DNA from: Liolophura sinensis
Lineage: Eukaryota > Mollusca > Polyplacophora > Chitonida > Chitonidae
Direction: 5' to 3'
Length of the DNA: 64,000 nt
NCBI RefSeq assembly: GCF_032854445.1
Contig: NW_027017957.1
Coordinates: forward strand, 124,001-188,000
Every line of letters starts with the position of its first letter. Within the stretch, counting starts at the first letter, position 1. The translations under genes and the position numbers were made by a program. A model generated the notes under the pieces. It was not told the DNA's origin. It worked only from the letters and a program-made list of their open reading frames with translations, and did no database searches. Positions 1 to 64,000 of this stretch are shown here, piece after piece.

Positions 1-25
1 CACAACTTGATTCACCATTCATTAA

Positions 26-31
26 TTTATT
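26..31 (-). terminator. Possible polyadenylation signal (AATAAA on the minus strand)
   Basis: TTTATT on the plus strand reads AATAAA on the minus strand, about 930 bp after the stop codon. It is the only canonical hexamer I see downstream of the stop inside the window. It may be chance in AT-rich DNA, and the true 3' end may lie beyond the window. Confidence 0.25.
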
Positions 32-599
32 GTATAAAAACAAATCAGGTGATAAAAAGAACTACAACTCACAGAATACATCCAGAGCAGCGACCAGCGT
101 TGTTCCATGAAACGTACATCTTGCCAATTTACGTCAGTTACGATTATTAAATGCTGTTTATGTAAATGCTTAAATAGAGGCAGGTCGTAAGCCCCTATGA
201 CCGGAGTCTAAGCAAAATTAGATTTAAAAAATCCAGTGATGTCAATTGTGATTTGATAGACGTCTACGGTCTAAAATTATTTAAAATGCTGTAGTATACA
301 ATAAATATTTTTTACGTGAAACCATAGTAAACCGACCAGACCTTGGTGGTGCTTAGTCCACCAGAATGTTGGTTTATGCAAAATATGTGTACAATATAAA
401 ACAATACATATAGAGTAAGACCAGAATCCTGACGGTAAACGGTCACATGAAGCCAGTGAAATCCGGTCTGTCGTCAATTTGTACCAGGGTTTTACTCTAA
501 CAATTCATTAAATAGGAGCAACTCACGCATCCCCTACCGTCGCGGACTTGTTACAACAAATGCAGTGATGTGTGAAGTAAGGAACTTAGTACTGTTCTG

Positions 600-797
600 T
601 CCCCAGCTAAACCGCTAATGATAAATAATGCTGCAGACATGAATCCTTCTCTAACTCTAGTGCGGCCTTGTTTGTCAGATACGTGCCGTTGAGCGGTGGT
701 TTCCACATGGCACTCTGGCTTCCTCAACTCATAAGCCTGAACGCCTTATACAAGTAATAGGTTCTTGTGCACGGCAACAAACACCAGTCAATTAAAG
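600..797 (+). mobile_element. Old SINE-like fragment in the 3' UTR/flank
   Basis: The end of this stretch (GGTTCTTGTGCACGGCAACA, then AACACCAGTCAATTAAAG) aligns with the 3' tail of the main SINE family. The body, with CTCAACTCATAAGCCTGAACGCC, matches a second body type also seen near 9240-9320. It is strongly diverged. Bases 1-600 hold no gene I can support. Confidence 0.4.
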
Positions 798-962
798 ATA
801 TACTACAAATCCCATTAAAATTATATCTAACTGGTGAACAAAGTTCTATTCTTCTAATTTCATTGCTTAATGCATGGAGGAAGTCCTCTTGGAATTATAA
901 TGAACGCTTGGCAGAAATAAAATATCAAACATGTGTCGTGTAAGGAAATTAAGCCTGTTTTC

Positions 963-1012
963 TTACTGGCTTTCAGTTTTGTTAACTTCATCATACACTG
1001 GACCATCTGGAG
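963..1012 (-). CDS. Exon 15: last coding exon, VYDEV motif and stop
   Basis: Acceptor CAATTAATTTTCAG, then PDGPVYDEVNKTESQ and TAA at 965-963; phase 1 in. The tyrosine is residue 694, ten residues from the C terminus. This is the fourth intact YxxV/L site. ESQ is not a clear PDZ ligand. The stop codon closes the 703-residue model. Confidence 0.83.
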
Positions 1013-4000
1013 CTGAAAATTAATTGTAATAAAACATTTTCTACGTTCCTATTGTTACTTCCCTTTTCCGCTGGGAGGTAGGCGGCGTTTCACGCACAAC
1101 CTATTGCAATGCACAATAATCTACTCATGACAAATTTGAAATGTTTAATATGAAAGGAACGTTATACTTTGGCTGTTAAAACCTTGGAAAATATCCCCTT
1201 TTTGTGAGATTGAAAAAAAAAACAAAACAAAAACACTAATGAGAAAACATAAAGGATTGCTAGCAGCTATAAAACTGACCTTTTGCAGTTTTGCTGGTCT
1301 TCCTTGCTGTATTTAATTCTGTATAGACACGTGCTGCTTCTTCTGAAATTAAAGGTGATACACTGTAATGTATATCAATCAATATATGGAATTTCACCAT
1401 AGAATTTCTTTGAATACAAGTGCTTATTTGTACCTCGCTTCACTGACCACTAAGCACTGTTGAAGACAAAATCCACGATTGCTTTATAAATAAAAAACAC
1501 CAGTAAATTGTATTTCGGGTATACTGGACATATATGAGAATCGAGGGCAACACTGGAGACGAGAACTTGCTCTGACATATTCAGGAGTCTATAAACCATA
1601 AGAGTGTTGTTCACCAGTTCATTACAAAGTGAAGTAAATCTTGTTGCCCATTAAAGTAGTGGCGTCTGCCGTTTTGAATTACACTATAAGCTATGGCTAT
1701 TTAAGATCACTTGCAGTGCTAGTCAAATGATTTATAATTTTTAATGGCCTCCGTGGCTCTGTCGGTTAGCGCGCTAGCGCATTGTAATGACCCAGGCGCC
1801 TCTCACCAATGCGGTTGCTGTGAGTTCAAGTCCAACTCATGATGGCTTCCTCTCCGGCCGTAAGTGGGAAGGTCTGCCAGCAACCTGCGGATGGTCGTGA
1901 GTTTCCCCCGGGCTTTGCCCGGTTTCCACCCACCATAATGCTGGCCGCCATCGTATAAGCTAAATATTCTTGAGAACGGCGTAAAACACCAATCAAGTAA
2001 ATAAATAAATAAATAAATAAATATAATTTTTATTAAAATAGGGAAAGGACCCAACTCTGCGATACAGTAAGGGAGATTTGCTCCATCTTGTTGAGGACCA
2101 GTAAGCCTCATTAGATATTTGTTACCTACTTCCTGTATCTTCTAAAGTTCTCACCAACCAAAGTAAGAATTTCACCAATTTCTAATGACAACTTTACTTA
2201 CGTATTTTCGGAACGGTAAATTCGATTTGATAACATTCTTTAAAGGTTATGTCAAAATTTATCATAAAAACTGGAGTACCAGACAGGCAATAACATCAAG
2301 GTAAAATTTATAGGACATTGGATTTTGTATTGATGGTTGTAAATCCAAAACATCAGCTAAACAGGTTTATGCGTACACCAACAGGATTACTCATTATCCA
2401 CATCATTCGATTTATTCTCGTTTAAATCTAGCTTAACTGCTTACCTCTATTAATCCAAATGATATATCAGAACCTGTATCTGTCAAATGTTTAGTTACAG
2501 CTCAATTATCCGCGTCGTACCCGGATATCGTCTGTCCTTAGCAAACGTTTTGTCTTGTTTATCGAAGTTATAAAAATGACTCCTCTGGAATACTACCCCG
2601 TAAAGCATTATAGCATTATACGAAATTCATGGTTTCTGATTTGAAACATGGTCTCCGACTGGAAACATGTTTTCCAACTTGAAACACGGTCTTCTACTGG
2701 AAACAGGATATTGCTACATGTCTGGCCTTGTGGCGTTGAGTATACCCTATGTGTTTTCTGACTCTCTTAATCAACGTCACAATTTATTGCTGCAAGAAAC
2801 TCGTAGGACAAGGTTATTTTATCGAAAGCCTTCACTGTTTTTGAACTTTTACAATGAGTACAATTTTCTTGTAAGTGAATACATAGAAAGCATTTAGGAT
2901 CTCTGGCACTTTGCTTTATAAATGTGTCCTATTTAACGATGGGTATGTAAACTGTTGAAGCCAAAATGCTGCTGAGATACATATTTTATTATCTATTTTT
3001 TGGGGGGGGCTTGTGTGAAACGTCATTTTTGGAATTGGTAATGTGATTATTGACCTGGTACATACATACTGGTAAAACGCTGATATAGGGATGTCCATTT
3101 TGACGCATGTGAGTGTCGTTGAACTGACGTGTTGCTGAGATATCAGAGACCGTCTAATATATGTCAGCTTTTTCGTTTATAAACAAATTTCAAGAATAAG
3201 CATACGCTGTTCTAAACGCAGACGGAGAGCTGTAACCTTTTCTAACGGGGTATACTTACCTGAGTTGGGCATGGGATCCACCTTTTCATAGACTCCAATT
3301 TTTCTAATAAAAGATGGGAATGTATTGACGATAAACATTTTGATGAAATATGCATCTTGTTCAATGGAATCTTAAGCATTCAACAACTACAACAATACAC
3401 TACACGAAGTGGATAATTACCACTGAGTGTAAAAGTTACTAAATGTTTCAACGCGAAAGAAAATATTGCTTTAACATGTGAAAGGAAGGTTAACTTTGAG
3501 TCTAGTCATGAACACATATAATACATGAAACCGGTATTTATATTTTTTGTAACAAATTCTTTTTGCAATTAAACTAAGATTCACGAAAATTTTCATTCTT
3601 CGGTTTATTTTGTTCTGTGATTGTTGAAAAATGACCTCTCTTCGGTAACGTAAATTTAATGTCAACACTGAAACAAGGATCGGCTCAATGCAAGCAAACT
3701 AACTTTGGTCGACAGATTTCTGACAAAAGAATTGAGGATCGAAAATTTTGGTCGCAGGGAATATCACAGGCGACCAAAGTCATGAGAGTAAAATATTTTG
3801 ATCAAAGAAAAGAAATAGTCCGCGGAAAAAATATGGTCAGCAAAAAAACAAAGATTTGGTCGAATCCTCGGATATTTTCCTCCTGATTATGGTAAAGTCT
3901 GAAACTGGTAGCATTTGGTGTTCTGCACACCAGAGTGATGAAATATTGCCCATTGTTCACATACAGAAGTCTTGTATACTGCCTGAGCTTTGGCAATAAG

Positions 4001-7000
4001 AGACATGACTTTTTTCTGTTGTTTTACCACAACTAATGGGGCGAACAAACACTGAGAGGTCGAAATGACTAGATATGTTTGGACATGAAATCTTGAGCAA
4101 TATTCAATTTCCTAACACATAAAACAATGACACCTTTGCAAATCCACAAAGTTCATGACATTTCCAGGCAGAATCCCCAGTGATACTGATAGCATTTAGT
4201 AGAGGTTTGTAGGTATGTATAAAAAAAGATCCCTTATTTAGTCCCGTGCCATTATAATAGTTTTAAAACAAATTTGGTAAAGATTTGTCCTTTTTAATAG
4301 TTCTAAAAATAAAGACTTTCTTTGGTCGCCAGAGCCGGGTTAAACTAAGCATTAAAAGACTTGTTAAAACCACCACAACCATTATGATTGCATTTTTATG
4401 GTTGTCAGTATAGGGCAAAGGTAGCCAGTACTATTGGTCGAAGCAACTCCAAATAAAATTCCCTCTGTTTGAGCGGGGCGAATTAAAAGGCAAATAGAAT
4501 TCTTCATGGCACAGAGAAATCAAGTAAGGGGGAAGTTGCGTGTGACCTCATGGGGTGGGGAGAGCTTGGGGTGAAGGTGTGGCACGAGGTTTTTGTGCCG
4601 TGTTCTTAGCCTTTGGAAACGCTTTTCATCGCCGATAGACATATAAATAGATAGACATGAAGCTAAATAAAGTGTGCGGGTGACGGAGGGAGTGATAAAG
4701 TGTGTGAAAAGTGGCACAATACGTCCATGAGCCATATAAAGGGTGGGCGGCTGACGAGCCGATATAATACGTCGATGAGCCATTGAACGGCTGAAGAGCC
4801 GATATAATACGTTCATGATAATTGTGGGTGAGCTGTCGGCACATACAGCTTGCAGAAAGAATTCATCCTGATCAGTGGGTCTTCAGAATGCACGGAATAC
4901 GGGCTATAGAGCATACTGCCATGTGGTTAAAGAACAATTACAATAATTATAAAATAAGCCTGAACCGGTTGAGAGAAATACTTACACGTGACTGATACAA
5001 ACATCATGTAATAAACCCGGCCTTATGACACACAGCTCGTGACACGGTGCAAAGCAACTAATGTTTTGTCTTATCCGATGTACGGAGTGCACATGTATTC
5101 ACATGTGGTGGAGAACTAATGAGGTCGCTTTTTCTCTAGCCGCATATTCTTTGGTCACCAAAGGGTTGTGGCAAACACTGTAAACAAAACTGTATTGGTG
5201 TATTTTACCAATCTTTTAATGGCAAATTTTACCCTGTTCTGGCGACCAAGGACAATCTGACGGTTTGGTCGACCCATTATTTGGCCGGACGCGCCTGTAC
5301 CAAAATTTGTTGGGTGAAATTGACCAGATCCTTCTACCAGAATCTTAGACGGGAAGCATGATTCACTTTTTAAAAAAACTAGGGTTAGGCTACAGAGTGT
5401 GATACCTTTATTACCAGGTCTAATCATGATCCAACCAGGACATTACATGTAATATTTTAACAGCGCTTCAATAAACATGGAGGCCAGATAAGGCCATCAC
5501 AAGATCCGGCGATAACCCGAAGCGATGGCACAATGATGTTAAGCTATGACACGATGGCACAAAGGGATGGCACGATGGTACGAAGCGATGGCTCAGTGGC
5601 ATGAAGCGATGGTACAATGATGTTAAGTTATGACACGATGGCACAAAGGGATGGCACGATGGTACGAAGCGATGGCTCAGTGGCATGAAGCGATGGTACA
5701 ATGGCACAAAGCTATGAGACGATGCTACATGTAATGAAATGATAGATGATCATGTAATTATTCAATGTAAAATCTTATCTTATTACAGAAGCACATGTAC
5801 ATGTATCTGTTCAAACCATTTCACAATTGTGCACTGCGAGGAGTTCGTCACTACCCGGTACAGCGTATGTCACTCTGGACCAATCAGGTGATTGTATCCC
5901 ATGTGGCTTTGATTTCTCCTTGTTTCCGAAAGGTGTTACGGAATCGACGTCAGTAATTTTCACCTGAATGATTGAAACTTCATGGAAAGAAACGACTGTT
6001 GCGCATTCTCTTTATTTAAGTGATGGATTTATCAGTGGACAAACCGACCCCTTTTTATAGATAAACAGGCTACGATTATGAAAGGTAAGTTCAGTTGTTG
6101 CTGATATTGTCGTGAGCAGAAAAAAACAGAAAACAGCTTCTGTCCATAAGTGAATACATCGTCTTCAAATATTTGTTAGACTGGGAAATGAAGTTTTATA
6201 CTAATGACAGTTAAGTAACTGCTTGAGAATCTTCTGGTCAATTGTAAACAAGTAAAGCTTAGGTTAATATATTGGTCACGTGGTAGAGGACTCGTCGTCA
6301 GCAGAATCATTGAAAGAATCAGCTTTTTCCAAGTAACGTTGCCCTGATTCATGTATAAAAGCCACTTCCCTGGTATTCAACTCAAATAAATAAGCCTTGA
6401 TCATCATTATTTGTTAAATTAATTTTCTTTTTCTTGCATTCTATTATACAAAATGTTCTGTAAATTATGTAAAAGGTTGCTTTCATTACACAGAAGTTAA
6501 CAATAAGGTGACGTTAAAGTTGGTCATAAACACATGCATTTTTCTTTCTTAAACTTAGGCTGGCACAGAAACTGACCTTATATACTGGACCTGACAAATG
6601 TCTGCCACATAAAGTTGTTGACCTTTTAGTGGCTTAACTTGATGAGCATGAGAAATTGAATGAATGAATGAATGATTATGGCTCAATGCCATGTCGGCAA
6701 TATTTTAGCCATATTGTGGCGGGAACAAGGTTACACCATGAGACTGTGAATGGCTTTCGACTTGATGGAGACATTCAAACTAAAATAGAAAAGAACAACA
6801 TGGTTAAAAGCAGTTAAAAACAACCAAACTTCGACGAGAAATTGAGGTAGGTTAGCTGAAGACAGCGTGACAAGGTAAAAGTAACGATTTTGTTGTATTG
6901 GGACACAGGGTGATTGGTGTTACAAGACTGAGTGAAGGGCCCATCTTCAATTTTTGTCATTATAACCCGTTGTCATGGATATGAAAAGGATAATAGCAGG

Positions 7001-10000
7001 AAGATAAATACAATGGCTAACATCTGGCTCAAATGGAGTTTGAAAGTCAGCTCAATCCACGCATAAATTTCTCATACTTAACGAATCAACTGATTCTTTA
7101 TCATTGGTTTTCATGCAATAACTGCTTCAAAATATTGTCATTTTCCAATACCACAAGGATATAAAAAAATTTCAGATGTACATAGTTGCTTTTCACTTTT
7201 TATTATTATTTGTTGTATCTGTTGTACGATAGCTGACAAAGTGACAAAAACCATACCTTGTGGGTATCTTTCCATCTGGAACAACATTTCAGGACATAAA
7301 AAGTGCGATCTTAGTTATGGCATTTCGACTGGCTTAAGAAAGGCGAAAGGTAACATTGTTTTTAGACAGAACACCAGTCACCTGTTTTTCCTCAATGGGA
7401 ATGCTTTTTATACAATGATAGTGGTGTGTTTTTGTACTGCAGACTTACGGCCAGCGCCCAGGGCTTCGTCCTTCCCATGAAGATATTTCATCCAATAGTT
7501 TGCGACTAAGCTGCAAATCTGAATACAGACATTTGACACGGACTAGGGTAAGATGTAGGATTTCTGACTCTTGTCCTTTGATAAAGTGAAGCTGGCAGGC
7601 CTATGGAATAATGTCTTTTATTTGATTCCCCAAATTTTTCAAAAACTTATTTTATTTGTTTGTTCAAATTCTTTGTTTTGATAATTGCATGACAGGTACT
7701 TTTTATTTAAGGGCGCCTATTATATCCCAGCTTACTGGGGACTAAAGACTACAAAGTCATTACTTGAGTCAACTGTAGTTTGTCAATAGGATGTTTTTCT
7801 TTTAGTTAGTCAGTTACAAAGATCTGTACCAACTTCATTATTATCTTGTTCGGAATGTTTTGACATGCTTGAGGATACAGTGATCAGCTTTGTGCATTAC
7901 CCTAAATCCTATGACCACAAGCATTGATATCCATCTCTTCCGTATCTATAATTAGATGGTATATGTTACTAGCTATGAGACACCATTATTCGAGGTATCA
8001 AATCAACCAGTATAATTTTGGTAATAATGACACTGTGAACAAAGAAAATGCAACCACATTCGCATTGGTTGCTTCGACACTTAAATGTAACCATAATGGT
8101 TATGGCCGTTTTGACCATTCTTATATAATGGTAACTTAGAACCTATTTTGGCGGTCATTTGAATGTAATCATAGTGGTTATGGTGGCTTTGGCCATTCTT
8201 ATATAATGGTAACTTGGAACCTATTCTGGCGGTCATTTGAATGTAATCATAGTGGTTTTGGCCGTTTTGGCCATTCTTATATAATGGTAACTTGGAACCT
8301 ATTCTGGCGGTCATTTAAATGTAACCACAATGGTTATGGTCGTTTTGGCCATTCTTATATAATGGTTACTTGGACCATATTTTGACGGTCATATAAATGT
8401 AACCCTAATTGTTATGGTCGGTTTGACCAATCTTATATAATGTTTACTTGAACCCTGTTCTGGCGACCAAAGGAATTCTGACTCTAAAATATGTGGTCGT
8501 TTAGACATTTTTAAGTACGTACCCAAATTCGTTTGGTCGTGGGCAACCAATTTTTTGGGGGTACAATCCACCAGATCCTTTTAACAGTAAATTGTTAATT
8601 GTTACGACCAATATATAGCACGCAATATGCCAGTTTCAACTGTTCCTCTAAGGATACAGTGTGTAAAACGTAAGTGACGACTGGTCTTGGAGTGTCTTTA
8701 AGCATCTTACTTACTGTTTGTCTGCGGAAAACCCTAAACCTGTGGGGGGAAAAAGAGAAAAAAAAACTTCAATTGTTACTTTTTTAAATTAAATACAAGC
8801 CTGTCCGTCTATAGTGTTGTCAGAGATTGCGGAAACGTAAGTTCCACTGTACTCTCCGATATCAGCTTGTGTATGTAAGTTCAAGTCCAGCTCATGCTGG
8901 CTTCCTCTCCGGCAGTACGTGGGAAGGTCTGTCGGCAACTTGCTGATGGTCGTGGGTTTCCCCCGGGCTCTGCCCGGTTTCCGCCCACCATAATGCTGGC
9001 CGCCGTCGTATAAGTGAAATATTCTTGGGTACGGCGTAAAACACCAATCAAATAAATAAAATAAAGTATGTATGTAAGTATAGATTAAGTAAGGTAAAAT
9101 GGGTAAGCTCGTATGTAAAAGGTTTTATACTGAGACAAAATAAATTAAATTGTGTTTTTCTCTCGAACAAAAATTAGACAGGCCCCAGAACACGAGGTAC
9201 CAATGTTCAGTCAGATAACATAGTGTACCAAACGTTCTTGGTTCACGCCGGGCACCCGTTTTCCTCAACCCACAAATCTGAACGCCATTCTTGAACAACA
9301 GTCAAATATATAAATAAATAAGTACACAAATGTAAATAGTAAATATATCCCAAACCATCGTGTCTTCCGCATAGTGCTCATTTCTCACCTGGAACGTTTT
9401 CGTAATGTCTGGTTGATTGCATACCATTTGATACCTCATCCGGTCCCATCTGCCTGTCAGATAAAATGAGACTGATAATACTAAAATATTAATCTACAGA
9501 ACTCTGGTGTGTTACGGTTATACACTTGTTTATTTAAAGGCGTGAATAACTGAATCGTCTATCATTAATATTAATATTATTATATTTTGACACCTACGTT
9601 GAGAGCTCAGTTATACTTACAATAAGTCGTTATATGTCACACAAATAATTCAACTGATTGTCAAACTTACTCTGTTTCTCCTGAGGAACGGCTACCTGAA
9701 AGAGTACACCCGGAAGCGCTTCATTTCTTGACAGCCAAGATGTGTATAAACAAGGTATATATGCTTACTTAAATAATTTCCACACTTATTTGTTACCGGT
9801 ACTTTTTGGAAGCTTGTTTGTTGGAAACATGAGCGGTACATCACAAAGACTACATCATGGAAAGAGTGACATTTGCATTGATGTTTTTAAAATTTTATCG
9901 AAAAATTTGGCACCGGATTGCAAAACATCAATGCTCATACCGCAATCTCACTGTTGTTCCTACCACAAGCTTTAAGTTACACATATGAAGAATTAATTCG

Positions 10001-11652
10001 ATCCCCCCTCTCCCCAACTCTACCACCACCACTCCAAAGATTCACTAGGAATACAAAAAATTGGGAGTCAGGAAATATACATTACATGGTGAGACGTATA
10101 TGGCTAAAAATAGCTCAGTTAATAAACAAATAAGAGAAGAATAAACAATTGTTTCAAATAAGTTGTACATTTTACTGTGGAATATGAAAAATAATCCAAT
10201 GATTTTACAGGTCAACTGACATCCGTTAGTACTATACGAAACAACAATAAAGCAACAGTAGCAAGAATACAGATAGCAAAGCTATGATGCCGCAAAAAAT
10301 GCATTTTTTTATTTTAAAATAATTTTTGCTTCTCCATGTAGTATTGTTTGTCCATCTGCGGCTTATATGCTCTTTACTATCTGAATTAATAAGATTTTTT
10401 TCAAAGTTCGTTATAACTTTGCTTTCGCCCACTGAAAATGACCACAACTAGAAGATAAACCATTGTCTTTCACATAATGCTCCCTTCTCACCTGGAACGT
10501 TTTCGAAATGTCTGGTTGATTGCACACCATTTGGTACCTCATCCGGTCCCATCTGCCTGTCAGATAAAATGAGACTCTTAATACTAAAATATTAATCTAC
10601 AGAACTCTGGTGTGCTACGATTATACACTTGTTTATTTAAAGGCGTGTATCACTGAATCGTCTAACATTAATATTAATATTATTATATGTTGACACCTAC
10701 GTTGAGAGTTCAGTTATACTTACAATAAGTCGTTATATGTCACACAAATAATTCAACTGATTGTCAAACTTACTCTGTTTCTCCTGAGGAACGGCTACCT
10801 GAAAGAGTACGCACAGAAGCGTTTCATTTCTTCACAGCCAAGATGTGCATTGACAATGTATGTATGTTTACTTGAATAATTTCCACATTTATTTGTTACC
10901 GGTGCTCTTGTTTCTTGGAAACATGAATGGTACATTACAAAGACTATATCATGGAAACAGTGACATTTGCGTTGATGTTTTTAACATTTTATCTCAAGAT
11001 TTAGCACTGGCTTGTAAAACATCAATGCTCGTATCACAATCTCACTGTTGTTCTTACCACAAGTTTTAAGTTATACACAAGAAGGATTAATTTGCCCCCA
11101 CCATCCCAAAGATTCACTAGGAATACAATAAATTGGGAGTTAGGAAATATACATGTATATGGTAAGAAGAATATGATTAAAAATAGATCCGTTAATAAAC
11201 AAAAAAGAGAGTAAACAACGGTTTCAAATAAATTGTACAGTTTACTGTGCGCTAAGAAAAATAATCCAATGATTCAACAGGTCATCTGATATCCGTTAGT
11301 ACTCTACAAAACATCAATAAAGCAACAGTAGTAAGAATACAGATAACAAAGCTGTAATACTGTAAACAATGCAATTTTTATTAAGAGGCATTTTTGCTTC
11401 TCTTTGTACTACCGTTTGCCCATCTACGGCTTATATGCCCCTGGCTATTTAAATAATTAAGGTATTTTTTCCACTTAGGTCATTACCTTGCTTTCGCCTA
11501 CGGAAGATGACCACAGCTAGAAGCACAACTCCCATTAAAACGATAGCTCCTGAGATGCCGCCTGCCAGGGAGCCGGCTAAGGCACGGGTGGCATCAGGCG
11601 GTACAACAGAAACTGTAAAACAAACACGAATTTATATTCTTACAAATCCAGG

Positions 11653-11728
<76 letters not shown>

Positions 11729-14700
11729 TCTAAGGCAAGCTATTTCGTACATGTTTATTACATCTTTATGTTTTTTTAATCTATAATTTGATTTATTGTT
11801 GAGTGTATAATACCTGTTGTACGACATAACGGTTGAGTATATTAGACAATGAGCGGGAAAAACCACTCCACTGAGTAAACGAATAAAAACAAGGGGCATT
11901 ACTCATGCCACTTACGGCGCCCACATTACACGCTTTTCATCACTGTCACCACTAAAAAAGTTTGTGCAGAAATAATAAACAGCGCCATAGTCATCCGGGA
12001 CTCGGTGATAAGGCAAGAAGTGATCGCAGGAAACACAAAATCTCTCTCAACCTGTGTTTGTAATAAAAACTTATAGGCACGCATTCTCTATATTTGATTT
12101 GCTTCCTCTCCGGCCGTAATTGGGAAGGTCTGGCAACCTGCGGATAGTCTTGGGTTACCCCCGGGCTGGCCGCCGTTGTATAAGTGAAATATTCTTGAGT
12201 AGGGCGTAAAATACCAATCAAATCAATAAATGAATCTTTATTTGAAGTATGCACAATACTATTCCAGTTAACATCTGAAACTATTGAATAAATGCTGATC
12301 AAGTAGTTCCGCACATTGATGAGGCTAAACATAAAAATGCCTACGTGCGCTAAAGGTCTAGCTTGTCTCGTGGTGGCAGTGATGTAAAGTGAGCGTGGAG
12401 AGCGAGTATACATGTAATACTCTGCTGGTAGAACACAAACAACACTCAGCTGGCAAAGAAACATTGGCCATACGGTTTTCACAAAATGTGGCTATTAAAA
12501 TAGGTGGACAAAAACGACCTGGAACATGAAACAACGAATGAAGATATAAATCAAGTTTCCAACTTTTGTTATGTGCATCAATTGCTTCAAATATTTGAAG
12601 CTGAAGATGCATTATATGGCTTTTAAACAGCAATTAATAATTGTTGTACAAATCCTTTTCGAAAATTCAAAAAAAGTTTCCAACATTTTGTTTATGACGC
12701 TTTTGAATTTCCATTTCGTATGATTAAATCGATCGTCGACGTAGACAAGTTCAGTATCGGTGCCAGGGATGCTAAGAGGATTTTATCAGATTTAGCACCA
12801 CATTCATAATGAAACAATGTGGGGACATGTATATTTATGTGTTTGATTGGTGTTTGGCGCCATATTCAAGCATACTTCACTTATACGACGGTGACCAGCA
12901 TTATTGGGAAGAAGCCGAGCAGGCCCCGGGAAAACACACAGGCTGCTGGAAGACCTTTTCACGTATAGCTGAAGAGGAAGCCAGCATGAGCTGGACAGCG
13001 ACCGCATAGGTTGGAAGCACGGGCATTACTGCCCAGCGCTGGCGTTCTAAACCCCTCGGCCATGTAGACGCTGAGAAATGTATAAGACAGGCTTATAGCT
13101 TCTGCATAAATGTGTGGAGTGCATTATGTATTTGAAGAAGACATTTTACTTTTTTTCTTTTTTATACTATATATGCATCTTTTATTTTTTCATATAGTAT
13201 GTTTCTAGTAATTAGCTTTATGCCCTTTGTGACCTAACAACTTCGCAAAAGGTGTGAATTTTCCCAGCCAAAAGTAGTTGTACATTTGTCTTGCAATATA
13301 CCTACTTTAGTTTGAGTTTCAGTGCAGATGTATATATAATATTCTTCATACTATTGAAAAACTATGACCTGAGCATGCAAACTTTATCTAAATGCGGTGC
13401 CTGGCAATTTATTTGTATACCATGTATGTTTAGTTATTTGACTGGTGTTTATTGCAGTATTCAGGACTGTTTCCCGTACACAACGGAGGTCTGTGAAGTG
13501 TGTGCACGTGGGTGAAAGAAGTGAGATCAGTCATATAAGCTGAGTAACCTTCAACTTTTACCTTCTCCAGTAAGAAAAATACATTACCCATTAAGTTAAA
13601 AGATATGATTGTCTCAGAAGATCCCACGTCATTTTCAGCAACAAATTTGTATTTCCCGAAATCATCACGTTTAACGTCAGAGATTTCTAGTTCCGCCACG
13701 TGACCTGAAAGCTGGACTTCGGCCTTGTTAAATTGAAACTTGTGGATAGCATCCGTCACGCGACTTCGGTATTTACTCCCGGGTGAGTTAGAGACGGTTA
13801 GTTTTTCAGCTGTACCATTTATAAGTTTGTACCACGTGAGGTTCACATAGGCTGGATAAGACACAAACTTAAACATCAGTTTGTTATTTTCACCGAGCGC
13901 TGCTGCTTGTTGGTTGCTTTGTCTGGGAAACTGTGGTCGGGCTGGGAAAGAAAATGGAGAAGTATAAGGTAAACATCTGTCTTTACCACGCCAGCATACT
14001 TGTAGCTTTGACGGCCGTATCTTACAAGAAATTATCCCAGTTTATTGCGCACAGTTTATTTATTTATTTATTTATTTATTATTAAAGGTCAACAGTAAAA
14101 ATCCAGAAAGAGGCCCAGCACTAGTTAACCAACATTTTAATAATGGAACACATAAATCTATGCATCAAAAGAGACACTTATATAAGTGTCGTCATCTCAA
14201 ATGTATGTTCCGTGTCAATAATCACAAGGGCATTTCCCTTTTAACACAAACCACCAGAGAACCAAGAAAGGTTCTACAGTTGTCTACAGCTAACATAACA
14301 TCTATACAATTAAATAAATAAGACGGACCAAGACAGTAAAGCAAATGTTAATATGGCAAATTAACAGCCACCTCTTAATGTTAATATATCAACAGTTTCT
14401 TCACTACTGCATCGTTGATGTTTATATCGGCACACTTTCTAATTCCTCATACATGAAAGACATAGCAGGTTATCAATCAAACATCATTAACTGTCGTGTC
14501 CAGGCAATTCATGATCACCGATGTATAGGGCGATGTGAACTTTTGTAGATAACATCCACATATATGCGGAGTTCAGCTTTCTATCCGCTTGGAATGGTGT
14601 AATATTTCATCTGCAATTTTATTTCATTCTGTGCAAGAAGTGAAAAAAAGTGAGTCGGCCAGAGGTTAAGCTGCAACGGATAATAGCTCGTGCTTTTTCA

Positions 14701-17700
14701 TCCAATATGTGAAACAGAACGCGTGTAAATGTTTTGTTTTTTTTTCTTTTTTTTCGGGGTGGGGGCTGGCGGTGGGTATTTAAATAATAAATATTAATAA
14801 TTAATAATAAATAATATAATAAACGCGTGCCTGGTAAAATAATACTTTCTGATACTTTCTACAACATTGACCTTTTATTTTCGGTTGTTCTCTGTTACTA
14901 ATTTTTTTAATCTCCCAAAAATGTGTTGTTTCAAAAACGAAATTTTAACTTATTAAAACGTACACGAAAAGCATGCTTCATTCTGAATGGAAACCATTTT
15001 AAACACACCATATGTATACTATTTGTAATGTTATGTATGACTATTTAACGTTTTCATGTACTGTTAGTCTGCGACCTTTGTGTTATATATTATAAGCATA
15101 ACAGGCCCTGTTATATATGTACAGCGCGGACCTGGCTGAAAGCACCTTGTTCAATGCTCTGTTTATTTAACTGGCTGTTCATTGGCTGTTAATTCTGTGT
15201 CTAAGAATAGTTGAATCCACCTGGATCGTATATAAGCCGTGTTTTCTGTGCAGAGTGGAGGTATTTCTGCTGCATCCACTGGAGCCAGGAGAGTGTGCGA
15301 CGCTCTCGTATCGCGTCCATTATTTTGATATGAGCTGGTGATGCCAGTTTCATTTGGGAGGACAGATTTTTATGCCGGCACCGTTTGTGTACCACAGTAG
15401 TACTGATGTCTGGTTATGTGAATTTCCGCGGAAGTCACGTTTATTGGTGTTCGGATCTTTATTATGATTATACAGTGTGGACTGTGTAATTTGTTTAACA
15501 CGCTGACCTCACCTGACCGACAAGGTCGTCAAGGACTCTAAACTGAAGTTTTCAGTTTTGCAAAGGACGTTCGTTCTGCCACAAGGTGACATTACTCTAC
15601 GTCTCTGAACGGCTCGTTTGTGAGCTTCTGCGGGAGCTGTGACTGATCTGAAGTGGATTATACCTCCATGCCTGTAGTTACCCTGTGTTGTGCTCTGCGG
15701 GTGTGACGTCATTCAAAGGCTTGACTGTTCCAGTTCTGTGTAACCTGTGTACTGTGTTCGTGTTCGCTAACCTGGCGAAGTACCTGTCTAGGGACAATTT
15801 GTGAATTGTGTGTTTTATCCATGGTCTTTACGTTGGATTTCCTAGAATACATTCATTGGGATGCAAAGGTGAACTGGAAACTTGTAAAGACCGGTAATAC
15901 TGATGTGTATGTTGTTGTTGTTGTTGAACTGTCTGTAAAACTGTACGTCTCATTTTATATATAAAGCATTGTTTACATTGTAATATTGAGTCACTGAGTC
16001 TGTTTTCTGTTGCCGTTTTCACTACCGTAACAGTAAGACAGGTCAGAATCTCTGTGCCATACTACCTATTCCATAAACACAATTGCTTTTAAAACAGCCT
16101 CAGGGGAAAATGAATAATGAAAATGGTACGAAAATTTGAAAATTAGTTAGGGTGTGGGTTCTTAAAGTTTAACGTCGAACATAACAAGTTTTCAGTCATA
16201 TGAGGACGAAGAAGTAGCCTACTCAGAGTGCATGTTAGGGTGCCTCCTTGTTGTACGAGGGGATTTTCACAACTCTTTTATATCTAGTACTGCTTCACTG
16301 TGACGACTTACCGAAGGCAAGTAAGCCGCGCCACCCGAGCCACTATACTGATTCAGCTTAACCGTTCGTTGCACGCCAAGCCAGTAAGCTACAACTTCCT
16401 GTTTTAAAGTCTTTGGTGTGACCCGATCCAGAATTGACCCTGGATATAAACTCTGAGGGGACGCTTTGATAACTAAGCCATCAGGGCCGGTTAATTTGAA
16501 AATGAAGACAAAAGTCATTGAGGTTTGAGGTACGTCTAGTTGCCTAGTACCCCCAAGGCAAAATCATTAGAAATTAGAATGTTGAATTCTAATCAGTTAA
16601 CAACACACTCTGAAATTACAATTCATTACAGGAAGTCAGTGTCGAATATTCCTGAAAATTGATTTATTTAACAACTAATTCTGCAGATGGAAAACCTCCA
16701 CTCATCAAGGTATTTATGTATGTGTGTATTACTGATCACTGTTATCACACCGGCAAATGGGTTGAAAGCGGTTCATGGGTGCTGGCCTATCAATCCCTGT
16801 GCTACAAAACATGGGGGTTCAAGCGCACCTTGCTTACAACATCAGGCAGAGAAGCTCAGGTGACCATATGCCCAATTCAGTGTTTGTTAAAGATCGTTTG
16901 TCCTCTGCCGTTCAGTGTGCATGTGTGTCCATCATACGAGAGAATTAAGCTGTAGATAGTTGAGTTGAGTTAGCTGTAGATAGAAGTCTCTAATGGTCTT
17001 TTGATGTGATACTCCCGCAATTTCGTTCACACTGAACATAGTATGGCAAACAACAGAGGGTGGTTTACTGCGATGACGTTTTTTTTCGTCCACCTATAAA
17101 TCAAACACACATAGCACAGGCGTTTCTAGGGGTCTTTTGATGTGATATTTACACACATTTCTATTCAGTTGCATCTTGTTTATACTGAACATTTTATGAC
17201 AAACATGAACAACGCCCGGGTCATTGAGATCACCGAGATGAGGCAGTGATATCTCAACATTTGTTTCTAATAATACTTAATATTTATACATTTGTTTTAT
17301 CTTAAGTATCCACAACATCATTGTAACAAACATTTTTATTGTTAACACGAGTGATAAGGCTTAGCCTAAAGAAGTGTAGGTTCGTCGCACCGGCCCAAAG
17401 GTCAAGCTTGTCTGCTGGTGACAGTGATATAAAGCGAGTGTTGAGATCGGCGCATGCGATGTCAGGGGTGTGTACAGTTAACACAAGACAGCATTGACCT
17501 TGCATGTGCGACGCATGTAGGTTTGTTTAGAATTAACGACATCATTGATTTATTCTTAACATTATGTTTAATAATAAAAGATTAGCAACTCTTTATCACT
17601 AAATGTTCCCTAGACACAATATTTAGATTATATTTGTCTGTAATATGCATTTTAAAAAATAATATGTTATTTAGTTCCACTAAAAAAACATTTAACTTTA

Positions 17701-20700
17701 TCGGTTTGCCTATCTTGTCGGCCGTGGAACCCTTGCCGTGGGTACCATGAAAGTCTGCCGGTATTATGAACCGAAAAAACTTACAAAGCACTGAATAATC
17801 TATGCATTACCTACTCTTTTTACAGAAGCATTTGTTTGACTTCGTCTACACCCCTTTACGTGTATATGGCTTAATTTGCACCCTGAAAATCCAATCAGTA
17901 AAACAGTTTTACAACAAATATATCTAAACATACCGTACGAAGCTGCATTTGATCCCTGAAAAACGAGTACAGATAAGCGATTGGGCGATATGATCAACGA
18001 TTTTCGCTGATATACTAACAAGAATTGTACATCCATAGAATGATGGAAGTATCCGTGGAGAATTTGGCAGTTTTGCAGGCCCAGCGCTGGTGAACTACGT
18101 TAATAGTTATTTTTTGTCTTACATTATAGATGAGTTCCTCAAAGAAACAGATTTTTATTTCAGGTATAGTGAAATAAAAAGTGTGTATATATATATATAT
18201 TGTTGATAAGTATTGTTGATACTAGACCTGGCAGAAAAGTTTGTGACGGCCAAGTTTGGCTATTATCACAGGTGACAACAATAAATTACCCTTACAATGC
18301 TAGAGAAACCCGTGATAAAATTCAGAGTAGCAATTAGTGATAACAGCCAGTGATATCCTCAACACCTTACCTCGAACCTTAATTTCCAGTTGTCCCCCCT
18401 GAACGCCTCCAAACCCGTTACTGGCTCCACATTGGTATACACCCTGATCTCTGAAGGTTACATTGCTTAGGGACAGAGATTTCTCATGGCTGTTGCTTGT
18501 CAGTGGTACAGGGCGGCCCCCAATAGTGCGACTCCAGACAGAGTAGGTGTAGTTTTGAGGAACAGCTTCAGCACGACATTCCAGCTGTAGAGGGTTTCCT
18601 TCTGTGACATTTTCTCCTGACACCAGAACCACAGATACATCCGGGGCATCTTGGAAAATACAACAGCAAAATCGTTTCAAATGTCCTGAGCGAGAGATGC
18701 CCGGTTGAAATTGACAATCACAACATGGGTGCAGCACTACTCGGATTTTTGTATTTGACCTAAAATGTCGTGTAAGGGTAAGACATTTGCTTTACGTTCT
18801 GGGATATATGTTGGTCCTTGAAAAGGTCTTTGAAGGATTATTTAGAAGGAGGAATGATATCATGTGGAAAACTTAATAGTTTCAATATGATTTTTTATGA
18901 TATTTACTTGTGTCTGGAAATACCCTTTCTTGGTGCAAAGTGATCGGTCAAGTATAGTATTTGTTTGTTGGTAATTAAGGGAGTTTACTCAAGATGGTTT
19001 TCCTTAATTCGACTGATTTTAGATTGTGTGTAAAAAAACCTTCAGTGTCCGAAACTCACCCATATTCTCACTTACTCGAGCAAAACCCTGACCCAAACGC
19101 ATGATCTAACCGGTGAGAGCTTTAGTTGATACTGACATATTTAATCACACCTGAGTCTTTTATTATTCAAAGTCATATGTAATACAAGTGGCTGTATTAG
19201 TTTTATCAGACACCACGTACCACGTATATGTACCACGCTGTGTGACTTTCTCTTTGAGATTTATTAATTCCCGTTTGACAGTTCACGTTAAAAAATTCAA
19301 GCATTTCAATATCCTTAAAAGATGTTTATTCTTAATCATAGTTTTGTTATCTATGTGGGCATTTTTATATACACTAAAATACCCTGAATGTGGAAATCTC
19401 AGAGTCTTTAATTGTCAATTAAACATAAGCAATGATGAATAGTGAGCGCCAATTGATACGTGGCATCAAAGATCCACAACACGTACTCTGTCAAATATAC
19501 CATTTAGGGATGTAACACAAAACTAACTTTGAAAAACTGGAAAATTCAAAATGTCAAAAAGAGCACTTACAGTACACAGTCACATTGACTGTCCTCTCCA
19601 CACCTCTCCCTACATTATTACTAGCTGTCACGGTGTAGGCTCCAGAGTCAGTCCTGCTGATCTTGTTGAACCTGGCCACAGACGCATATCTGTGATTTGT
19701 CACGCTCACGTCACTCGACTGAGCTCCGCGACTCCAGCTTATCGTGGGCTCAGGATTAGCCCAGGTAGTACAGGATAGCTCAGCTGTGACATTCTCCACG
19801 AAAATGTACGATGATTTACAGCTGGTAAACATGGGCCCGTCTGGAAAAATAAGCAGTCATCAATTAGTGTACTACTGAGAAAAAGACAAGTGAGAAAACA
19901 AGTATGAAGTTATCTACCAGTGTAACTGTGTTATCATTTTGTTTCACTTGGTCAAATTCGCATTAAAATCCGATAAGCGACCTGAAAATGTTAACGTCGA
20001 AGTGTGTTGTCTGTTATGCAGCTAAATTGATGATATAGTCACATAATTCTTCCATGAAAAATGCATACCTGAGACAAAAAGGAAAGTTGTTCAGGGGTAA
20101 CTTCGTCCATTAGATTGTGATTCAGAGATATACGGGTATAATTGAATCTATAAGCCTAGATATGGTATACAGCTATTTGGTGATACGTATTATTGGTCTA
20201 AATTTTGTTTCTGCTGGAAAAGATACATCGCTTGTCGGACAGAATGTTGTTTTTTGGCGACCGAAAGCAAATCAACAATTCTGGTTGTGCGGCATTTAGT
20301 TGCAAAAAATACATGTATTTCTGTCTGCATCAGAAAGGGAGGATGAAGACGGAAATGGATTATTATTGTTCAACAAGGCTTAAAACCTGCATTTAATTCC
20401 ATATGGAAAACACTACAGAAGACAACTGTATAAGTTTGAAGAAATTAGTGAAATAAACCCATGTATGTTCAACTCAATCAAGAGTTACAAAATGATGAAC
20501 AACAAAACTGATTTACTCTCGGGAGTAAACTTATTGTTAAATAAAGATAAATGAAAATATCTGTTCTGTTCGGATGTTTAATCAAAGTAGACGTAAAGCA
20601 GACAATATACACCGTGATGTTAGTTTAGATTTCCGCACTTTACACCAGACATTGTCAGTCTCATAGAAATGCAAACAGGGTCCCTCCTTATGTTGACCGT

Positions 20701-23700
20701 AAAGTGAATGTTGCAGGGTTCATTCCACCTTTGTTATTAGCTGAAATTAAACTGATCATCTGATAAGCATCTGATACCATGCACATTCTCATTTGTGGCT
20801 GTCTTGTAAAAGACCCAGCTTTCAAACTTTGAACTTTAACATTAAACTTTAAATAGAGCACTGACGCTTAATCCTTTAATTTCTGTCAGTTTTACGTATC
20901 GGTACTCTAATAGCATTGTCTTACCGCAATCGGGTAGCGGAGTTTCCGGTGTCATGAGTCTTGGGCCAGTACAGGAGTATGGACCATGGCCTAATGTGCT
21001 GGAATAGTATTTTAATCTCACCCCCTCCCTCCGCGTCTGATATTTCAAAAAATGTCACACCATGTCATTTTTACGGCTGTGGACGCTTTAAAACTCCATG
21101 TTCCGATGCCCCAAGATTGAATGGCTGTTCAAGGATATGTCTAGATATGGTAATCTACATGGTCGCGGGGTTCTCGGGCCTAGGCGGCCCATGGATCCTC
21201 TCCTAATGTATTGATCAATTTAATTAATTAATTAATTAATTGTGTCTTAACGTAAATATGTGTACGGCGGTTAATGAGTGGATGGAAATCAGAATAAACT
21301 TAGTTCTTTGCTCTTAAGTGTACTTCAACGAACTCAGCAGCGGAGCTAGTGAAAACTGGATTCATGTAACACGTGTGTATTGTATTGGGGCCAATCGTTT
21401 ACTGTGAGAGCAAAGGTTTCCTCGAATGAGCCAGCTAGGCCTCGATAAAAGGACACTGTTGGGTTATATCTTCTCTCGTGAACACAAGGGATTTCTTTGA
21501 ATTACTAATATAAAATAAAATCGCAACATTATTCGTTTTCAAAACTTTTACGGACTTATGAACAATACTAGTACATATCTGTCGAGGACAGCAGCTCCGG
21601 AGATCATCTGTGTACGATTTGTACAAATTATATTGTTAATAGTGATGATACATTGTAGCTACACAAAAAAGACAAGAAGCGAAACAAAAATGAAAAAAAA
21701 ATCCTGGATTTGAACCAGAGACTGCCAGGTATCACTTATATGTAGAATATGTAACTATAGGCCAGCATAGAGATTATATGTGTTTGATCTTTTGCTCATA
21801 GATGACAACAAAGGACAGACAGAATGCACTGTTGTACGCTTGAAGCCGTTTCCACCGCAAACTGCAGTGACAAGTTTTTGCAATCTTACCAGGAGTAGGG
21901 CCTCATGTTTAAGTTTGAATAAAATTTCAGTGATTTCTTAAAAAAAAAATGACAATTACGTGACAACCACAATTTGAACCGTAATAATTCATAATCCACA
22001 GGACAATAATGTTTTTGTTTGATCAAATTGTGCCGTGTGTACAGCTTATCCACTTTTGTACTACTTTCATTAATCAGACAGAGAATAATTGACCTGTTGA
22101 AAGGATTAACATTCAAAAAGGTTTAATTGCTGCGTAACTATAATCTTTATAGATAAAACTGGTAAAATATTGTCAGTCGAAGTTCCAGATGAACTATAGG
22201 TAAAAGAAGACAATGTTAAAGTTTATCACGTATGACACGGGGCCTAATATTGTGATTGTGGGTGCATGTAGTACAACCACATCTACATATTATGGAATGG
22301 GATTGAGGATTCCAAAGCCGCCAGTTTAAGGTGACAACTCGAGAAGTCGAGATGACAACTCGTATACGCTTCCATAGTTTTTCGCCTCGACTTGTTCTCG
22401 TTGTACAAATACTGGACAAGTTGAGTGCCGCAATCGTATTCTATATACATGCAGATAGAGCATATGTTACGGTTGTAGCCAATTTAGTGACATCAGCTAC
22501 CTCTACGTACGGCGTTACCTAGCACATGTAAACATTCGCCGTATAACTAAGTAACAAGGTCACAATATTTAGGCACGGAATGTTTTCAATAGGTAGTCTA
22601 TACATTTTTCACGCGTTTGCCAGATCCGTATCTTGTACTTTTTGGGTTCACAGAAAAATGGGTAAGGTTTATAGCTGCAGTGGACTAAACACAAGGTGTG
22701 CATACCCTATGAATGTAAATCTGTCTTATTATGAGTCCTATGAAACCACATAACAAGAACAACTTATCCGCTGGTGTATATTTACTGATTTTTCTCGTGA
22801 GTTATTTTGGTAAATATACCTATGTTTAAAGTCATTTGGAACGACTACTTTCATATATATTACAGTGTTTAAGCCACAGACTGTTGGACGCGATAATGTG
22901 GCAAATTAGAGCAAAAGCAACATCACGTCTTCTGCGCCCAGTCTGTTTCTAGATCATTAATATAATATCAGAATATTGTCTTTTTTTGTTAAGCATTTCA
23001 GATATGTCGTTTTGGGGTGAAAAACTGTGACATCTTTGGCCTGGGCTCGTCCATCGTCGTTTTCCCGTCCGTCATTGTCCACTAAGTATACTTTGCAATA
23101 GGAGAACCTTTAGTGTAGTCTCATCTAATGGCATAAGACTATACTATAACATGTATGCTGAAACTACGGAAATTAAACAGAAAAACATACATGTACATTA
23201 TGATCGATGAACGAATTATAAAGATGCTAACATTAAAGCTGTGATAAAGAAGAGAGACTTACACGTGACATTCAGTGAGAGGTTGGGTGATACACGTTTA
23301 CTGCTACACATTAAAACTACAGATTAATCTGTTTTTGACATTGTTTATACACAGTCATACTGGTGCAATGTGGTCAATCCCAGTAAATACAGCGTGTGTA
23401 AAGCATTGTACCACATGACATTGAAGCTTAGATCTCAGTAACTTAGCGTACCAGTTCAAGTCCAGCTCATGCTAGCTTCATCTCCGGTCGTACGTGCAAA
23501 TGGTCGTGGATTTACGCTCGGCTCTCGGCTCCCGATGATCAGCACTCGTCAATTACACACAGGGGCAAGACATGCCATAAAAGGGTACAGCATCGATGTT
23601 AACCGCGCATTTCTACTAAAAATAAGCCTACATATGACTGTCGTGATAACATGGGCATTACACTTTACAAATCCTCTTTCCACAGCCACACAACGCAATA

Positions 23701-26700
23701 ATAACACGCACAAGCCCATGTTACATGGCCCTGTGCTGTGTACGGGTACTACAGCATTGACTAGGCGAGCCAGGCTGTACACAAATATCATATCATGGGG
23801 ACTGGTTCTGTACCACGTAGCCCGGGCAAAGTGCCATTGCCTTCAAATTTTCATATAAATTTATCATGGCGTCGTGTTATCACGGTGGCGTTTGTATTCA
23901 TGCATCAGTATGGCATTCATTGCACCCAAATCCTATTCACATTAAACCATATTAAGAATCCGAGGTAAAACAGTAGCGCTATGTCAGTTTTTAAACTAGA
24001 GATTTCGGAGTGCATTGCAGGATATATTAACCCTGATCCGCAACTATAAATTACTACATCGCCGAATATGGCATAATTAAGATATACATGTTCATCGAGT
24101 GAACACCTGTGCAATGAAATACACATGTGTGGTGATTGTTACCAAACGAATATACTGCAAGTGACGTCAGTTCAACCTGTCTAGGGTGAAACAAAAGTTT
24201 CGAGACGACAGATATTTACCCGTCCGACACCAAAGTTACTTTTCTTCATATCGTTTTATTTAAGCCGAGGATACACACAGCGGATTTTTAGAAATTTACG
24301 AAGCATGTCTGTACGAGCGGAAAAATCCATCCAGTATGTCCCTGGATTTCCCGGTTTTATCGGCCATTGTGTAAGCTGTATTTACAGATCACACGGGAGT
24401 ATCCAATAACTTTTCCAATATGATTGTGAGCATTCTGGTCATAAAGGTAACTACGCAGTCAATCACAGAAATTCTGTTCCAACCACGTGAGCCTGCATGA
24501 TAATTGAAATATCATGGATGCAGGATGGCAGATAAAGCGGTGATAACCTCCAATACAATGGTGATATCACCGATACGCTGGTGATGACGTGACTACATGT
24601 ACATACAAAGATCTATATGGATGCCAGGAGAAGTTACGGGAACGTAATCAAACCAAAGTACATTATGGTTGACCAATAATTTAAAAACTCGTTGTAAGAA
24701 AGGGCAATGCTAGTTATATGAGAGCCCGTTTTGTGGACTGCTCTCCTATTAGTTGTTAGGTAATATAATAACCTTTCAGCGCTGGCTTGGCTAGTTTCCT
24801 TATGTTATGATCTCAATGATTTCCTGTATGATAACATATACTCACATTGTACATTGAGTGTGTAGACTTGTGATCGTACAGGGTGATCGGTCACACTGTT
24901 GGAGGCTTTACAGTACAGCTCAGCTCCGTTCTCCTCGGCACTAGCTGTAAACGTGAATATCCTAGTTGTAGTCTGTACCGAGCTGGAGTCCTTTTTACTG
25001 TCTCCTGGGCCTAGCTCCCGGACATTAGCGGACGTCCTTATGTATGCCCTTATACAGGCCTGTGGTTTACTGGCCGATGACACACAGGTTACGGTGGTGA
25101 GGTTACCGGCTAACACTGCATCTGGAGGGTTCGTCATAGTTACCCGGGTAACCATAACTGCAGAACACACAGAACATTAATTTGAAACCAATGGTTTGAT
25201 GCTTCAATGATCTTGACCTTCCCATGCAGCAAATATAAAAAATGGCCAGTGACACTCATGTTGCCTCATTTTACATAATTGTACTCGCAACAAAAACTCA
25301 GAAACAATACGTGTGTACAGGTAAACTCTACATTAAAGAAGACTTCCGCTCCACTGTATAACTTGTTGATTTATTTGATTGTTGTTTTACGCTGTACTCA
25401 AGAATATTTCACTTATACGAAAGCGGCCAGCATTTTGGTGGGAGGAAACCGGACAGAGCCCGAGGAAACCCACCACCATCCGCAAGTGGCTGTAGACCTT
25501 GTCACGTTCGGCCGGAGAGGAAGCCAGCATGAACTGGACTTAAACTCACACCGACCGCATCGGTGAGAGGCTCCTGAGTCATTGCACCGAGCTGGGGTGC
25601 TAAGCACCTCGACCACGGACGCCACTCCATTGTTTGAAGTCCTAGTATCCGTGTGCAAAACCCTGGTTGTATGTAAAAGAAAAGACCGCATGGGTGAATG
25701 ATTTATAATAGATTGTACAGTAAAGCAGGGTCGTAGTCCAATATCCTACGCCCATCGTGGCCGGGCCAAACATGGGCTGTCCGGCCGTCATACGCGCAAC
25801 CTGATCCTATCCCTAGTGCCATCCTGACCCGATTGTATGCCCATGGTGGGCCCATCATGGTACCATCATGGGCGTACCATCCTGCCGTCTTGATCAGAAT
25901 TCACCAGTGTTCATGCAGTGTTAGTTACGAACTTATTTACGGCAAATGAGTCCTATCTTTATATATTAACGAGTATTTCTTCCTGCTGGACAATTTTCCA
26001 CAAGTCCTGATCGGATTTTACGCTCATCATGAAGCCATGCTTGACACAGGGTATTCGACTGGAAGGCGGCTGTAGTGTACATGAGATGTATATATCTACA
26101 TGGTACTAACACAATTATCCCACCTAAAACGCAAACGTTACTGTCTTGTTCAACTAACATAACAGATGACAACCCACTCTAAGTATACCGCGATTTTAAC
26201 TTATTTATAAATAATCTTCTTAATGATACGTCAGTGCTTTATTCGTCAAGTAAACTGATTTGGGAACCTACAATTAACGTATTGATAGTTCAGTGCGGGA
26301 TATGAAAAGATTGTTTACATTTCAGTTACGGTTTGGACTCAGTGTCTAAAGCAAGAGGAGTAGAAATGTTTCAATCTTTTTTTCTTTTACATTCCGTCTA
26401 TTGGGATGAGGGACAAGTTCTTGCAACTTACAAGCCCTTCTCCCTACAGGGAATATTCATAAATTTTATACACGTCTGGATACTAAGTATTTACAGGCGT
26501 AAACAAAATAATATTAACGGCAAAAGTAACAAACGTAAAAAGTGAGTTGTGTTATATACACAAAAACATACGGAACCTTGGTCATGAAAGAAGAAAAAAT
26601 CTGGCACCAGAAAGCGAAAAATCATTTTGATCTAACATTGCAAGTTATATTCGGGTCGCTAAAGAATAAATCATTTTCTTTTTTTCTATATATCTACTCA

Positions 26701-29700
26701 CAGCTGTGAAAATATTTTATATAAAACGGGGTCATTGTCTTTTTCCCAAAGCAGACCTTGGCCTGTTTAATCAGTAGGAAGTGTTTTCATCACGCTTGCC
26801 CTAGTTGTACTATACAACGGACAATTTGAGATCGTCTACATCTTTAGACGGATGTCCGCACAGACAACTTGGGTGAGTGGTGAGATGTCTCTGGACTATG
26901 TGAACACTTAGAAAACAATATTTATGTCTCATGAGAGCAATAATTATGCTTAATTTTTCATTTCCTTTAAATGGCTTTGGGCTAGTTATTAGCCTTGATA
27001 TTGAGTGAATAAAACTTTCGATAGTTATCTTGTTCCTAACCTCTAATTTAACGTTGTTCGATTCTGGTATTACTGAGGAAAAATGAATTATATACGAAAT
27101 ATATTTAATCGTGTCCTGTATATAACATACTTCACACAATTCCCTAATTAATTTGGTGTCGTATCATAAACTCGTAGTATCAAGAGATTGTAAACAGAAC
27201 GGAGCTTCACCGTTAGTTATTCGGTACGTAAATTTTATCTTTACTGTTTTCTTTCTATTTTCTAAAGTCTCCCACCCTGTCTCAAAATATAATAAAAATT
27301 GCTGCAGTTGAATGGAAGACCTTTAACGATGCGTGCTGCAGAGAGTTACAACTGTTTCAGATTTTCCGACTTGATAGCAGCATAACCGTCCCAAACACCT
27401 GATCCATATTTAGTATGAGTCTAATACAAGATAAGTTTTTCTGCCAAGTTGGTATTTCAATTTCCTGAAACTCTGCATTATGGCTACCTAATTTTCCAGC
27501 AACCTTTCATAGGGTTTGTACGTAGCCCGTGGATTGTAGTGGAAATTATGTACGACATGTTGAGAAGAATTTCTTAAAACCCTATCTTTATCTTAATCCA
27601 CAATGTTTTCAAATTACATACATCTGATTCCAATTCCCCGTAGAGGGCACAATGAATATTACCAGAATACCTTGATCAGGGTTTACGCGAGCTGAGTCTC
27701 TATCTTTCTTGAAAGATGGATGATAACCATCAATTCTAAGAGTATCAGAATCAGTGTTTACATCGAGATTTGTTTCTGTTAGACAAATGACATAAAAATC
27801 TTCAATGTTCTCTATGGTATAAGATAACTTATAACGGAGGCTTCATATACTGAAATGAAATACAGTTAATGTACTATTTGCGACAGATGAATTTGTACCT
27901 GGATTAGATTCAGCATTTCCACAAATAGATAAGAGAAATCAACAACAAAATTAAAATGCCTGGCTGAGGGTATATGATTTAGAGGGTAAAACTGATAATA
28001 AAATAACAGATGATTTTAAATTTGTTGCTCCAACAACTGAGCGGTATATACTTTAGACTCTACATGCCCGATGATATATGAATGATATCCTGCTGGACAA
28101 AATATCATTACGCACTGTCAAAGTAGTACCTACAGGAACAAAATAGATATGACGTCGCCATATATAGATATAAAGTAGCTCTGATAAACTGCACATAATA
28201 CGTATACATTATAATAAAATCAAGGATAACGAACCTAAGTATAAAAATTACTATCACTGTTTTGGCTTCATGTGCTACTGTAATTGTAATGCAAGGTGTA
28301 CTCGGACTTTTGAATATTACAATATCTGTACAATTTGAAACAACGTTTACTGAAAGTACAATCACAAACTGCTCTGCCATGCTGTTACGAACTCCGTCTT
28401 TAAATATTGTATCAACCTTTTTTTTTATTTTACCTTGGTCGGTGTCTGACCTACATTTTCCATTTTGAGTAGGATATAGTCTGCACTGTAATTGAAATAA
28501 CACATTACATAATAGTAGAATGATATGGATGACATTAGAGGATATCACTGTATTTTTCAGTTGAAACTGTTTTGGTGAACAATGACTGCGTTACATGTAA
28601 CCTGTTTGGTGTATAGATCAGGAATAATATAAGTAAGATTTTTTAATATATTTTATATTATATATAAACTACCGTTGGTATACATCCACAATATTTATCC
28701 AATAATTGTATGCTCAGTAGATGTTACAAACCCCGTCATTGTATTATATTTTTTATTATTTTTTTTTCATTTGTCAGTGTCCGACCTACATTTTCCCCTC
28801 CGTGTATGTTATAGCCGGCACTGTAATTCAGTCGAGGGTTTGCAAGGCTTCAGTGTTTATGAGTTTCGTGTCATTGTAAATAGAGTATAGCTTCTGGAAA
28901 TATGTATCGGTGTTGTAAACATGTTTACGATCAAACCATCCAAAATTTTCTTTAAGTTAGTCTATAAGTATGAGCGACGGAGTTGTGAAGCTCGCAGTCA
29001 TCTATTCAAGTCCACTTGAGAGCAGTCATGTCACTGTCATTCACTGTGAAGGATTTTACCAGGCTTGGAGATATCGGCTTTCACGCCATTCAACATTCAT
29101 CATTTGTACTCCATTTTCTGTACGTAGCTTGTGTTTCACCACTTGCTAATTTTTGAGACGTTATTTTGGAGCTTGTCTAGCTTATTGTCTCTTTGTGCAA
29201 TTCGTACATTTCATACCAATTTACCATGAAAGTGACTTTGTGTATATTTCCCAGGAGTGAAACATACATCGCCAGCTCGGCATCACGGACGATACTGTCA
29301 ATCCGTTCACCCTGAGAGGTTACACCTTCACAGGCAGTTGGGGGATCAACCATCGTCGGCGCGACGTGTCCATTACAGCTTGTCACTTATCGGACTGTCA
29401 TACTTTGACTGGGAAATTCCTCTTAACTGTAGATTCTATATTTACGTGGACTGACTCGCCTGTGTAAACCGGAATATTCCATCCGGATTTGGACGATGTC
29501 ATCAGTAAGATAATAGGTATATTTTGTAATTATTTGTATGGTTTTGTATATTGTTGTTATTTGTATTAATTGTCTATTTTGTTTAAATGTATCTATTGAA
29601 CTCATTCAAGCGTGTTCGTGTTTCTTTGTTTGATCTTGTGTAAGGCCTATTGCTGATCTAAGAGTTTAAACAACTCAGTTGTTGCTCATCTTTACTCCAT

Positions 29701-32151
29701 ACCCTGATACATGCTTATTATTTCTGAGCATGACGAAGAGACAGGCATTTAACGCAAAATACCATAATGGATTTTAAACAACACTAATGAGTCCCCACAG
29801 GTTACGAAAACAAAATTTAAGCTTGAAGGTATCAGGTAACGAATGATTGTACCGGTTACTTATGAACAAAATATACTATTTACTCAATTAAAACCCTTGC
29901 ACCCAAATGTGGGATGCGTAGTTCTTCATTTAAGACGACAGAGTTTAGATCACGAGCACCAAGTTAATCACATACACATACATAACTAAACCAAAACATG
30001 TTGTAGGGAATAGAAAACAAGCATAATTATTACTCAAATGAGGCATAAATGTAGTTTTTTAGGTGTTCACCTAGTTCAAAGACATCTCTCCAGTGACCCA
30101 AGTTGTCAGTGTGGACAGCCATCTGAGGATGTGGACAATTTTTCTTACATTGCCCATTGTGTAATACAACTAGGATGAAAACACTTCCTACTGATTTGAC
30201 ATCTCAAGGTTTGCTCTGGGAAAAAGACAATGATCCCACCTTATCTAAAAATATTTTTGCAGCCATGATTAAATTCATGATGAAAACAAGAAGATTTATT
30301 CTCTAGTGACCCGAAGATCACCAACTATGTTAGATCAAAATACTTTTTCGCTTTCTGTAGAGCCACGCGCCCTTAATTTTTTATATTACAACCAATATTC
30401 TCTAAGTCTTTTGTATACTTAACACTAAACTCACTGTTAACGTATGTGTCTTTAGTTATTTTCATTACGCCTGTACCCTTTGTAACCAGACATGTACAAA
30501 ATTTATGTATATTCTTTGTAGGGAGAAGGGCTTGTAAGTTGCAAGAACTTGTCCCTCATCCCAATAGACGAACGTCAATAAAAATAAGTTTAAAAGAAAC
30601 AAACAAAGGCGCTACAAGCTCCCTGTCGTATCCCACTCATCGCTAGAGCACATCGGTGGTGTGTCTATAAATAATATTAAACCTTACTCATTGCGAAATT
30701 CAGAAATTTTACTCTTTTCAAGGGGGATAACTCTCATGTATTTGCCTGCGCGTTTTTGAACTAATCTATTATCCGCCTTGGTTTTATATGTTTATTTGAT
30801 TGGTATTTTACGCAGAACTCAAGAACATTTCACTTATACGACGACTTTGAGCGTTATGGTGGGAAGAAACCCTGGGAAACCCACAACCATCTGCAGGCTG
30901 CTGGCAGAGCTTCCCACGTATAGCCGGAGCTGTATCCATACACACATGTTCATATTACACACATTGCAATCGGTGGTTGTTGATTCGTTTCAGTACAACG
31001 TATACATAAACTCGTAACACCCCGGTAATGAAGCAAGAGCCTTGGGTTCAAATCACTTCGGGGTAAAGTATTACACAAAGAGTAAAGATTTTTACAAGGC
31101 AGAAACTTAAAGCCTCACAAAAAACTCCTCACAACAAAAGGGACACGAGATGTTATCATCTACATATTTATATTATTTAAGTTTACTGGTCTGTTGCGAC
31201 TGGGATAATGTTCCCTGCTTTCCTGTTACATGGTGTTAACAAAAGGTCTGCATAAGAGTTCGTATACGTTTTCTGATTTAGTGTAACTTCAGGCTACGTG
31301 TTATTAAGGTCTAACTACATACGTGAGAGACACGTATAGAGATACATGTATACTGTATGTGACCCACGTTCAGCTGAGTAATCGTACCTACCTTTAATAT
31401 CCAGTGTAACGTTGTCTTTCCCGCCTGCATATTCACATTGCCATCTGAACCGACCAGTGTCTTCTGTGACGTTCTTTATCATCACTGTGTAAATCTCGTC
31501 ACCGCTGATGTTCTGACATCTCCCTGATAACCCGGCTGGTGCAAGATGTGCTAGCTGTATTGACGGGGTGCACTTACGGGAGGCGTATATACGGGATGTA
31601 ACATTACTTACATGGCTCCATATAAGAGGAGAGTTGTCACCTGTCGTCCTGGTTATCTTACACTTCAGGGTAAACGGACGACCGGCCACGACATCGCCTG
31701 GTGCTGTGATTGACTGACTGGATGCAGGGTGTAGATCTAATGAGAATAAAAAAATTCTTTTATCCAAAGTTAATAAACCAAATATATTCTGTTTCCTGAT
31801 CTCGACAGATAGATATCTTAGCCATATCAACCCTCTCAATTACCAAAACTATGTCGATAATCTTATCTGAACGTTTAATTCATTAAGTGAAATTGAATGC
31901 CCCTATAAGTGTACGAAATATGCAGAATGCAATGTTAATTGTGCGTGTGGCATTCTATTCACGATATACTATTAATGCTGCCAGGTGATTTGTACCGGTA
32001 TGCTATGGTGCTTAGGAATACACACTATAACACCAGCTAAAGTGCAATACTTGAGACTTTAAGCAATAGTATTGTCTAAAACTGTACCTGCAAACATGTG
32101 TGAAGTGATAAACACAGAGAACAGAACCTCTCTGATGGACGCCTCGCTCAT
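963..32151 (-). CDS. Five-Ig-domain single-pass receptor with tyrosine-motif tail (whole spliced gene)
   Basis: Fifteen minus-strand exons join in one frame: 32151-32088, 31736-31392, 25157-24846, 19840-19571, 18649-18371, 13941-13588, 11612-11487, 10798-10774, 10556-10492, 9695-9671, 9453-9389, 8739-8715, 3303-3260, 1342-1280 and 1012-963. They total 2,112 nt, or 703 residues plus stop. Every junction is AG/GT and every phase agrees. Order in the protein: signal peptide (1-21), Ig1 (22-136), Ig2 (137-240), Ig3 (241-330), Ig4 (331-423), Ig5 (424-541), transmembrane helix (about 557-578), stop-transfer RRRK, then a 120-residue tail with HFENV, HYENV, VYEKV, VYTEL and VYDEV. Linkers such as NVQ-YGP and TVY-YAP arise only across the splice junctions, which supports the joins. 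It is predicted to act at the plasma membrane as a receptor or adhesion molecule; SH2 proteins would be the expected tail partners. The family resembles nephrin-, nectin- or Siglec-like Ig proteins in layout only. Use of both duplicated tail cassettes in one transcript is not proven. Confidence 0.85.
1280..1342 (-). CDS. Exon 14: tail exon, VYTEL motif
   Basis: The exon is 63 nt, phase 1-1, with acceptor CACCTTTAATTTCAG and donor AAAG/GTCAGT. It encodes EAARVYTELNTARK and TSKTAK, with tyrosine at residue 673. YTEL is a YxxL motif. With VYEKV upstream it leaves 12 residues between motifs, the upper limit of ITAM spacing, but valine replaces the first Leu/Ile, so an ITAM is not claimed. Confidence 0.8.
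1746..2022 (+). mobile_element. SINE, near full length
   Basis: A tRNA-like head (GGCCTCCGTGGCTCTGTCGG, then TTAGCGCGCTAGCGC) contains box A- and box B-like Pol III elements. The conserved body and the CGTAAAACACCAATCAAGTAA tail with (AAAT)n follow. It lies in the intron between exons 13 and 14. Confidence 0.85.
2640..2705. repeat. Short tandem motif (GAAACATGGTCTNCNACTG)
   Basis: Four imperfect copies of a motif of about 18-20 bp, GAAACAyGkTcTyCnACTk, run in a row inside the intron between exons 13 and 14. No coding role is seen. Confidence 0.6.
3260..3303 (-). CDS. Exon 13: tail exon, cassette C, VYEKV motif
   Basis: The exon is 44 nt, phase 2 to 1, with acceptor CATCTTTTATTAG and donor TCAG/GTAAGTATA. 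It encodes KIGVYEKVDPMPNS, with tyrosine at residue 657. It is shorter than the exons of cassettes A and B but sits in the same place after a 25-nt microexon. A YxxV motif of this type suits SH2 binding. The intron before it (3.3-8.7 kb) contains minisatellites and dispersed repeats. Confidence 0.72.
3659..3890. repeat. Dispersed repeat marked by TTTTGGTCG motifs
   Basis: Repeated TTTGGTCG(A/C) and GCGACCAAA words recur here and at about 5150-5430, 8455-8590 and 20190-20290. They suggest an old non-autonomous element family. No ends or target duplication could be fixed. Confidence 0.4.
4730..4825. repeat. Short repeat with GCCGATATAATACGT
   Basis: AGCCGATATAATACGTCGATG and a near copy, about 45 bp apart, flank related words (GAGCCAT, GGCTGA). 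It is a small imperfect tandem repeat in an intron. Confidence 0.45.
5155..5430. repeat. Dispersed repeat of the GGTCGCC/GGCGACCAA family
   Basis: It contains ACCCTGTTCTGGCGACCAAG and a GACCAGATCCTTCTACCAG end, which match ACCCTGTTCTGGCGACCAAA and CCACCAGATCCTTTTAAC at 8455-8580. The two copies share about 120 bp of layout. Confidence 0.5.
5515..5720. repeat. Minisatellite, 84-bp unit
   Basis: ACAATGATGTTAAG recurs at a distance of 84 bp (5530 and 5614), and the intervening sequence repeats almost exactly. Inside each unit the motif GATGGCACgATGG recurs every 10-13 bp. The unit is a multiple of 3, so the minus strand stays open, but no splice sites frame it; I do not call it coding. Confidence 0.8.
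6660..6735 (+). mobile_element. SINE fragment with GCAATATTTTAGCCATATTG core
   Basis: After (TGAA)n, the words ATGTCGGCAATATTTTAGCC and ATATTGTGGCGGG resemble a dispersed repeat tail found widely in gastropods and bivalves. It is only a short fragment, in the intron between exons 12 and 13. Confidence 0.4.
7233..7349 (+). other. Orphan exon-like open frame on the opposite strand
   Basis: Acceptor TTGTACGATAG and donor AAAG/GTAACA enclose 117 nt that stay open in phase 1-1, encoding DKVTKTIPCGYLSIWNN and further residues. It is not recognised. A nested gene inside the large intron is possible, but a chance open stretch is about as likely. No partner exon was found. Confidence 0.2.
8083..8460. 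repeat. Minisatellite, 78-bp unit, about 4.8 copies
   Basis: The words AAATGTAACCATAATGG or GAATGTAATCATAGTGG start at 8083, 8161, 8239, 8317 and 8395, exactly 78 bp apart each time. Because 78 is a multiple of 3, the minus strand encodes a 26-residue repeat (MTARIGSKLPLYKNGQ and so on) over three units. It ends next to a GGTCGCC-family repeat and lies only 255 bp from the microexon at 8715. Confidence 0.92.
8715..8739 (-). CDS. Exon 12: 25-nt microexon, cassette C (diverged)
   Basis: A very strong polypyrimidine tract and acceptor (TTTTTCCCCCCACAG) precede exactly 25 nt, followed by donor GTAAGTAAG. It encodes LGFSADK with phase 1 in and 2 out. Length and phases match the two other microexons although the sequence has diverged. 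It supplies the phase 2 entry that the exon at 3260-3303 requires. Confidence 0.65.
8876..9064 (+). mobile_element. SINE, 5'-truncated
   Basis: Begins in the body (AGTTCAAGTCCAGCTCATGC) without the tRNA-like head and ends with ACACCAATCAAATAAATAAA. It sits between exons 11 and 12. Confidence 0.85.
9389..9453 (-). CDS. Exon 11: tail exon, cassette B, HYENV motif
   Basis: The exon is 65 nt, phase 2 to 1, with acceptor ATCTGACAG and donor CCAG/GTGAGA. It encodes QMGPDEVSNGMQ and STRHYENVP, with tyrosine at residue 639. pYENV has asparagine at +2, the feature preferred by Grb2-type SH2 domains, so this is a plausible adaptor-docking site. It is not a classical ITIM because position -2 is arginine. 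Confidence 0.78.
9671..9695 (-). CDS. Exon 10: 25-nt microexon, cassette B
   Basis: Identical to the microexon at 10774-10798, including the CTTTCAG acceptor and GTAAGT donor. It encodes SRSSGET with phase 1 in and 2 out. It lies in the other copy of the ~1.1-kb tandem duplication. It could follow exon 9 in series or replace cassette A; both options keep the frame. Confidence 0.75.
10417..10455 (-). pseudogene. Truncated copy of the transmembrane exon
   Basis: On the minus strand this reads LLVVVIFSGRKQ, matching the end of exon 7 (LLAVVIFRRRKQ). The 5' half and the acceptor were left out by the duplication, and the donor has changed from CAAG/GTAATG to CAAAGTTATA. It should be skipped in mature RNA. 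Its position between the two cassettes marks the duplication junction. Confidence 0.75.
10492..10556 (-). CDS. Exon 9: tail exon, cassette A, with Tyr replaced by Phe
   Basis: The exon is 65 nt, phase 2 to 1, with acceptor TTATCTGACAG and donor CCAG/GTGAGA. It encodes QMGPDEVPNGVQ followed by STRHFENVP (residues 593-613). It is the duplicate of the exon at 9389-9453, but the tyrosine codon TAC is TTC here, giving HFENV instead of HYENV. Splice sites and frame remain intact, so a transcript using this cassette would carry a non-phosphorylatable site. Confidence 0.72.
10774..10798 (-). CDS. Exon 8: 25-nt microexon, cassette A
   Basis: Acceptor CTCTTTCAG, donor ACAGA/GTAAGT. It encodes SRSSGET with split codons on both sides (phase 1 in, phase 2 out). 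The exon is identical in sequence to its duplicate at 9671-9695. Because the following exon runs phase 2 to 1, the pair forms a 90-nt cassette that can be included or skipped without breaking frame. Confidence 0.75.
11487..11612 (-). CDS. Exon 7: transmembrane helix and stop-transfer
   Basis: The exon is 126 nt, phase 1-1, with acceptor TTTGTTTTACAG and donor CAAG/GTAATG. It encodes residues 542-583. A short stalk (VVPPDATRA) leads to a glycine-rich hydrophobic helix, about residues 557-578, with small-residue spacing (GGxSG), then RRRK at 579-582. This gives a type I orientation: Ig domains outside, tail inside. The downstream part of this exon is included in the ~1.1-kb tandem duplication. 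A (TA)n tract begins about 40 bp upstream of the acceptor. Confidence 0.88.
11655..11725. repeat. (TA)n microsatellite
   Basis: About 35 uninterrupted TA units, starting some 43 bp upstream (in gene orientation) of the transmembrane exon acceptor. Confidence 0.97.
12101..12230 (+). mobile_element. SINE, partial
   Basis: Body from GCTTCCTCTCCGGCCGTAAT to ATACCAATCAAATCAATAAA, with an internal deletion of the CTCTGCCCGGTTTCC segment. It lies in the intron between exons 6 and 7. Confidence 0.8.
12841..13072 (-). mobile_element. SINE, minus orientation, diverged
   Basis: The reverse complement of the family: GTTTGATTGGTGTTTGGCGC at the tail side, then CTTATACGACGGTGACCAGC and the head-side GCCCAGCGCTGGCGTTC. 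The head is decayed. Confidence 0.75.
13588..13941 (-). CDS. Exon 6: Ig domain 5, membrane-proximal, without canonical cysteines
   Basis: The exon is 354 nt, phase 1-1, with acceptor CATTTTCTTTCCCAG and donor ATGG/GTAATG. It encodes residues 424-541. The fold is recognisable from NLTWYK (W460) and from KRDDFGKYKFVAENDVGSSE, an Ig F-G strand. Both disulfide positions are phenylalanine: F447 or F449 in the B strand and F523 in the F strand. The paired loss suggests a domain that folds without the disulfide rather than decay, because the frame is intact and the other hallmarks remain. It is followed directly by the transmembrane exon. Confidence 0.83.
14080..15060. other. Intron stretch without a supported gene
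   Basis: This is part of the intron between exons 5 and 6. It holds a (TTTA)n tract at 14052-14078, an AT-rich run with TAATAATAAATAATA near 14785-14820, and possible decayed RT-element words near 14190-14270 (FRVNNHKG-like in translation). Nothing else is recognised. Confidence 0.5.
15109..16030 (+). mobile_element. Possible solo LTR
   Basis: This ~920-bp block begins TGTTATATATG and ends ACCGTAACA, so the ends are TGTTA...TAACA. It has a TATA-like GTATATAAGCC near 15,229 and a TATATAAAGC near 15,960. No clear target duplication flanks it and no internal region is attached. LTR identity rests on these end and promoter features only. Confidence 0.35.
16159..16494 (-). mobile_element. SINE of a second tRNA-derived family
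   Basis: It matches 55273-55616 over most of its length (CTTCACTGTGACG, CTTACCGAAGGCAAGTAAGCCG, GTGACCC/TCC and the ending GGGCCGGTTA). Read on the minus strand it starts TAACCGGCCCTGATGGCTTA, with a B-box-like GGGTCAAT, as expected for a tRNA-derived head. Confidence 0.75.
16520..18370. other. Intron stretch without a supported gene
   Basis: This is the rest of the intron between exons 5 and 6. I see only AT-rich unique-looking sequence and a short (TA)n at about 18,187-18,201. The open frames here have no splice-site support or family resemblance. Confidence 0.5.
18371..18649 (-). CDS. Exon 5: Ig domain 4
   Basis: The exon is 279 nt, phase 1-1, with acceptor TTGTATTTTCCAAG and donor CGAG/GTAAGG. 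It encodes residues 331-423. It is a complete I/C2-type Ig: C355 (LQLEC), W369 (YSVW) and C404 in RDQGVYQCGASNGFG. It opens with YAPDV, formed across the junction with exon 4, the standard linker between tandem Ig domains. It ends in LEIKVR before Ig5. Confidence 0.88.
19571..19840 (-). CDS. Exon 4: Ig domain 3 (lacks the F-strand cysteine)
   Basis: The exon is 270 nt, phase 1-1, with acceptor TTATTTTTCCAG and donor TACT/GTAAGT. It encodes residues 241-330. The B-strand C264 (AELSC) and W276 (TISW) are present, and the F strand has the classical DSGAY, but the following cysteine is replaced by V311 (YTV). An extra cysteine, C248, lies near the N terminus and could pair with C264. The EPTISW and SNNVG patterns make the Ig call clear. 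There are several sequons, including N257 and N326. Confidence 0.85.
20190..20300. repeat. Dispersed repeat of the TTTTTGGCGACC family
   Basis: TTTTTTGGCGACCGAAAGC and CAACAATTCTGGTTGTGCGG echo the GGCGACCAAAGG elements at 5.2 and 8.5 kb. It is a short degenerate copy. Confidence 0.35.
20300..23440. other. Intron stretch without a supported gene
   Basis: This lies within the intron between exons 3 and 4. It contains (TTAA)n at about 21,219-21,240 and otherwise unrecognised sequence. One minus-strand open stretch at 20,930-21,003 has an acceptor (ACTATTCCAG) and donor (TGCG/GTAAGA) with phase 2 to 1, but no resemblance to the receptor, so it is not called as an exon. Confidence 0.45.
23455..23545 (+). 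mobile_element. SINE fragment
   Basis: CCAGTTCAAGTCCAGCTCAT, then GCTAGCTTCATCTCCGGTCG and GTCGTGGATTTACGCTCGG match the body of the main family. Head and tail are missing. Confidence 0.7.
24846..25157 (-). CDS. Exon 3: Ig domain 2
   Basis: The exon is 312 nt, phase 1-1, with acceptor TGTTCTGCAG and donor CAAT/GTGAGT. It encodes residues 137-240. The Ig cysteines are C161 (TVTC) and C219 (ELYC), and the latter sits in the usual NGAELYCKASN F-strand pattern. The usual core tryptophan is absent; the C strand reads CIRAYIR. It resembles the C2-type second domain of nectin/nephrin-like proteins (TCxSxxSKP). It ends in TLNVQ, which joins the next exon to give NVQYGP, a typical inter-Ig linker. 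It lies more than 6 kb from exon 2 because LINE remnants fill the intron between them. Confidence 0.85.
25368..25623 (-). mobile_element. SINE, nearly complete
   Basis: The reverse complement of the main family, from TTTATTTGATTGTTGTTTTACGC to the head-side CCGAGCTGGGGTGCTAAGC. It is in the intron between exons 2 and 3. Confidence 0.85.
25740..25895. repeat. Cluster of short palindromic words (GCCCATGGTGGGCC)
   Basis: GGGCCAAACATGGGCTG, GCCCATGGTGGGCCCATCATGG and TACCATCATGGGCGTACC make overlapping small inverted repeats in about 150 bp. The GC content is higher than in the surroundings. No function is assigned. Confidence 0.5.
26330..27840 (-). mobile_element. LINE remnant: endonuclease piece and 3' end, internally deleted
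   Basis: On the minus strand, 27,840-27,640 reads IEDFYVICLTETNLDVN, then GYHPSFKKDRDS, the catalytic-Glu region (LTET) of a LINE apurinic-type endonuclease. At 26,900-26,810 it reads RHLTTHPSCLCGHPSKDVDD, the CxCGxxxxDxxH-type zinc-binding segment near the LINE C terminus. Most of the reverse transcriptase between them is missing. The 3' part (26,400-26,880) is the reverse complement of 30,080-30,580, a second copy. Confidence 0.7.
28430..28500 (-). other. Exon-like duplicated segment, copy A
   Basis: Minus strand: acceptor GTTATTTCAATTACAG, then a frame reading ADYILLKMENVGQTPTK to a GTAAAA donor, 52 nt, entry phase 2. About 110 bp including this segment recurs 335 bp away (28,760-28,830), where one frame reads AGYNIHGGENVG. 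The YxLL motif is tempting beside a tyrosine-tail receptor, but the exit phase (0) does not fit the gene. Confidence 0.2.
29261..29467 (+). other. Unrecognised open stretch, 68 codons then TAA
   Basis: The plus frame stays open through NIHRQLGITDDTVNPF, then TLRGYTFTGSWGINH and ACHLSDCHTL, to a TAA at 29,465. It is preceded by a good acceptor (GTATATTTCCCAG at 29,253), but a TGA lies in this frame just after that acceptor. It is more GC-rich than its surroundings. It may be a decayed exon or part of a mobile element. No family is assigned. Confidence 0.25.
30040..30640 (+). mobile_element. LINE 3' end, plus orientation
   Basis: The plus strand reads HLVQRHLSSDPSCQCGQPSEDVDN, the zinc-binding C-terminal segment of a LINE, followed by an untranslated 3' part. 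It matches the reverse complement of 26,330-26,880, including GGGAGAAGGGCTTGTAAGTT and GCAAGAACTTGTCCCTCATCC. It is 5'-truncated, as usual for LINE copies. Confidence 0.7.
30787..30933 (-). mobile_element. SINE, partial, minus orientation
   Basis: TTTATTTGATTGGTATTTTACGC, CACTTATACGACG and CCCACAACCATCTGCAGGC match the reverse complement of the main family. The head half is missing. Confidence 0.8.
31392..31736 (-). CDS. Exon 2: Ig domain 1 (N-terminal, four cysteines)
   Basis: The exon is 345 nt, phase 1-1, with acceptor TTCTCATTAG and donor AAAG/GTAGGT. It encodes residues 22-136. The canonical Ig pair is C47 (LKC) and C122 (RWQC), with core tryptophan W61. The F strand has the NVTEDTGRF pattern of Ig folds. 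C77 and C95 are a second possible disulfide between strands. There are four N-glycosylation sequons (N66, N97, N110, N130). This is the outermost domain and the natural candidate for ligand binding. The Ig assignment is secure from C-W-C spacing; the subtype (V-like) is inferred. Confidence 0.85.
32088..32151 (-). CDS. Exon 1: start codon and signal peptide
   Basis: Encodes 21 residues beginning MSEASIREV and ending in the hydrophobic run VLFSVFITSHMFA, then one base of the next codon (phase 1). The donor is GCAG/GTACAG. The start is fixed by an in-frame TGA at 32,163-32,161, four codons upstream, and the ATG has A at -3. An out-of-frame ATG lies 14 nt upstream of this one and would open a short overlapping upstream ORF. 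The hydrophobic core is short but fits a signal peptide cleaved near A21, and the next exon starts directly with an Ig domain. A further untranslated first exon cannot be excluded. Confidence 0.75.
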
Positions 32152-32904
32152 TCTTGTAAGTCAGCATCAACACCTCAGGAAGAGAACTACACACATCCTC
32201 CTACGATATGCCTCCAGGAGAGAAAGTCAGTCATTTTTAAGGGAAGTAATTCCTTAAACCTTCAAGTATTTTAAAATTTTCGCAGATTTTCCCGTAGATT
32301 TTTCATGTAACATTATTTCACAGAAAAGCGTGCGGGAAGACAAATCTGGCATTTATGACCAGCTGCTGTATTCTATTTTGCACTAATTTCATTTAAGCTT
32401 TCAATCTCTACGTAACAAAATATAACATAATTGCCTTCTATAGCGAGCGGAAGTGTATGTGGTACGCGCATGTCCTTTCAATTTACCTTTTCGTACACTC
32501 GTCTGATTATCAGTTTCATGTTGATGGACTGAGCATGGGAGATTTTCAAGTGAACATTACATCGTCTTGGATAACCCAAGGACTGTTTTGTATCAGTCAA
32601 TGGTGAATACTGATGTGAGTATTACATTTGTAGAATGTGAAGAGAACAAAAGCCTATCTGACAAACTTACATGGATAACAGTATTTATCACAGTGTCGCC
32701 ATGTATTTGCTTGGCCACGGTTTATTTCATCTAAAAAGTATAGGCAATATGAAGAAGTTTTAGAGTGTTTTTAGACAAAATAGCCAAAAACTTAGTGTGA
32801 TGACACAGTTGGTCGCCTTGTTAATGTGAAAAGTTAGTTGTGAATGTGATGTACCTATACTTATTATACCAATATCTTTTCGAATTTTCTGTTAAGAGAT
32901 AGAG

Positions 32905-33297
32905 ACAGTGTGCAGTATTTATGGAGATATCGGCCAGATTGCTATTCAGGCTGCTATTCACAGAAGTGCCCCCCTTGTGTCAGAATTGGGAATCATTGGC
33001 ACGACGTGATAGCCCGCATTAAGTGTTATTAATGTACAAAGTATGATGCCGGTAGATGCAGTATTTATGCAGATATTGGTCAGACTGCTATTCAGACTGC
33101 TGTCAACAGAAGCGCCCCCTAGTGTCATAAATAGGAGTTTTTGGCATGACGTGATATCCCGCATTAAGTGTCATTAATGTACCAAGTATGATGCCTGTAG
33201 GCGCAGTATTTATGGGGATATGGTCCAGGCTGCTATTCACAGAAGCGCCCCCTAGTGTCACAAATAGGAATTTTTGGCATGACGTGATATCCCGCTT
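32905..33297. repeat. Tandem repeat, 133-146 bp unit, three copies
   Basis: CAGAAGcGCCCCCTaGTGTCA occurs at 32,961, 33,107 and 33,240, with shared flanks GCAGTATTTATGnrGATAT and TGGCATGACGTGATATCCCGC. Confidence 0.88.
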
Positions 33298-33602
33298 GTC
33301 CCCGTTGAATAGCTAGTTGCTAACTGCGAACCGCAGTATAACTTCACTCACGTAGAGACACTTGAAAACATAATTGTATGGTTGGTATTTGGGAACACCT
33401 TTTGGTATATATTGTCTTCGCGTAATAACGTTAGCAGTGGGGATGCATCATATATTTACTAAGTACGTTTGCACTAGAATCTGTTAACAATTATGTTCTA
33501 CCTGGATTTGATCACATTCATAAACATTATCATAATCCCGATAAAATTGTGCATGTATTTGAATGTAAACAAAAATTTACAATCAAATATGAGATATACC
33601 AA

Positions 33603-34099
33603 GAAATGATATTAAATACATACACACCATACAAAAATATTTTCAAGTAGCTTTTTCTCTTAAAAGATATATTAAAGACCATGCTGGCAAATAAGTTTTC
33701 ACGGTACTTCATCTGGTTTGGCATCATTTTTTGTTTCCTCTTTTAAAGCCTGTTTCCTCTGTTTTCATTGTTCAAAGGGTTTTTAAGGCCAGATAGTATG
33801 GCTGTCCTGAGAGCATGGGGCCAATGTCTGCCATTAATCCTTACCGAGTACTAAGAAATGATCTTAAATACACACCATACAAAAATATTTTCAAGTAGCT
33901 TTTTCTCTTAAAAGATATATCAAAGACCATGCTGGCAAATAAATTTTCACGGTACTTCATCTGGTTTGGCATCGTTTTTTGTTTCCTCTTTTAAAGCCTG
34001 TTTCCTCTGTTTTCATTGTTCAAAGGGTTTTTAAGACCAGATAGTATGGCTGTCCTGAGAGCATGGGGCCAATGTCTGTCAGTAATCCTTACCGAGTAC
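33603..34099. repeat. Tandem duplication, 248-bp unit
   Basis: CACCATACAAAAATATTTTC occurs at 33,625 and 33,873, and the following ~220 bp match with only a few differences. The second copy continues in an open frame to a donor-like CAGT/GTAAGTATT at about 34,132. That frame is not recognised. Confidence 0.92.
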
Positions 34100-34379
34100 G
34101 TTCTTTTCCTGGCGAAAACAGAAGCTCAGTGTAAGTATTCCTTTGTATCTCGTGATTAACTCTAATTGTTTATGGCTAAATATTGGGTTTTGAACATATT
34201 GTTTCTTTGGCCAATTCCATTTTTTGGAAGCCGGTGGCGGGTCGCGAAAAAAATTCTGACACAGTGTTGTATATTTCTATGCACGTAGATGTAAGGACAT
34301 ATTATTGTGCTTAAAAGGACGTCACAAATACCTACCAAAGAAAGTTTTTTCAAGGGTCTTTTTGTCTTTAAAGAAAAAT

Positions 34380-34860
34380 CGAAAAAAATATTGAAGATCA
34401 CATTTACGACTAATTTTTTTTGCACTCTTAAATCTGAACAGTATGTAATTTTTATGTTGTCGCCACCTCTAAGGCAGCCTGGGCCATTCACCAGGCCACA
34501 TATTTATGATCTGCTGGATTTAAGCAACACGTTTAAGTCTGTTAAAGATAAAAATCACATTTACGACTAACTTTTCGCACTCCTTTATCTGAACAGTATG
34601 TAACTTGTATGTTGTCTCCACCTTTAGGGTCTGTGTGTGCCTTTCACTAGGCCACATTTTCATGATCTGCTGGCTTTAAACAACCCGTATAAGGCTGTTA
34701 AAGATATATATCCATCATTGCAGAATTTATAGTAAATAACAGACTTTCCAGACGGTACATCTAACCTGAACCTGCATGTGTACAAAGACAACAAATGTTT
34801 CGTGTCACGCCCAATTTACGACAACAAAGGGATAGTTTTCTTAGATTAACAATATACCAA
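34380..34860 (+). mobile_element. Decayed reverse-transcriptase fragment with 157-bp internal duplication
   Basis: CATTTACGACTAA recurs at 34,401 and 34,558, and both copies run through FTRPHxxDLL, then LNNPYKAVKDIYPSLQN. These align with TKRYIDDLPVLNDPY at 57,690, where the YIDD box of an RT is intact. Here that box is destroyed (PHFHDL) and stop codons are present. Confidence 0.5.
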
Positions 34861-35954
34861 ATTGTCTTCTACATCTACAGTTTATATATCTCGAGCTGTA
34901 TCGTTTCTTAGATCATGTTTGCTGTTTGACTACTTCAGTCAACGTCACAAGGTTTTTGGAGCAAAATATTACTGTTAATGAGATTCACTCATTGGTAGAA
35001 TGTGAAGAGAACAAAGTCCTATCTAACAAACTTACATAGATAAGCGAGTTTATCACATTGTCGCCAGGTATTTTCTTGGCCACGGTTTATTTCATCTAAA
35101 AAGTATAGGCAATATGAAGAAGTTTTAGAGTGTTTTTAGACAAAATAGCCAAAAACTTAGTGTGATGACACAGTTGGTCGCCTTGTTAATGCGAAATGTT
35201 AGTTTATGTTTGTAATATGTTTACAGTTCTCTTGCAAGGAAATATAGTTGGAGTGCTTAGAATCGTGCCAGCTACTCTCAGAAAGAAAAGGTGTGCCGTT
35301 TTGACACATGCATTTGTGTAAAGAAAGCGTGTAGCACAGGCACACGGTTTGGTACCCATTAAAAGTATATGTACATCAAGCTGAAGTATGAAAGGAACAC
35401 ATTAATGTTCCTGTGCAAAATTGTTACAACTGATGTGTGCTTGCCGTACACATATTGCATATTTTGTATGCAACTGCTTTTCAGAGTAACCCTGGAATAA
35501 AAAAGATAAAACAAATAAGTAAAATGTACGACTCTAATTGCTGTATAAATATTTAAATGTCTAAATGATTTCATAAATTCGTAGATGATTACTGCTTGGC
35601 CCATTTTATTACCATGTGTAATGGGTGTCGGGTTAAACTAGACAAAGACATGGAAACAGTTCGCACATGTATTCGATGTTCACTGAACTCACAGGGGCTT
35701 ATAAAACTGGGATACACAATAGCCCGGGACGGACTGTGAAGCGACTACATCTCTCTCTTTCTTTTAGATAATAGCTAAATATCGTCATGTTAACACTGAC
35801 GTACTTATATACATATCAAGGGCTGTGTGCATAAACAATAGAAATTAAAACATACAGAAAAAATAGCTTGCAACGATTGTTCTGCAGTTTTGTTTGCTTG
35901 GGGCCATACAGGGGTTATTTTGCGGTCATAAAATCCTGGGTGGCTTGTAAAATT

Positions 35955-36790
35955 TGTGCATTATTTTCCTAGAATGTGAGGTTTGTCATCAATTTTAACA
36001 ATTCCTAAATGGCAAAATTTATCCATGACAGGAAATATTTCTTTGGCTGAAGTTGATTTTATAATTTCTTTGAATTCTTGAATAAGCATCAACGAACACC
36101 AGAAAACAGTCACCACTTGGAAGTGTTCCACAAAAGTCGATGGTGTCTTAGATAACTCATACATTAACAAATGTTCAGGTTTCTTTGGATCCGGTAACAC
36201 GTCACCACCTGTGAAAACGTACCCATAAAATTTGAGAGTTGTTTTGCTGAACTCACGCTTGTTTTTGTTGAGCGTTAAGTTCTTTTCTCGAAGGGGTTGG
36301 TCATCATGTGACTGGTCATTTTTTTCATACACAGTGATATCGTCGCTCATGTTCTCAGTGCCTGGATTGTCATAGTGTTTGCTGCAGATGATGCACCAAA
36401 GTTAAAGCGTTCGTATCGTCTAAGTTATGGGTAGAGTAGGTTGTGATGTATCTCGAATCGAGATGTAGTTCAAATAGGTTATATCCTGCAATGAGAACAC
36501 TTTTGCGCCATATAAATCACTCATGATGTCATCCACTGTTGGTGTGATGTGACGTTCACACTTGATAGCTTTGCACTGTGCACGTATGCCGATACATTGG
36601 CGCATTTCATCCGGATTCTTTGGCTTACGCGTTTCAAGGATACGTGACATCCACGGCGTTGGGCCGCCCACTGGCTCAATGATACCCAGTTCTTCTAGCC
36701 TGACTATTTCCTTTTCTACTTTTCGTCTTAGGTGAAAAGCAATCAGGAAAAGGAATGTATTGTTTTACCTGATAGTCCTACATTTTTCCA
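35955..36790 (-). mobile_element. Ty3/Gypsy pol remnant (RT plus integrase, internally deleted)
   Basis: Minus strand: VEKEIVRLEELGIIEPVGGP, then TPWMSRILETRKP and KAIKCERHITPTVDDIMSDL, a textbook Ty3/Gypsy RT start. TLNKNKREFSKTTLKFYGYV follows from the RT end. A different frame then reads TIDFCGTLPSGDCFLVFVDA and YSR, the integrase core. The catalytic YxDD part of the RT, the RNase H and most of the integrase are missing, and there are frameshifts and stops. It is dead. Confidence 0.85.
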
Positions 36791-37800
36791 TTTAGAGAAA
36801 ATAAATCTGAAATTTTATCAATCAGCTAGTCTGTTTTTGGTGGATTTCAGTATTTGCAAGCAGTCCTAACTCTTGCGCAGCCTGTAAACTCCGCGTGGAA
36901 GTTTTACTCGCTTCAGTGACGTATTACATACAACACCTCTCGCTGGACAGGACTTGAAACCTCCCTTGTGTCGATATTTTGCCACTTCAGTTTCCGCAGA
37001 TGTTAATGCGTGTGTTTATAGAACCTGTCTACATTTTGTGTCCATTTGATGATTAAAATTAAATTTTCCACTGTGATGTTTGGCCAGCAGAATGTTTCCT
37101 AATCTAGTTACCCACTTGTGTCATAGGAGTGCCTGAGAAGTTAGTTTACTGCTCATATCAAATCTGGGAAACATAGGGAAAGTCATTCCTGTAGCCAGGT
37201 TGTTTGTGCATTGTTGTAACGTCACAAAGTTAGCCTGTGAGAGCGGCTGTTATTCACCAGAAATTTGTTGCCATGTTCTTATCTAGCTGCCCGGTCGCCA
37301 ATGTAACATACTGGTTGATGTCATTATAAAAACAACCGAGACATGGATATAAGCGTCATGTCCGACATTCATGTACCATTCGTAGTCCGTAAAGGGCGTT
37401 CCAAGTCGATAATCGCAAGATCCATTTACAAAACAACGTTTAACACTAGCTCCCAAAGACAAAGGTATGTAAGAGATTACATACTCTCCACGACGTGTTA
37501 CTGCAAAAGCTCATGCACTACTACCTTCAGTCGTGGGTAATGACTACTGTGATATTTGTATTTGTGAAATTCTCTGGTGTTTGCCATAAGGAAGAGATAT
37601 CTAGGGCTAAAAAATGGTCATTTGGGTTAGTATACGGCAAGTTCTGCCACTGCACTGGCTTAAATCATCCTAATATATGGATAAGTATGGTTTTATTTCT
37701 ACACCGATCGTCAGTTATTTGTGCCGTGTTTAAGTGTCATCGAGCGTCCAGTTTCCAACGTGTACATGTATCGGGGATTTCTGACGAGAGAAGCTAACGT
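36790..37800. other. Flank of the Gypsy remnant, no supported gene
   Basis: The first part probably continues the decayed Gypsy element. Around 37,400-37,470 the plus strand has KTTFNTSSQRQRYVRDYI, resembling the FPKRRLT...KYVKYE words of the RT-linked fragments at 57.9 and 59.1 kb. No LTRs were identified. Confidence 0.35.
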
Positions 37801-40002
37801 AATGAAATACAACGATCACGAAAACAGATAATGCTCAGAAACACTGTAGATTTATAGTATACTGGTAGAGTTCATGCTATACTATAAACAAAAGGGCTGC
37901 TGTACATGTATACAGAAATATTTCGTCCGGTAAAATTAGGCGTAAGGCAAGTTACCATAGAATGAAATAATATGACAACCCCTGCTAACTAAACAAAATG
38001 AAAAGGTGAAGTTGTAAGTGAGTGAGTTATTGGAATAAACCAATTAGGGCTACAACTTGAGGTGTAATAAATAAATGTAGGCCTATGACCGTAATTTAGA
38101 TTCATTTCTCGTGAGGAAGAGCTGAAATAATTAATTTATTTTAAATAATTCTAATTTAGTCTAGAAAGTCGTGATTCTGTGTATTCAACATGTACATGCA
38201 TATACTTGTAGTCTTATATGTAACTACAAGAATCTCTGTACCTGTAGGTCTATATAGGCCTATACTTGTATGCACATGCGTGTCTCCGATTTTCGGGGAA
38301 TCCAAATAGCGAAATGTGTACTGCGGTAGACTCTCTTGGAAAAGTAGGGAGTACCGCACTACCTGTATCTGTAGCACTGCTTCACCCCTTGGATTACTTC
38401 CAATGGGGCGGGACCGGGTCCTCCATTACAGACAGAATAACTGATAGGCCCTTTGTGGGTGGAGAAGACCAATGCATTGTACCAGGAGACAACTGGTCAT
38501 CAGTTACAAGAAAAATAGAAGAAGAGCAATATACTTATTTCACCATCTTTGGGCTCTAGTTATCTTCTATTGTTTTGTGTTATATTAATATCTAATCGCG
38601 CTCGCGCCCATGTAACATGATTAGCGGCTGTCCAGGATATAACAAAGTTTTCAGACATGAACCCTGCGTGAACGTTTAGAACAACTGGACTTCTTATTCT
38701 GTCGACTTTGCTGTTTAATGGCTCTTTGTCAAGGAATGTGAAATTGGAAGAATTCACTGTGTGAACACAGTTATCGAACTATGTACCCTTTGCGGTCTCG
38801 TAAAAATTTGTCAAGCAATAATCCTTTTCTTTCAAATATAAATTTTGGGGAAATGATGACGCCAATTGCCTTCAGATTTGCCACCCTATGATATTCGTGC
38901 TGCACATGTATACACATAATTTTAACTCTTAACATTCAGCTTATCAGTGAGCATTCATAATTTTTGTTTCCTTTGTTTGACCAGTAAACCTTAGAGCGGC
39001 AAATGTGAACTGTCTTCAATACAAGCAGTGGTTACACGGGGTGTGTGACATACACTACAGAGTGTGTAGAAGGCGCTCTGGACATCTCGTACAATATTTT
39101 GGTATAGTGAATACATTTTAATAAAGGCCTGTAAATGTATATTGATTTTAGTATTTGTCATTTTTTATAATGTTTATGTCTGCTATCTGACTTTATCCAC
39201 ACGTGGAAAAGGCTTTTGTAAGAATCTTTAACTTTTCTCTCCACTTGAACCAGCAAATTCAACACGATTAATATTCCTTGTATTGTCCAGGCGTGCGTTG
39301 GAAACAAACGGCTTTGTGGCCGTTTTATTCATTTCCTACGAGAAAGGTCTTAAGAGAAAATAATACATTTTACTCACACAGCTTGCTCATTGTTTTGCTT
39401 AACTCCGGTCAATCAGTGGTAAGAAAGACAGTACATGTACGTCGTGTTTAGCTGATTCAACAAATCCTTGGTTAACAGAAACGTATATTATGGGTTACGT
39501 CAGGTTTTTTTTAACTTGACAGCACCCATCAGTTATTATTGTTAGGACACATGCTTTTCGGTTCTATGTTTTATAGTTAAAATTTACGCGTTGTACGATT
39601 AGGCATTCCTAAGGCATGATCTTTGGTAATGTGTTCATGTTACTGTTTATTGGGTATAGTGACATACCGTTTTGAGTAACTCGTGGACAGTGACCAGCTA
39701 TTACTCACATTTCAGCGTTGTTTTACCATGACCTAGGGTGCGTTAAAGCTGCTATCCATCTAATAATTTATATAAACACTTAGAATAAAACTCTACCTGT
39801 AAATAACAAGATGTCGGCTTTCACCGGCTATACATGTGCCAATCTGTCAACTACCACACAGTCGGACCTGCTCTATATCTTTATTTCCCATGCTGTAGTA
39901 TTCTGATTAATGCCTAACCCAATATAACAATACATGGCAGCGCTATAGTACCCAACACGGGTCTAATTATGTCTTTTATTAACAATCCCATTTCATTTTT
40001 AG
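37800..40002. other. Intergenic stretch, nothing supported
   Basis: Mostly AT-rich sequence. Around 38,230-38,270 there is a small palindrome (TATAGGCCTATA). A plus-strand open stretch at 38,266-38,556 covers a GC-richer patch (CCAATGGGGCGGGACCGGG) but has no recognised protein family or splice sites. Confidence 0.45.
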
Positions 40003-40161
40003 GCCAACTTGCCCACTCCTCAAACCAAAAGCATCAGTACAGGGTGCCCAAGCTGACCTCGGTATTCCTCGACGATCCCTCTCTACAACAACCATCAAAA
40101 CGGGATCGCGGAATTGTGTTACATATTGTCCAGACTGACCACTGGATATCAGTTGTGACAG
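40003..40161 (+). CDS. Candidate orphan exon, unrecognised product
   Basis: Acceptor CATTTCATTTTTAG and strong donor ACAG/GTAAGTACG enclose 159 nt that are open in one frame only, phase 1-1. It encodes QLAHSSNQKHQYRVPKLTSV, then LDDPSLQQPSKRDRGIV and QTDHWISVVT. Two other frames have stops. The flanking introns carry no partner exon that I can find. The HWIS ending resembles no family closely enough to name. Plausible but unproven. Confidence 0.35.
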
Positions 40162-43100
40162 GTAAGTACGTTTTCGAATACCATCTCACGTATTCTGCTT
40201 TGTTCCCAAACCAAGGCGAGCATAGACATCATCTCTGTACTGTACTAACAGTTATGAAAACATCACATTTTAGCAACACTGCGTGGGTGACATGTATCGT
40301 TTTCATTCTCGATATGAACTGACAAATTATTGTTAGAAAGAGGAGGTACGTGTACGTGTATATAGCGATCGCTGTTTATGTGTGCTCATATCTTAAAAAC
40401 TAAGACGGGAACTTGAGAACTTGAGAAAGTGATGCATGCACCTTACTATATGAGAGACGTGCATAGTTTTACATATTTAATGAGTACCGCGAGTTTTGTT
40501 CATTCGGATTGGATGAGCTAGGGCCAGATTTTCAGTAATTTGCTCATATCATGAAAACTAATATGAGAAGAATCATGAAGCTCATATGTTAATTTGTGCA
40601 TACAATAATTCAAACCAAACCAGCTTGATAGGTTGAATGTGTGATGAATTCTGTAAACGTCATCGGTTGTTTGGTTGAGTGAAATAACTGGTCTATATAT
40701 TGTGGGATTTTCCAAAATTTTGTGTACAGGATCTGTTGTAAGTTTGAAACCAGTTGCATTCGTGCCTAAAGCTCCTATGTTTTATTGGTTAATGTCGATG
40801 TCTTGTGTAAAAAACTGCGTCTGCTATTGTTCGATTTTGATACATGTACAACGTTGAATTGAGGTTCAGTATCTGGCCAACAAGTCGAGATTTATCTCTC
40901 ACCATGCCTCGGCATTTTCTTCTTTACATGAACGAAAACATTTTTTGCTAGACCCCTTTAAGGCTTGGTACTGCTCCGCATTTACGTCATAAATCTCTAT
41001 TTTATTTAATTCTTCTTTTTGTAATAACTCAAGAAGCATTTTAGTATGTCTCTCTTTACGGCTCCGTGTATACATGACATTAAAATTCAATAGTATGTGT
41101 ATTACCTGTTTTTTTATTTAGTCTAAAGTTGACGAAATTCGACCTTATAGTGTGCATAAAGAGACGGCGTTTATAAACCGTAAGCATTTAATGAAATGTC
41201 GACTGTTATGTGGTACTGAGGTAATTGTGCCTAACAAAAGTCATTTATTATAGGCTGCATCAAAACAGATTAGAACAACACCCATGTAATTTACCCCATT
41301 ATTATGTGCTTCAGTGCTTGTAAATCTCTTATTTTTTTCACTTAACTTATTTTGCCCGAAAATTTGATGAGTTCATTTTCCGGCAAAATCGTATGATTAA
41401 AAAAAGACAACGCGTGGAGCATCATCTGATCAATGTTTTGTTAATTGGAGCGTGCTAAAAAGGAATTTGTTTCAACATGTGATGTGTTAGAGTTATGTCT
41501 ATTAAGTAACAGGCAATTGTCCTCGGAAACATTTTTCTGCACATTTTTCAGCTTTTATTTCGTCTTTCCTGAGTTATCCTATAAAAGGATATTAAGCACA
41601 AAGTATATTGCACTGGATGGCACATGCATTAAAAAAAAAGAATTCCTTTATCCCAGGATGCAGAGTTACCCATTTTAAACAAGATACTCAAAGTGCAACA
41701 CGTCGTCCGTTTTGATCACATTTCCTTATTTTCCGAATTTTATTAAGCCTTGTCCTTTGATAACTGCTGGGAACACCCCCACCCCCTCCCCCCCCCATGT
41801 CCTCCCTTCTGCAGGGATTCAGGGCCCACCTATCTAGCAGAATGGTACCATCTTGCCCGCAGTCGTAGTATGTTCTGCCGATAAGTCTTTGTAAAGTCAT
41901 TAGAGTACCATAAGTGTCATCGCAGTAGGATAGCTTCTGAGAGGAGAGCCTCCCAGAATAATGCTTGCCAGCTTCTTAACAAACGCTATAGCAAAGTAAT
42001 AAACATGGATTTGACGTGTCACAAAATGCAACATATCTCACTTGTTGCTCTCAATATCTCAATTGTTGCATACACTTGCTGTTTTAGACATTTTAATCAT
42101 GTATATAATGTATATTAAATAGGAAGCATAAGATGACTGTGTCCATTTTGCTGACTGAAATTTCCCATATTCTGTTCAGGATGAGAGTAAATAGCGCTAC
42201 TTGGTACTACAGCTCTCGTCGTTGCGGTTGTATCTGTGTAGACAGTGGTACTGGACCTGGAAGACATTTGTTTTGAAATCCTGTTTCTCCAAGAAATTCG
42301 CAGATAGGATGTATTGAAGGTATAAAAGTGTTTGAACGATACAAATAAATATGCCAGTCAATGATTATTTTTATGCTATATGTTACCTACAAAATCTAAC
42401 CAAAATTGTTTATCTTAGGGGCCGAGTCAATGTTAATATGTTATTGTTTATCGAATGTAATGAACATTTTAAGTAATTTTAAAACAGTGACTCCTGATAA
42501 ATTGCAGTTATATCTTTTTACTTCATTATTTTTACACCAAGGTGTTTTAATAGGATCGTTATATTTAAACAACATTAGGTGGACAATGTACATTTTAATT
42601 TAGATGAATAAATATGAAGCCGCTAAGGCGAACCACTTCATTGAATCGTTAGTAGGGATTAGTACTCTCCAATGTTCTTACAGAGTCAGAATCAGCTTCA
42701 GGCATTTGAGGACTGAGGATTTCCGGCAGCGTCTTGTTTGCTCTAGTTGGAGTTGCATTTATGGTTGCAGAGGTTACTTATTGCAAGGTGAGTAAAGAAT
42801 CATATGCGCATTACGTTTGATTTCCCAGTTAGCTTTGCGTCACACATCTTTGGGAAATCAGTTGTTAAATGTGTTAAATAGAATGATGATGATGATGATG
42901 TTACGCAGGACCAGTCAGTGTATTTACATGTACAATTGTTTACAGCTAGGGTATATACATTTGTCACATTTTAATGATGTCTTTCTCCAGCAACCAAAAG
43001 AATTACCCGCCATCATTTAGCTGATGTTATTTTGATAAGTGCATGTACTATACTTCTGTATTGCAGTGGTCATTCTTTTTTTTATGTTGCGCATCATCTG

Positions 43101-44750
43101 ACGACTTACAGTTTTGTGAATCATTTTTACATTTACTAACTAAATTGGTTTCCTTATTTTTCGTTTTTGTAGAAGGGTAAAAACACACAAAAACAGGGAA
43201 TGATGTCCACGTGAAGCCAACGAATGGATCACCCTGACCGAGCTAGATGAAACCATGGGAGTTGAGTGGACATACAGACGTAGATCGTCAAGTATAGTAC
43301 AAAGCTAGGACCAAAACACCCTTCCAAGATCAAACAAAACGTTTGAGCGGTAAATGCTATATAGTAAGATAAACAGCCTGTTTCTTGTAGAGTTTTAGCC
43401 AGTGATCGTTTGTTTCTAACCACGCGGCAACCAAACTTTAAGATAATATAATGCTGTCGTCCATTCTGGTGTCTGCATATCTGCAGTGGTAAAAGAATAT
43501 GCCAAAAAAAATCAATTTTTTCAGTTTACAGTGATACCTGCGCCTTTTGTGCTGCTGTCTTTGGCATCTGGGATTACATCTGTCTCCCACTTTATCTGTG
43601 ATAATCTCTACAACTGTCCATGTAGGATACAGCTAACAGTAGAGCTGAGCTGAACTGGATGTTGTGTATTTAATATGAACATGCATATTCAGAAATGTGA
43701 AGATGCTGTGTAGGTTAAATTCGGTAGAGCGGTGATGTTTACTATACAATGGTGAGACTCCTCCGGTGCTTGCCTGTAATTTAAACAAAATGATGCTCTT
43801 GGGTGAATTTCTATCGATCAGTTATCAGCTTTTTTCATCATTATACAAAGCCTTTACGTATGCTTTTACACGATTAATAACACCTATGACAGATCGTAAT
43901 AGTCTGTGAACACCCGAATGACATTTTCTCACTCTATAGATATAAGGTTGATGTCGATATGCTGCTGTCTTCTCTACAACATAGGTCGCATACTGTAGGT
44001 TATGAATACAGGTCCTGGTTTCATGAAGCGCATTAATACCTAAGTAACTACGATGACAACGATGACATCGTATGTCAAAGAGATAACAGTTGCATTTATT
44101 GCTATTGGCTTCTTAACACTAAGTATACTTCTAGAACTTAACATATCAATTGGGCATATCAACTGAATAGTATGTGAACATATCTCTATAATCAAACACG
44201 TCATTTTCGAAAACAAAGTAGAGAGTCTGATGTCTGCATAGATATTGTTCACATTATTTCTTCTTCAGATTCGGTAATTTCCGTAGGTTTTATATTATTC
44301 ATGATCATGAAAATAACAAACGTTTGGAAAGCTTGTTGTAGAAGCTTTGGTGCAACTGTAGAGAAAATGTGTTCATCAACAATCAGTAAATCCAGTCAGA
44401 TTATTATTTACATAACTTGCTTTTTAGATATATAGTTAATGAAGAAAAAGAAATGAAAACACAAGATAAATGTTTTGGTGTTTGGATTTTTAGAGTACTA
44501 TTAACATTACATATTTTTTGTGTGTGTTTGAGTGATTTTTCTGTGCAGTTCAAATATATTATGGCAAAAGATATTTCATGCATGTATTTATATTCAACTG
44601 TTTTGGCACCGCTTTACATGTCAAATATTCGTGTAAAGCACGAAATAATGACACGCACATTGCAGCAACTATACGTATGTGATCGAGTTTGACTCTTCAT
44701 ATTGCACATGTTATCATCAGTTTTCGGTGTATAAATTCCGAATAGGCTAA
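40162..44750. other. Intergenic or intronic stretch, nothing supported
   Basis: Contains a C-rich run at 41,766-41,798, a (GAT)n at 42,883-42,900 and scattered open frames without splice support or recognisable domains. Confidence 0.45.
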
Positions 44751-44752
44751 CT

Positions 44753-45018
44753 GGCCTCTGTGGCTCAGTTGGTTAGCCCGCTAGCGCAGCGTAATGACCC
44801 AGGAGTCTCTCACCAATGCGGTCGCTGTGAGTTCAAGTTCAGCTCATGCTGGCTTCATCTCCGGCCGTATGTTGGAATGTCTTTCAGCAACCTGCGGATG
44901 GTCATGGGTTTTCCCTGGGCTCTGCCCGGTTTCTTCCCATCATAATGCTGTCTCGACGTCGTATAAGTGAAATATTCTTGAGTACAGCGTAAAACACCAA
45001 TCAAATAAATAAATATAT
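44753..45018 (+). mobile_element. SINE, full length
   Basis: Head GGCCTCTGTGGCTCAGTTGG, then TTAGCCCGCTAGCGCAGCG, body, and tail GTAAAACACCAATCAAATAA. Some point changes mark it as older than the copy at 50.4 kb. Confidence 0.9.
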
Positions 45019-48000
45019 AACTGAATAGTTTAACCCTTGGTGACTATTGTGTGAAAGTTGTTTATTTGCCTTAGATTTGTAGATAATAAATCATATAAAA
45101 GAAATAATCATTTTATCAATGTCTATCATTTTGTTCATATATATATATATATATATGCTTGTTTCGACAGGCACTACTTTTAGGTGAGCTTCAGGGTTAA
45201 CATAAAGACATGGAGGCACAGGGCTAGTATGTGTTACAAACCATGCGACTACATACTGGTAATATGCATGAAAGAACACCTGCGTCAATCAGGTCACATC
45301 AAACCGAGGTCCTCCATTCACACATTTCGTAGAAAGTAATAATGGAGCTCTGCGAAGTAAAGCTATTTCTGTCTGTGCTTCGATCAGCATATAACTCAGT
45401 CCGACCTACTTTGTTTCGGCCTCTTTTGAAACGTGCGGATGTATGCGTAATATGTACAAACGCATTTTTCTGTCAAATATACTGGGAGAGTTTTCTTTCA
45501 TGTACAGTGAGGTATGTTCAAATCCACGGTCAACTCTGACCGTACGTCGTGACTAAAACTAGGCTGTGGGTGGGGTGGTTATGGTAACTGTCAATTCGAG
45601 TCCAGATAGAAATAAGAGGCCTTTTTCATACTAGGTGGGTTTTAGCACACAACCCTTTATGGTGGATCAATAGACCGTCTCAGGTTTTGTAAATTTGCGC
45701 CCATGCTTTAATCTGAACTCATACCAAATCACATGTATCTCTACAACCTGTCCTGACCTAGCACGAAGTAAATGGAACACGCTACGGCGATTCGGTTTAG
45801 ATATCCAGGTAGCTTAAGTACGTCTAGGGTGAACCCTCAAATGAAGAGTTTTTATGACACGCCTGTGCTTAACTACAGTTAAAATTACATGGTTTATGTG
45901 GATTATTCTGCATTGCGAAGTTTGATGTTCTCAGACTGGATTGCGGTTTGAAGTGGATCGTTCTACTTCAGTGAATCACAAAGGTATTCACATGGTGTAT
46001 GAGATTGAATTCCAAAAATAAACGGGTATTAGTGCTGTGCGTCTGTCTGTGTGTCTATCCTACAGTACGCGAATGCTGGCCATCGTCGTAGAAGTGAAAT
46101 CTTCTTGAGTACGGTTTGAAACAGAAATCAAATAAAGAAATAATTTAAAAAAAAACAAAGATATTTTTGCAATGACTTTTAAAACATGACAACAAAGGTT
46201 TTAGATGAATTAAACTAACAAAAAACCCCCAGTAAATTAGAAACCACTTCATAATACAAAATGTACAATGGAAATATATCTGGTGGAAATCAACAATTAA
46301 GGACTTAAATATGTATGTATTTTATGGTTTTCACGTACGATTGTCCCTCGTACTATTCTTCCCGGTGAGCGTCATATTATGTTTCGTATATAATAATCAC
46401 AGTGTTGCATATTTGGGAAGGTACTTTGGTGTCTCTTGGACTTGATGTTTGCATGGGTGTTTATTTAATTATCTTAGATTTTTTTTGACTGGTAAAAGTA
46501 CAGGCAGGTTTATGGTTAGAGGAAATATGGTTTAAACCACTCGGAAATAAACTACTCCGCGACAGCTACATGTTTATTGACACACGTTAGGCCATGCCAG
46601 TGGCCATGTCAGTTAATACTTCAGGAATCTGAACTTAACACACAACTACGAAATGCCCACAGGAGATGTGTGGAAACACAGGAAGTGATATATGCATGTT
46701 AACTCTGCACAATATTTTAAGCCAAGACTATATGACAACAGATGTCAATGGTTTGCATACTTTCAAATGTCGTTAAACTCTTCCCTTGGATTGCAATGCG
46801 TTTGTTATCTGAATATCTATCGTTGAATTGTCTTCCTAAGACACTGAAGGAGACGATTCATAGAAATATAGTGTAGTGTGTGAAGCATATTCCAATAAAC
46901 ACAAACCCTTGAAAACTGATGACTGCTTCTCCCTTACATATCACCACCTTTATTTTGTAACTATCTGATATTTCTTATGAACGCTCTTAGCATTTTGTAT
47001 GCTAGGCTATTTTGGACATGTTTCTTGAATGTTTATTTTAATGTGATGACAAAATAGCATTTTGAGTAATCAGAGACCAGTGACTTCTAATAAATCGAAG
47101 ACGTCATTGCGTTTTTCTTACCTTTGTACGTGTATGTTTCGGCCAAGGTGTTAGCAGTTGTGTAGTTGTGCTACTTTTTAAGGTTTTTGTGAACAGTTAG
47201 AATAAAATCCTAACTGAGGTAAGTTGACAAGAGGCCGGATTTCACAGGTTCACCATTTGCAAAGAATGACATCGTCGTTCCTGTTCTCAATTTATGCTGT
47301 AGTCATCTTGAGTGCGACGTAAATGATCATTTAAATAAGTAAATAAATATATTGCTATTATCGACTTGGAACAGCCCTTCCAGATAGCAATCTTCTACCT
47401 TGTACCATAATTTGGAACTCACTCTGTGACTTGTGATAACCTGTGTTGTGAAAGTATCTATTGTGTAGGCAATCGACACAGTAATAGCTAATGGAGTGTG
47501 AATATTTTGAGGAACGTTTCACTTTGTTCATGTGATAATAAATCAGTGTATATCCGAGCAGATTTATATATCTTGCAGCACATCATCTACAAGTACTAAC
47601 ATATGATAAGCTCTCCAGCGTACCATTGCGCGCTATACTCTTGAGTGACCTACATTCAGAATGTGCTGAATTTAAGCGATGTGTTCTGAGGACAGACGGT
47701 ATGACGAGTTACCTACATACAGACACAGTAAATCACAACATAGAACGTGAGGGAGAGTCACCTAGTATTTTCTCTCGGCTTCAGAATGTCAAAACGCAGA
47801 ATGCTATTGGGAATTTCAGTACCTGTCAACACTCATATCAGCAATGGCTGGCTACACAACAAAGTTAACGAACCCTACAGTTGTCAATTTTTAGTCTGGC
47901 TCCATGGTTTTGGCGATTGATCTTCGTTTAGGAAATAGCCTATGCTATGCTATGTCTGGAGTCGTGACAGCACAGTTTTGTATAGTTAAAACGACCACCC

Positions 48001-48720
48001 AAACAAAGCGTTACACAACCTCTCTGCGAGCACATATTTATTCAACAATGAAATAACTAAAGGCAACATCCTAACACACAGGGGTAATGTTCATGCTGTC
48101 TTCCTCTCCGATCGTAAGTGGGAAGGTATAATGATTTGGATCAAATTACAACTACTTTGGCGGTTCTGTGTTGTTGCCAATTGACGATATGTCCCAAGAT
48201 GACAATCGATTTGTTGCTTTCTTTCCAAGCGTCTGGTTCAAGTTTGACCAACATGTCTGTGAGCGTAGATAGGCCTGCCCTAAGTACTGATCATCTATGG
48301 CGTTATCGGTATTAGCCTTTGACAAAACAGCCACAACCAGCCGAATTTAAGAAATAAAGCTAGGTCACCGTCAGCTGAGTATTTGGAGCCTTCACCAGTC
48401 ATGACAAATGACCTTCCCATTATTTTGGGTCAGACAGATAATGTGACGTACAAGGCTAAACGATGTCGGGAAAAATCTGTCCCACTTTGCCTAATCCGCC
48501 ATGTTTTTCTGTGGTAATACACCGCACCCAAGGCTAAGTCAGGCGCTTTTTATTTATTTATAAATGCGTGTTTGGAGCTTTTCGGGTTTGTACTTTCCAA
48601 CTAAGCTGTAACTTTTATATTTGCTCTCTGGGGATTACACTTTACAATGTATATGTTGACACTATTTAAACAAGTATATATTGTAACGGCCTATGTATTG
48701 AGTCGTGATACTCCAGTAAA
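45019..48720. other. Intergenic or intronic stretch, only repeat fragments
   Basis: Holds (TA)n at about 45,138-45,157, a SINE 3' end at 46,070-46,143, a more decayed SINE tail at about 47,300-47,350 and a 40-bp SINE body piece at 48,087-48,127 (TTCATGCTGTCTTCCTCTCC). No gene is supported. Confidence 0.5.
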
Positions 48721-48731
48721 ACACACACAAA

Positions 48732-48826
48732 CAATAGCTATTTATTCTGTTAAAACACCAAACACAAATGATAAAACCGTCGATATGACGAATAACTTGC
48801 ACATCAGTATTATGGACATTATGAAA

Positions 48827-48916
<90 letters not shown>

Positions 48917-49055
48917 ACAAATTTTACAGCAATGAATATGGGTCATGGGATATCCCAATATTCATTTATGTCCATAATACTGATGTGCAAGTTATTCGTC
49001 ATATCGACGGGTTTATCATTTGTGTTTGGTGTTTTAACAGAATAAATAGCTATTG
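48732..49055. mobile_element. Foldback element: 88-bp inverted repeats around (TA)n
   Basis: The left arm 48,732-48,819 (starts CAATAGCTATTTATTCTG) and right arm 48,968-49,055 (ends CAGAATAAATAGCTATTG) are reverse complements with one mismatch in 88 bp. The 148-bp centre contains about 40 TA units (48,834-48,913). The structure fits a foldback-type MITE or an inverted duplication; no target duplication is obvious. Transcription in either direction would give a long hairpin. Confidence 0.9.
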
Positions 49056-49850
49056 TTTTAACCTAGTTGAGACACATTCCAAGTGCTAGCTGTAATTAAG
49101 CATCGAATCCGGCATTCATATACAGTGTATCATTCATCTATCAACAAAAGACATACCAGATATATACTGATAAGTAATTTTAATGATAAGAGGGAACCGA
49201 CACCAAATAAAACTAAATACATGATAAAGAGAGGGAGTAAACTGTCCGTCACAAGGAATATTATCGAACCACGGTATCTTTATCATATAATTCGAAAGTC
49301 CTTCAGTATTATCTACTGTAAATACATTTAAATCGTACCTTCACTGACAAAATTGGAATAAATATCACCAGATCTTTCGACTATAAACACTGAAAGGTTA
49401 ACTGGGAAAGATAACATAAAATCCGCTATAACAAAACAACGCAACTGAAAACCAGCAGGTAACTTTCGAAAGCACATTTTGTAGACATTTGGATATTAAG
49501 TCTGTCACTTTATTTACATCCAAAAAATGATATAGGATACAGCTATCGCACAAAAAATTGAAAAAAATTCTATAAAGTTTTGAAAGCCGGGGAGAAGAAG
49601 TTCAGCATTGGGGATATGGCACTGACGGCAATTTACTCCGAAGAGCCATGTTGTATAAGCCCTTATTAACTTGGTCAATCAGTAGTGCTAAAATTGTCAC
49701 GTGGTAATTGTCTATCACGTCATAAAAACCTATTTGATCTCGATTGTAGTGTGTGTTTTTTTTATAGTGGATAGAAAAATATCGATGCAATAAATTCGAT
49801 TTTGCGTTTAGTTTATGTGTTAAACCGAAGTATTTTGGGCCACACATTTC
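49056..49850. other. Intergenic stretch, nothing supported
   Basis: AT-rich, with no splice-supported open frame and no repeat recognised. Confidence 0.5.
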
Positions 49851-49854
49851 TGAA

Positions 49855-49912
49855 CTATGAATATTCTTGAGTACGCGTAAAACACCAATCAAATATATAA
49901 ATAAATACATTT
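49855..49912 (+). mobile_element. SINE 3' tail only
   Basis: TGAATATTCTTGAGTACGCG, then TAAAACACCAATCAAATATA and AATAAATA match the last ~55 bp of the main family. Confidence 0.75.
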
Positions 49913-50129
49913 TTGAACAATAAACTGATAACGGCTGCCCGTGTCACAAGTACATGTTGATCAGAATAGTGGAGTAACTTGTTAGGGTGGGCTGGCAAGA
50001 AAACCTTCTCGGGAGAGTAATAGCTTGAAGAAAAGTATTGAGACTTTGCATTATTTTTCCTTATCAAAGCCAGATTTATTTCGAAAAGATCTTCCCAAAA
50101 TTTGAATGAAAGAATCTGTTATCAATCAG

Positions 50130-50308
50130 AAGGTCCTGTTGTTCGGTAAATTCCCTGAAGTTGGAACAGTCAGCTTGGCCATACACGATGAGGACGAACA
50201 GGGCCGCTATAACACTACGCTTGGGTCAACGAACTTCATACTGTCCGAGCGCCAAACTAATAGAAACATCGGCCCTTTGAACATAGAACAGAGATACACT
50301 TTGGTTAG
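50130..50308 (+). CDS. Candidate orphan exon, possibly fibronectin-III-like
   Basis: Acceptor TGTTATCAATCAG and donor TTAG/GTATGA enclose 179 nt. Only phase 0 is open (exit phase 2). It encodes KVLLFGKFPEVGTVSLAIHD, then TLGSTNFILSERQ and NIGPLNIEQRYTLV. The GPLxxxxRYTLV ending resembles the F-G part of fibronectin III domains just outside the membrane in receptor tyrosine phosphatases, but this is a weak, by-eye likeness. No following transmembrane or phosphatase exon was found in the window. Confidence 0.4.
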
Positions 50309-50445
50309 GTATGAGCCGTTTTTGTTTGCATTTTCTCATTGTCACATTGTTTAATACCGATGGTACCGAAGAGCTAAAAGGTTTTGTGACGTCACTCTGG
50401 ATTGCTATAACATAGTAAAATGGCGTCACCAAATGAGTGGCCAGG

Positions 50446-50718
50446 GGCCTCCGTGGCTCAGTCGGTTAGCGCGCTAGAGCAGCGTAATGACCCAGAAGCC
50501 TCTCACCAATGCGGTCGCTGTGAGTTCAAGACCAGCTCATGCTGCCTTCCTCTCCGGCCGTACGTGGGAAGGTTTGCCAGCAACCTGCGGATGGTCGTGG
50601 GTTTCCCCCGGGCTCTGCCCGGTTTCCACCCACCATAATGCTGACCGCCGTCGTATAAGTGAAATATTCTTGAGTACGGCGTAAAACACCAATCAAAAAA
50701 AAAAAAAAAAAAAAAAAA
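50446..50718 (+). mobile_element. SINE, full length, with 14-bp target-site duplication
   Basis: Head GGCCTCCGTGGCTCAGTCGG, then TTAGCGCGCTAG, intact body and a pure A tail of about 23 bp. AATGAGTGGCCAGG lies directly before (50,432-50,445) and again after the tail (50,720-50,733), with one extra C between. The intact duplication and homogeneous tail mark a young insertion; it is the best reference copy in the window. Confidence 0.97.
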
Positions 50719-50733
50719 CAATGAGTGGCCAGG

Positions 50734-53630
50734 TACTGGCGATTGTTTGCTATTTATTTTGTTGATAAGCGGAGTAAAAAATTTTAAAAATATTTTAAGA
50801 AAATTTTAGGAATAATACTTTACTAATTAATTCAGCTTTAGTTGCAAACTTTATGTTCACTTTCAAGCCGAAAATCTTGCACCAGTTTCTACGTCTTGAA
50901 TCCCTGCTTTCGTTATGACCATTTTTAGTACAAATCTTCAGAACACCAGTAATTATACATATATTTAGTCTATGTGCGATTTAAGTAATTTCCTAAAGTC
51001 GGTTTTGTTCGCTTTACGGCTGTAATTTGTCCTGAATAACGCGGAAATGTCTATTAGATGGTCGACGATATGGAGTGTTTCATGTAATATTCCAAATAGC
51101 TTAGAGGCGTGCTTCGTTAAACTGGGAAGAATGGAAAAGAAAGATATGAAATTGAATTTCCGGGATAAGCCCTTTGTTCTTCCTGCTGTTCATTAGTACA
51201 TATCTACAGTCAATTGTCTCCAATCAAAGAATTGCGTCAGACACCAGATCTTTCACATAATGGCCGATATGAATGTCAATTTTCAACTTAAATGGTACTA
51301 CATTTTGTTGTAAATCTTTTGGGAAAATGTCATGCAATTTAATACATTTTATATACCCTCTGGAATCAGAGAGTACTTTGATAATATCGTATTCATGTAC
51401 ACAGGTATCAGGAACGAAGGGCGTGGTTCAGCATGAAATTGTTACATTGCCCTAAACTTAAATCATATCAGTTTAAACAATTATATTTACAATTATATAA
51501 ATAATCATTTTAAAGTCCCATTACCGTAAACACTTTATATGACTGATTCCGCTATATAGGTGAATTTTTATAACCTTTATTTATAGCATTACATTAATGC
51601 CGTATCATTCGCCAATTTGTATTTTATGATGTTTGAACAGCCTAGCTGTGGGCCTAAGAAACTAAAAAAAATACACCCAAATGCCTAACAGTAGGCCTAT
51701 TTTTGCTCGAACTTCTAAAATGTAGGTGACTGTTTACCTGCCAGTCTGTTTGATGTCACGGACCTTAACCTATCACCCGGTACTACTATGTACTGTCAAA
51801 TGTAACTTAGTGGTTTTTCTACGCTTGGGTACTCTCCTTTGTGAGTTAAACCGATACACAAATATGTATATTCTCTGTCTTAAAATAAATATATTTGCTC
51901 GCCGAATCAAAGGGCAACGGTGAAGAGAGAATACACCTAACACTACCCTCAATAGCGTGTTTAGATCCATGCAGGTTATTGCAAACCACCTAGTATTACC
52001 TCAGTTATAAAGGACCAATACGTGTATGCACATCTGGTCTGGTTACAAACACCAGGTTTGGAAACAAATGCAGAATATGCATCAATTCGAAGACATCAAA
52101 ATGATCAGAAAGTCAAGAGGCAGCAGACGTGCATAGAAGTTGCAGCTTGTCTTACTTATGATATCCGGAGCAATTAATTAATCTATCAATATTACCTCGC
52201 TTCAAAATATTTTGTGTCGACAAAACTGTATGGAGTTTCCCATGAATAAGGCGCGTGACCTTATCTACAGCCTTGAAGGTATCCATGACAACCACATGAC
52301 CCTTTAAAATTCCTTTTGATGACGTCGTATTTACACGCACAGTAAATGTCCGGTCATGTTCAGCGACGCAGTATTATTTACAAAATGTGCACATTTAAAA
52401 GTCTACCTGCCACAGGACAAATAGTCTTCTTTATTAAGGATAACCTTTTCTCCATTTGCAGCGTAATTCGGTTCTCCGGTTAGCGCATACATGTCCATCC
52501 CGCCATCGGAATACCGTCGTTTTCGTCCTGTTTAAATGATTATCAGCTTGTCCCTTAGCACATATAACATTGTCAACACAGTGGTATTTTTCTCAACCCC
52601 GTTTGCTTGGTGTACATTCAAAAATGGCCGCCATGTACATCGGATTTTCACTTAATCACAAAGTAACTGGGACACTAGTTTAAAAAATAGCCAGACCAGA
52701 GACCAGACTTAAAAAATCCCGTGTGTCAGTGTATGGTAGTGATTATCATTCATTTTATAACTTACCATTAACAGACAACAATATCCAATAACTGTTTTCC
52801 TTTCTACACTTTAGTCAAACAAGTTTATACAGCTAGTACATAATATTATGCTGTGAACTACTTAGATCAATTTCAACAGCAAAATCACAAATGCATATGC
52901 TCACTAGGGTTGTCTCCCCTAAAACAACTCTTTCTTTTTCTCATTATAACTTCTTGGGGTTACAGAAATTTTAATGCTGATTTTACAAGAATTTCGGCGG
53001 TAACATGACAAATAGTTTTTTTTTAACAGGTTGGTATCATTCGTGATAAAGTTACACTGCTGCCTTACTGGATAGGATAGTATATGTCACGACTTTTTTT
53101 CGGGAAACAGCATCGGAATGTACTTGGTTTCCTCTGTCTCCCGCTTGAAAAGTTAAGCCCAGGCAATGTTATTTGAAAATGTAAAAATTAAGCCTATATT
53201 GGCAATGTTGTAACATAAATATACTACAACAGAAAGAGTAAGGACAGAAGAGCTTTTTCTTACCTAATTCCGCTAAAGCCATAGTTCTAGGGACTTGTAA
53301 GTTGCTACTATTTTATCATTCACATCGACAGTTAGACAGAACTCTGGCTGAGGTAAACGTTGACCGTATTTTACCGGTTACATGTGACCATTAGCTAGCT
53401 ACTACACCGCCGTCGCTGCTCTGGTATTACTCTGTATGCTGTACGTCTGACTGTGTCATAGTTTTACCAGTGAAATCTACCCTTTTGTCACAAGGATTAG
53501 GGTTTTAATAATAATAATGCTTTGTTTCAGACACCAAGGTACATATGAAAATGTTTTGGAACAGAAGTAAGAGAAACGCCAAAATGTTAAAAGCACATGA
53601 CCTCTTGGCTACATTAATGTACAACAGGCA
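50734..53630. other. Intergenic or intronic stretch, nothing supported
   Basis: AT-rich with scattered short open frames. I see no splice-supported exon, domain or named repeat. Confidence 0.45.
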
Positions 53631-53632
53631 AT

Positions 53633-53906
53633 ATTTATTTATTTATTTATTTATTTGACTGGTGTTTTACGCCGTGCTCAAGAACGTTTCACTTAGACGT
53701 CAGCGGCCAGCATTATGGTGGGAGAAAACCCGGCAGAGCCCGGTGGAAACACACAACTATCCGTAGGTTGTTGGTGGACCTTCTCACGTACACCAGAATA
53801 GGAAGCCAGCATGTGATGGGCTTGAATTCACAGCTACCGCACTATGAGAGGCTCTTGCGTCATTACGCTGCGCTAGCGTGCTAACCAACTGAGCCACGGA
53901 GCCTCC
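53633..53906 (-). mobile_element. SINE, full length, minus orientation
   Basis: (TTTA)n and TTTGACTGGTGTTTTACGCC at the tail side; CGCTAGCGTGCTAACCAACT, then GAGCCACGGAGCC at the head. It is followed by a C-rich run (53,911-53,930). CAACAGG occurs just outside both ends and may be a remnant target duplication. Confidence 0.9.
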
Positions 53907-54336
53907 AACCTCCCCCCTCCCCCCCCCTCCAACAGGTAAAAATGAAGATGTAAAGTTCTATATCGGTAGATTAGCGGAAGATCTTATTATACGTACTCGG
54001 TTTTGATTAAATGCAGTTTTAGTTGAAAACTGTACAAATGTACTTGAACAATATGCCTGGAATAGTGACTTCTTAACTATAGTAAAACATTTAACGAATA
54101 TCTTTAGAAACATATTTGCACGTACACACAAGTTACGTTTTTGACGAAGAATGAAGCAAACAAGAAATGGCGAAAGAATTCCATACTACCTAACACCATT
54201 GGTAATATTAAAGAAAGATGATCCCCATTTTGACGGCAAACTTTTGTACATGAGACCAAACGGTAATCGCGATCAATTATCTTTTTTAAGCCCAGTTAAC
54301 AACACTATCAAATGCTTTGCTGGCATCAAGAAATGT

Positions 54337-54465
54337 GTTTATTTATTTATTTGACTGGTGTTTTAGCCGTACTCAAGAATATTTCACTTATAAGACGGCG
54401 GCTAACATTATGGTGGGAGGAAACCGTTTAGAGCCCCGGAGAAACCCACGACCATCCTCAGGCTG
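54337..54465 (-). mobile_element. SINE, truncated, minus orientation
   Basis: TTTATTTATTTGACTGGTGT to CCACGACCATCCTCAGGCTG, then truncated. It interrupts a plus-strand open stretch (54,151-54,330, reading GERIPYYLTPLVILKKDD and so on) that I do not recognise. Confidence 0.85.
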
Positions 54466-54549
54466 AGAAATATATGCATACGGGGCTACCGTTAATGTAA
54501 TCAAAATTGGGGATTTTGTTTTTTTGAGGATGTAAATAGGCCTTGACTC

Positions 54550-54800
54550 TTAGTTTCTCTGTTTTACAGCAATAGTAATTATCTTGTAAGTAAATACGGA
54601 CAGAGCGTTCAGAATCGATGGCGCCCTGTTGCCTGTAGTAAGAAAACGGTGCACTGGAAGGTGCTTACCCTTAAATGGGGTTACCGACTGTTGTAGCTTG
54701 AAACGAAACTGCCTGAAATAATTACATCTAAGTAAAAAGTGGTTCAAAGATTCTTCCACTGGGCAATGGTCAAATAGTCCAGTGGCGTGTAAAATTAATC
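54550..54800 (-). mobile_element. LINE C-terminal remnant
   Basis: The minus strand reads VEESLNHFLLRCNYFRQFR, the (E)xxxHFLxxC zinc-binding segment near the end of non-LTR retrotransposon proteins, followed by about 50 more residues. The more 5' side is frameshifted. The family differs from the LINEs at 26-30 kb. Confidence 0.55.
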
Positions 54801-55272
54801 AGTGCAGATGTGCAAGTAATGGACATATTCCGGAAACAATCCTAAATGAGGAATAAATCAGCCTTGCGACTTCTCAACTGAATTAAAGCATAAAACACAG
54901 ACGGTTCACAATCATGATAAAATTAACAATCACTTGTTGCATCCCGGCTCTCATATATGGTACTGTATAAAAGAAAACGAATCGCCGCTGGGCAGTAAGC
55001 GCAGAAGCCTATTAGAGTACACTCCCTTGGAAGTGAGCTGAAACATTGTTAGCATTTATTGGTGCTGAAATGCTTAAAACTGAAGTATATCACCCCCTCC
55101 CCCTTAAAACAATGCAAGGGAACCAGGCTTCAGGACGCTTAGTCCACCAGCAGAATCGTGGTTTATGCAGGAATACCATATAATTAAAGAAGTACAGGAC
55201 TTACTAAACGAAAGCAGCGACAACAGTTTGATAGCTGACACGTAGCCGGAGCAATTCAGCCTGAAGAGTGAG

Positions 55273-55616
55273 TGAGTGCTTCGGGTTTAACGTCGTACTT
55301 AACAATTTTAAGTCATATGACGACGAAGGAATCCTTTAGAGTGCATGTGATGTGCCTCCTGGTTGCAGGGCGGATTTGTGCCACTCTTTTGTCTACTGCT
55401 GCTTCACTGTGACGCCTTACCGAAGGCAAGTAAGCCGCCCCGCCCGAACCATTGTACTGATACGGGTCAACCAGTCGTTGCACTACCCTCTTTATGCTGA
55501 ACGCCAAGCGAGGAAATTACAACTTTTTCTTTTAAGGTCTTAGGTGTGACTCCACCCAGGGTTGACCCTAGATCCGGAAGCGGAAGCTTTATCAACTGTG
55601 CTATCGGGCCCGGTTA
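55273..55616 (-). mobile_element. SINE of the second tRNA-derived family
   Basis: It aligns with 16159-16494. On the minus strand it begins TAACCGGGCCCGATAGCACA, then GTTGATAAAGC (A-box-like), and continues to GGGTCAACCCTGG (B-box-like). It extends to a (GAGT)n at 55,267-55,276. Confidence 0.78.
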
Positions 55617-55619
55617 CCA

Positions 55620-57680
55620 TGGCTTGAGCATTACGTAAATAAAGAAAATGCAGTTAAGTTAACTGCAATTTCTTAGTCGTCACAGTCCTTGAATTACAAA
55701 ACATTCGGTGTTGTCATCACCTTTAACATACAATAACATTAAAAAGTGCAAATGGACCAAGCCTCATTATTCTTGCACTGTTTCCACGGGTTAAATCAGA
55801 TCTGTTGACAGTTCACATCAGTAAAGCTTTTATGTCAAGTGTGCATGTAAATGCTTATATAATAGCAACACCCTCTAGCTCCATGGTTTATGCACAGTAA
55901 ATAGAATTAATGAAGAAATGCAAAAATTAAGTCATGTGTCTCAAGCGCTTTTACTCAACTATTATTTCAAATATCGAGGTTATCTAGCATGGTGCTTTGA
56001 CTTCACATCGTATCAGGCTGAATTCACAGACACACTGCTTGCGATATTCTTGTAGATTACTCTATCTTAAAAATACTCTAACGAAGTAAATTGCATGATT
56101 CCAAGCGATTTGTTTGAAGAAAAATTAAAAATGAATTAAAGCGAAAAGACTTGACATATTCTTGACAGACCATACGTGCAATGGATATTTACATCACCCA
56201 ACAAGGAAACATTGTAAAGCTGTTTAGATTATGTTTGTGATTAACATTTTACGCCGAATTCAAGAATATTTCACGTATGACTGGTAATGGTTGTTGATGG
56301 AGGAGACTGTGTGGTAAACCTCTGCAATTCGACAAATTCGATTTAATGCGGTCAAGGAATCATCCAGACCAGATTCCAACATGCGGTTTATTTGGCCGTT
56401 GAACAACGGGATGCGACGAATCAGAGGCTTGAGTTTACTGGCCTAGAGAAAACCCTCCGTTGTTATATTTGATGACTATCAGAGAATAAATTACACTGCC
56501 AAAGTTATTTTATTAGATTGAGCTAAATTTTACAGTGCATCTAAAGAGGGGCGTTTCTAAACGATCTGTTTATAATATGGTGTTTGATGAAAATTTAGAA
56601 TCAATGCGACAACTCTTGATAAACTTACACGACCAAAGTTAGGTTGTTAGGAAACATCGCATGAGATGATACCGTTGCCATTCATTACCCAGTGGCTATT
56701 TTTTTCCAGATGGGTTTTTAAAGCGTTTTCAAATTACACAGACTGAAGTTAGCTTGTTACAAGGTACTAACTATTTGGTTTTCCCCGCATTTAAATGATA
56801 GGTCACTCTTTCATCGTCTTCTGAAGTCATCCACTTTCTTTTGGCGTAAGCAATCGAAGTCAGGAAAGGAAAACATACAGAGGAAGACAATGTTTCACAA
56901 GAGAGAATTGTACTTATTCCCGTGTAAGGACGGCGTGTAGAATGCGGTAGGTGCACAATGAAAGGAGTTGCTGAGATCATTACATTCAAGGTCTTGACCT
57001 GTCGCCACTGGCTGCTACTCTGTGGAGTTGACCAATCACTGTGGTTTTCAAATACTGAGAGCATAAGCTAGGTTAGAGTATTACTCGACCATTAGCACTG
57101 ATTAGCCAGTGGTAGTCTGCCAGGATAATTTCACTAGCTGATCATGACAACACTGGTGTATTGCCCCTGATTGGTAGCTCGAAAGAAATTCACAGAAATT
57201 AAGGTTGAATAAAACGCGAAGCTGATCCTGTCAGACAATACCTCTGAAAAGATTTATTGAAAGAAAACCTTAATTAGCACAAAACACCCTGTATAATTTT
57301 AAAAGAAAAATAAAATTATAACATACACCACAGGGAGGTAATACCATTTTGTAACAAAACTTTCTTTGTATATCTGATCTTAACGCCAAACAAAACAAAC
57401 TGAAGCACAGACGACGTTAGGTGTTGTCTAATTTCGTAATAACTTTTATATATTCGTTGATTCAACAACTATCGGTTTCGCGTGGAAGAGGCCTCGTATA
57501 ATTTCTGGGGCTGGTTTTTCACTCTCGGTTGTCAGCATATGCATTTAATTTTTATCATTAACGAGATATATCCCTTGACGCGGACAATTTTCACCTATTT
57601 TTCTTTCATTCGCGCTCATCATTATAATCAGCAATCAGTTTGCAATCCCTCATTCATGCACATGTAATCCTCACCAGCAA
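55620..57680. other. Intergenic or intronic stretch, nothing supported
   Basis: Contains one short SINE tail (about 56,232-56,280, minus) and a repeat segment at 55,710-55,790 shared with 61,430 and 62,750. No gene is supported. Confidence 0.45.
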
Positions 57681-57683
57681 CGA

Positions 57684-58010
57684 AATTTTCCATTCACTAA
57701 ACGTTATATCGATGATCTGCCAGTTTTAAACGACCCATATGTAGCAAAGGATGTGAAAGACATTTACCCACTTTTGCTGGAATAAAAGAAAACCACACAC
57801 TCTCCGGATGGTACATTCTATCTGGATCTATATTTGTACAAGTCTATGCATCGAAACAGACATTCATATACCAGCCGTCAACCAATATAGCAGTTCCGGG
57901 TCAATAATCCCAAGGCCAATTCCCAAAACGACGTTTAACACAAATTATCAAAGAACTAAGAAAGTATGTAAAGTACGAAAATAGGAAGTAATCATACAAA
58001 GAGAAGTGGT
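57684..58010 (+). mobile_element. Reverse-transcriptase fragment with YIDD box
   Basis: The plus strand reads TKRYIDDLPVLNDPYVAKDV, then KDIYPLLLE, a stop, then SPDGTFYLDLYLYK. YIDD is the RT catalytic box. A frameshifted continuation reads QFPKRRLTQIIKELRK-like words. The nearest relatives in the window are at 34.4 and 59.1 kb. The element class (Penelope-like or other) cannot be told from this piece. Confidence 0.55.
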
Positions 58011-59059
58011 CGGCAGTTTTCAAAGATGTAGGAAAGACACAAGGTACATTACAGAGGCTCACCTGATACATGTACAAGGGCTAGGCCATTGTAAAGAGAG
58101 AATGGTTCGTGTTTGCGCTTAGTTGAAAATCCAGGGAGAGTAAGAAGAATACAATTATGTCTATAAATGGATGGATTCTATATAAAGAGTAAAATGTTTC
58201 ATATCGGAACATTCCTCATTATTTTTAATAGCTACACAAAGTTAATTATATGTATATTATGTTGTTAGATAAATCAAGTGCATCAAACAGCACAGGTATT
58301 TACATGTAAATCAGTTAGTTTCACCTTGTTGCCTGGGTCTGACGGATCGCCGAATCGGTAGACACAGTTGTGCAAGCTCTAGTAGACAGTCTAGTCCATA
58401 GTGAAACCGGCACTCCTGCACTTGTGTCTTCATGGTTACAATTGAAACATTTGTAAAGAAAGTTTTTCCAATGACATCAAAATTTAGCCGCAGAACTGCC
58501 ACTGCAATATGGCTTAAGAAGTCTGTGCCTTGTGTCAAGCCCAGTAAACACGGAAAACATTTCCTATCGTATACAGGATTTTCTAATCACAACAATATAC
58601 TGGACATAACTAGTCTAGATTTACTTAAATCTAACTGACCAGGTTTCGAAGATCCTTAGTCCACCACGAGAGTTCAAGCTTTAATATGTAGAAATGCAGG
58701 TAATCAGACACTTAGCCCAATGTGCTAACGCGGTAAGTTGTGGGGGAGTGTTCTTCAAAGTATTAAAAAACAATGTTGGAATATGTCAAACACGGTACCT
58801 AAAGTTATTGTAATCTTAATAGCCGTTTAAAGGACTCAACTATAACATGTACCCGATGAATAATTATTCGAACGAACTTCAATGCGTTCATCTCTCATTT
58901 TAACCAGATGTGTACAGTGTATGCCAGATGGGCTGAGGTTTAGTACCGGTAACCACTCCCACTGGTATAGCTGTGAGAACTGCGAGTATAGCGCAAGAAC
59001 TGGCTGGCTCATCAGGGATATAACTTAGAAGTGTCTCAAAATCATGTAGGGTTATGTAC

Positions 59060-59200
59060 CTTATTCGACGTCCCAGGTCAACAATCGCAAGGCCAATTCC
59101 CCAAACGACGTTTAACAAACAGTACTAAAGAACTAAGAAAGTATATAAATTACGAAAATAGGAAGAAAGCAGGACGAAATCATAAAAAAAGATAAGCGTT
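59060..59200 (+). mobile_element. RT-element fragment
   Basis: GTCAACAATCGCAAGGCCAA, then TTCCCCAAACGACGTTTAAC and AAAGAACTAAGAAAGTATAT match 57,900-57,970 closely. The reverse complement of the same segment occurs at about 61,080-61,270. It is a degenerate non-coding copy. Confidence 0.6.
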
Positions 59201-59411
59201 CAACAGTTTCCATTGAAGCAGAAAAGACGCAAGATATTTTCTGGGCAACTGAGTTAAATCAGTCTTCTATCAGTCTTCAAATGGTGTACTAAGCTACAAT
59301 ATCAGTTGTCGATAACAAAATATGTATCTCTGTTGTACTTTGATTGTGAGTGTTTATATATCCAACGTGGCGATGTAATTCAACACGATGAATACATTTC
59401 CCCTACCCCCT

Positions 59412-59800
59412 GCTTACGCGGAGCTATACAGAATCATGAGGCAGAGCTACAGAGATTCTGAACCCTCGGCTTAGGCGGAATTATACACAATAATGAGGCT
59501 GAGCTCCAGAGATTCTGAACCCTCGGCTTACGCGGAGTTATACACAATCATGAGGCAGAGCTACAGAGATTCTGAACCCTCGGCTTAGGCAGAATTATAC
59601 ACAATCATGAGGCAGAGCTACAGAGATTCTGAACCCTCGCCTTACGCGGAGCTATACACAATCATGAGGCAGAGCTACAGAGATTCTGAACCCTCGGCTT
59701 ACGCGGAGTTATACAGAATCATGAGGCAGAGCTACAGAGATTCTGAACCCTCGGCTTACGCGGAGTTATACACAGTCATAAAGCACAGCTCCAGCGACTC
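59412..59800 (+). repeat. Minisatellite, 57-bp unit, about 6.8 copies, coding-like
   Basis: GAACCCTCG starts at 59,460, 59,517, 59,574, 59,631, 59,688 and 59,745, always 57 bp apart. On the plus strand each unit encodes 19 residues: MRQSYRDSEPSAYAELYTI. The last four units are open (59,607-59,846), while two earlier ones carry TAG in place of TAC (GCTTAG versus GCTTAC). No start context or splice site proves that it is translated. Confidence 0.92.
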
Positions 59801-59910
59801 TCAACGCTCTGTCCACATTTACTTGACTTTAAGAGAAATGTACTGATTATAAAATTTTAAAAAAATTGGATTGAAGGTGTTTGATGGAATAATCTTGACA
59901 CACTAGTTCT

Positions 59911-60028
59911 TGCAGCAATTACCTGTGATGTTGACTGAACTTGTCACTCAACATGCAGGTTCTAACAAATGCTACAAGGCGAGATATGTTCACGCTATAT
60001 GCAAGACCCTTCGGTATATTTCTGTCCA
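59911..60028 (+). CDS. Candidate orphan exon, unrecognised product
   Basis: Acceptor ACTAGTTCTTGCAG (ending at 59,914) and strong donor TCCAG/GTAAGTATA (GT at 60,029) enclose about 114 nt open only in phase 0-0. It encodes QLPVMLTELVTQHAGSNKCY, then ARYVHAICKTLRYISVQ. It begins about 70 bp after the 57-bp minisatellite's open frame ends. No family is recognised and no partner exon was found. Confidence 0.3.
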
Positions 60029-63000
60029 GGTAAGTATAATTTACAGTGTCAAAATTGACTCTATCCCTCATGTCACAAAGTATGCGAAAGAAAAAAAGAT
60101 TTTGATCTTTCTACACGTTTAGATAAGGTGTGCCATTTGGTGAGTCTGAAGATTTTTTTAAATCTAGTGAAGGTGGGGAAATATCTTAATATACCGATCA
60201 GAGAATGAGAGAGATCGGGTCTGGTGAGGATTTCATATGTATTCGTATTCATATGACAACAGGTATAGATCGGCCAAAGGGGTGGGGTGGGGGTGGGGTA
60301 CACAGTTTGTAGCCATTGGAATGCCTATACATTGTTGGTATATTGTTTCCCCGAATTTTAGATAAATGTTATTAATGAGAAATTCAAGGAACAAGGAAAC
60401 ATCCCATGAATGGTAACCCTTGTGTGTAGTTGAACTGAATAAGGCTTTGTTGCTTTCGGTGTTAATGTAACAGTGACCAGTTTTATTAAATTCCGATAAA
60501 ATTAGTGCTGTAATTCTATCAACTAAATTTGTGTGAGGAATTGTAGTATAGAGAGTAGGCAGCCTAGTCCACGGTGTTGCAAGCGTTGGTACCGTTATCT
60601 CATCATTAGTACATCTAGCATTTTTGCAATGAGAGTTACCCCAATAAAATCAGAATTCAGCAGCAGAACCGTTAACCACTACAATGTGGCTTTAGAAGTG
60701 CACATGGGAAAACACGACCAAACTGGATTGAAAGATTCATGTTGCTTTATTTTCTTGTTTTCTCTTGAAAACATATCAAGAGACAAATGAGTTCTGCACT
60801 TTCTCCCCTGTCATGATGATTCAGATCTTCTGAGAATGTCGTCGATACGTCAATCTATTAGCGTCGATGGAAATGTCATGTGGCAATGTTCTGAGCGTGT
60901 CATGTAGCCATTGTTTACCGATGGAATATCAAAAATCAAATTCGATTGAAATCAAATTGTTACAATATAAATGTAGTCTTAAAGCACAGAGATTTTAACC
61001 AGAGAAGCAACAACAGTGAAATACGGTCTCTTTCACTCATTCGCCTAGAACACACTTTGGGTCTTTTCAACATCATTGAAATCTGTTGACTGCTTCTTTT
61101 TGCATGATTCCGTCGTATTTTCGTACTTTATATATTTTCTTAGTTCTTTTCCAGTTTTTGTTAAACGTGGTTTTGGAAATTGGACTTGCGATTATCCACC
61201 TATAATGTCCGTCTTGGTTGACGACTGGTATACAAATGTCTATTTCGACGGATAGACTCTTGTTAGTTTGTATTTTCTTCAGCTAGTTTTATTCTAACTC
61301 TTCACGTATATACCTAACATAGCAAAGTACTCGTCCTGTAGCACCAAGGCCACAACGGATTTAGGTAGAACATATTTTAGTGGAGATAGAATTTATTAGA
61401 CATCACAAGTCTAGATTTACTTAAAATAATGTTATGTCATCACATTTAACATACAATGAAAATAAATAATGCAAAGGGACCAGGCCTCGGAGATCCTTAG
61501 TCCACCAGCAGAATCCTAATTTATGCGACAATACAAGAGGTCCGACACTCAGCCCAGTGTCCTATTGTGGCAGGTTATCGGAGAAAATAAGGTCTCCTTG
61601 GCCAAGGGGTTACCAAGCCAGTGCAAAGTAATGACCAAGGAGCATGTCACTATGCTATGTCGAGTATATAACACAGGTATGTCCAGAAGTTCTAATGAAT
61701 GACAGCCGTCCTTCGTTACAAACGGACTGGTTTGTAAAGAGCAAACTGCCATACATCAACAGATGTATTTATTGCAAGTGTCCGAAATTCCCAATCTAAT
61801 GAGACACAATTCTGGATGTTGTCTGAGAGAGTATAAATTAGTAATATAGCAATGTCATAACAATATTTGCTTTGTCCACCTCCGCTCCATGGGCTATAGC
61901 TCAGTATTATTTTTGTAGCACTGAGTTATCTTCCCGTAGACAACACGAAACTGGTGCTTCGTCTTTCTTCTTCAATAAGCCAAAGCTTTGCATCCTTTTT
62001 CATTCAGAGACGTTAGAGCAGTGGTGCAAGGGCCCTGTGCCTTACAAAGAGTCCCCTCTAGGCGTGGGTATATTTCTCTGTGGTATTACGTGCATACATG
62101 GAGTGTTTATGTAAAAGCGAAACAACCAATCTCAGTCAAACCACTGTACCAATAATGAAGAACACTGGGGTAACTGGAGTAAACCACCGACCTTCGACAG
62201 CTACCTGGTCAGTCTACTGATTCAAGGTAGAAGACAAATCAGCGAGAGATGGAATACATTTGCAGGCCTACGCTCAAAGAATAGCCTATGGAAATTAAAA
62301 GGGACGCATCACTGTAATAAAATAATATCTTTATTATTTCTTGTGTTGGCAAAGAGAAAATGTAAATATTTCATACGATTAAATCTGGCTGAGTACAGAG
62401 ACATAAGCTCACTCATTGGTGTGCATAGAAAAACACAACTGATACATGCCAGTACCTTTTTTTCTGATTATATACGTTATCAAGAATATTTACATTTTAA
62501 ATTTATTCAAACACTTGTTTTCTCAACATTCCACTTTTACCACACTTGGTTAACCAAATCGCTCACTTGAAATGTACTTAGGAGTGATGTCCCCTTTGTT
62601 ACAAATTAATGCGATCAATTCAGTAACTCATACAGCACACATCTATACGCCTAAAAGTAGCCATATACTCGCCTTTTAGCTCCATGGACCAAGCAGAATT
62701 AGGTATCAAAAATTATGACACGTCATTAGTCTAGAATTTCTCAAACTGCTGTGTTATCATCACATTTGACATACAGTCATAATAAAAGATGTAAAAGGAC
62801 CAGGTTCCGGGTACGCTCATCCAACCAGCAGATTCCTAGTTTTTACAAAAAGTCCGACATAGTGAGCTATCGTGGCAAGTTATAGGGATGAGTCTAACAG
62901 AGTATCTATAGTTATTGTGATCATATTCAAGGCTTAAATGACAAGGTATATTTTAGGACATATTTTGTTCATTCATAACATGTTTCGTCACATTTTAAAC

Positions 63001-64000
63001 AGAGGTGTACATGCTATGTGAAATGTTTAGTGGCGCTAGAATGTCTGTGAAAACTTTGAGTATATCGCCATTTAAACACCATCAAACTGATCACTGGTAA
63101 ATCCTAGAAAAGTCAAAAATTATATACAGGTATAGATTATATTAAACAATAGCGACATCTGTGAATATTCCAAGAATGTCAATAAATAACCATTGGAGAA
63201 ATATGTAATTTTGTTGAATAAAACACAGGTATGCCCAGGTGTTCTGTTAAATCACAGTAGTCCTTGGCGCCACTCTGACTGCCATGATCAGTGACCGGGG
63301 TGAGGTGGTGGTGTTGACAAGATGAATCCTAGACGTGCACTAAAAGACTTATTTCACAAACAAGAAAAGAACAAGTAATATCATCAGCAGAAAATACATC
63401 AACATAAATACTGAAATCTGGACGCTGAAAGAACAACATTTGTATTTTGAGCCCAAGAACTCCCGACTTATGGACCTACATAGCTATAACAACCAGTGAG
63501 TTGTCGACCCACTCGACCTCACTCGACCCAGTATTTCCACTGGTCTCGAGTGCATGTAATTGTTTCAAGTGTGAGAAATTTAAAATATTCTGGATGTTCG
63601 AGAATGTAATCTGAAACAGAGCGATTGGCTCAGTCTTTTTCCTAAAGATCTATTGGCCATAACTCAATATTATTTAGATAACAAATCTCTAGAGCACACC
63701 TTTCTATCCTTTCCTATTCAGAGACGTTCTGGAAGTAGTGCATGGCACTGAACAAAATCCAATAATTCGGTTTACATACTTAAATATTGCAAATAGTAAC
63801 AGCGAGGCGAGTGTATATTTCTTTGTGCAGTTAAATACCTACATGGGTCTTTCATATAATTCCGCAACAAGAAATCTCAATAACCCATTGTGTTACAGAT
63901 GCAGGTTTGATGTTTATGGGTGGGGAACACCCAGGTGCGTGGGTTAAAGTACCTGACAAGCCTCCTAATTTAACAACGTAATTAAAACACCGATAGATGG

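Follow-up and report, generated by a model that had tools for sequence, protein, structure and literature searches.

Duplication of a frame-neutral exon pair carrying a putative docking tyrosine in the cytoplasmic tail of a chiton immunoglobulin superfamily receptor

CD22 (Siglec-2) is a single-pass receptor with immunoglobulin (Ig) domains and several tail tyrosines, one of which lies in a YENV context; replacement of that tyrosine by phenylalanine, or of the asparagine by aspartate, is said to disrupt the binding of Grb2 to pYENV (PMC5302901). In molluscs, the oyster protein CgIgIT2, reported to be an immune receptor, is described as having five Ig domains, one transmembrane (TM) segment and a tail with tyrosine motifs (PMC11999971). 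The arthropod Dscam proteins are Ig receptors as well, and their tail exons with SH2 and ITAM motifs vary by splicing; the tails of Daphnia Dscam, for example, can include or exclude an ITIM or ITAM (PMC6851185). In the accounts given of tandem exon duplication and mutually exclusive exons, neighbouring homologous coding exons are duplicated together with the adjacent intron (PMC9013439, PMC5740500).

The gene considered here lies in a stretch of 64,000 nucleotides (the window; positions 124,001 to 188,000 of contig NW_027017957.1, assembly GCF_032854445.1) from the chiton Liolophura sinensis. The assembly was first published as Liolophura japonica, the species later being corrected to L. sinensis (PMC12441733), and RNA-seq samples of five tissues (digestive gland, foot, gill, gonad and heart) are reported to exist for it (PMC11068029). 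The gene is on the minus strand and encodes a cell-surface receptor in which Ig domains, one TM segment and a cytoplasmic tail are in frame (Pfam, translation); it is thus an immunoglobulin superfamily receptor. The Ig-family gathering score was reached by four of the five Ig exons, and 148 solved-structure sequences matched the receptor at E values of 0.001 or lower. The exons outside the duplicated region, together with the TM exon, are as follows.

31392..31736, minus strand, probable Ig exon; no Pfam Ig match, placed by compatible phases and by its Cys/Trp pattern as judged by eye
24846..25157, minus strand, Ig exon, C2-set-like
19571..19840, minus strand, Ig exon
18371..18649, minus strand, Ig exon
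13588..13941, minus strand, membrane-proximal Ig exon
11487..11612, minus strand, TM exon (SVVPPD...VVIFRRRKQ), phase 1 at both ends
8715..8739, minus strand, the tail exon next after the duplication, 25 nt, GLGFSADK, phase 1 to 2
3260..3303, minus strand, tail exon with GVYEKV
1280..1342, minus strand, tail exon with RVYTEL
963..1012, minus strand, final exon of the proximal tail module, with PVYDEV and the stop codon

Between the TM exon and the exon at 8715..8739, a cassette consisting of a 25 nt microexon and a 65 nt tyrosine exon is present twice on the minus strand (10798-10492 and 9695-9389).

10457..11523, minus strand, duplicated unit copy 1, starting inside the TM exon (blastn self-comparison, alignment)
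10774..10798, minus strand, microexon 1, 25 nt
10492..10556, minus strand, tyrosine exon 1, 65 nt, HFENV (TTC), derived loss of Y
9352..10454, minus strand, duplicated unit copy 2 (blastn self-comparison, alignment)
10418..10454, minus strand, relic of the 3′ end of the TM exon, opening copy 2, with its donor destroyed (alignment, donor score)
9671..9695, minus strand, microexon 2, 25 nt, identical to microexon 1
9389..9453, minus strand, tyrosine exon 2, 65 nt, HYENV (TAC), as in most of the family

The repeated unit is approximately 1.1 kb, and its copies are 84.7% alike over 1105 columns (blastn self-comparison), far beyond chance. The copies are adjacent, lie head to tail and share a flanking intron, and therefore constitute a tandem exon duplication. 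Because the 5′ breakpoint falls within the TM exon, copy 2 opens with a relic of the end of that exon, in which the donor score has fallen from 7.9 to 0.5 (consensus matrix). The microexons agree at 25 of 25 bases, and there are three differences among the 65 bases of the tyrosine exons, each of which changes an amino acid (P/S, V/M and F/Y; copy 1/copy 2). Re-reading of the sequence reproduced exactly what the preliminary description had given for the coordinates, the two-copy cassette, the identical microexons and HFENV versus HYENV, including the placement of the Y/F difference at a YxN docking motif (TTC in copy 1, TAC in copy 2).

It is apparent that the 90 nt cassette is frame-neutral, as had been stated: tails with no cassette, with copy 1, with copy 2 or with both are all in frame to the same TAA. 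The microexon alone or the tyrosine exon alone breaks the frame, and microexon 1 joined directly to tyrosine exon 2 is also in frame. Both exon copies retain their splice sites, likewise as described, with strengths that are near-identical between the cassettes. Whichever cassette is used, three further tyrosine motifs are present in the constant tail.

The locus differs from the systems mentioned above in several respects. CD22 has one YENV site and three ITIMs (PMC5302901), whereas the window gene has a duplicated exon, putative binding and no strict ITIM, and no orthology is claimed. With the ITIM consensus [I/V/L/S]xYxx[V/L] as quoted in PMC6851185, none was found in the window-gene tail, since RHYENV, GVYEKV, RVYTEL and PVYDEV lack the -2 residue. 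CgIgIT2, which is likened to the window gene by description, is not described as having an exon-cassette duplication in the portion of the report cited here (PMC11999971). The choice of Dscam tail exons is demonstrated by transcripts in the work described (PMC6851185), whereas for the window gene the DNA gives no positive sign of switching between the two cassettes. Unlike the usual tandem exon duplication, the unit here comprises two exons, each out of frame alone and neutral only as a pair. A literature search found no earlier paper on exon duplication with tail tyrosines, and a looser search gave none on the topic among the matches listed; for chiton Ig receptor families, none of the literature matches listed concerned this duplication.

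An assembly artefact had been named as a possible source of the two copies, and a haplotype duplication may be considered with it. The window contig is a 621 kb scaffold outside the large pseudomolecules, and the HiFi depth is given as 14x (PMC11068029). However, the outer introns of the two copies diverge by 15.6% (107/686, alignment), compared with a published heterozygosity of 1.24% (PMC11068029), and two other genes, designated L009 and L010, carry the same duplication. For these reasons such an artefact is highly improbable; a breakpoint within an exon also stands against it.

Comparison of these three genes shows that the duplication of the microexon and tyrosine exon is old, being common to at least three genes (the window gene, L009 and L010) and preceding their split. 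In the outer intron the grouping is by position: copy 1 of the window gene is 88.6 and 90.2% identical to copy 1 of L009 and L010, respectively, and its copy 2 is 91.1 and 91.7% identical to their copy 2, as against 83.8% between copy 1 and copy 2 in this multi-gene comparison. In the core, copy 2 of the window gene groups instead with the copy-1 types (95.5-96.5%), its identity to copy 2 of L009 and L010 being 86.6 and 88.5%. A count of split-supporting sites gave 38 outer and 0 core sites for the positional split, and 11 outer and 22 core sites that set copy 2 of the other genes apart (outer-versus-core contrast, Fisher 1.6e-10). In an approximately-unbiased topology test with six sequences, unrooted, the outer intron rejected two alternatives and the core kept all three.

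9462..9688, minus strand, smallest extent of the gene-conversion tract in copy 2; all 22 diagnostic sites are of copy-1 type

The true edges of the tract lie within 9745-9688 and 9462-9381. These sequence comparisons show that copy-1-type sequence overwrote microexon 2 and the inner intron by gene conversion, and probably tyrosine exon 2 also. The identity of the microexons is thus due to conversion of copy 2 and not to a young duplication; a recent duplication as its cause is ruled out by the outer-intron grouping and the diagnostic sites, and the earlier picture is corrected in this respect. The inner intron is 95.9% identical between the window copies. Purifying selection on it was considered and ruled out, since in L009 and L010 the two copies share only 85.6 and 88.5% identity in the core, respectively. 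In contrast to the clear conversion seen here, the duplicated exons of Daphnia Dscam arrays 4 and 6 are reported to show none (PMC3236188).

A genome-wide search with a tyrosine-exon pattern (up to three mismatches) gave 27 matches, and the reversed control gave 0. The 27 tyrosine exons were read across 16 loci, 10 with two or three and six with one; 16 is not a gene count, as several loci come from small contigs that are unplaced, and alleles may be among them. The outer introns of L021 and L022 are 99.6% identical. The pair of microexon and tyrosine exon appears doubled in the window gene, L009, L010 and L016. A different 90 nt pair, of tyrosine exon and 25 nt exon, appears doubled in L011, L012, L013 and L015, and both pair types appear doubled in L017; the exon that appears doubled with a tyrosine exon in other family members is of the type found at 8715..8739. 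It was considered whether two tyrosine exons share a single microexon in L011, L012, L013 and L015, which would force the exclusion of one; this was rejected, because the intervening 25 nt exon restores the frame.

Translations with all exons included, from the microexon to the last tail exon found, contained no stop in 14 loci (10 multi-copy and 4 single-copy), these being the loci with valid exon borders; L021 was left out, its border not being a valid acceptor. In that locus there is a 1 nt insertion at the edge of the tyrosine exon, such that the true acceptor gives 66 nt and a broken frame, and a second AG gives 62 nt and keeps the frame. L020 is without a recognised microexon, and L024 is decayed. 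The length of the tyrosine exon is 65 or 62 nt in 26 of 27 cases, and only L021 has a length change not divisible by three.

In the tyrosine exons of the family, Y is present in 25/27, E in 27/27, N at +2 in 26/27, and V, L or I at +3 in 27/27. The F state is private to tyrosine exon 1 of the window gene and, since Y occupies the position in 25 of 27 exons, is derived. A Grb2-type pYxN motif (Y, Asn at +2, hydrophobic at +3) is present in copy 2 of the window gene and not in copy 1. HYENV resembles the pYENV Grb2 site of CD22 and may be regarded as a putative docking site; the Grb2 reading of the family motif is drawn from this resemblance. Another tyrosine loss in the family is seen in L027, as VCEKV in the distal copy of a duplicated module.

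Microexons are often regulated. It had been proposed that splicing chooses between the cassettes, giving isoforms with or without a pYxN site. With either cassette alone the frame is kept and the tails differ only in P/S, V/M and F/Y, the join of microexon 1 to tyrosine exon 2 also works, and in shrimp Dscam some tail exons are described as mutually exclusive pairs and others as optional (PMC6851185). However, the usual features that enforce mutual exclusion (steric, U2/U12, frame-shift) are absent at the cassettes, because 796 nt separate them, their donors are of the ordinary GT kind with no U12-type donor found, and co-inclusion is in frame.

Base-paired stems were also considered. With introns before the microexons, the scores were not above those of shuffled sequences (reached by 39-135/200; six tests, ungapped stem score), and those with the upstream intron were within the shuffles (38-53/60; four tests). 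The strongest stem, from the downstream intron to the inner introns of the window gene, was reached by just 16 and 18 of 200 shuffles when mismatches were strongly penalised, and by 71 and 26/200 with mild penalties. Elsewhere the values for this stem were 19/200 in copy 1 of L010 and 69, 83 and 84/200 in the other three tests of L009 and L010, so that it is absent in L009 (84 and 69/200). The second and third of 51 pairs in an inverted-repeat listing, made without shuffle control, join the site 9311-9335 to both inner introns at 75-76%. The stem is not significant and is suggestive at most, leaving small room for a structure-based choice.

Furthermore, every copy has Y in all nine of the other multi-copy loci, where a choice would be pointless for the pYxN site, and added docking sites therefore fit better than an on/off choice. 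On these grounds, together with the equivalent splice sites and in-frame co-inclusion, the proposed choice of cassette is considered unsupported rather than refuted, and regulated exclusion is held to be unlikely.

It may also be supposed that cassette 1 is a spare copy under drift, which is left out or seldom spliced in and is gathering changes. Nine private changes are found in copy 1 of the window gene as against three in copy 2, S-to-P and Y-to-F among them, and the tyrosine loss in L027 likewise affects a duplicated module. Constraint on the tyrosine exon appears weak overall (pN/pS of 0.85 over 24 exons of 65 nt), with which drift of spare copies may also be compatible. The difference between nine and three is not significant, however (binomial p 0.146), cassette 1 retains its splice sites, its length and its frame, and tyrosine-exon length is conserved across the family as noted above. 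This account is likewise doubtful.

The explanation favoured here, with some reserve, is that a chiton Ig-receptor family has multiplied a pYxN exon (H-Y-E-N-V/L/I) by duplication of frame-neutral exon pairs, that both cassettes are included together, and that one site has been lost in the window gene. Such duplication would multiply a single-pYxN exon inside the cytoplasmic tail. Both cassettes would normally be spliced in together, as is expected from equivalent splice sites and an open frame, so that the tail would carry two HxENV segments in tandem. The number of Grb2/Drk-type docking sites would then vary between family members, and the window receptor would be back to one working site and a phospho-dead copy. 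With the twin site and three other tyrosine motifs still in place, the loss of Y may have been tolerable.

Downstream, outside the window, the whole C-terminal tail module of the gene is duplicated, and its last motif again shows Y-to-F (VYDEV proximal, VFDEV distal). It is conceivable, if quite improbable, that pairs of live and phospho-dead tail modules (HYENV/HFENV; VYDEV/VFDEV) are evolving in the window gene, with splicing and 3′-end choice setting the number of working sites. Since a stop codon closes the proximal module, a transcript would have to use one 3′ module or the other.

Within a single genome, the loci described here form a natural series in which the same docking-site exon is present singly, twice or three times; two kinds of frame-neutral exon pairing appear to have produced it. 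The Y-to-F change in the window gene is a natural equivalent of the usual laboratory mutation. The case also illustrates that identical duplicated exons can mislead as to age, given that gene conversion, and not a young duplication, accounts for the identity here. If co-inclusion is true, exon duplication would offer invertebrate immune-type receptors a route for tuning how many docking sites they carry.

A receptor gene lies on the minus strand of the window, with Ig-type exons, a TM exon and a tail of short exons in compatible phases at every join. Its Ig-type and TM exons are as follows.

31736-31392, minus strand, Ig-type exon
25157-24846, minus strand, Ig-type exon
19840-19571, minus strand, Ig-type exon
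18649-18371, minus strand, Ig-type exon
13941-13588, minus strand, Ig-type exon
11612-11487, minus strand, TM exon

Four of the five Ig-type exons exceeded the gathering score of an Ig family in Pfam, and 148 distinct solved-structure sequences were matched at E <= 0.001, the best 60 of these 148 being adhesion molecules and receptors of a generic Ig kind. For this gene, no exon encoding a signal peptide turned up in a simple scan. The chiton genome was published as that of Liolophura japonica, the species name being later corrected to L. sinensis (PMC11068029, PMC12441733).

Repetitive sequences were also observed in the window. A SINE-like element (TTGATTGGTGTTTTACGCC...) occurs in at least 10 places (8874-9065, 12834-12996, 1819-2009, 50519-50710 and others), one of them within the intron after the second cassette. 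A 78-nt tandem array of 4.9 copies (8078-8467) occupies the intron separating exons 8739-8715 and 3303-3260. At 59405-59809, plus strand, a 57-nt tandem repeat of 7.1 copies has a frame of 19-residue units (...PSAYAELYTIMRQSYRDSE...) with several tyrosines; its SAYAEL matches the ITIM pattern, but two units contain a stop, and the repeat may not be coding. Open frames at 35961-36764, minus strand, resemble by eye a retrotransposon polymerase fragment, with no match in Pfam.

The tail of the receptor gene contains two copies each of a microexon (25 nt) and a tyrosine exon (65 nt). The duplication of this frame-neutral two-exon cassette, proposed in the preliminary description, is real and well anchored. 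The repeated unit of approximately 1.1 kb starts inside the TM exon and ends just beyond the tyrosine exon donor, so copy 2 opens with a TM exon relic. The frame runs to the same stop whether the tail includes no cassette, either one or both; skipping one microexon alone breaks the frame. The microexons are, as was stated, identical (0/25 differences), the splice sites of both copies are intact, and the Y/F difference was confirmed, copy 1 having F and copy 2 keeping HYENV.

Divergence between the copies is uneven, with 107/686 differences in the outer intron (before the microexon) and 9/217 in the inner intron (between microexon and tyrosine exon; Fisher 2.2e-6). The tyrosine exons differ at 3/65 positions. 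Pooled, the cassette exons (3/90) show no slower divergence than that of the inner intron (Fisher 1.0), and exon identity is therefore no evidence of protein constraint.

Comparison with two related loci, L009 and L010, shows gene conversion. In the outer intron, grouping follows position: window copy 1 is 88.6 and 90.2% identical to their first copies, and window copy 2 is 91.1 and 91.7% identical to their second copies, compared with just 83.8% between copies 1 and 2. In the core, window copy 2 shares 96.2% identity with window copy 1 and 96.5 and 95.5% with the first copies of L009 and L010, versus 86.6 and 88.5% with their second copies. Across the six sequences, the positional split is supported by 38 outer and 0 core sites, and that setting apart the other genes' second copies by 11 outer and 22 core sites (Fisher 1.6e-10, sites taken as independent). 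Window copy 2 is of copy-1 type at 22/22 diagnostic sites from 9688 to 9462 and of copy-2 type at 11/11 from 9381 onward; upstream of 9709 the majority, not all, are of copy-2 type. Tyrosine exon 2 itself contains 0 diagnostic sites, and its inclusion in the tract is for that reason probable. The donor could be either window copy 1 or the first copy of a relative.

Searches of the chiton genome gave at least 32 matches for the cassette, at least 27 for the tyrosine-exon pattern (reversed control, 0) and at least 16 for the TM exon. Sixteen genomic regions and the window were read for exon order.

Exon orders at loci of the receptor family (Y, tyrosine exon; e8, a 25-nt exon, at 8739-8715 in the window)
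microexon-Y-microexon-Y-e8: window gene, L009, L010, L016
microexon-Y-microexon-Y-e8, gap of about 5 kb: L014
microexon-Y-e8-Y-e8: L011, L012, L013, L015
microexon-Y-microexon-Y-e8-Y-e8: L017
single tyrosine exon: L018, L019, L020, L021, L022, L023
decayed: L024

It is apparent from these orders that two different exon pairs appear doubled. Both are frame-neutral and measure 90 nt, or 87 with a 62-nt tyrosine exon. Judging from the order of the exons and from blast pieces, the second pair, tyrosine exon plus e8, probably arose by one tandem duplication. With all exons included, translation runs without a stop from the microexon through the last identified tail exon in 14 loci whose exon borders are valid; L021 is left out of this count.

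Tandem exon duplication and splice-driven variation of tail motifs are already known: motifs in arthropod Dscam tails are varied by splicing (PMC6851185), and human exon sets with mutual exclusion are described (PMC5740500). Unlike the window gene, arrays 4 and 6 of Daphnia Dscam showed no conversion between duplicated exons (PMC3236188). Multiplication of one docking exon across a family by two overlapping frame-neutral pairings seems less usual; among the matches listed from the open literature, no report of it was found.

Just past the window's left end, downstream of the proximal stop, lies a second C-terminal tail module (L025, C18:116500-126400, on the contig with the gene's downstream flank). 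Its exons have the following positions within L025.

5114-5071, minus strand, YEKV exon
3156-3094, minus strand, YAEL exon
2828-2779, minus strand, last exon, VFDEV

The same doubling of the C-terminal module is also found downstream of L009, L010 and L012. The distal module may belong to the window gene's transcript; given the stop codon in the proximal module, proximal and distal use would be exclusive alternative 3' ends.

Y is kept in 25/27 tyrosine exons, the exceptions being window copy 1 (F) and L020 (N), so the F is derived and private. N at +2 is kept in 26/27 (S in L022) and E in 27/27; pN/pS over the tyrosine exons is 0.85. Private changes number 9 in 314 bases of window copy 1 versus 3 in copy 2 (p 0.146), and the F need be no more than drift. 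Among distinct copies read, Y is kept in 14/15 YEKV, 21/21 YxEL/YxEV and 14/15 YDEV exons (the last from 17 matches), or 74/78 with all four tail-tyrosine exon types pooled. The window gene holds two of the four losses, both to F and each in a duplicated copy with a Y-keeping twin (tyrosine exon 1 and VFDEV of the distal module); with events so few, no pattern is claimed.

The pYENV sequence of CD22 is a docking site for Grb2, and a Y-to-F or N-to-D change reportedly disrupts this interaction (PMC5302901). HYENV, the only motif of the window gene's tail with N at +2, fits a putative pYxN Grb2-type site, and loss of Y from one cassette copy would remove the predicted docking site from that copy only. 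Regulated choice of one cassette by splicing, which the preliminary description had envisaged, has no positive support. The two cassettes have near-identical donors and acceptors, the inter-cassette intron is 796 nt long, and both cassettes together are in frame. Across the window gene and loci L009 and L010, stems between the downstream intron and the introns before the microexons did not stand out (score reached by 116, 100, 135, 71, 39 and 47 of 200 shuffles). With the inner introns, the number of shuffles out of 200 that reached the score was 16 and 18 for the window gene, 84 and 69 for L009, and 19 and 83 for L010; the candidate stem in the window gene is suggestive, not significant. A segment of the intron that follows cassette 2 (9311-9335) shows 75-76% complementarity with 9512-9536 and 10616-10639 in the two inner introns, a selector-stem layout not significant against shuffles.

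The acceptor regions of the two microexons (10799-10823 and 9696-9720) differ about 10 bases before the splice site, with TGTGC in copy 1 and CGGGT in copy 2. UGC is a microexon enhancer motif, so one microexon could be included more readily than the other. Since cassette choice has no positive support, co-inclusion is the reading favoured here: both cassettes would be spliced in together, and the number of docking sites would differ among members of the family.
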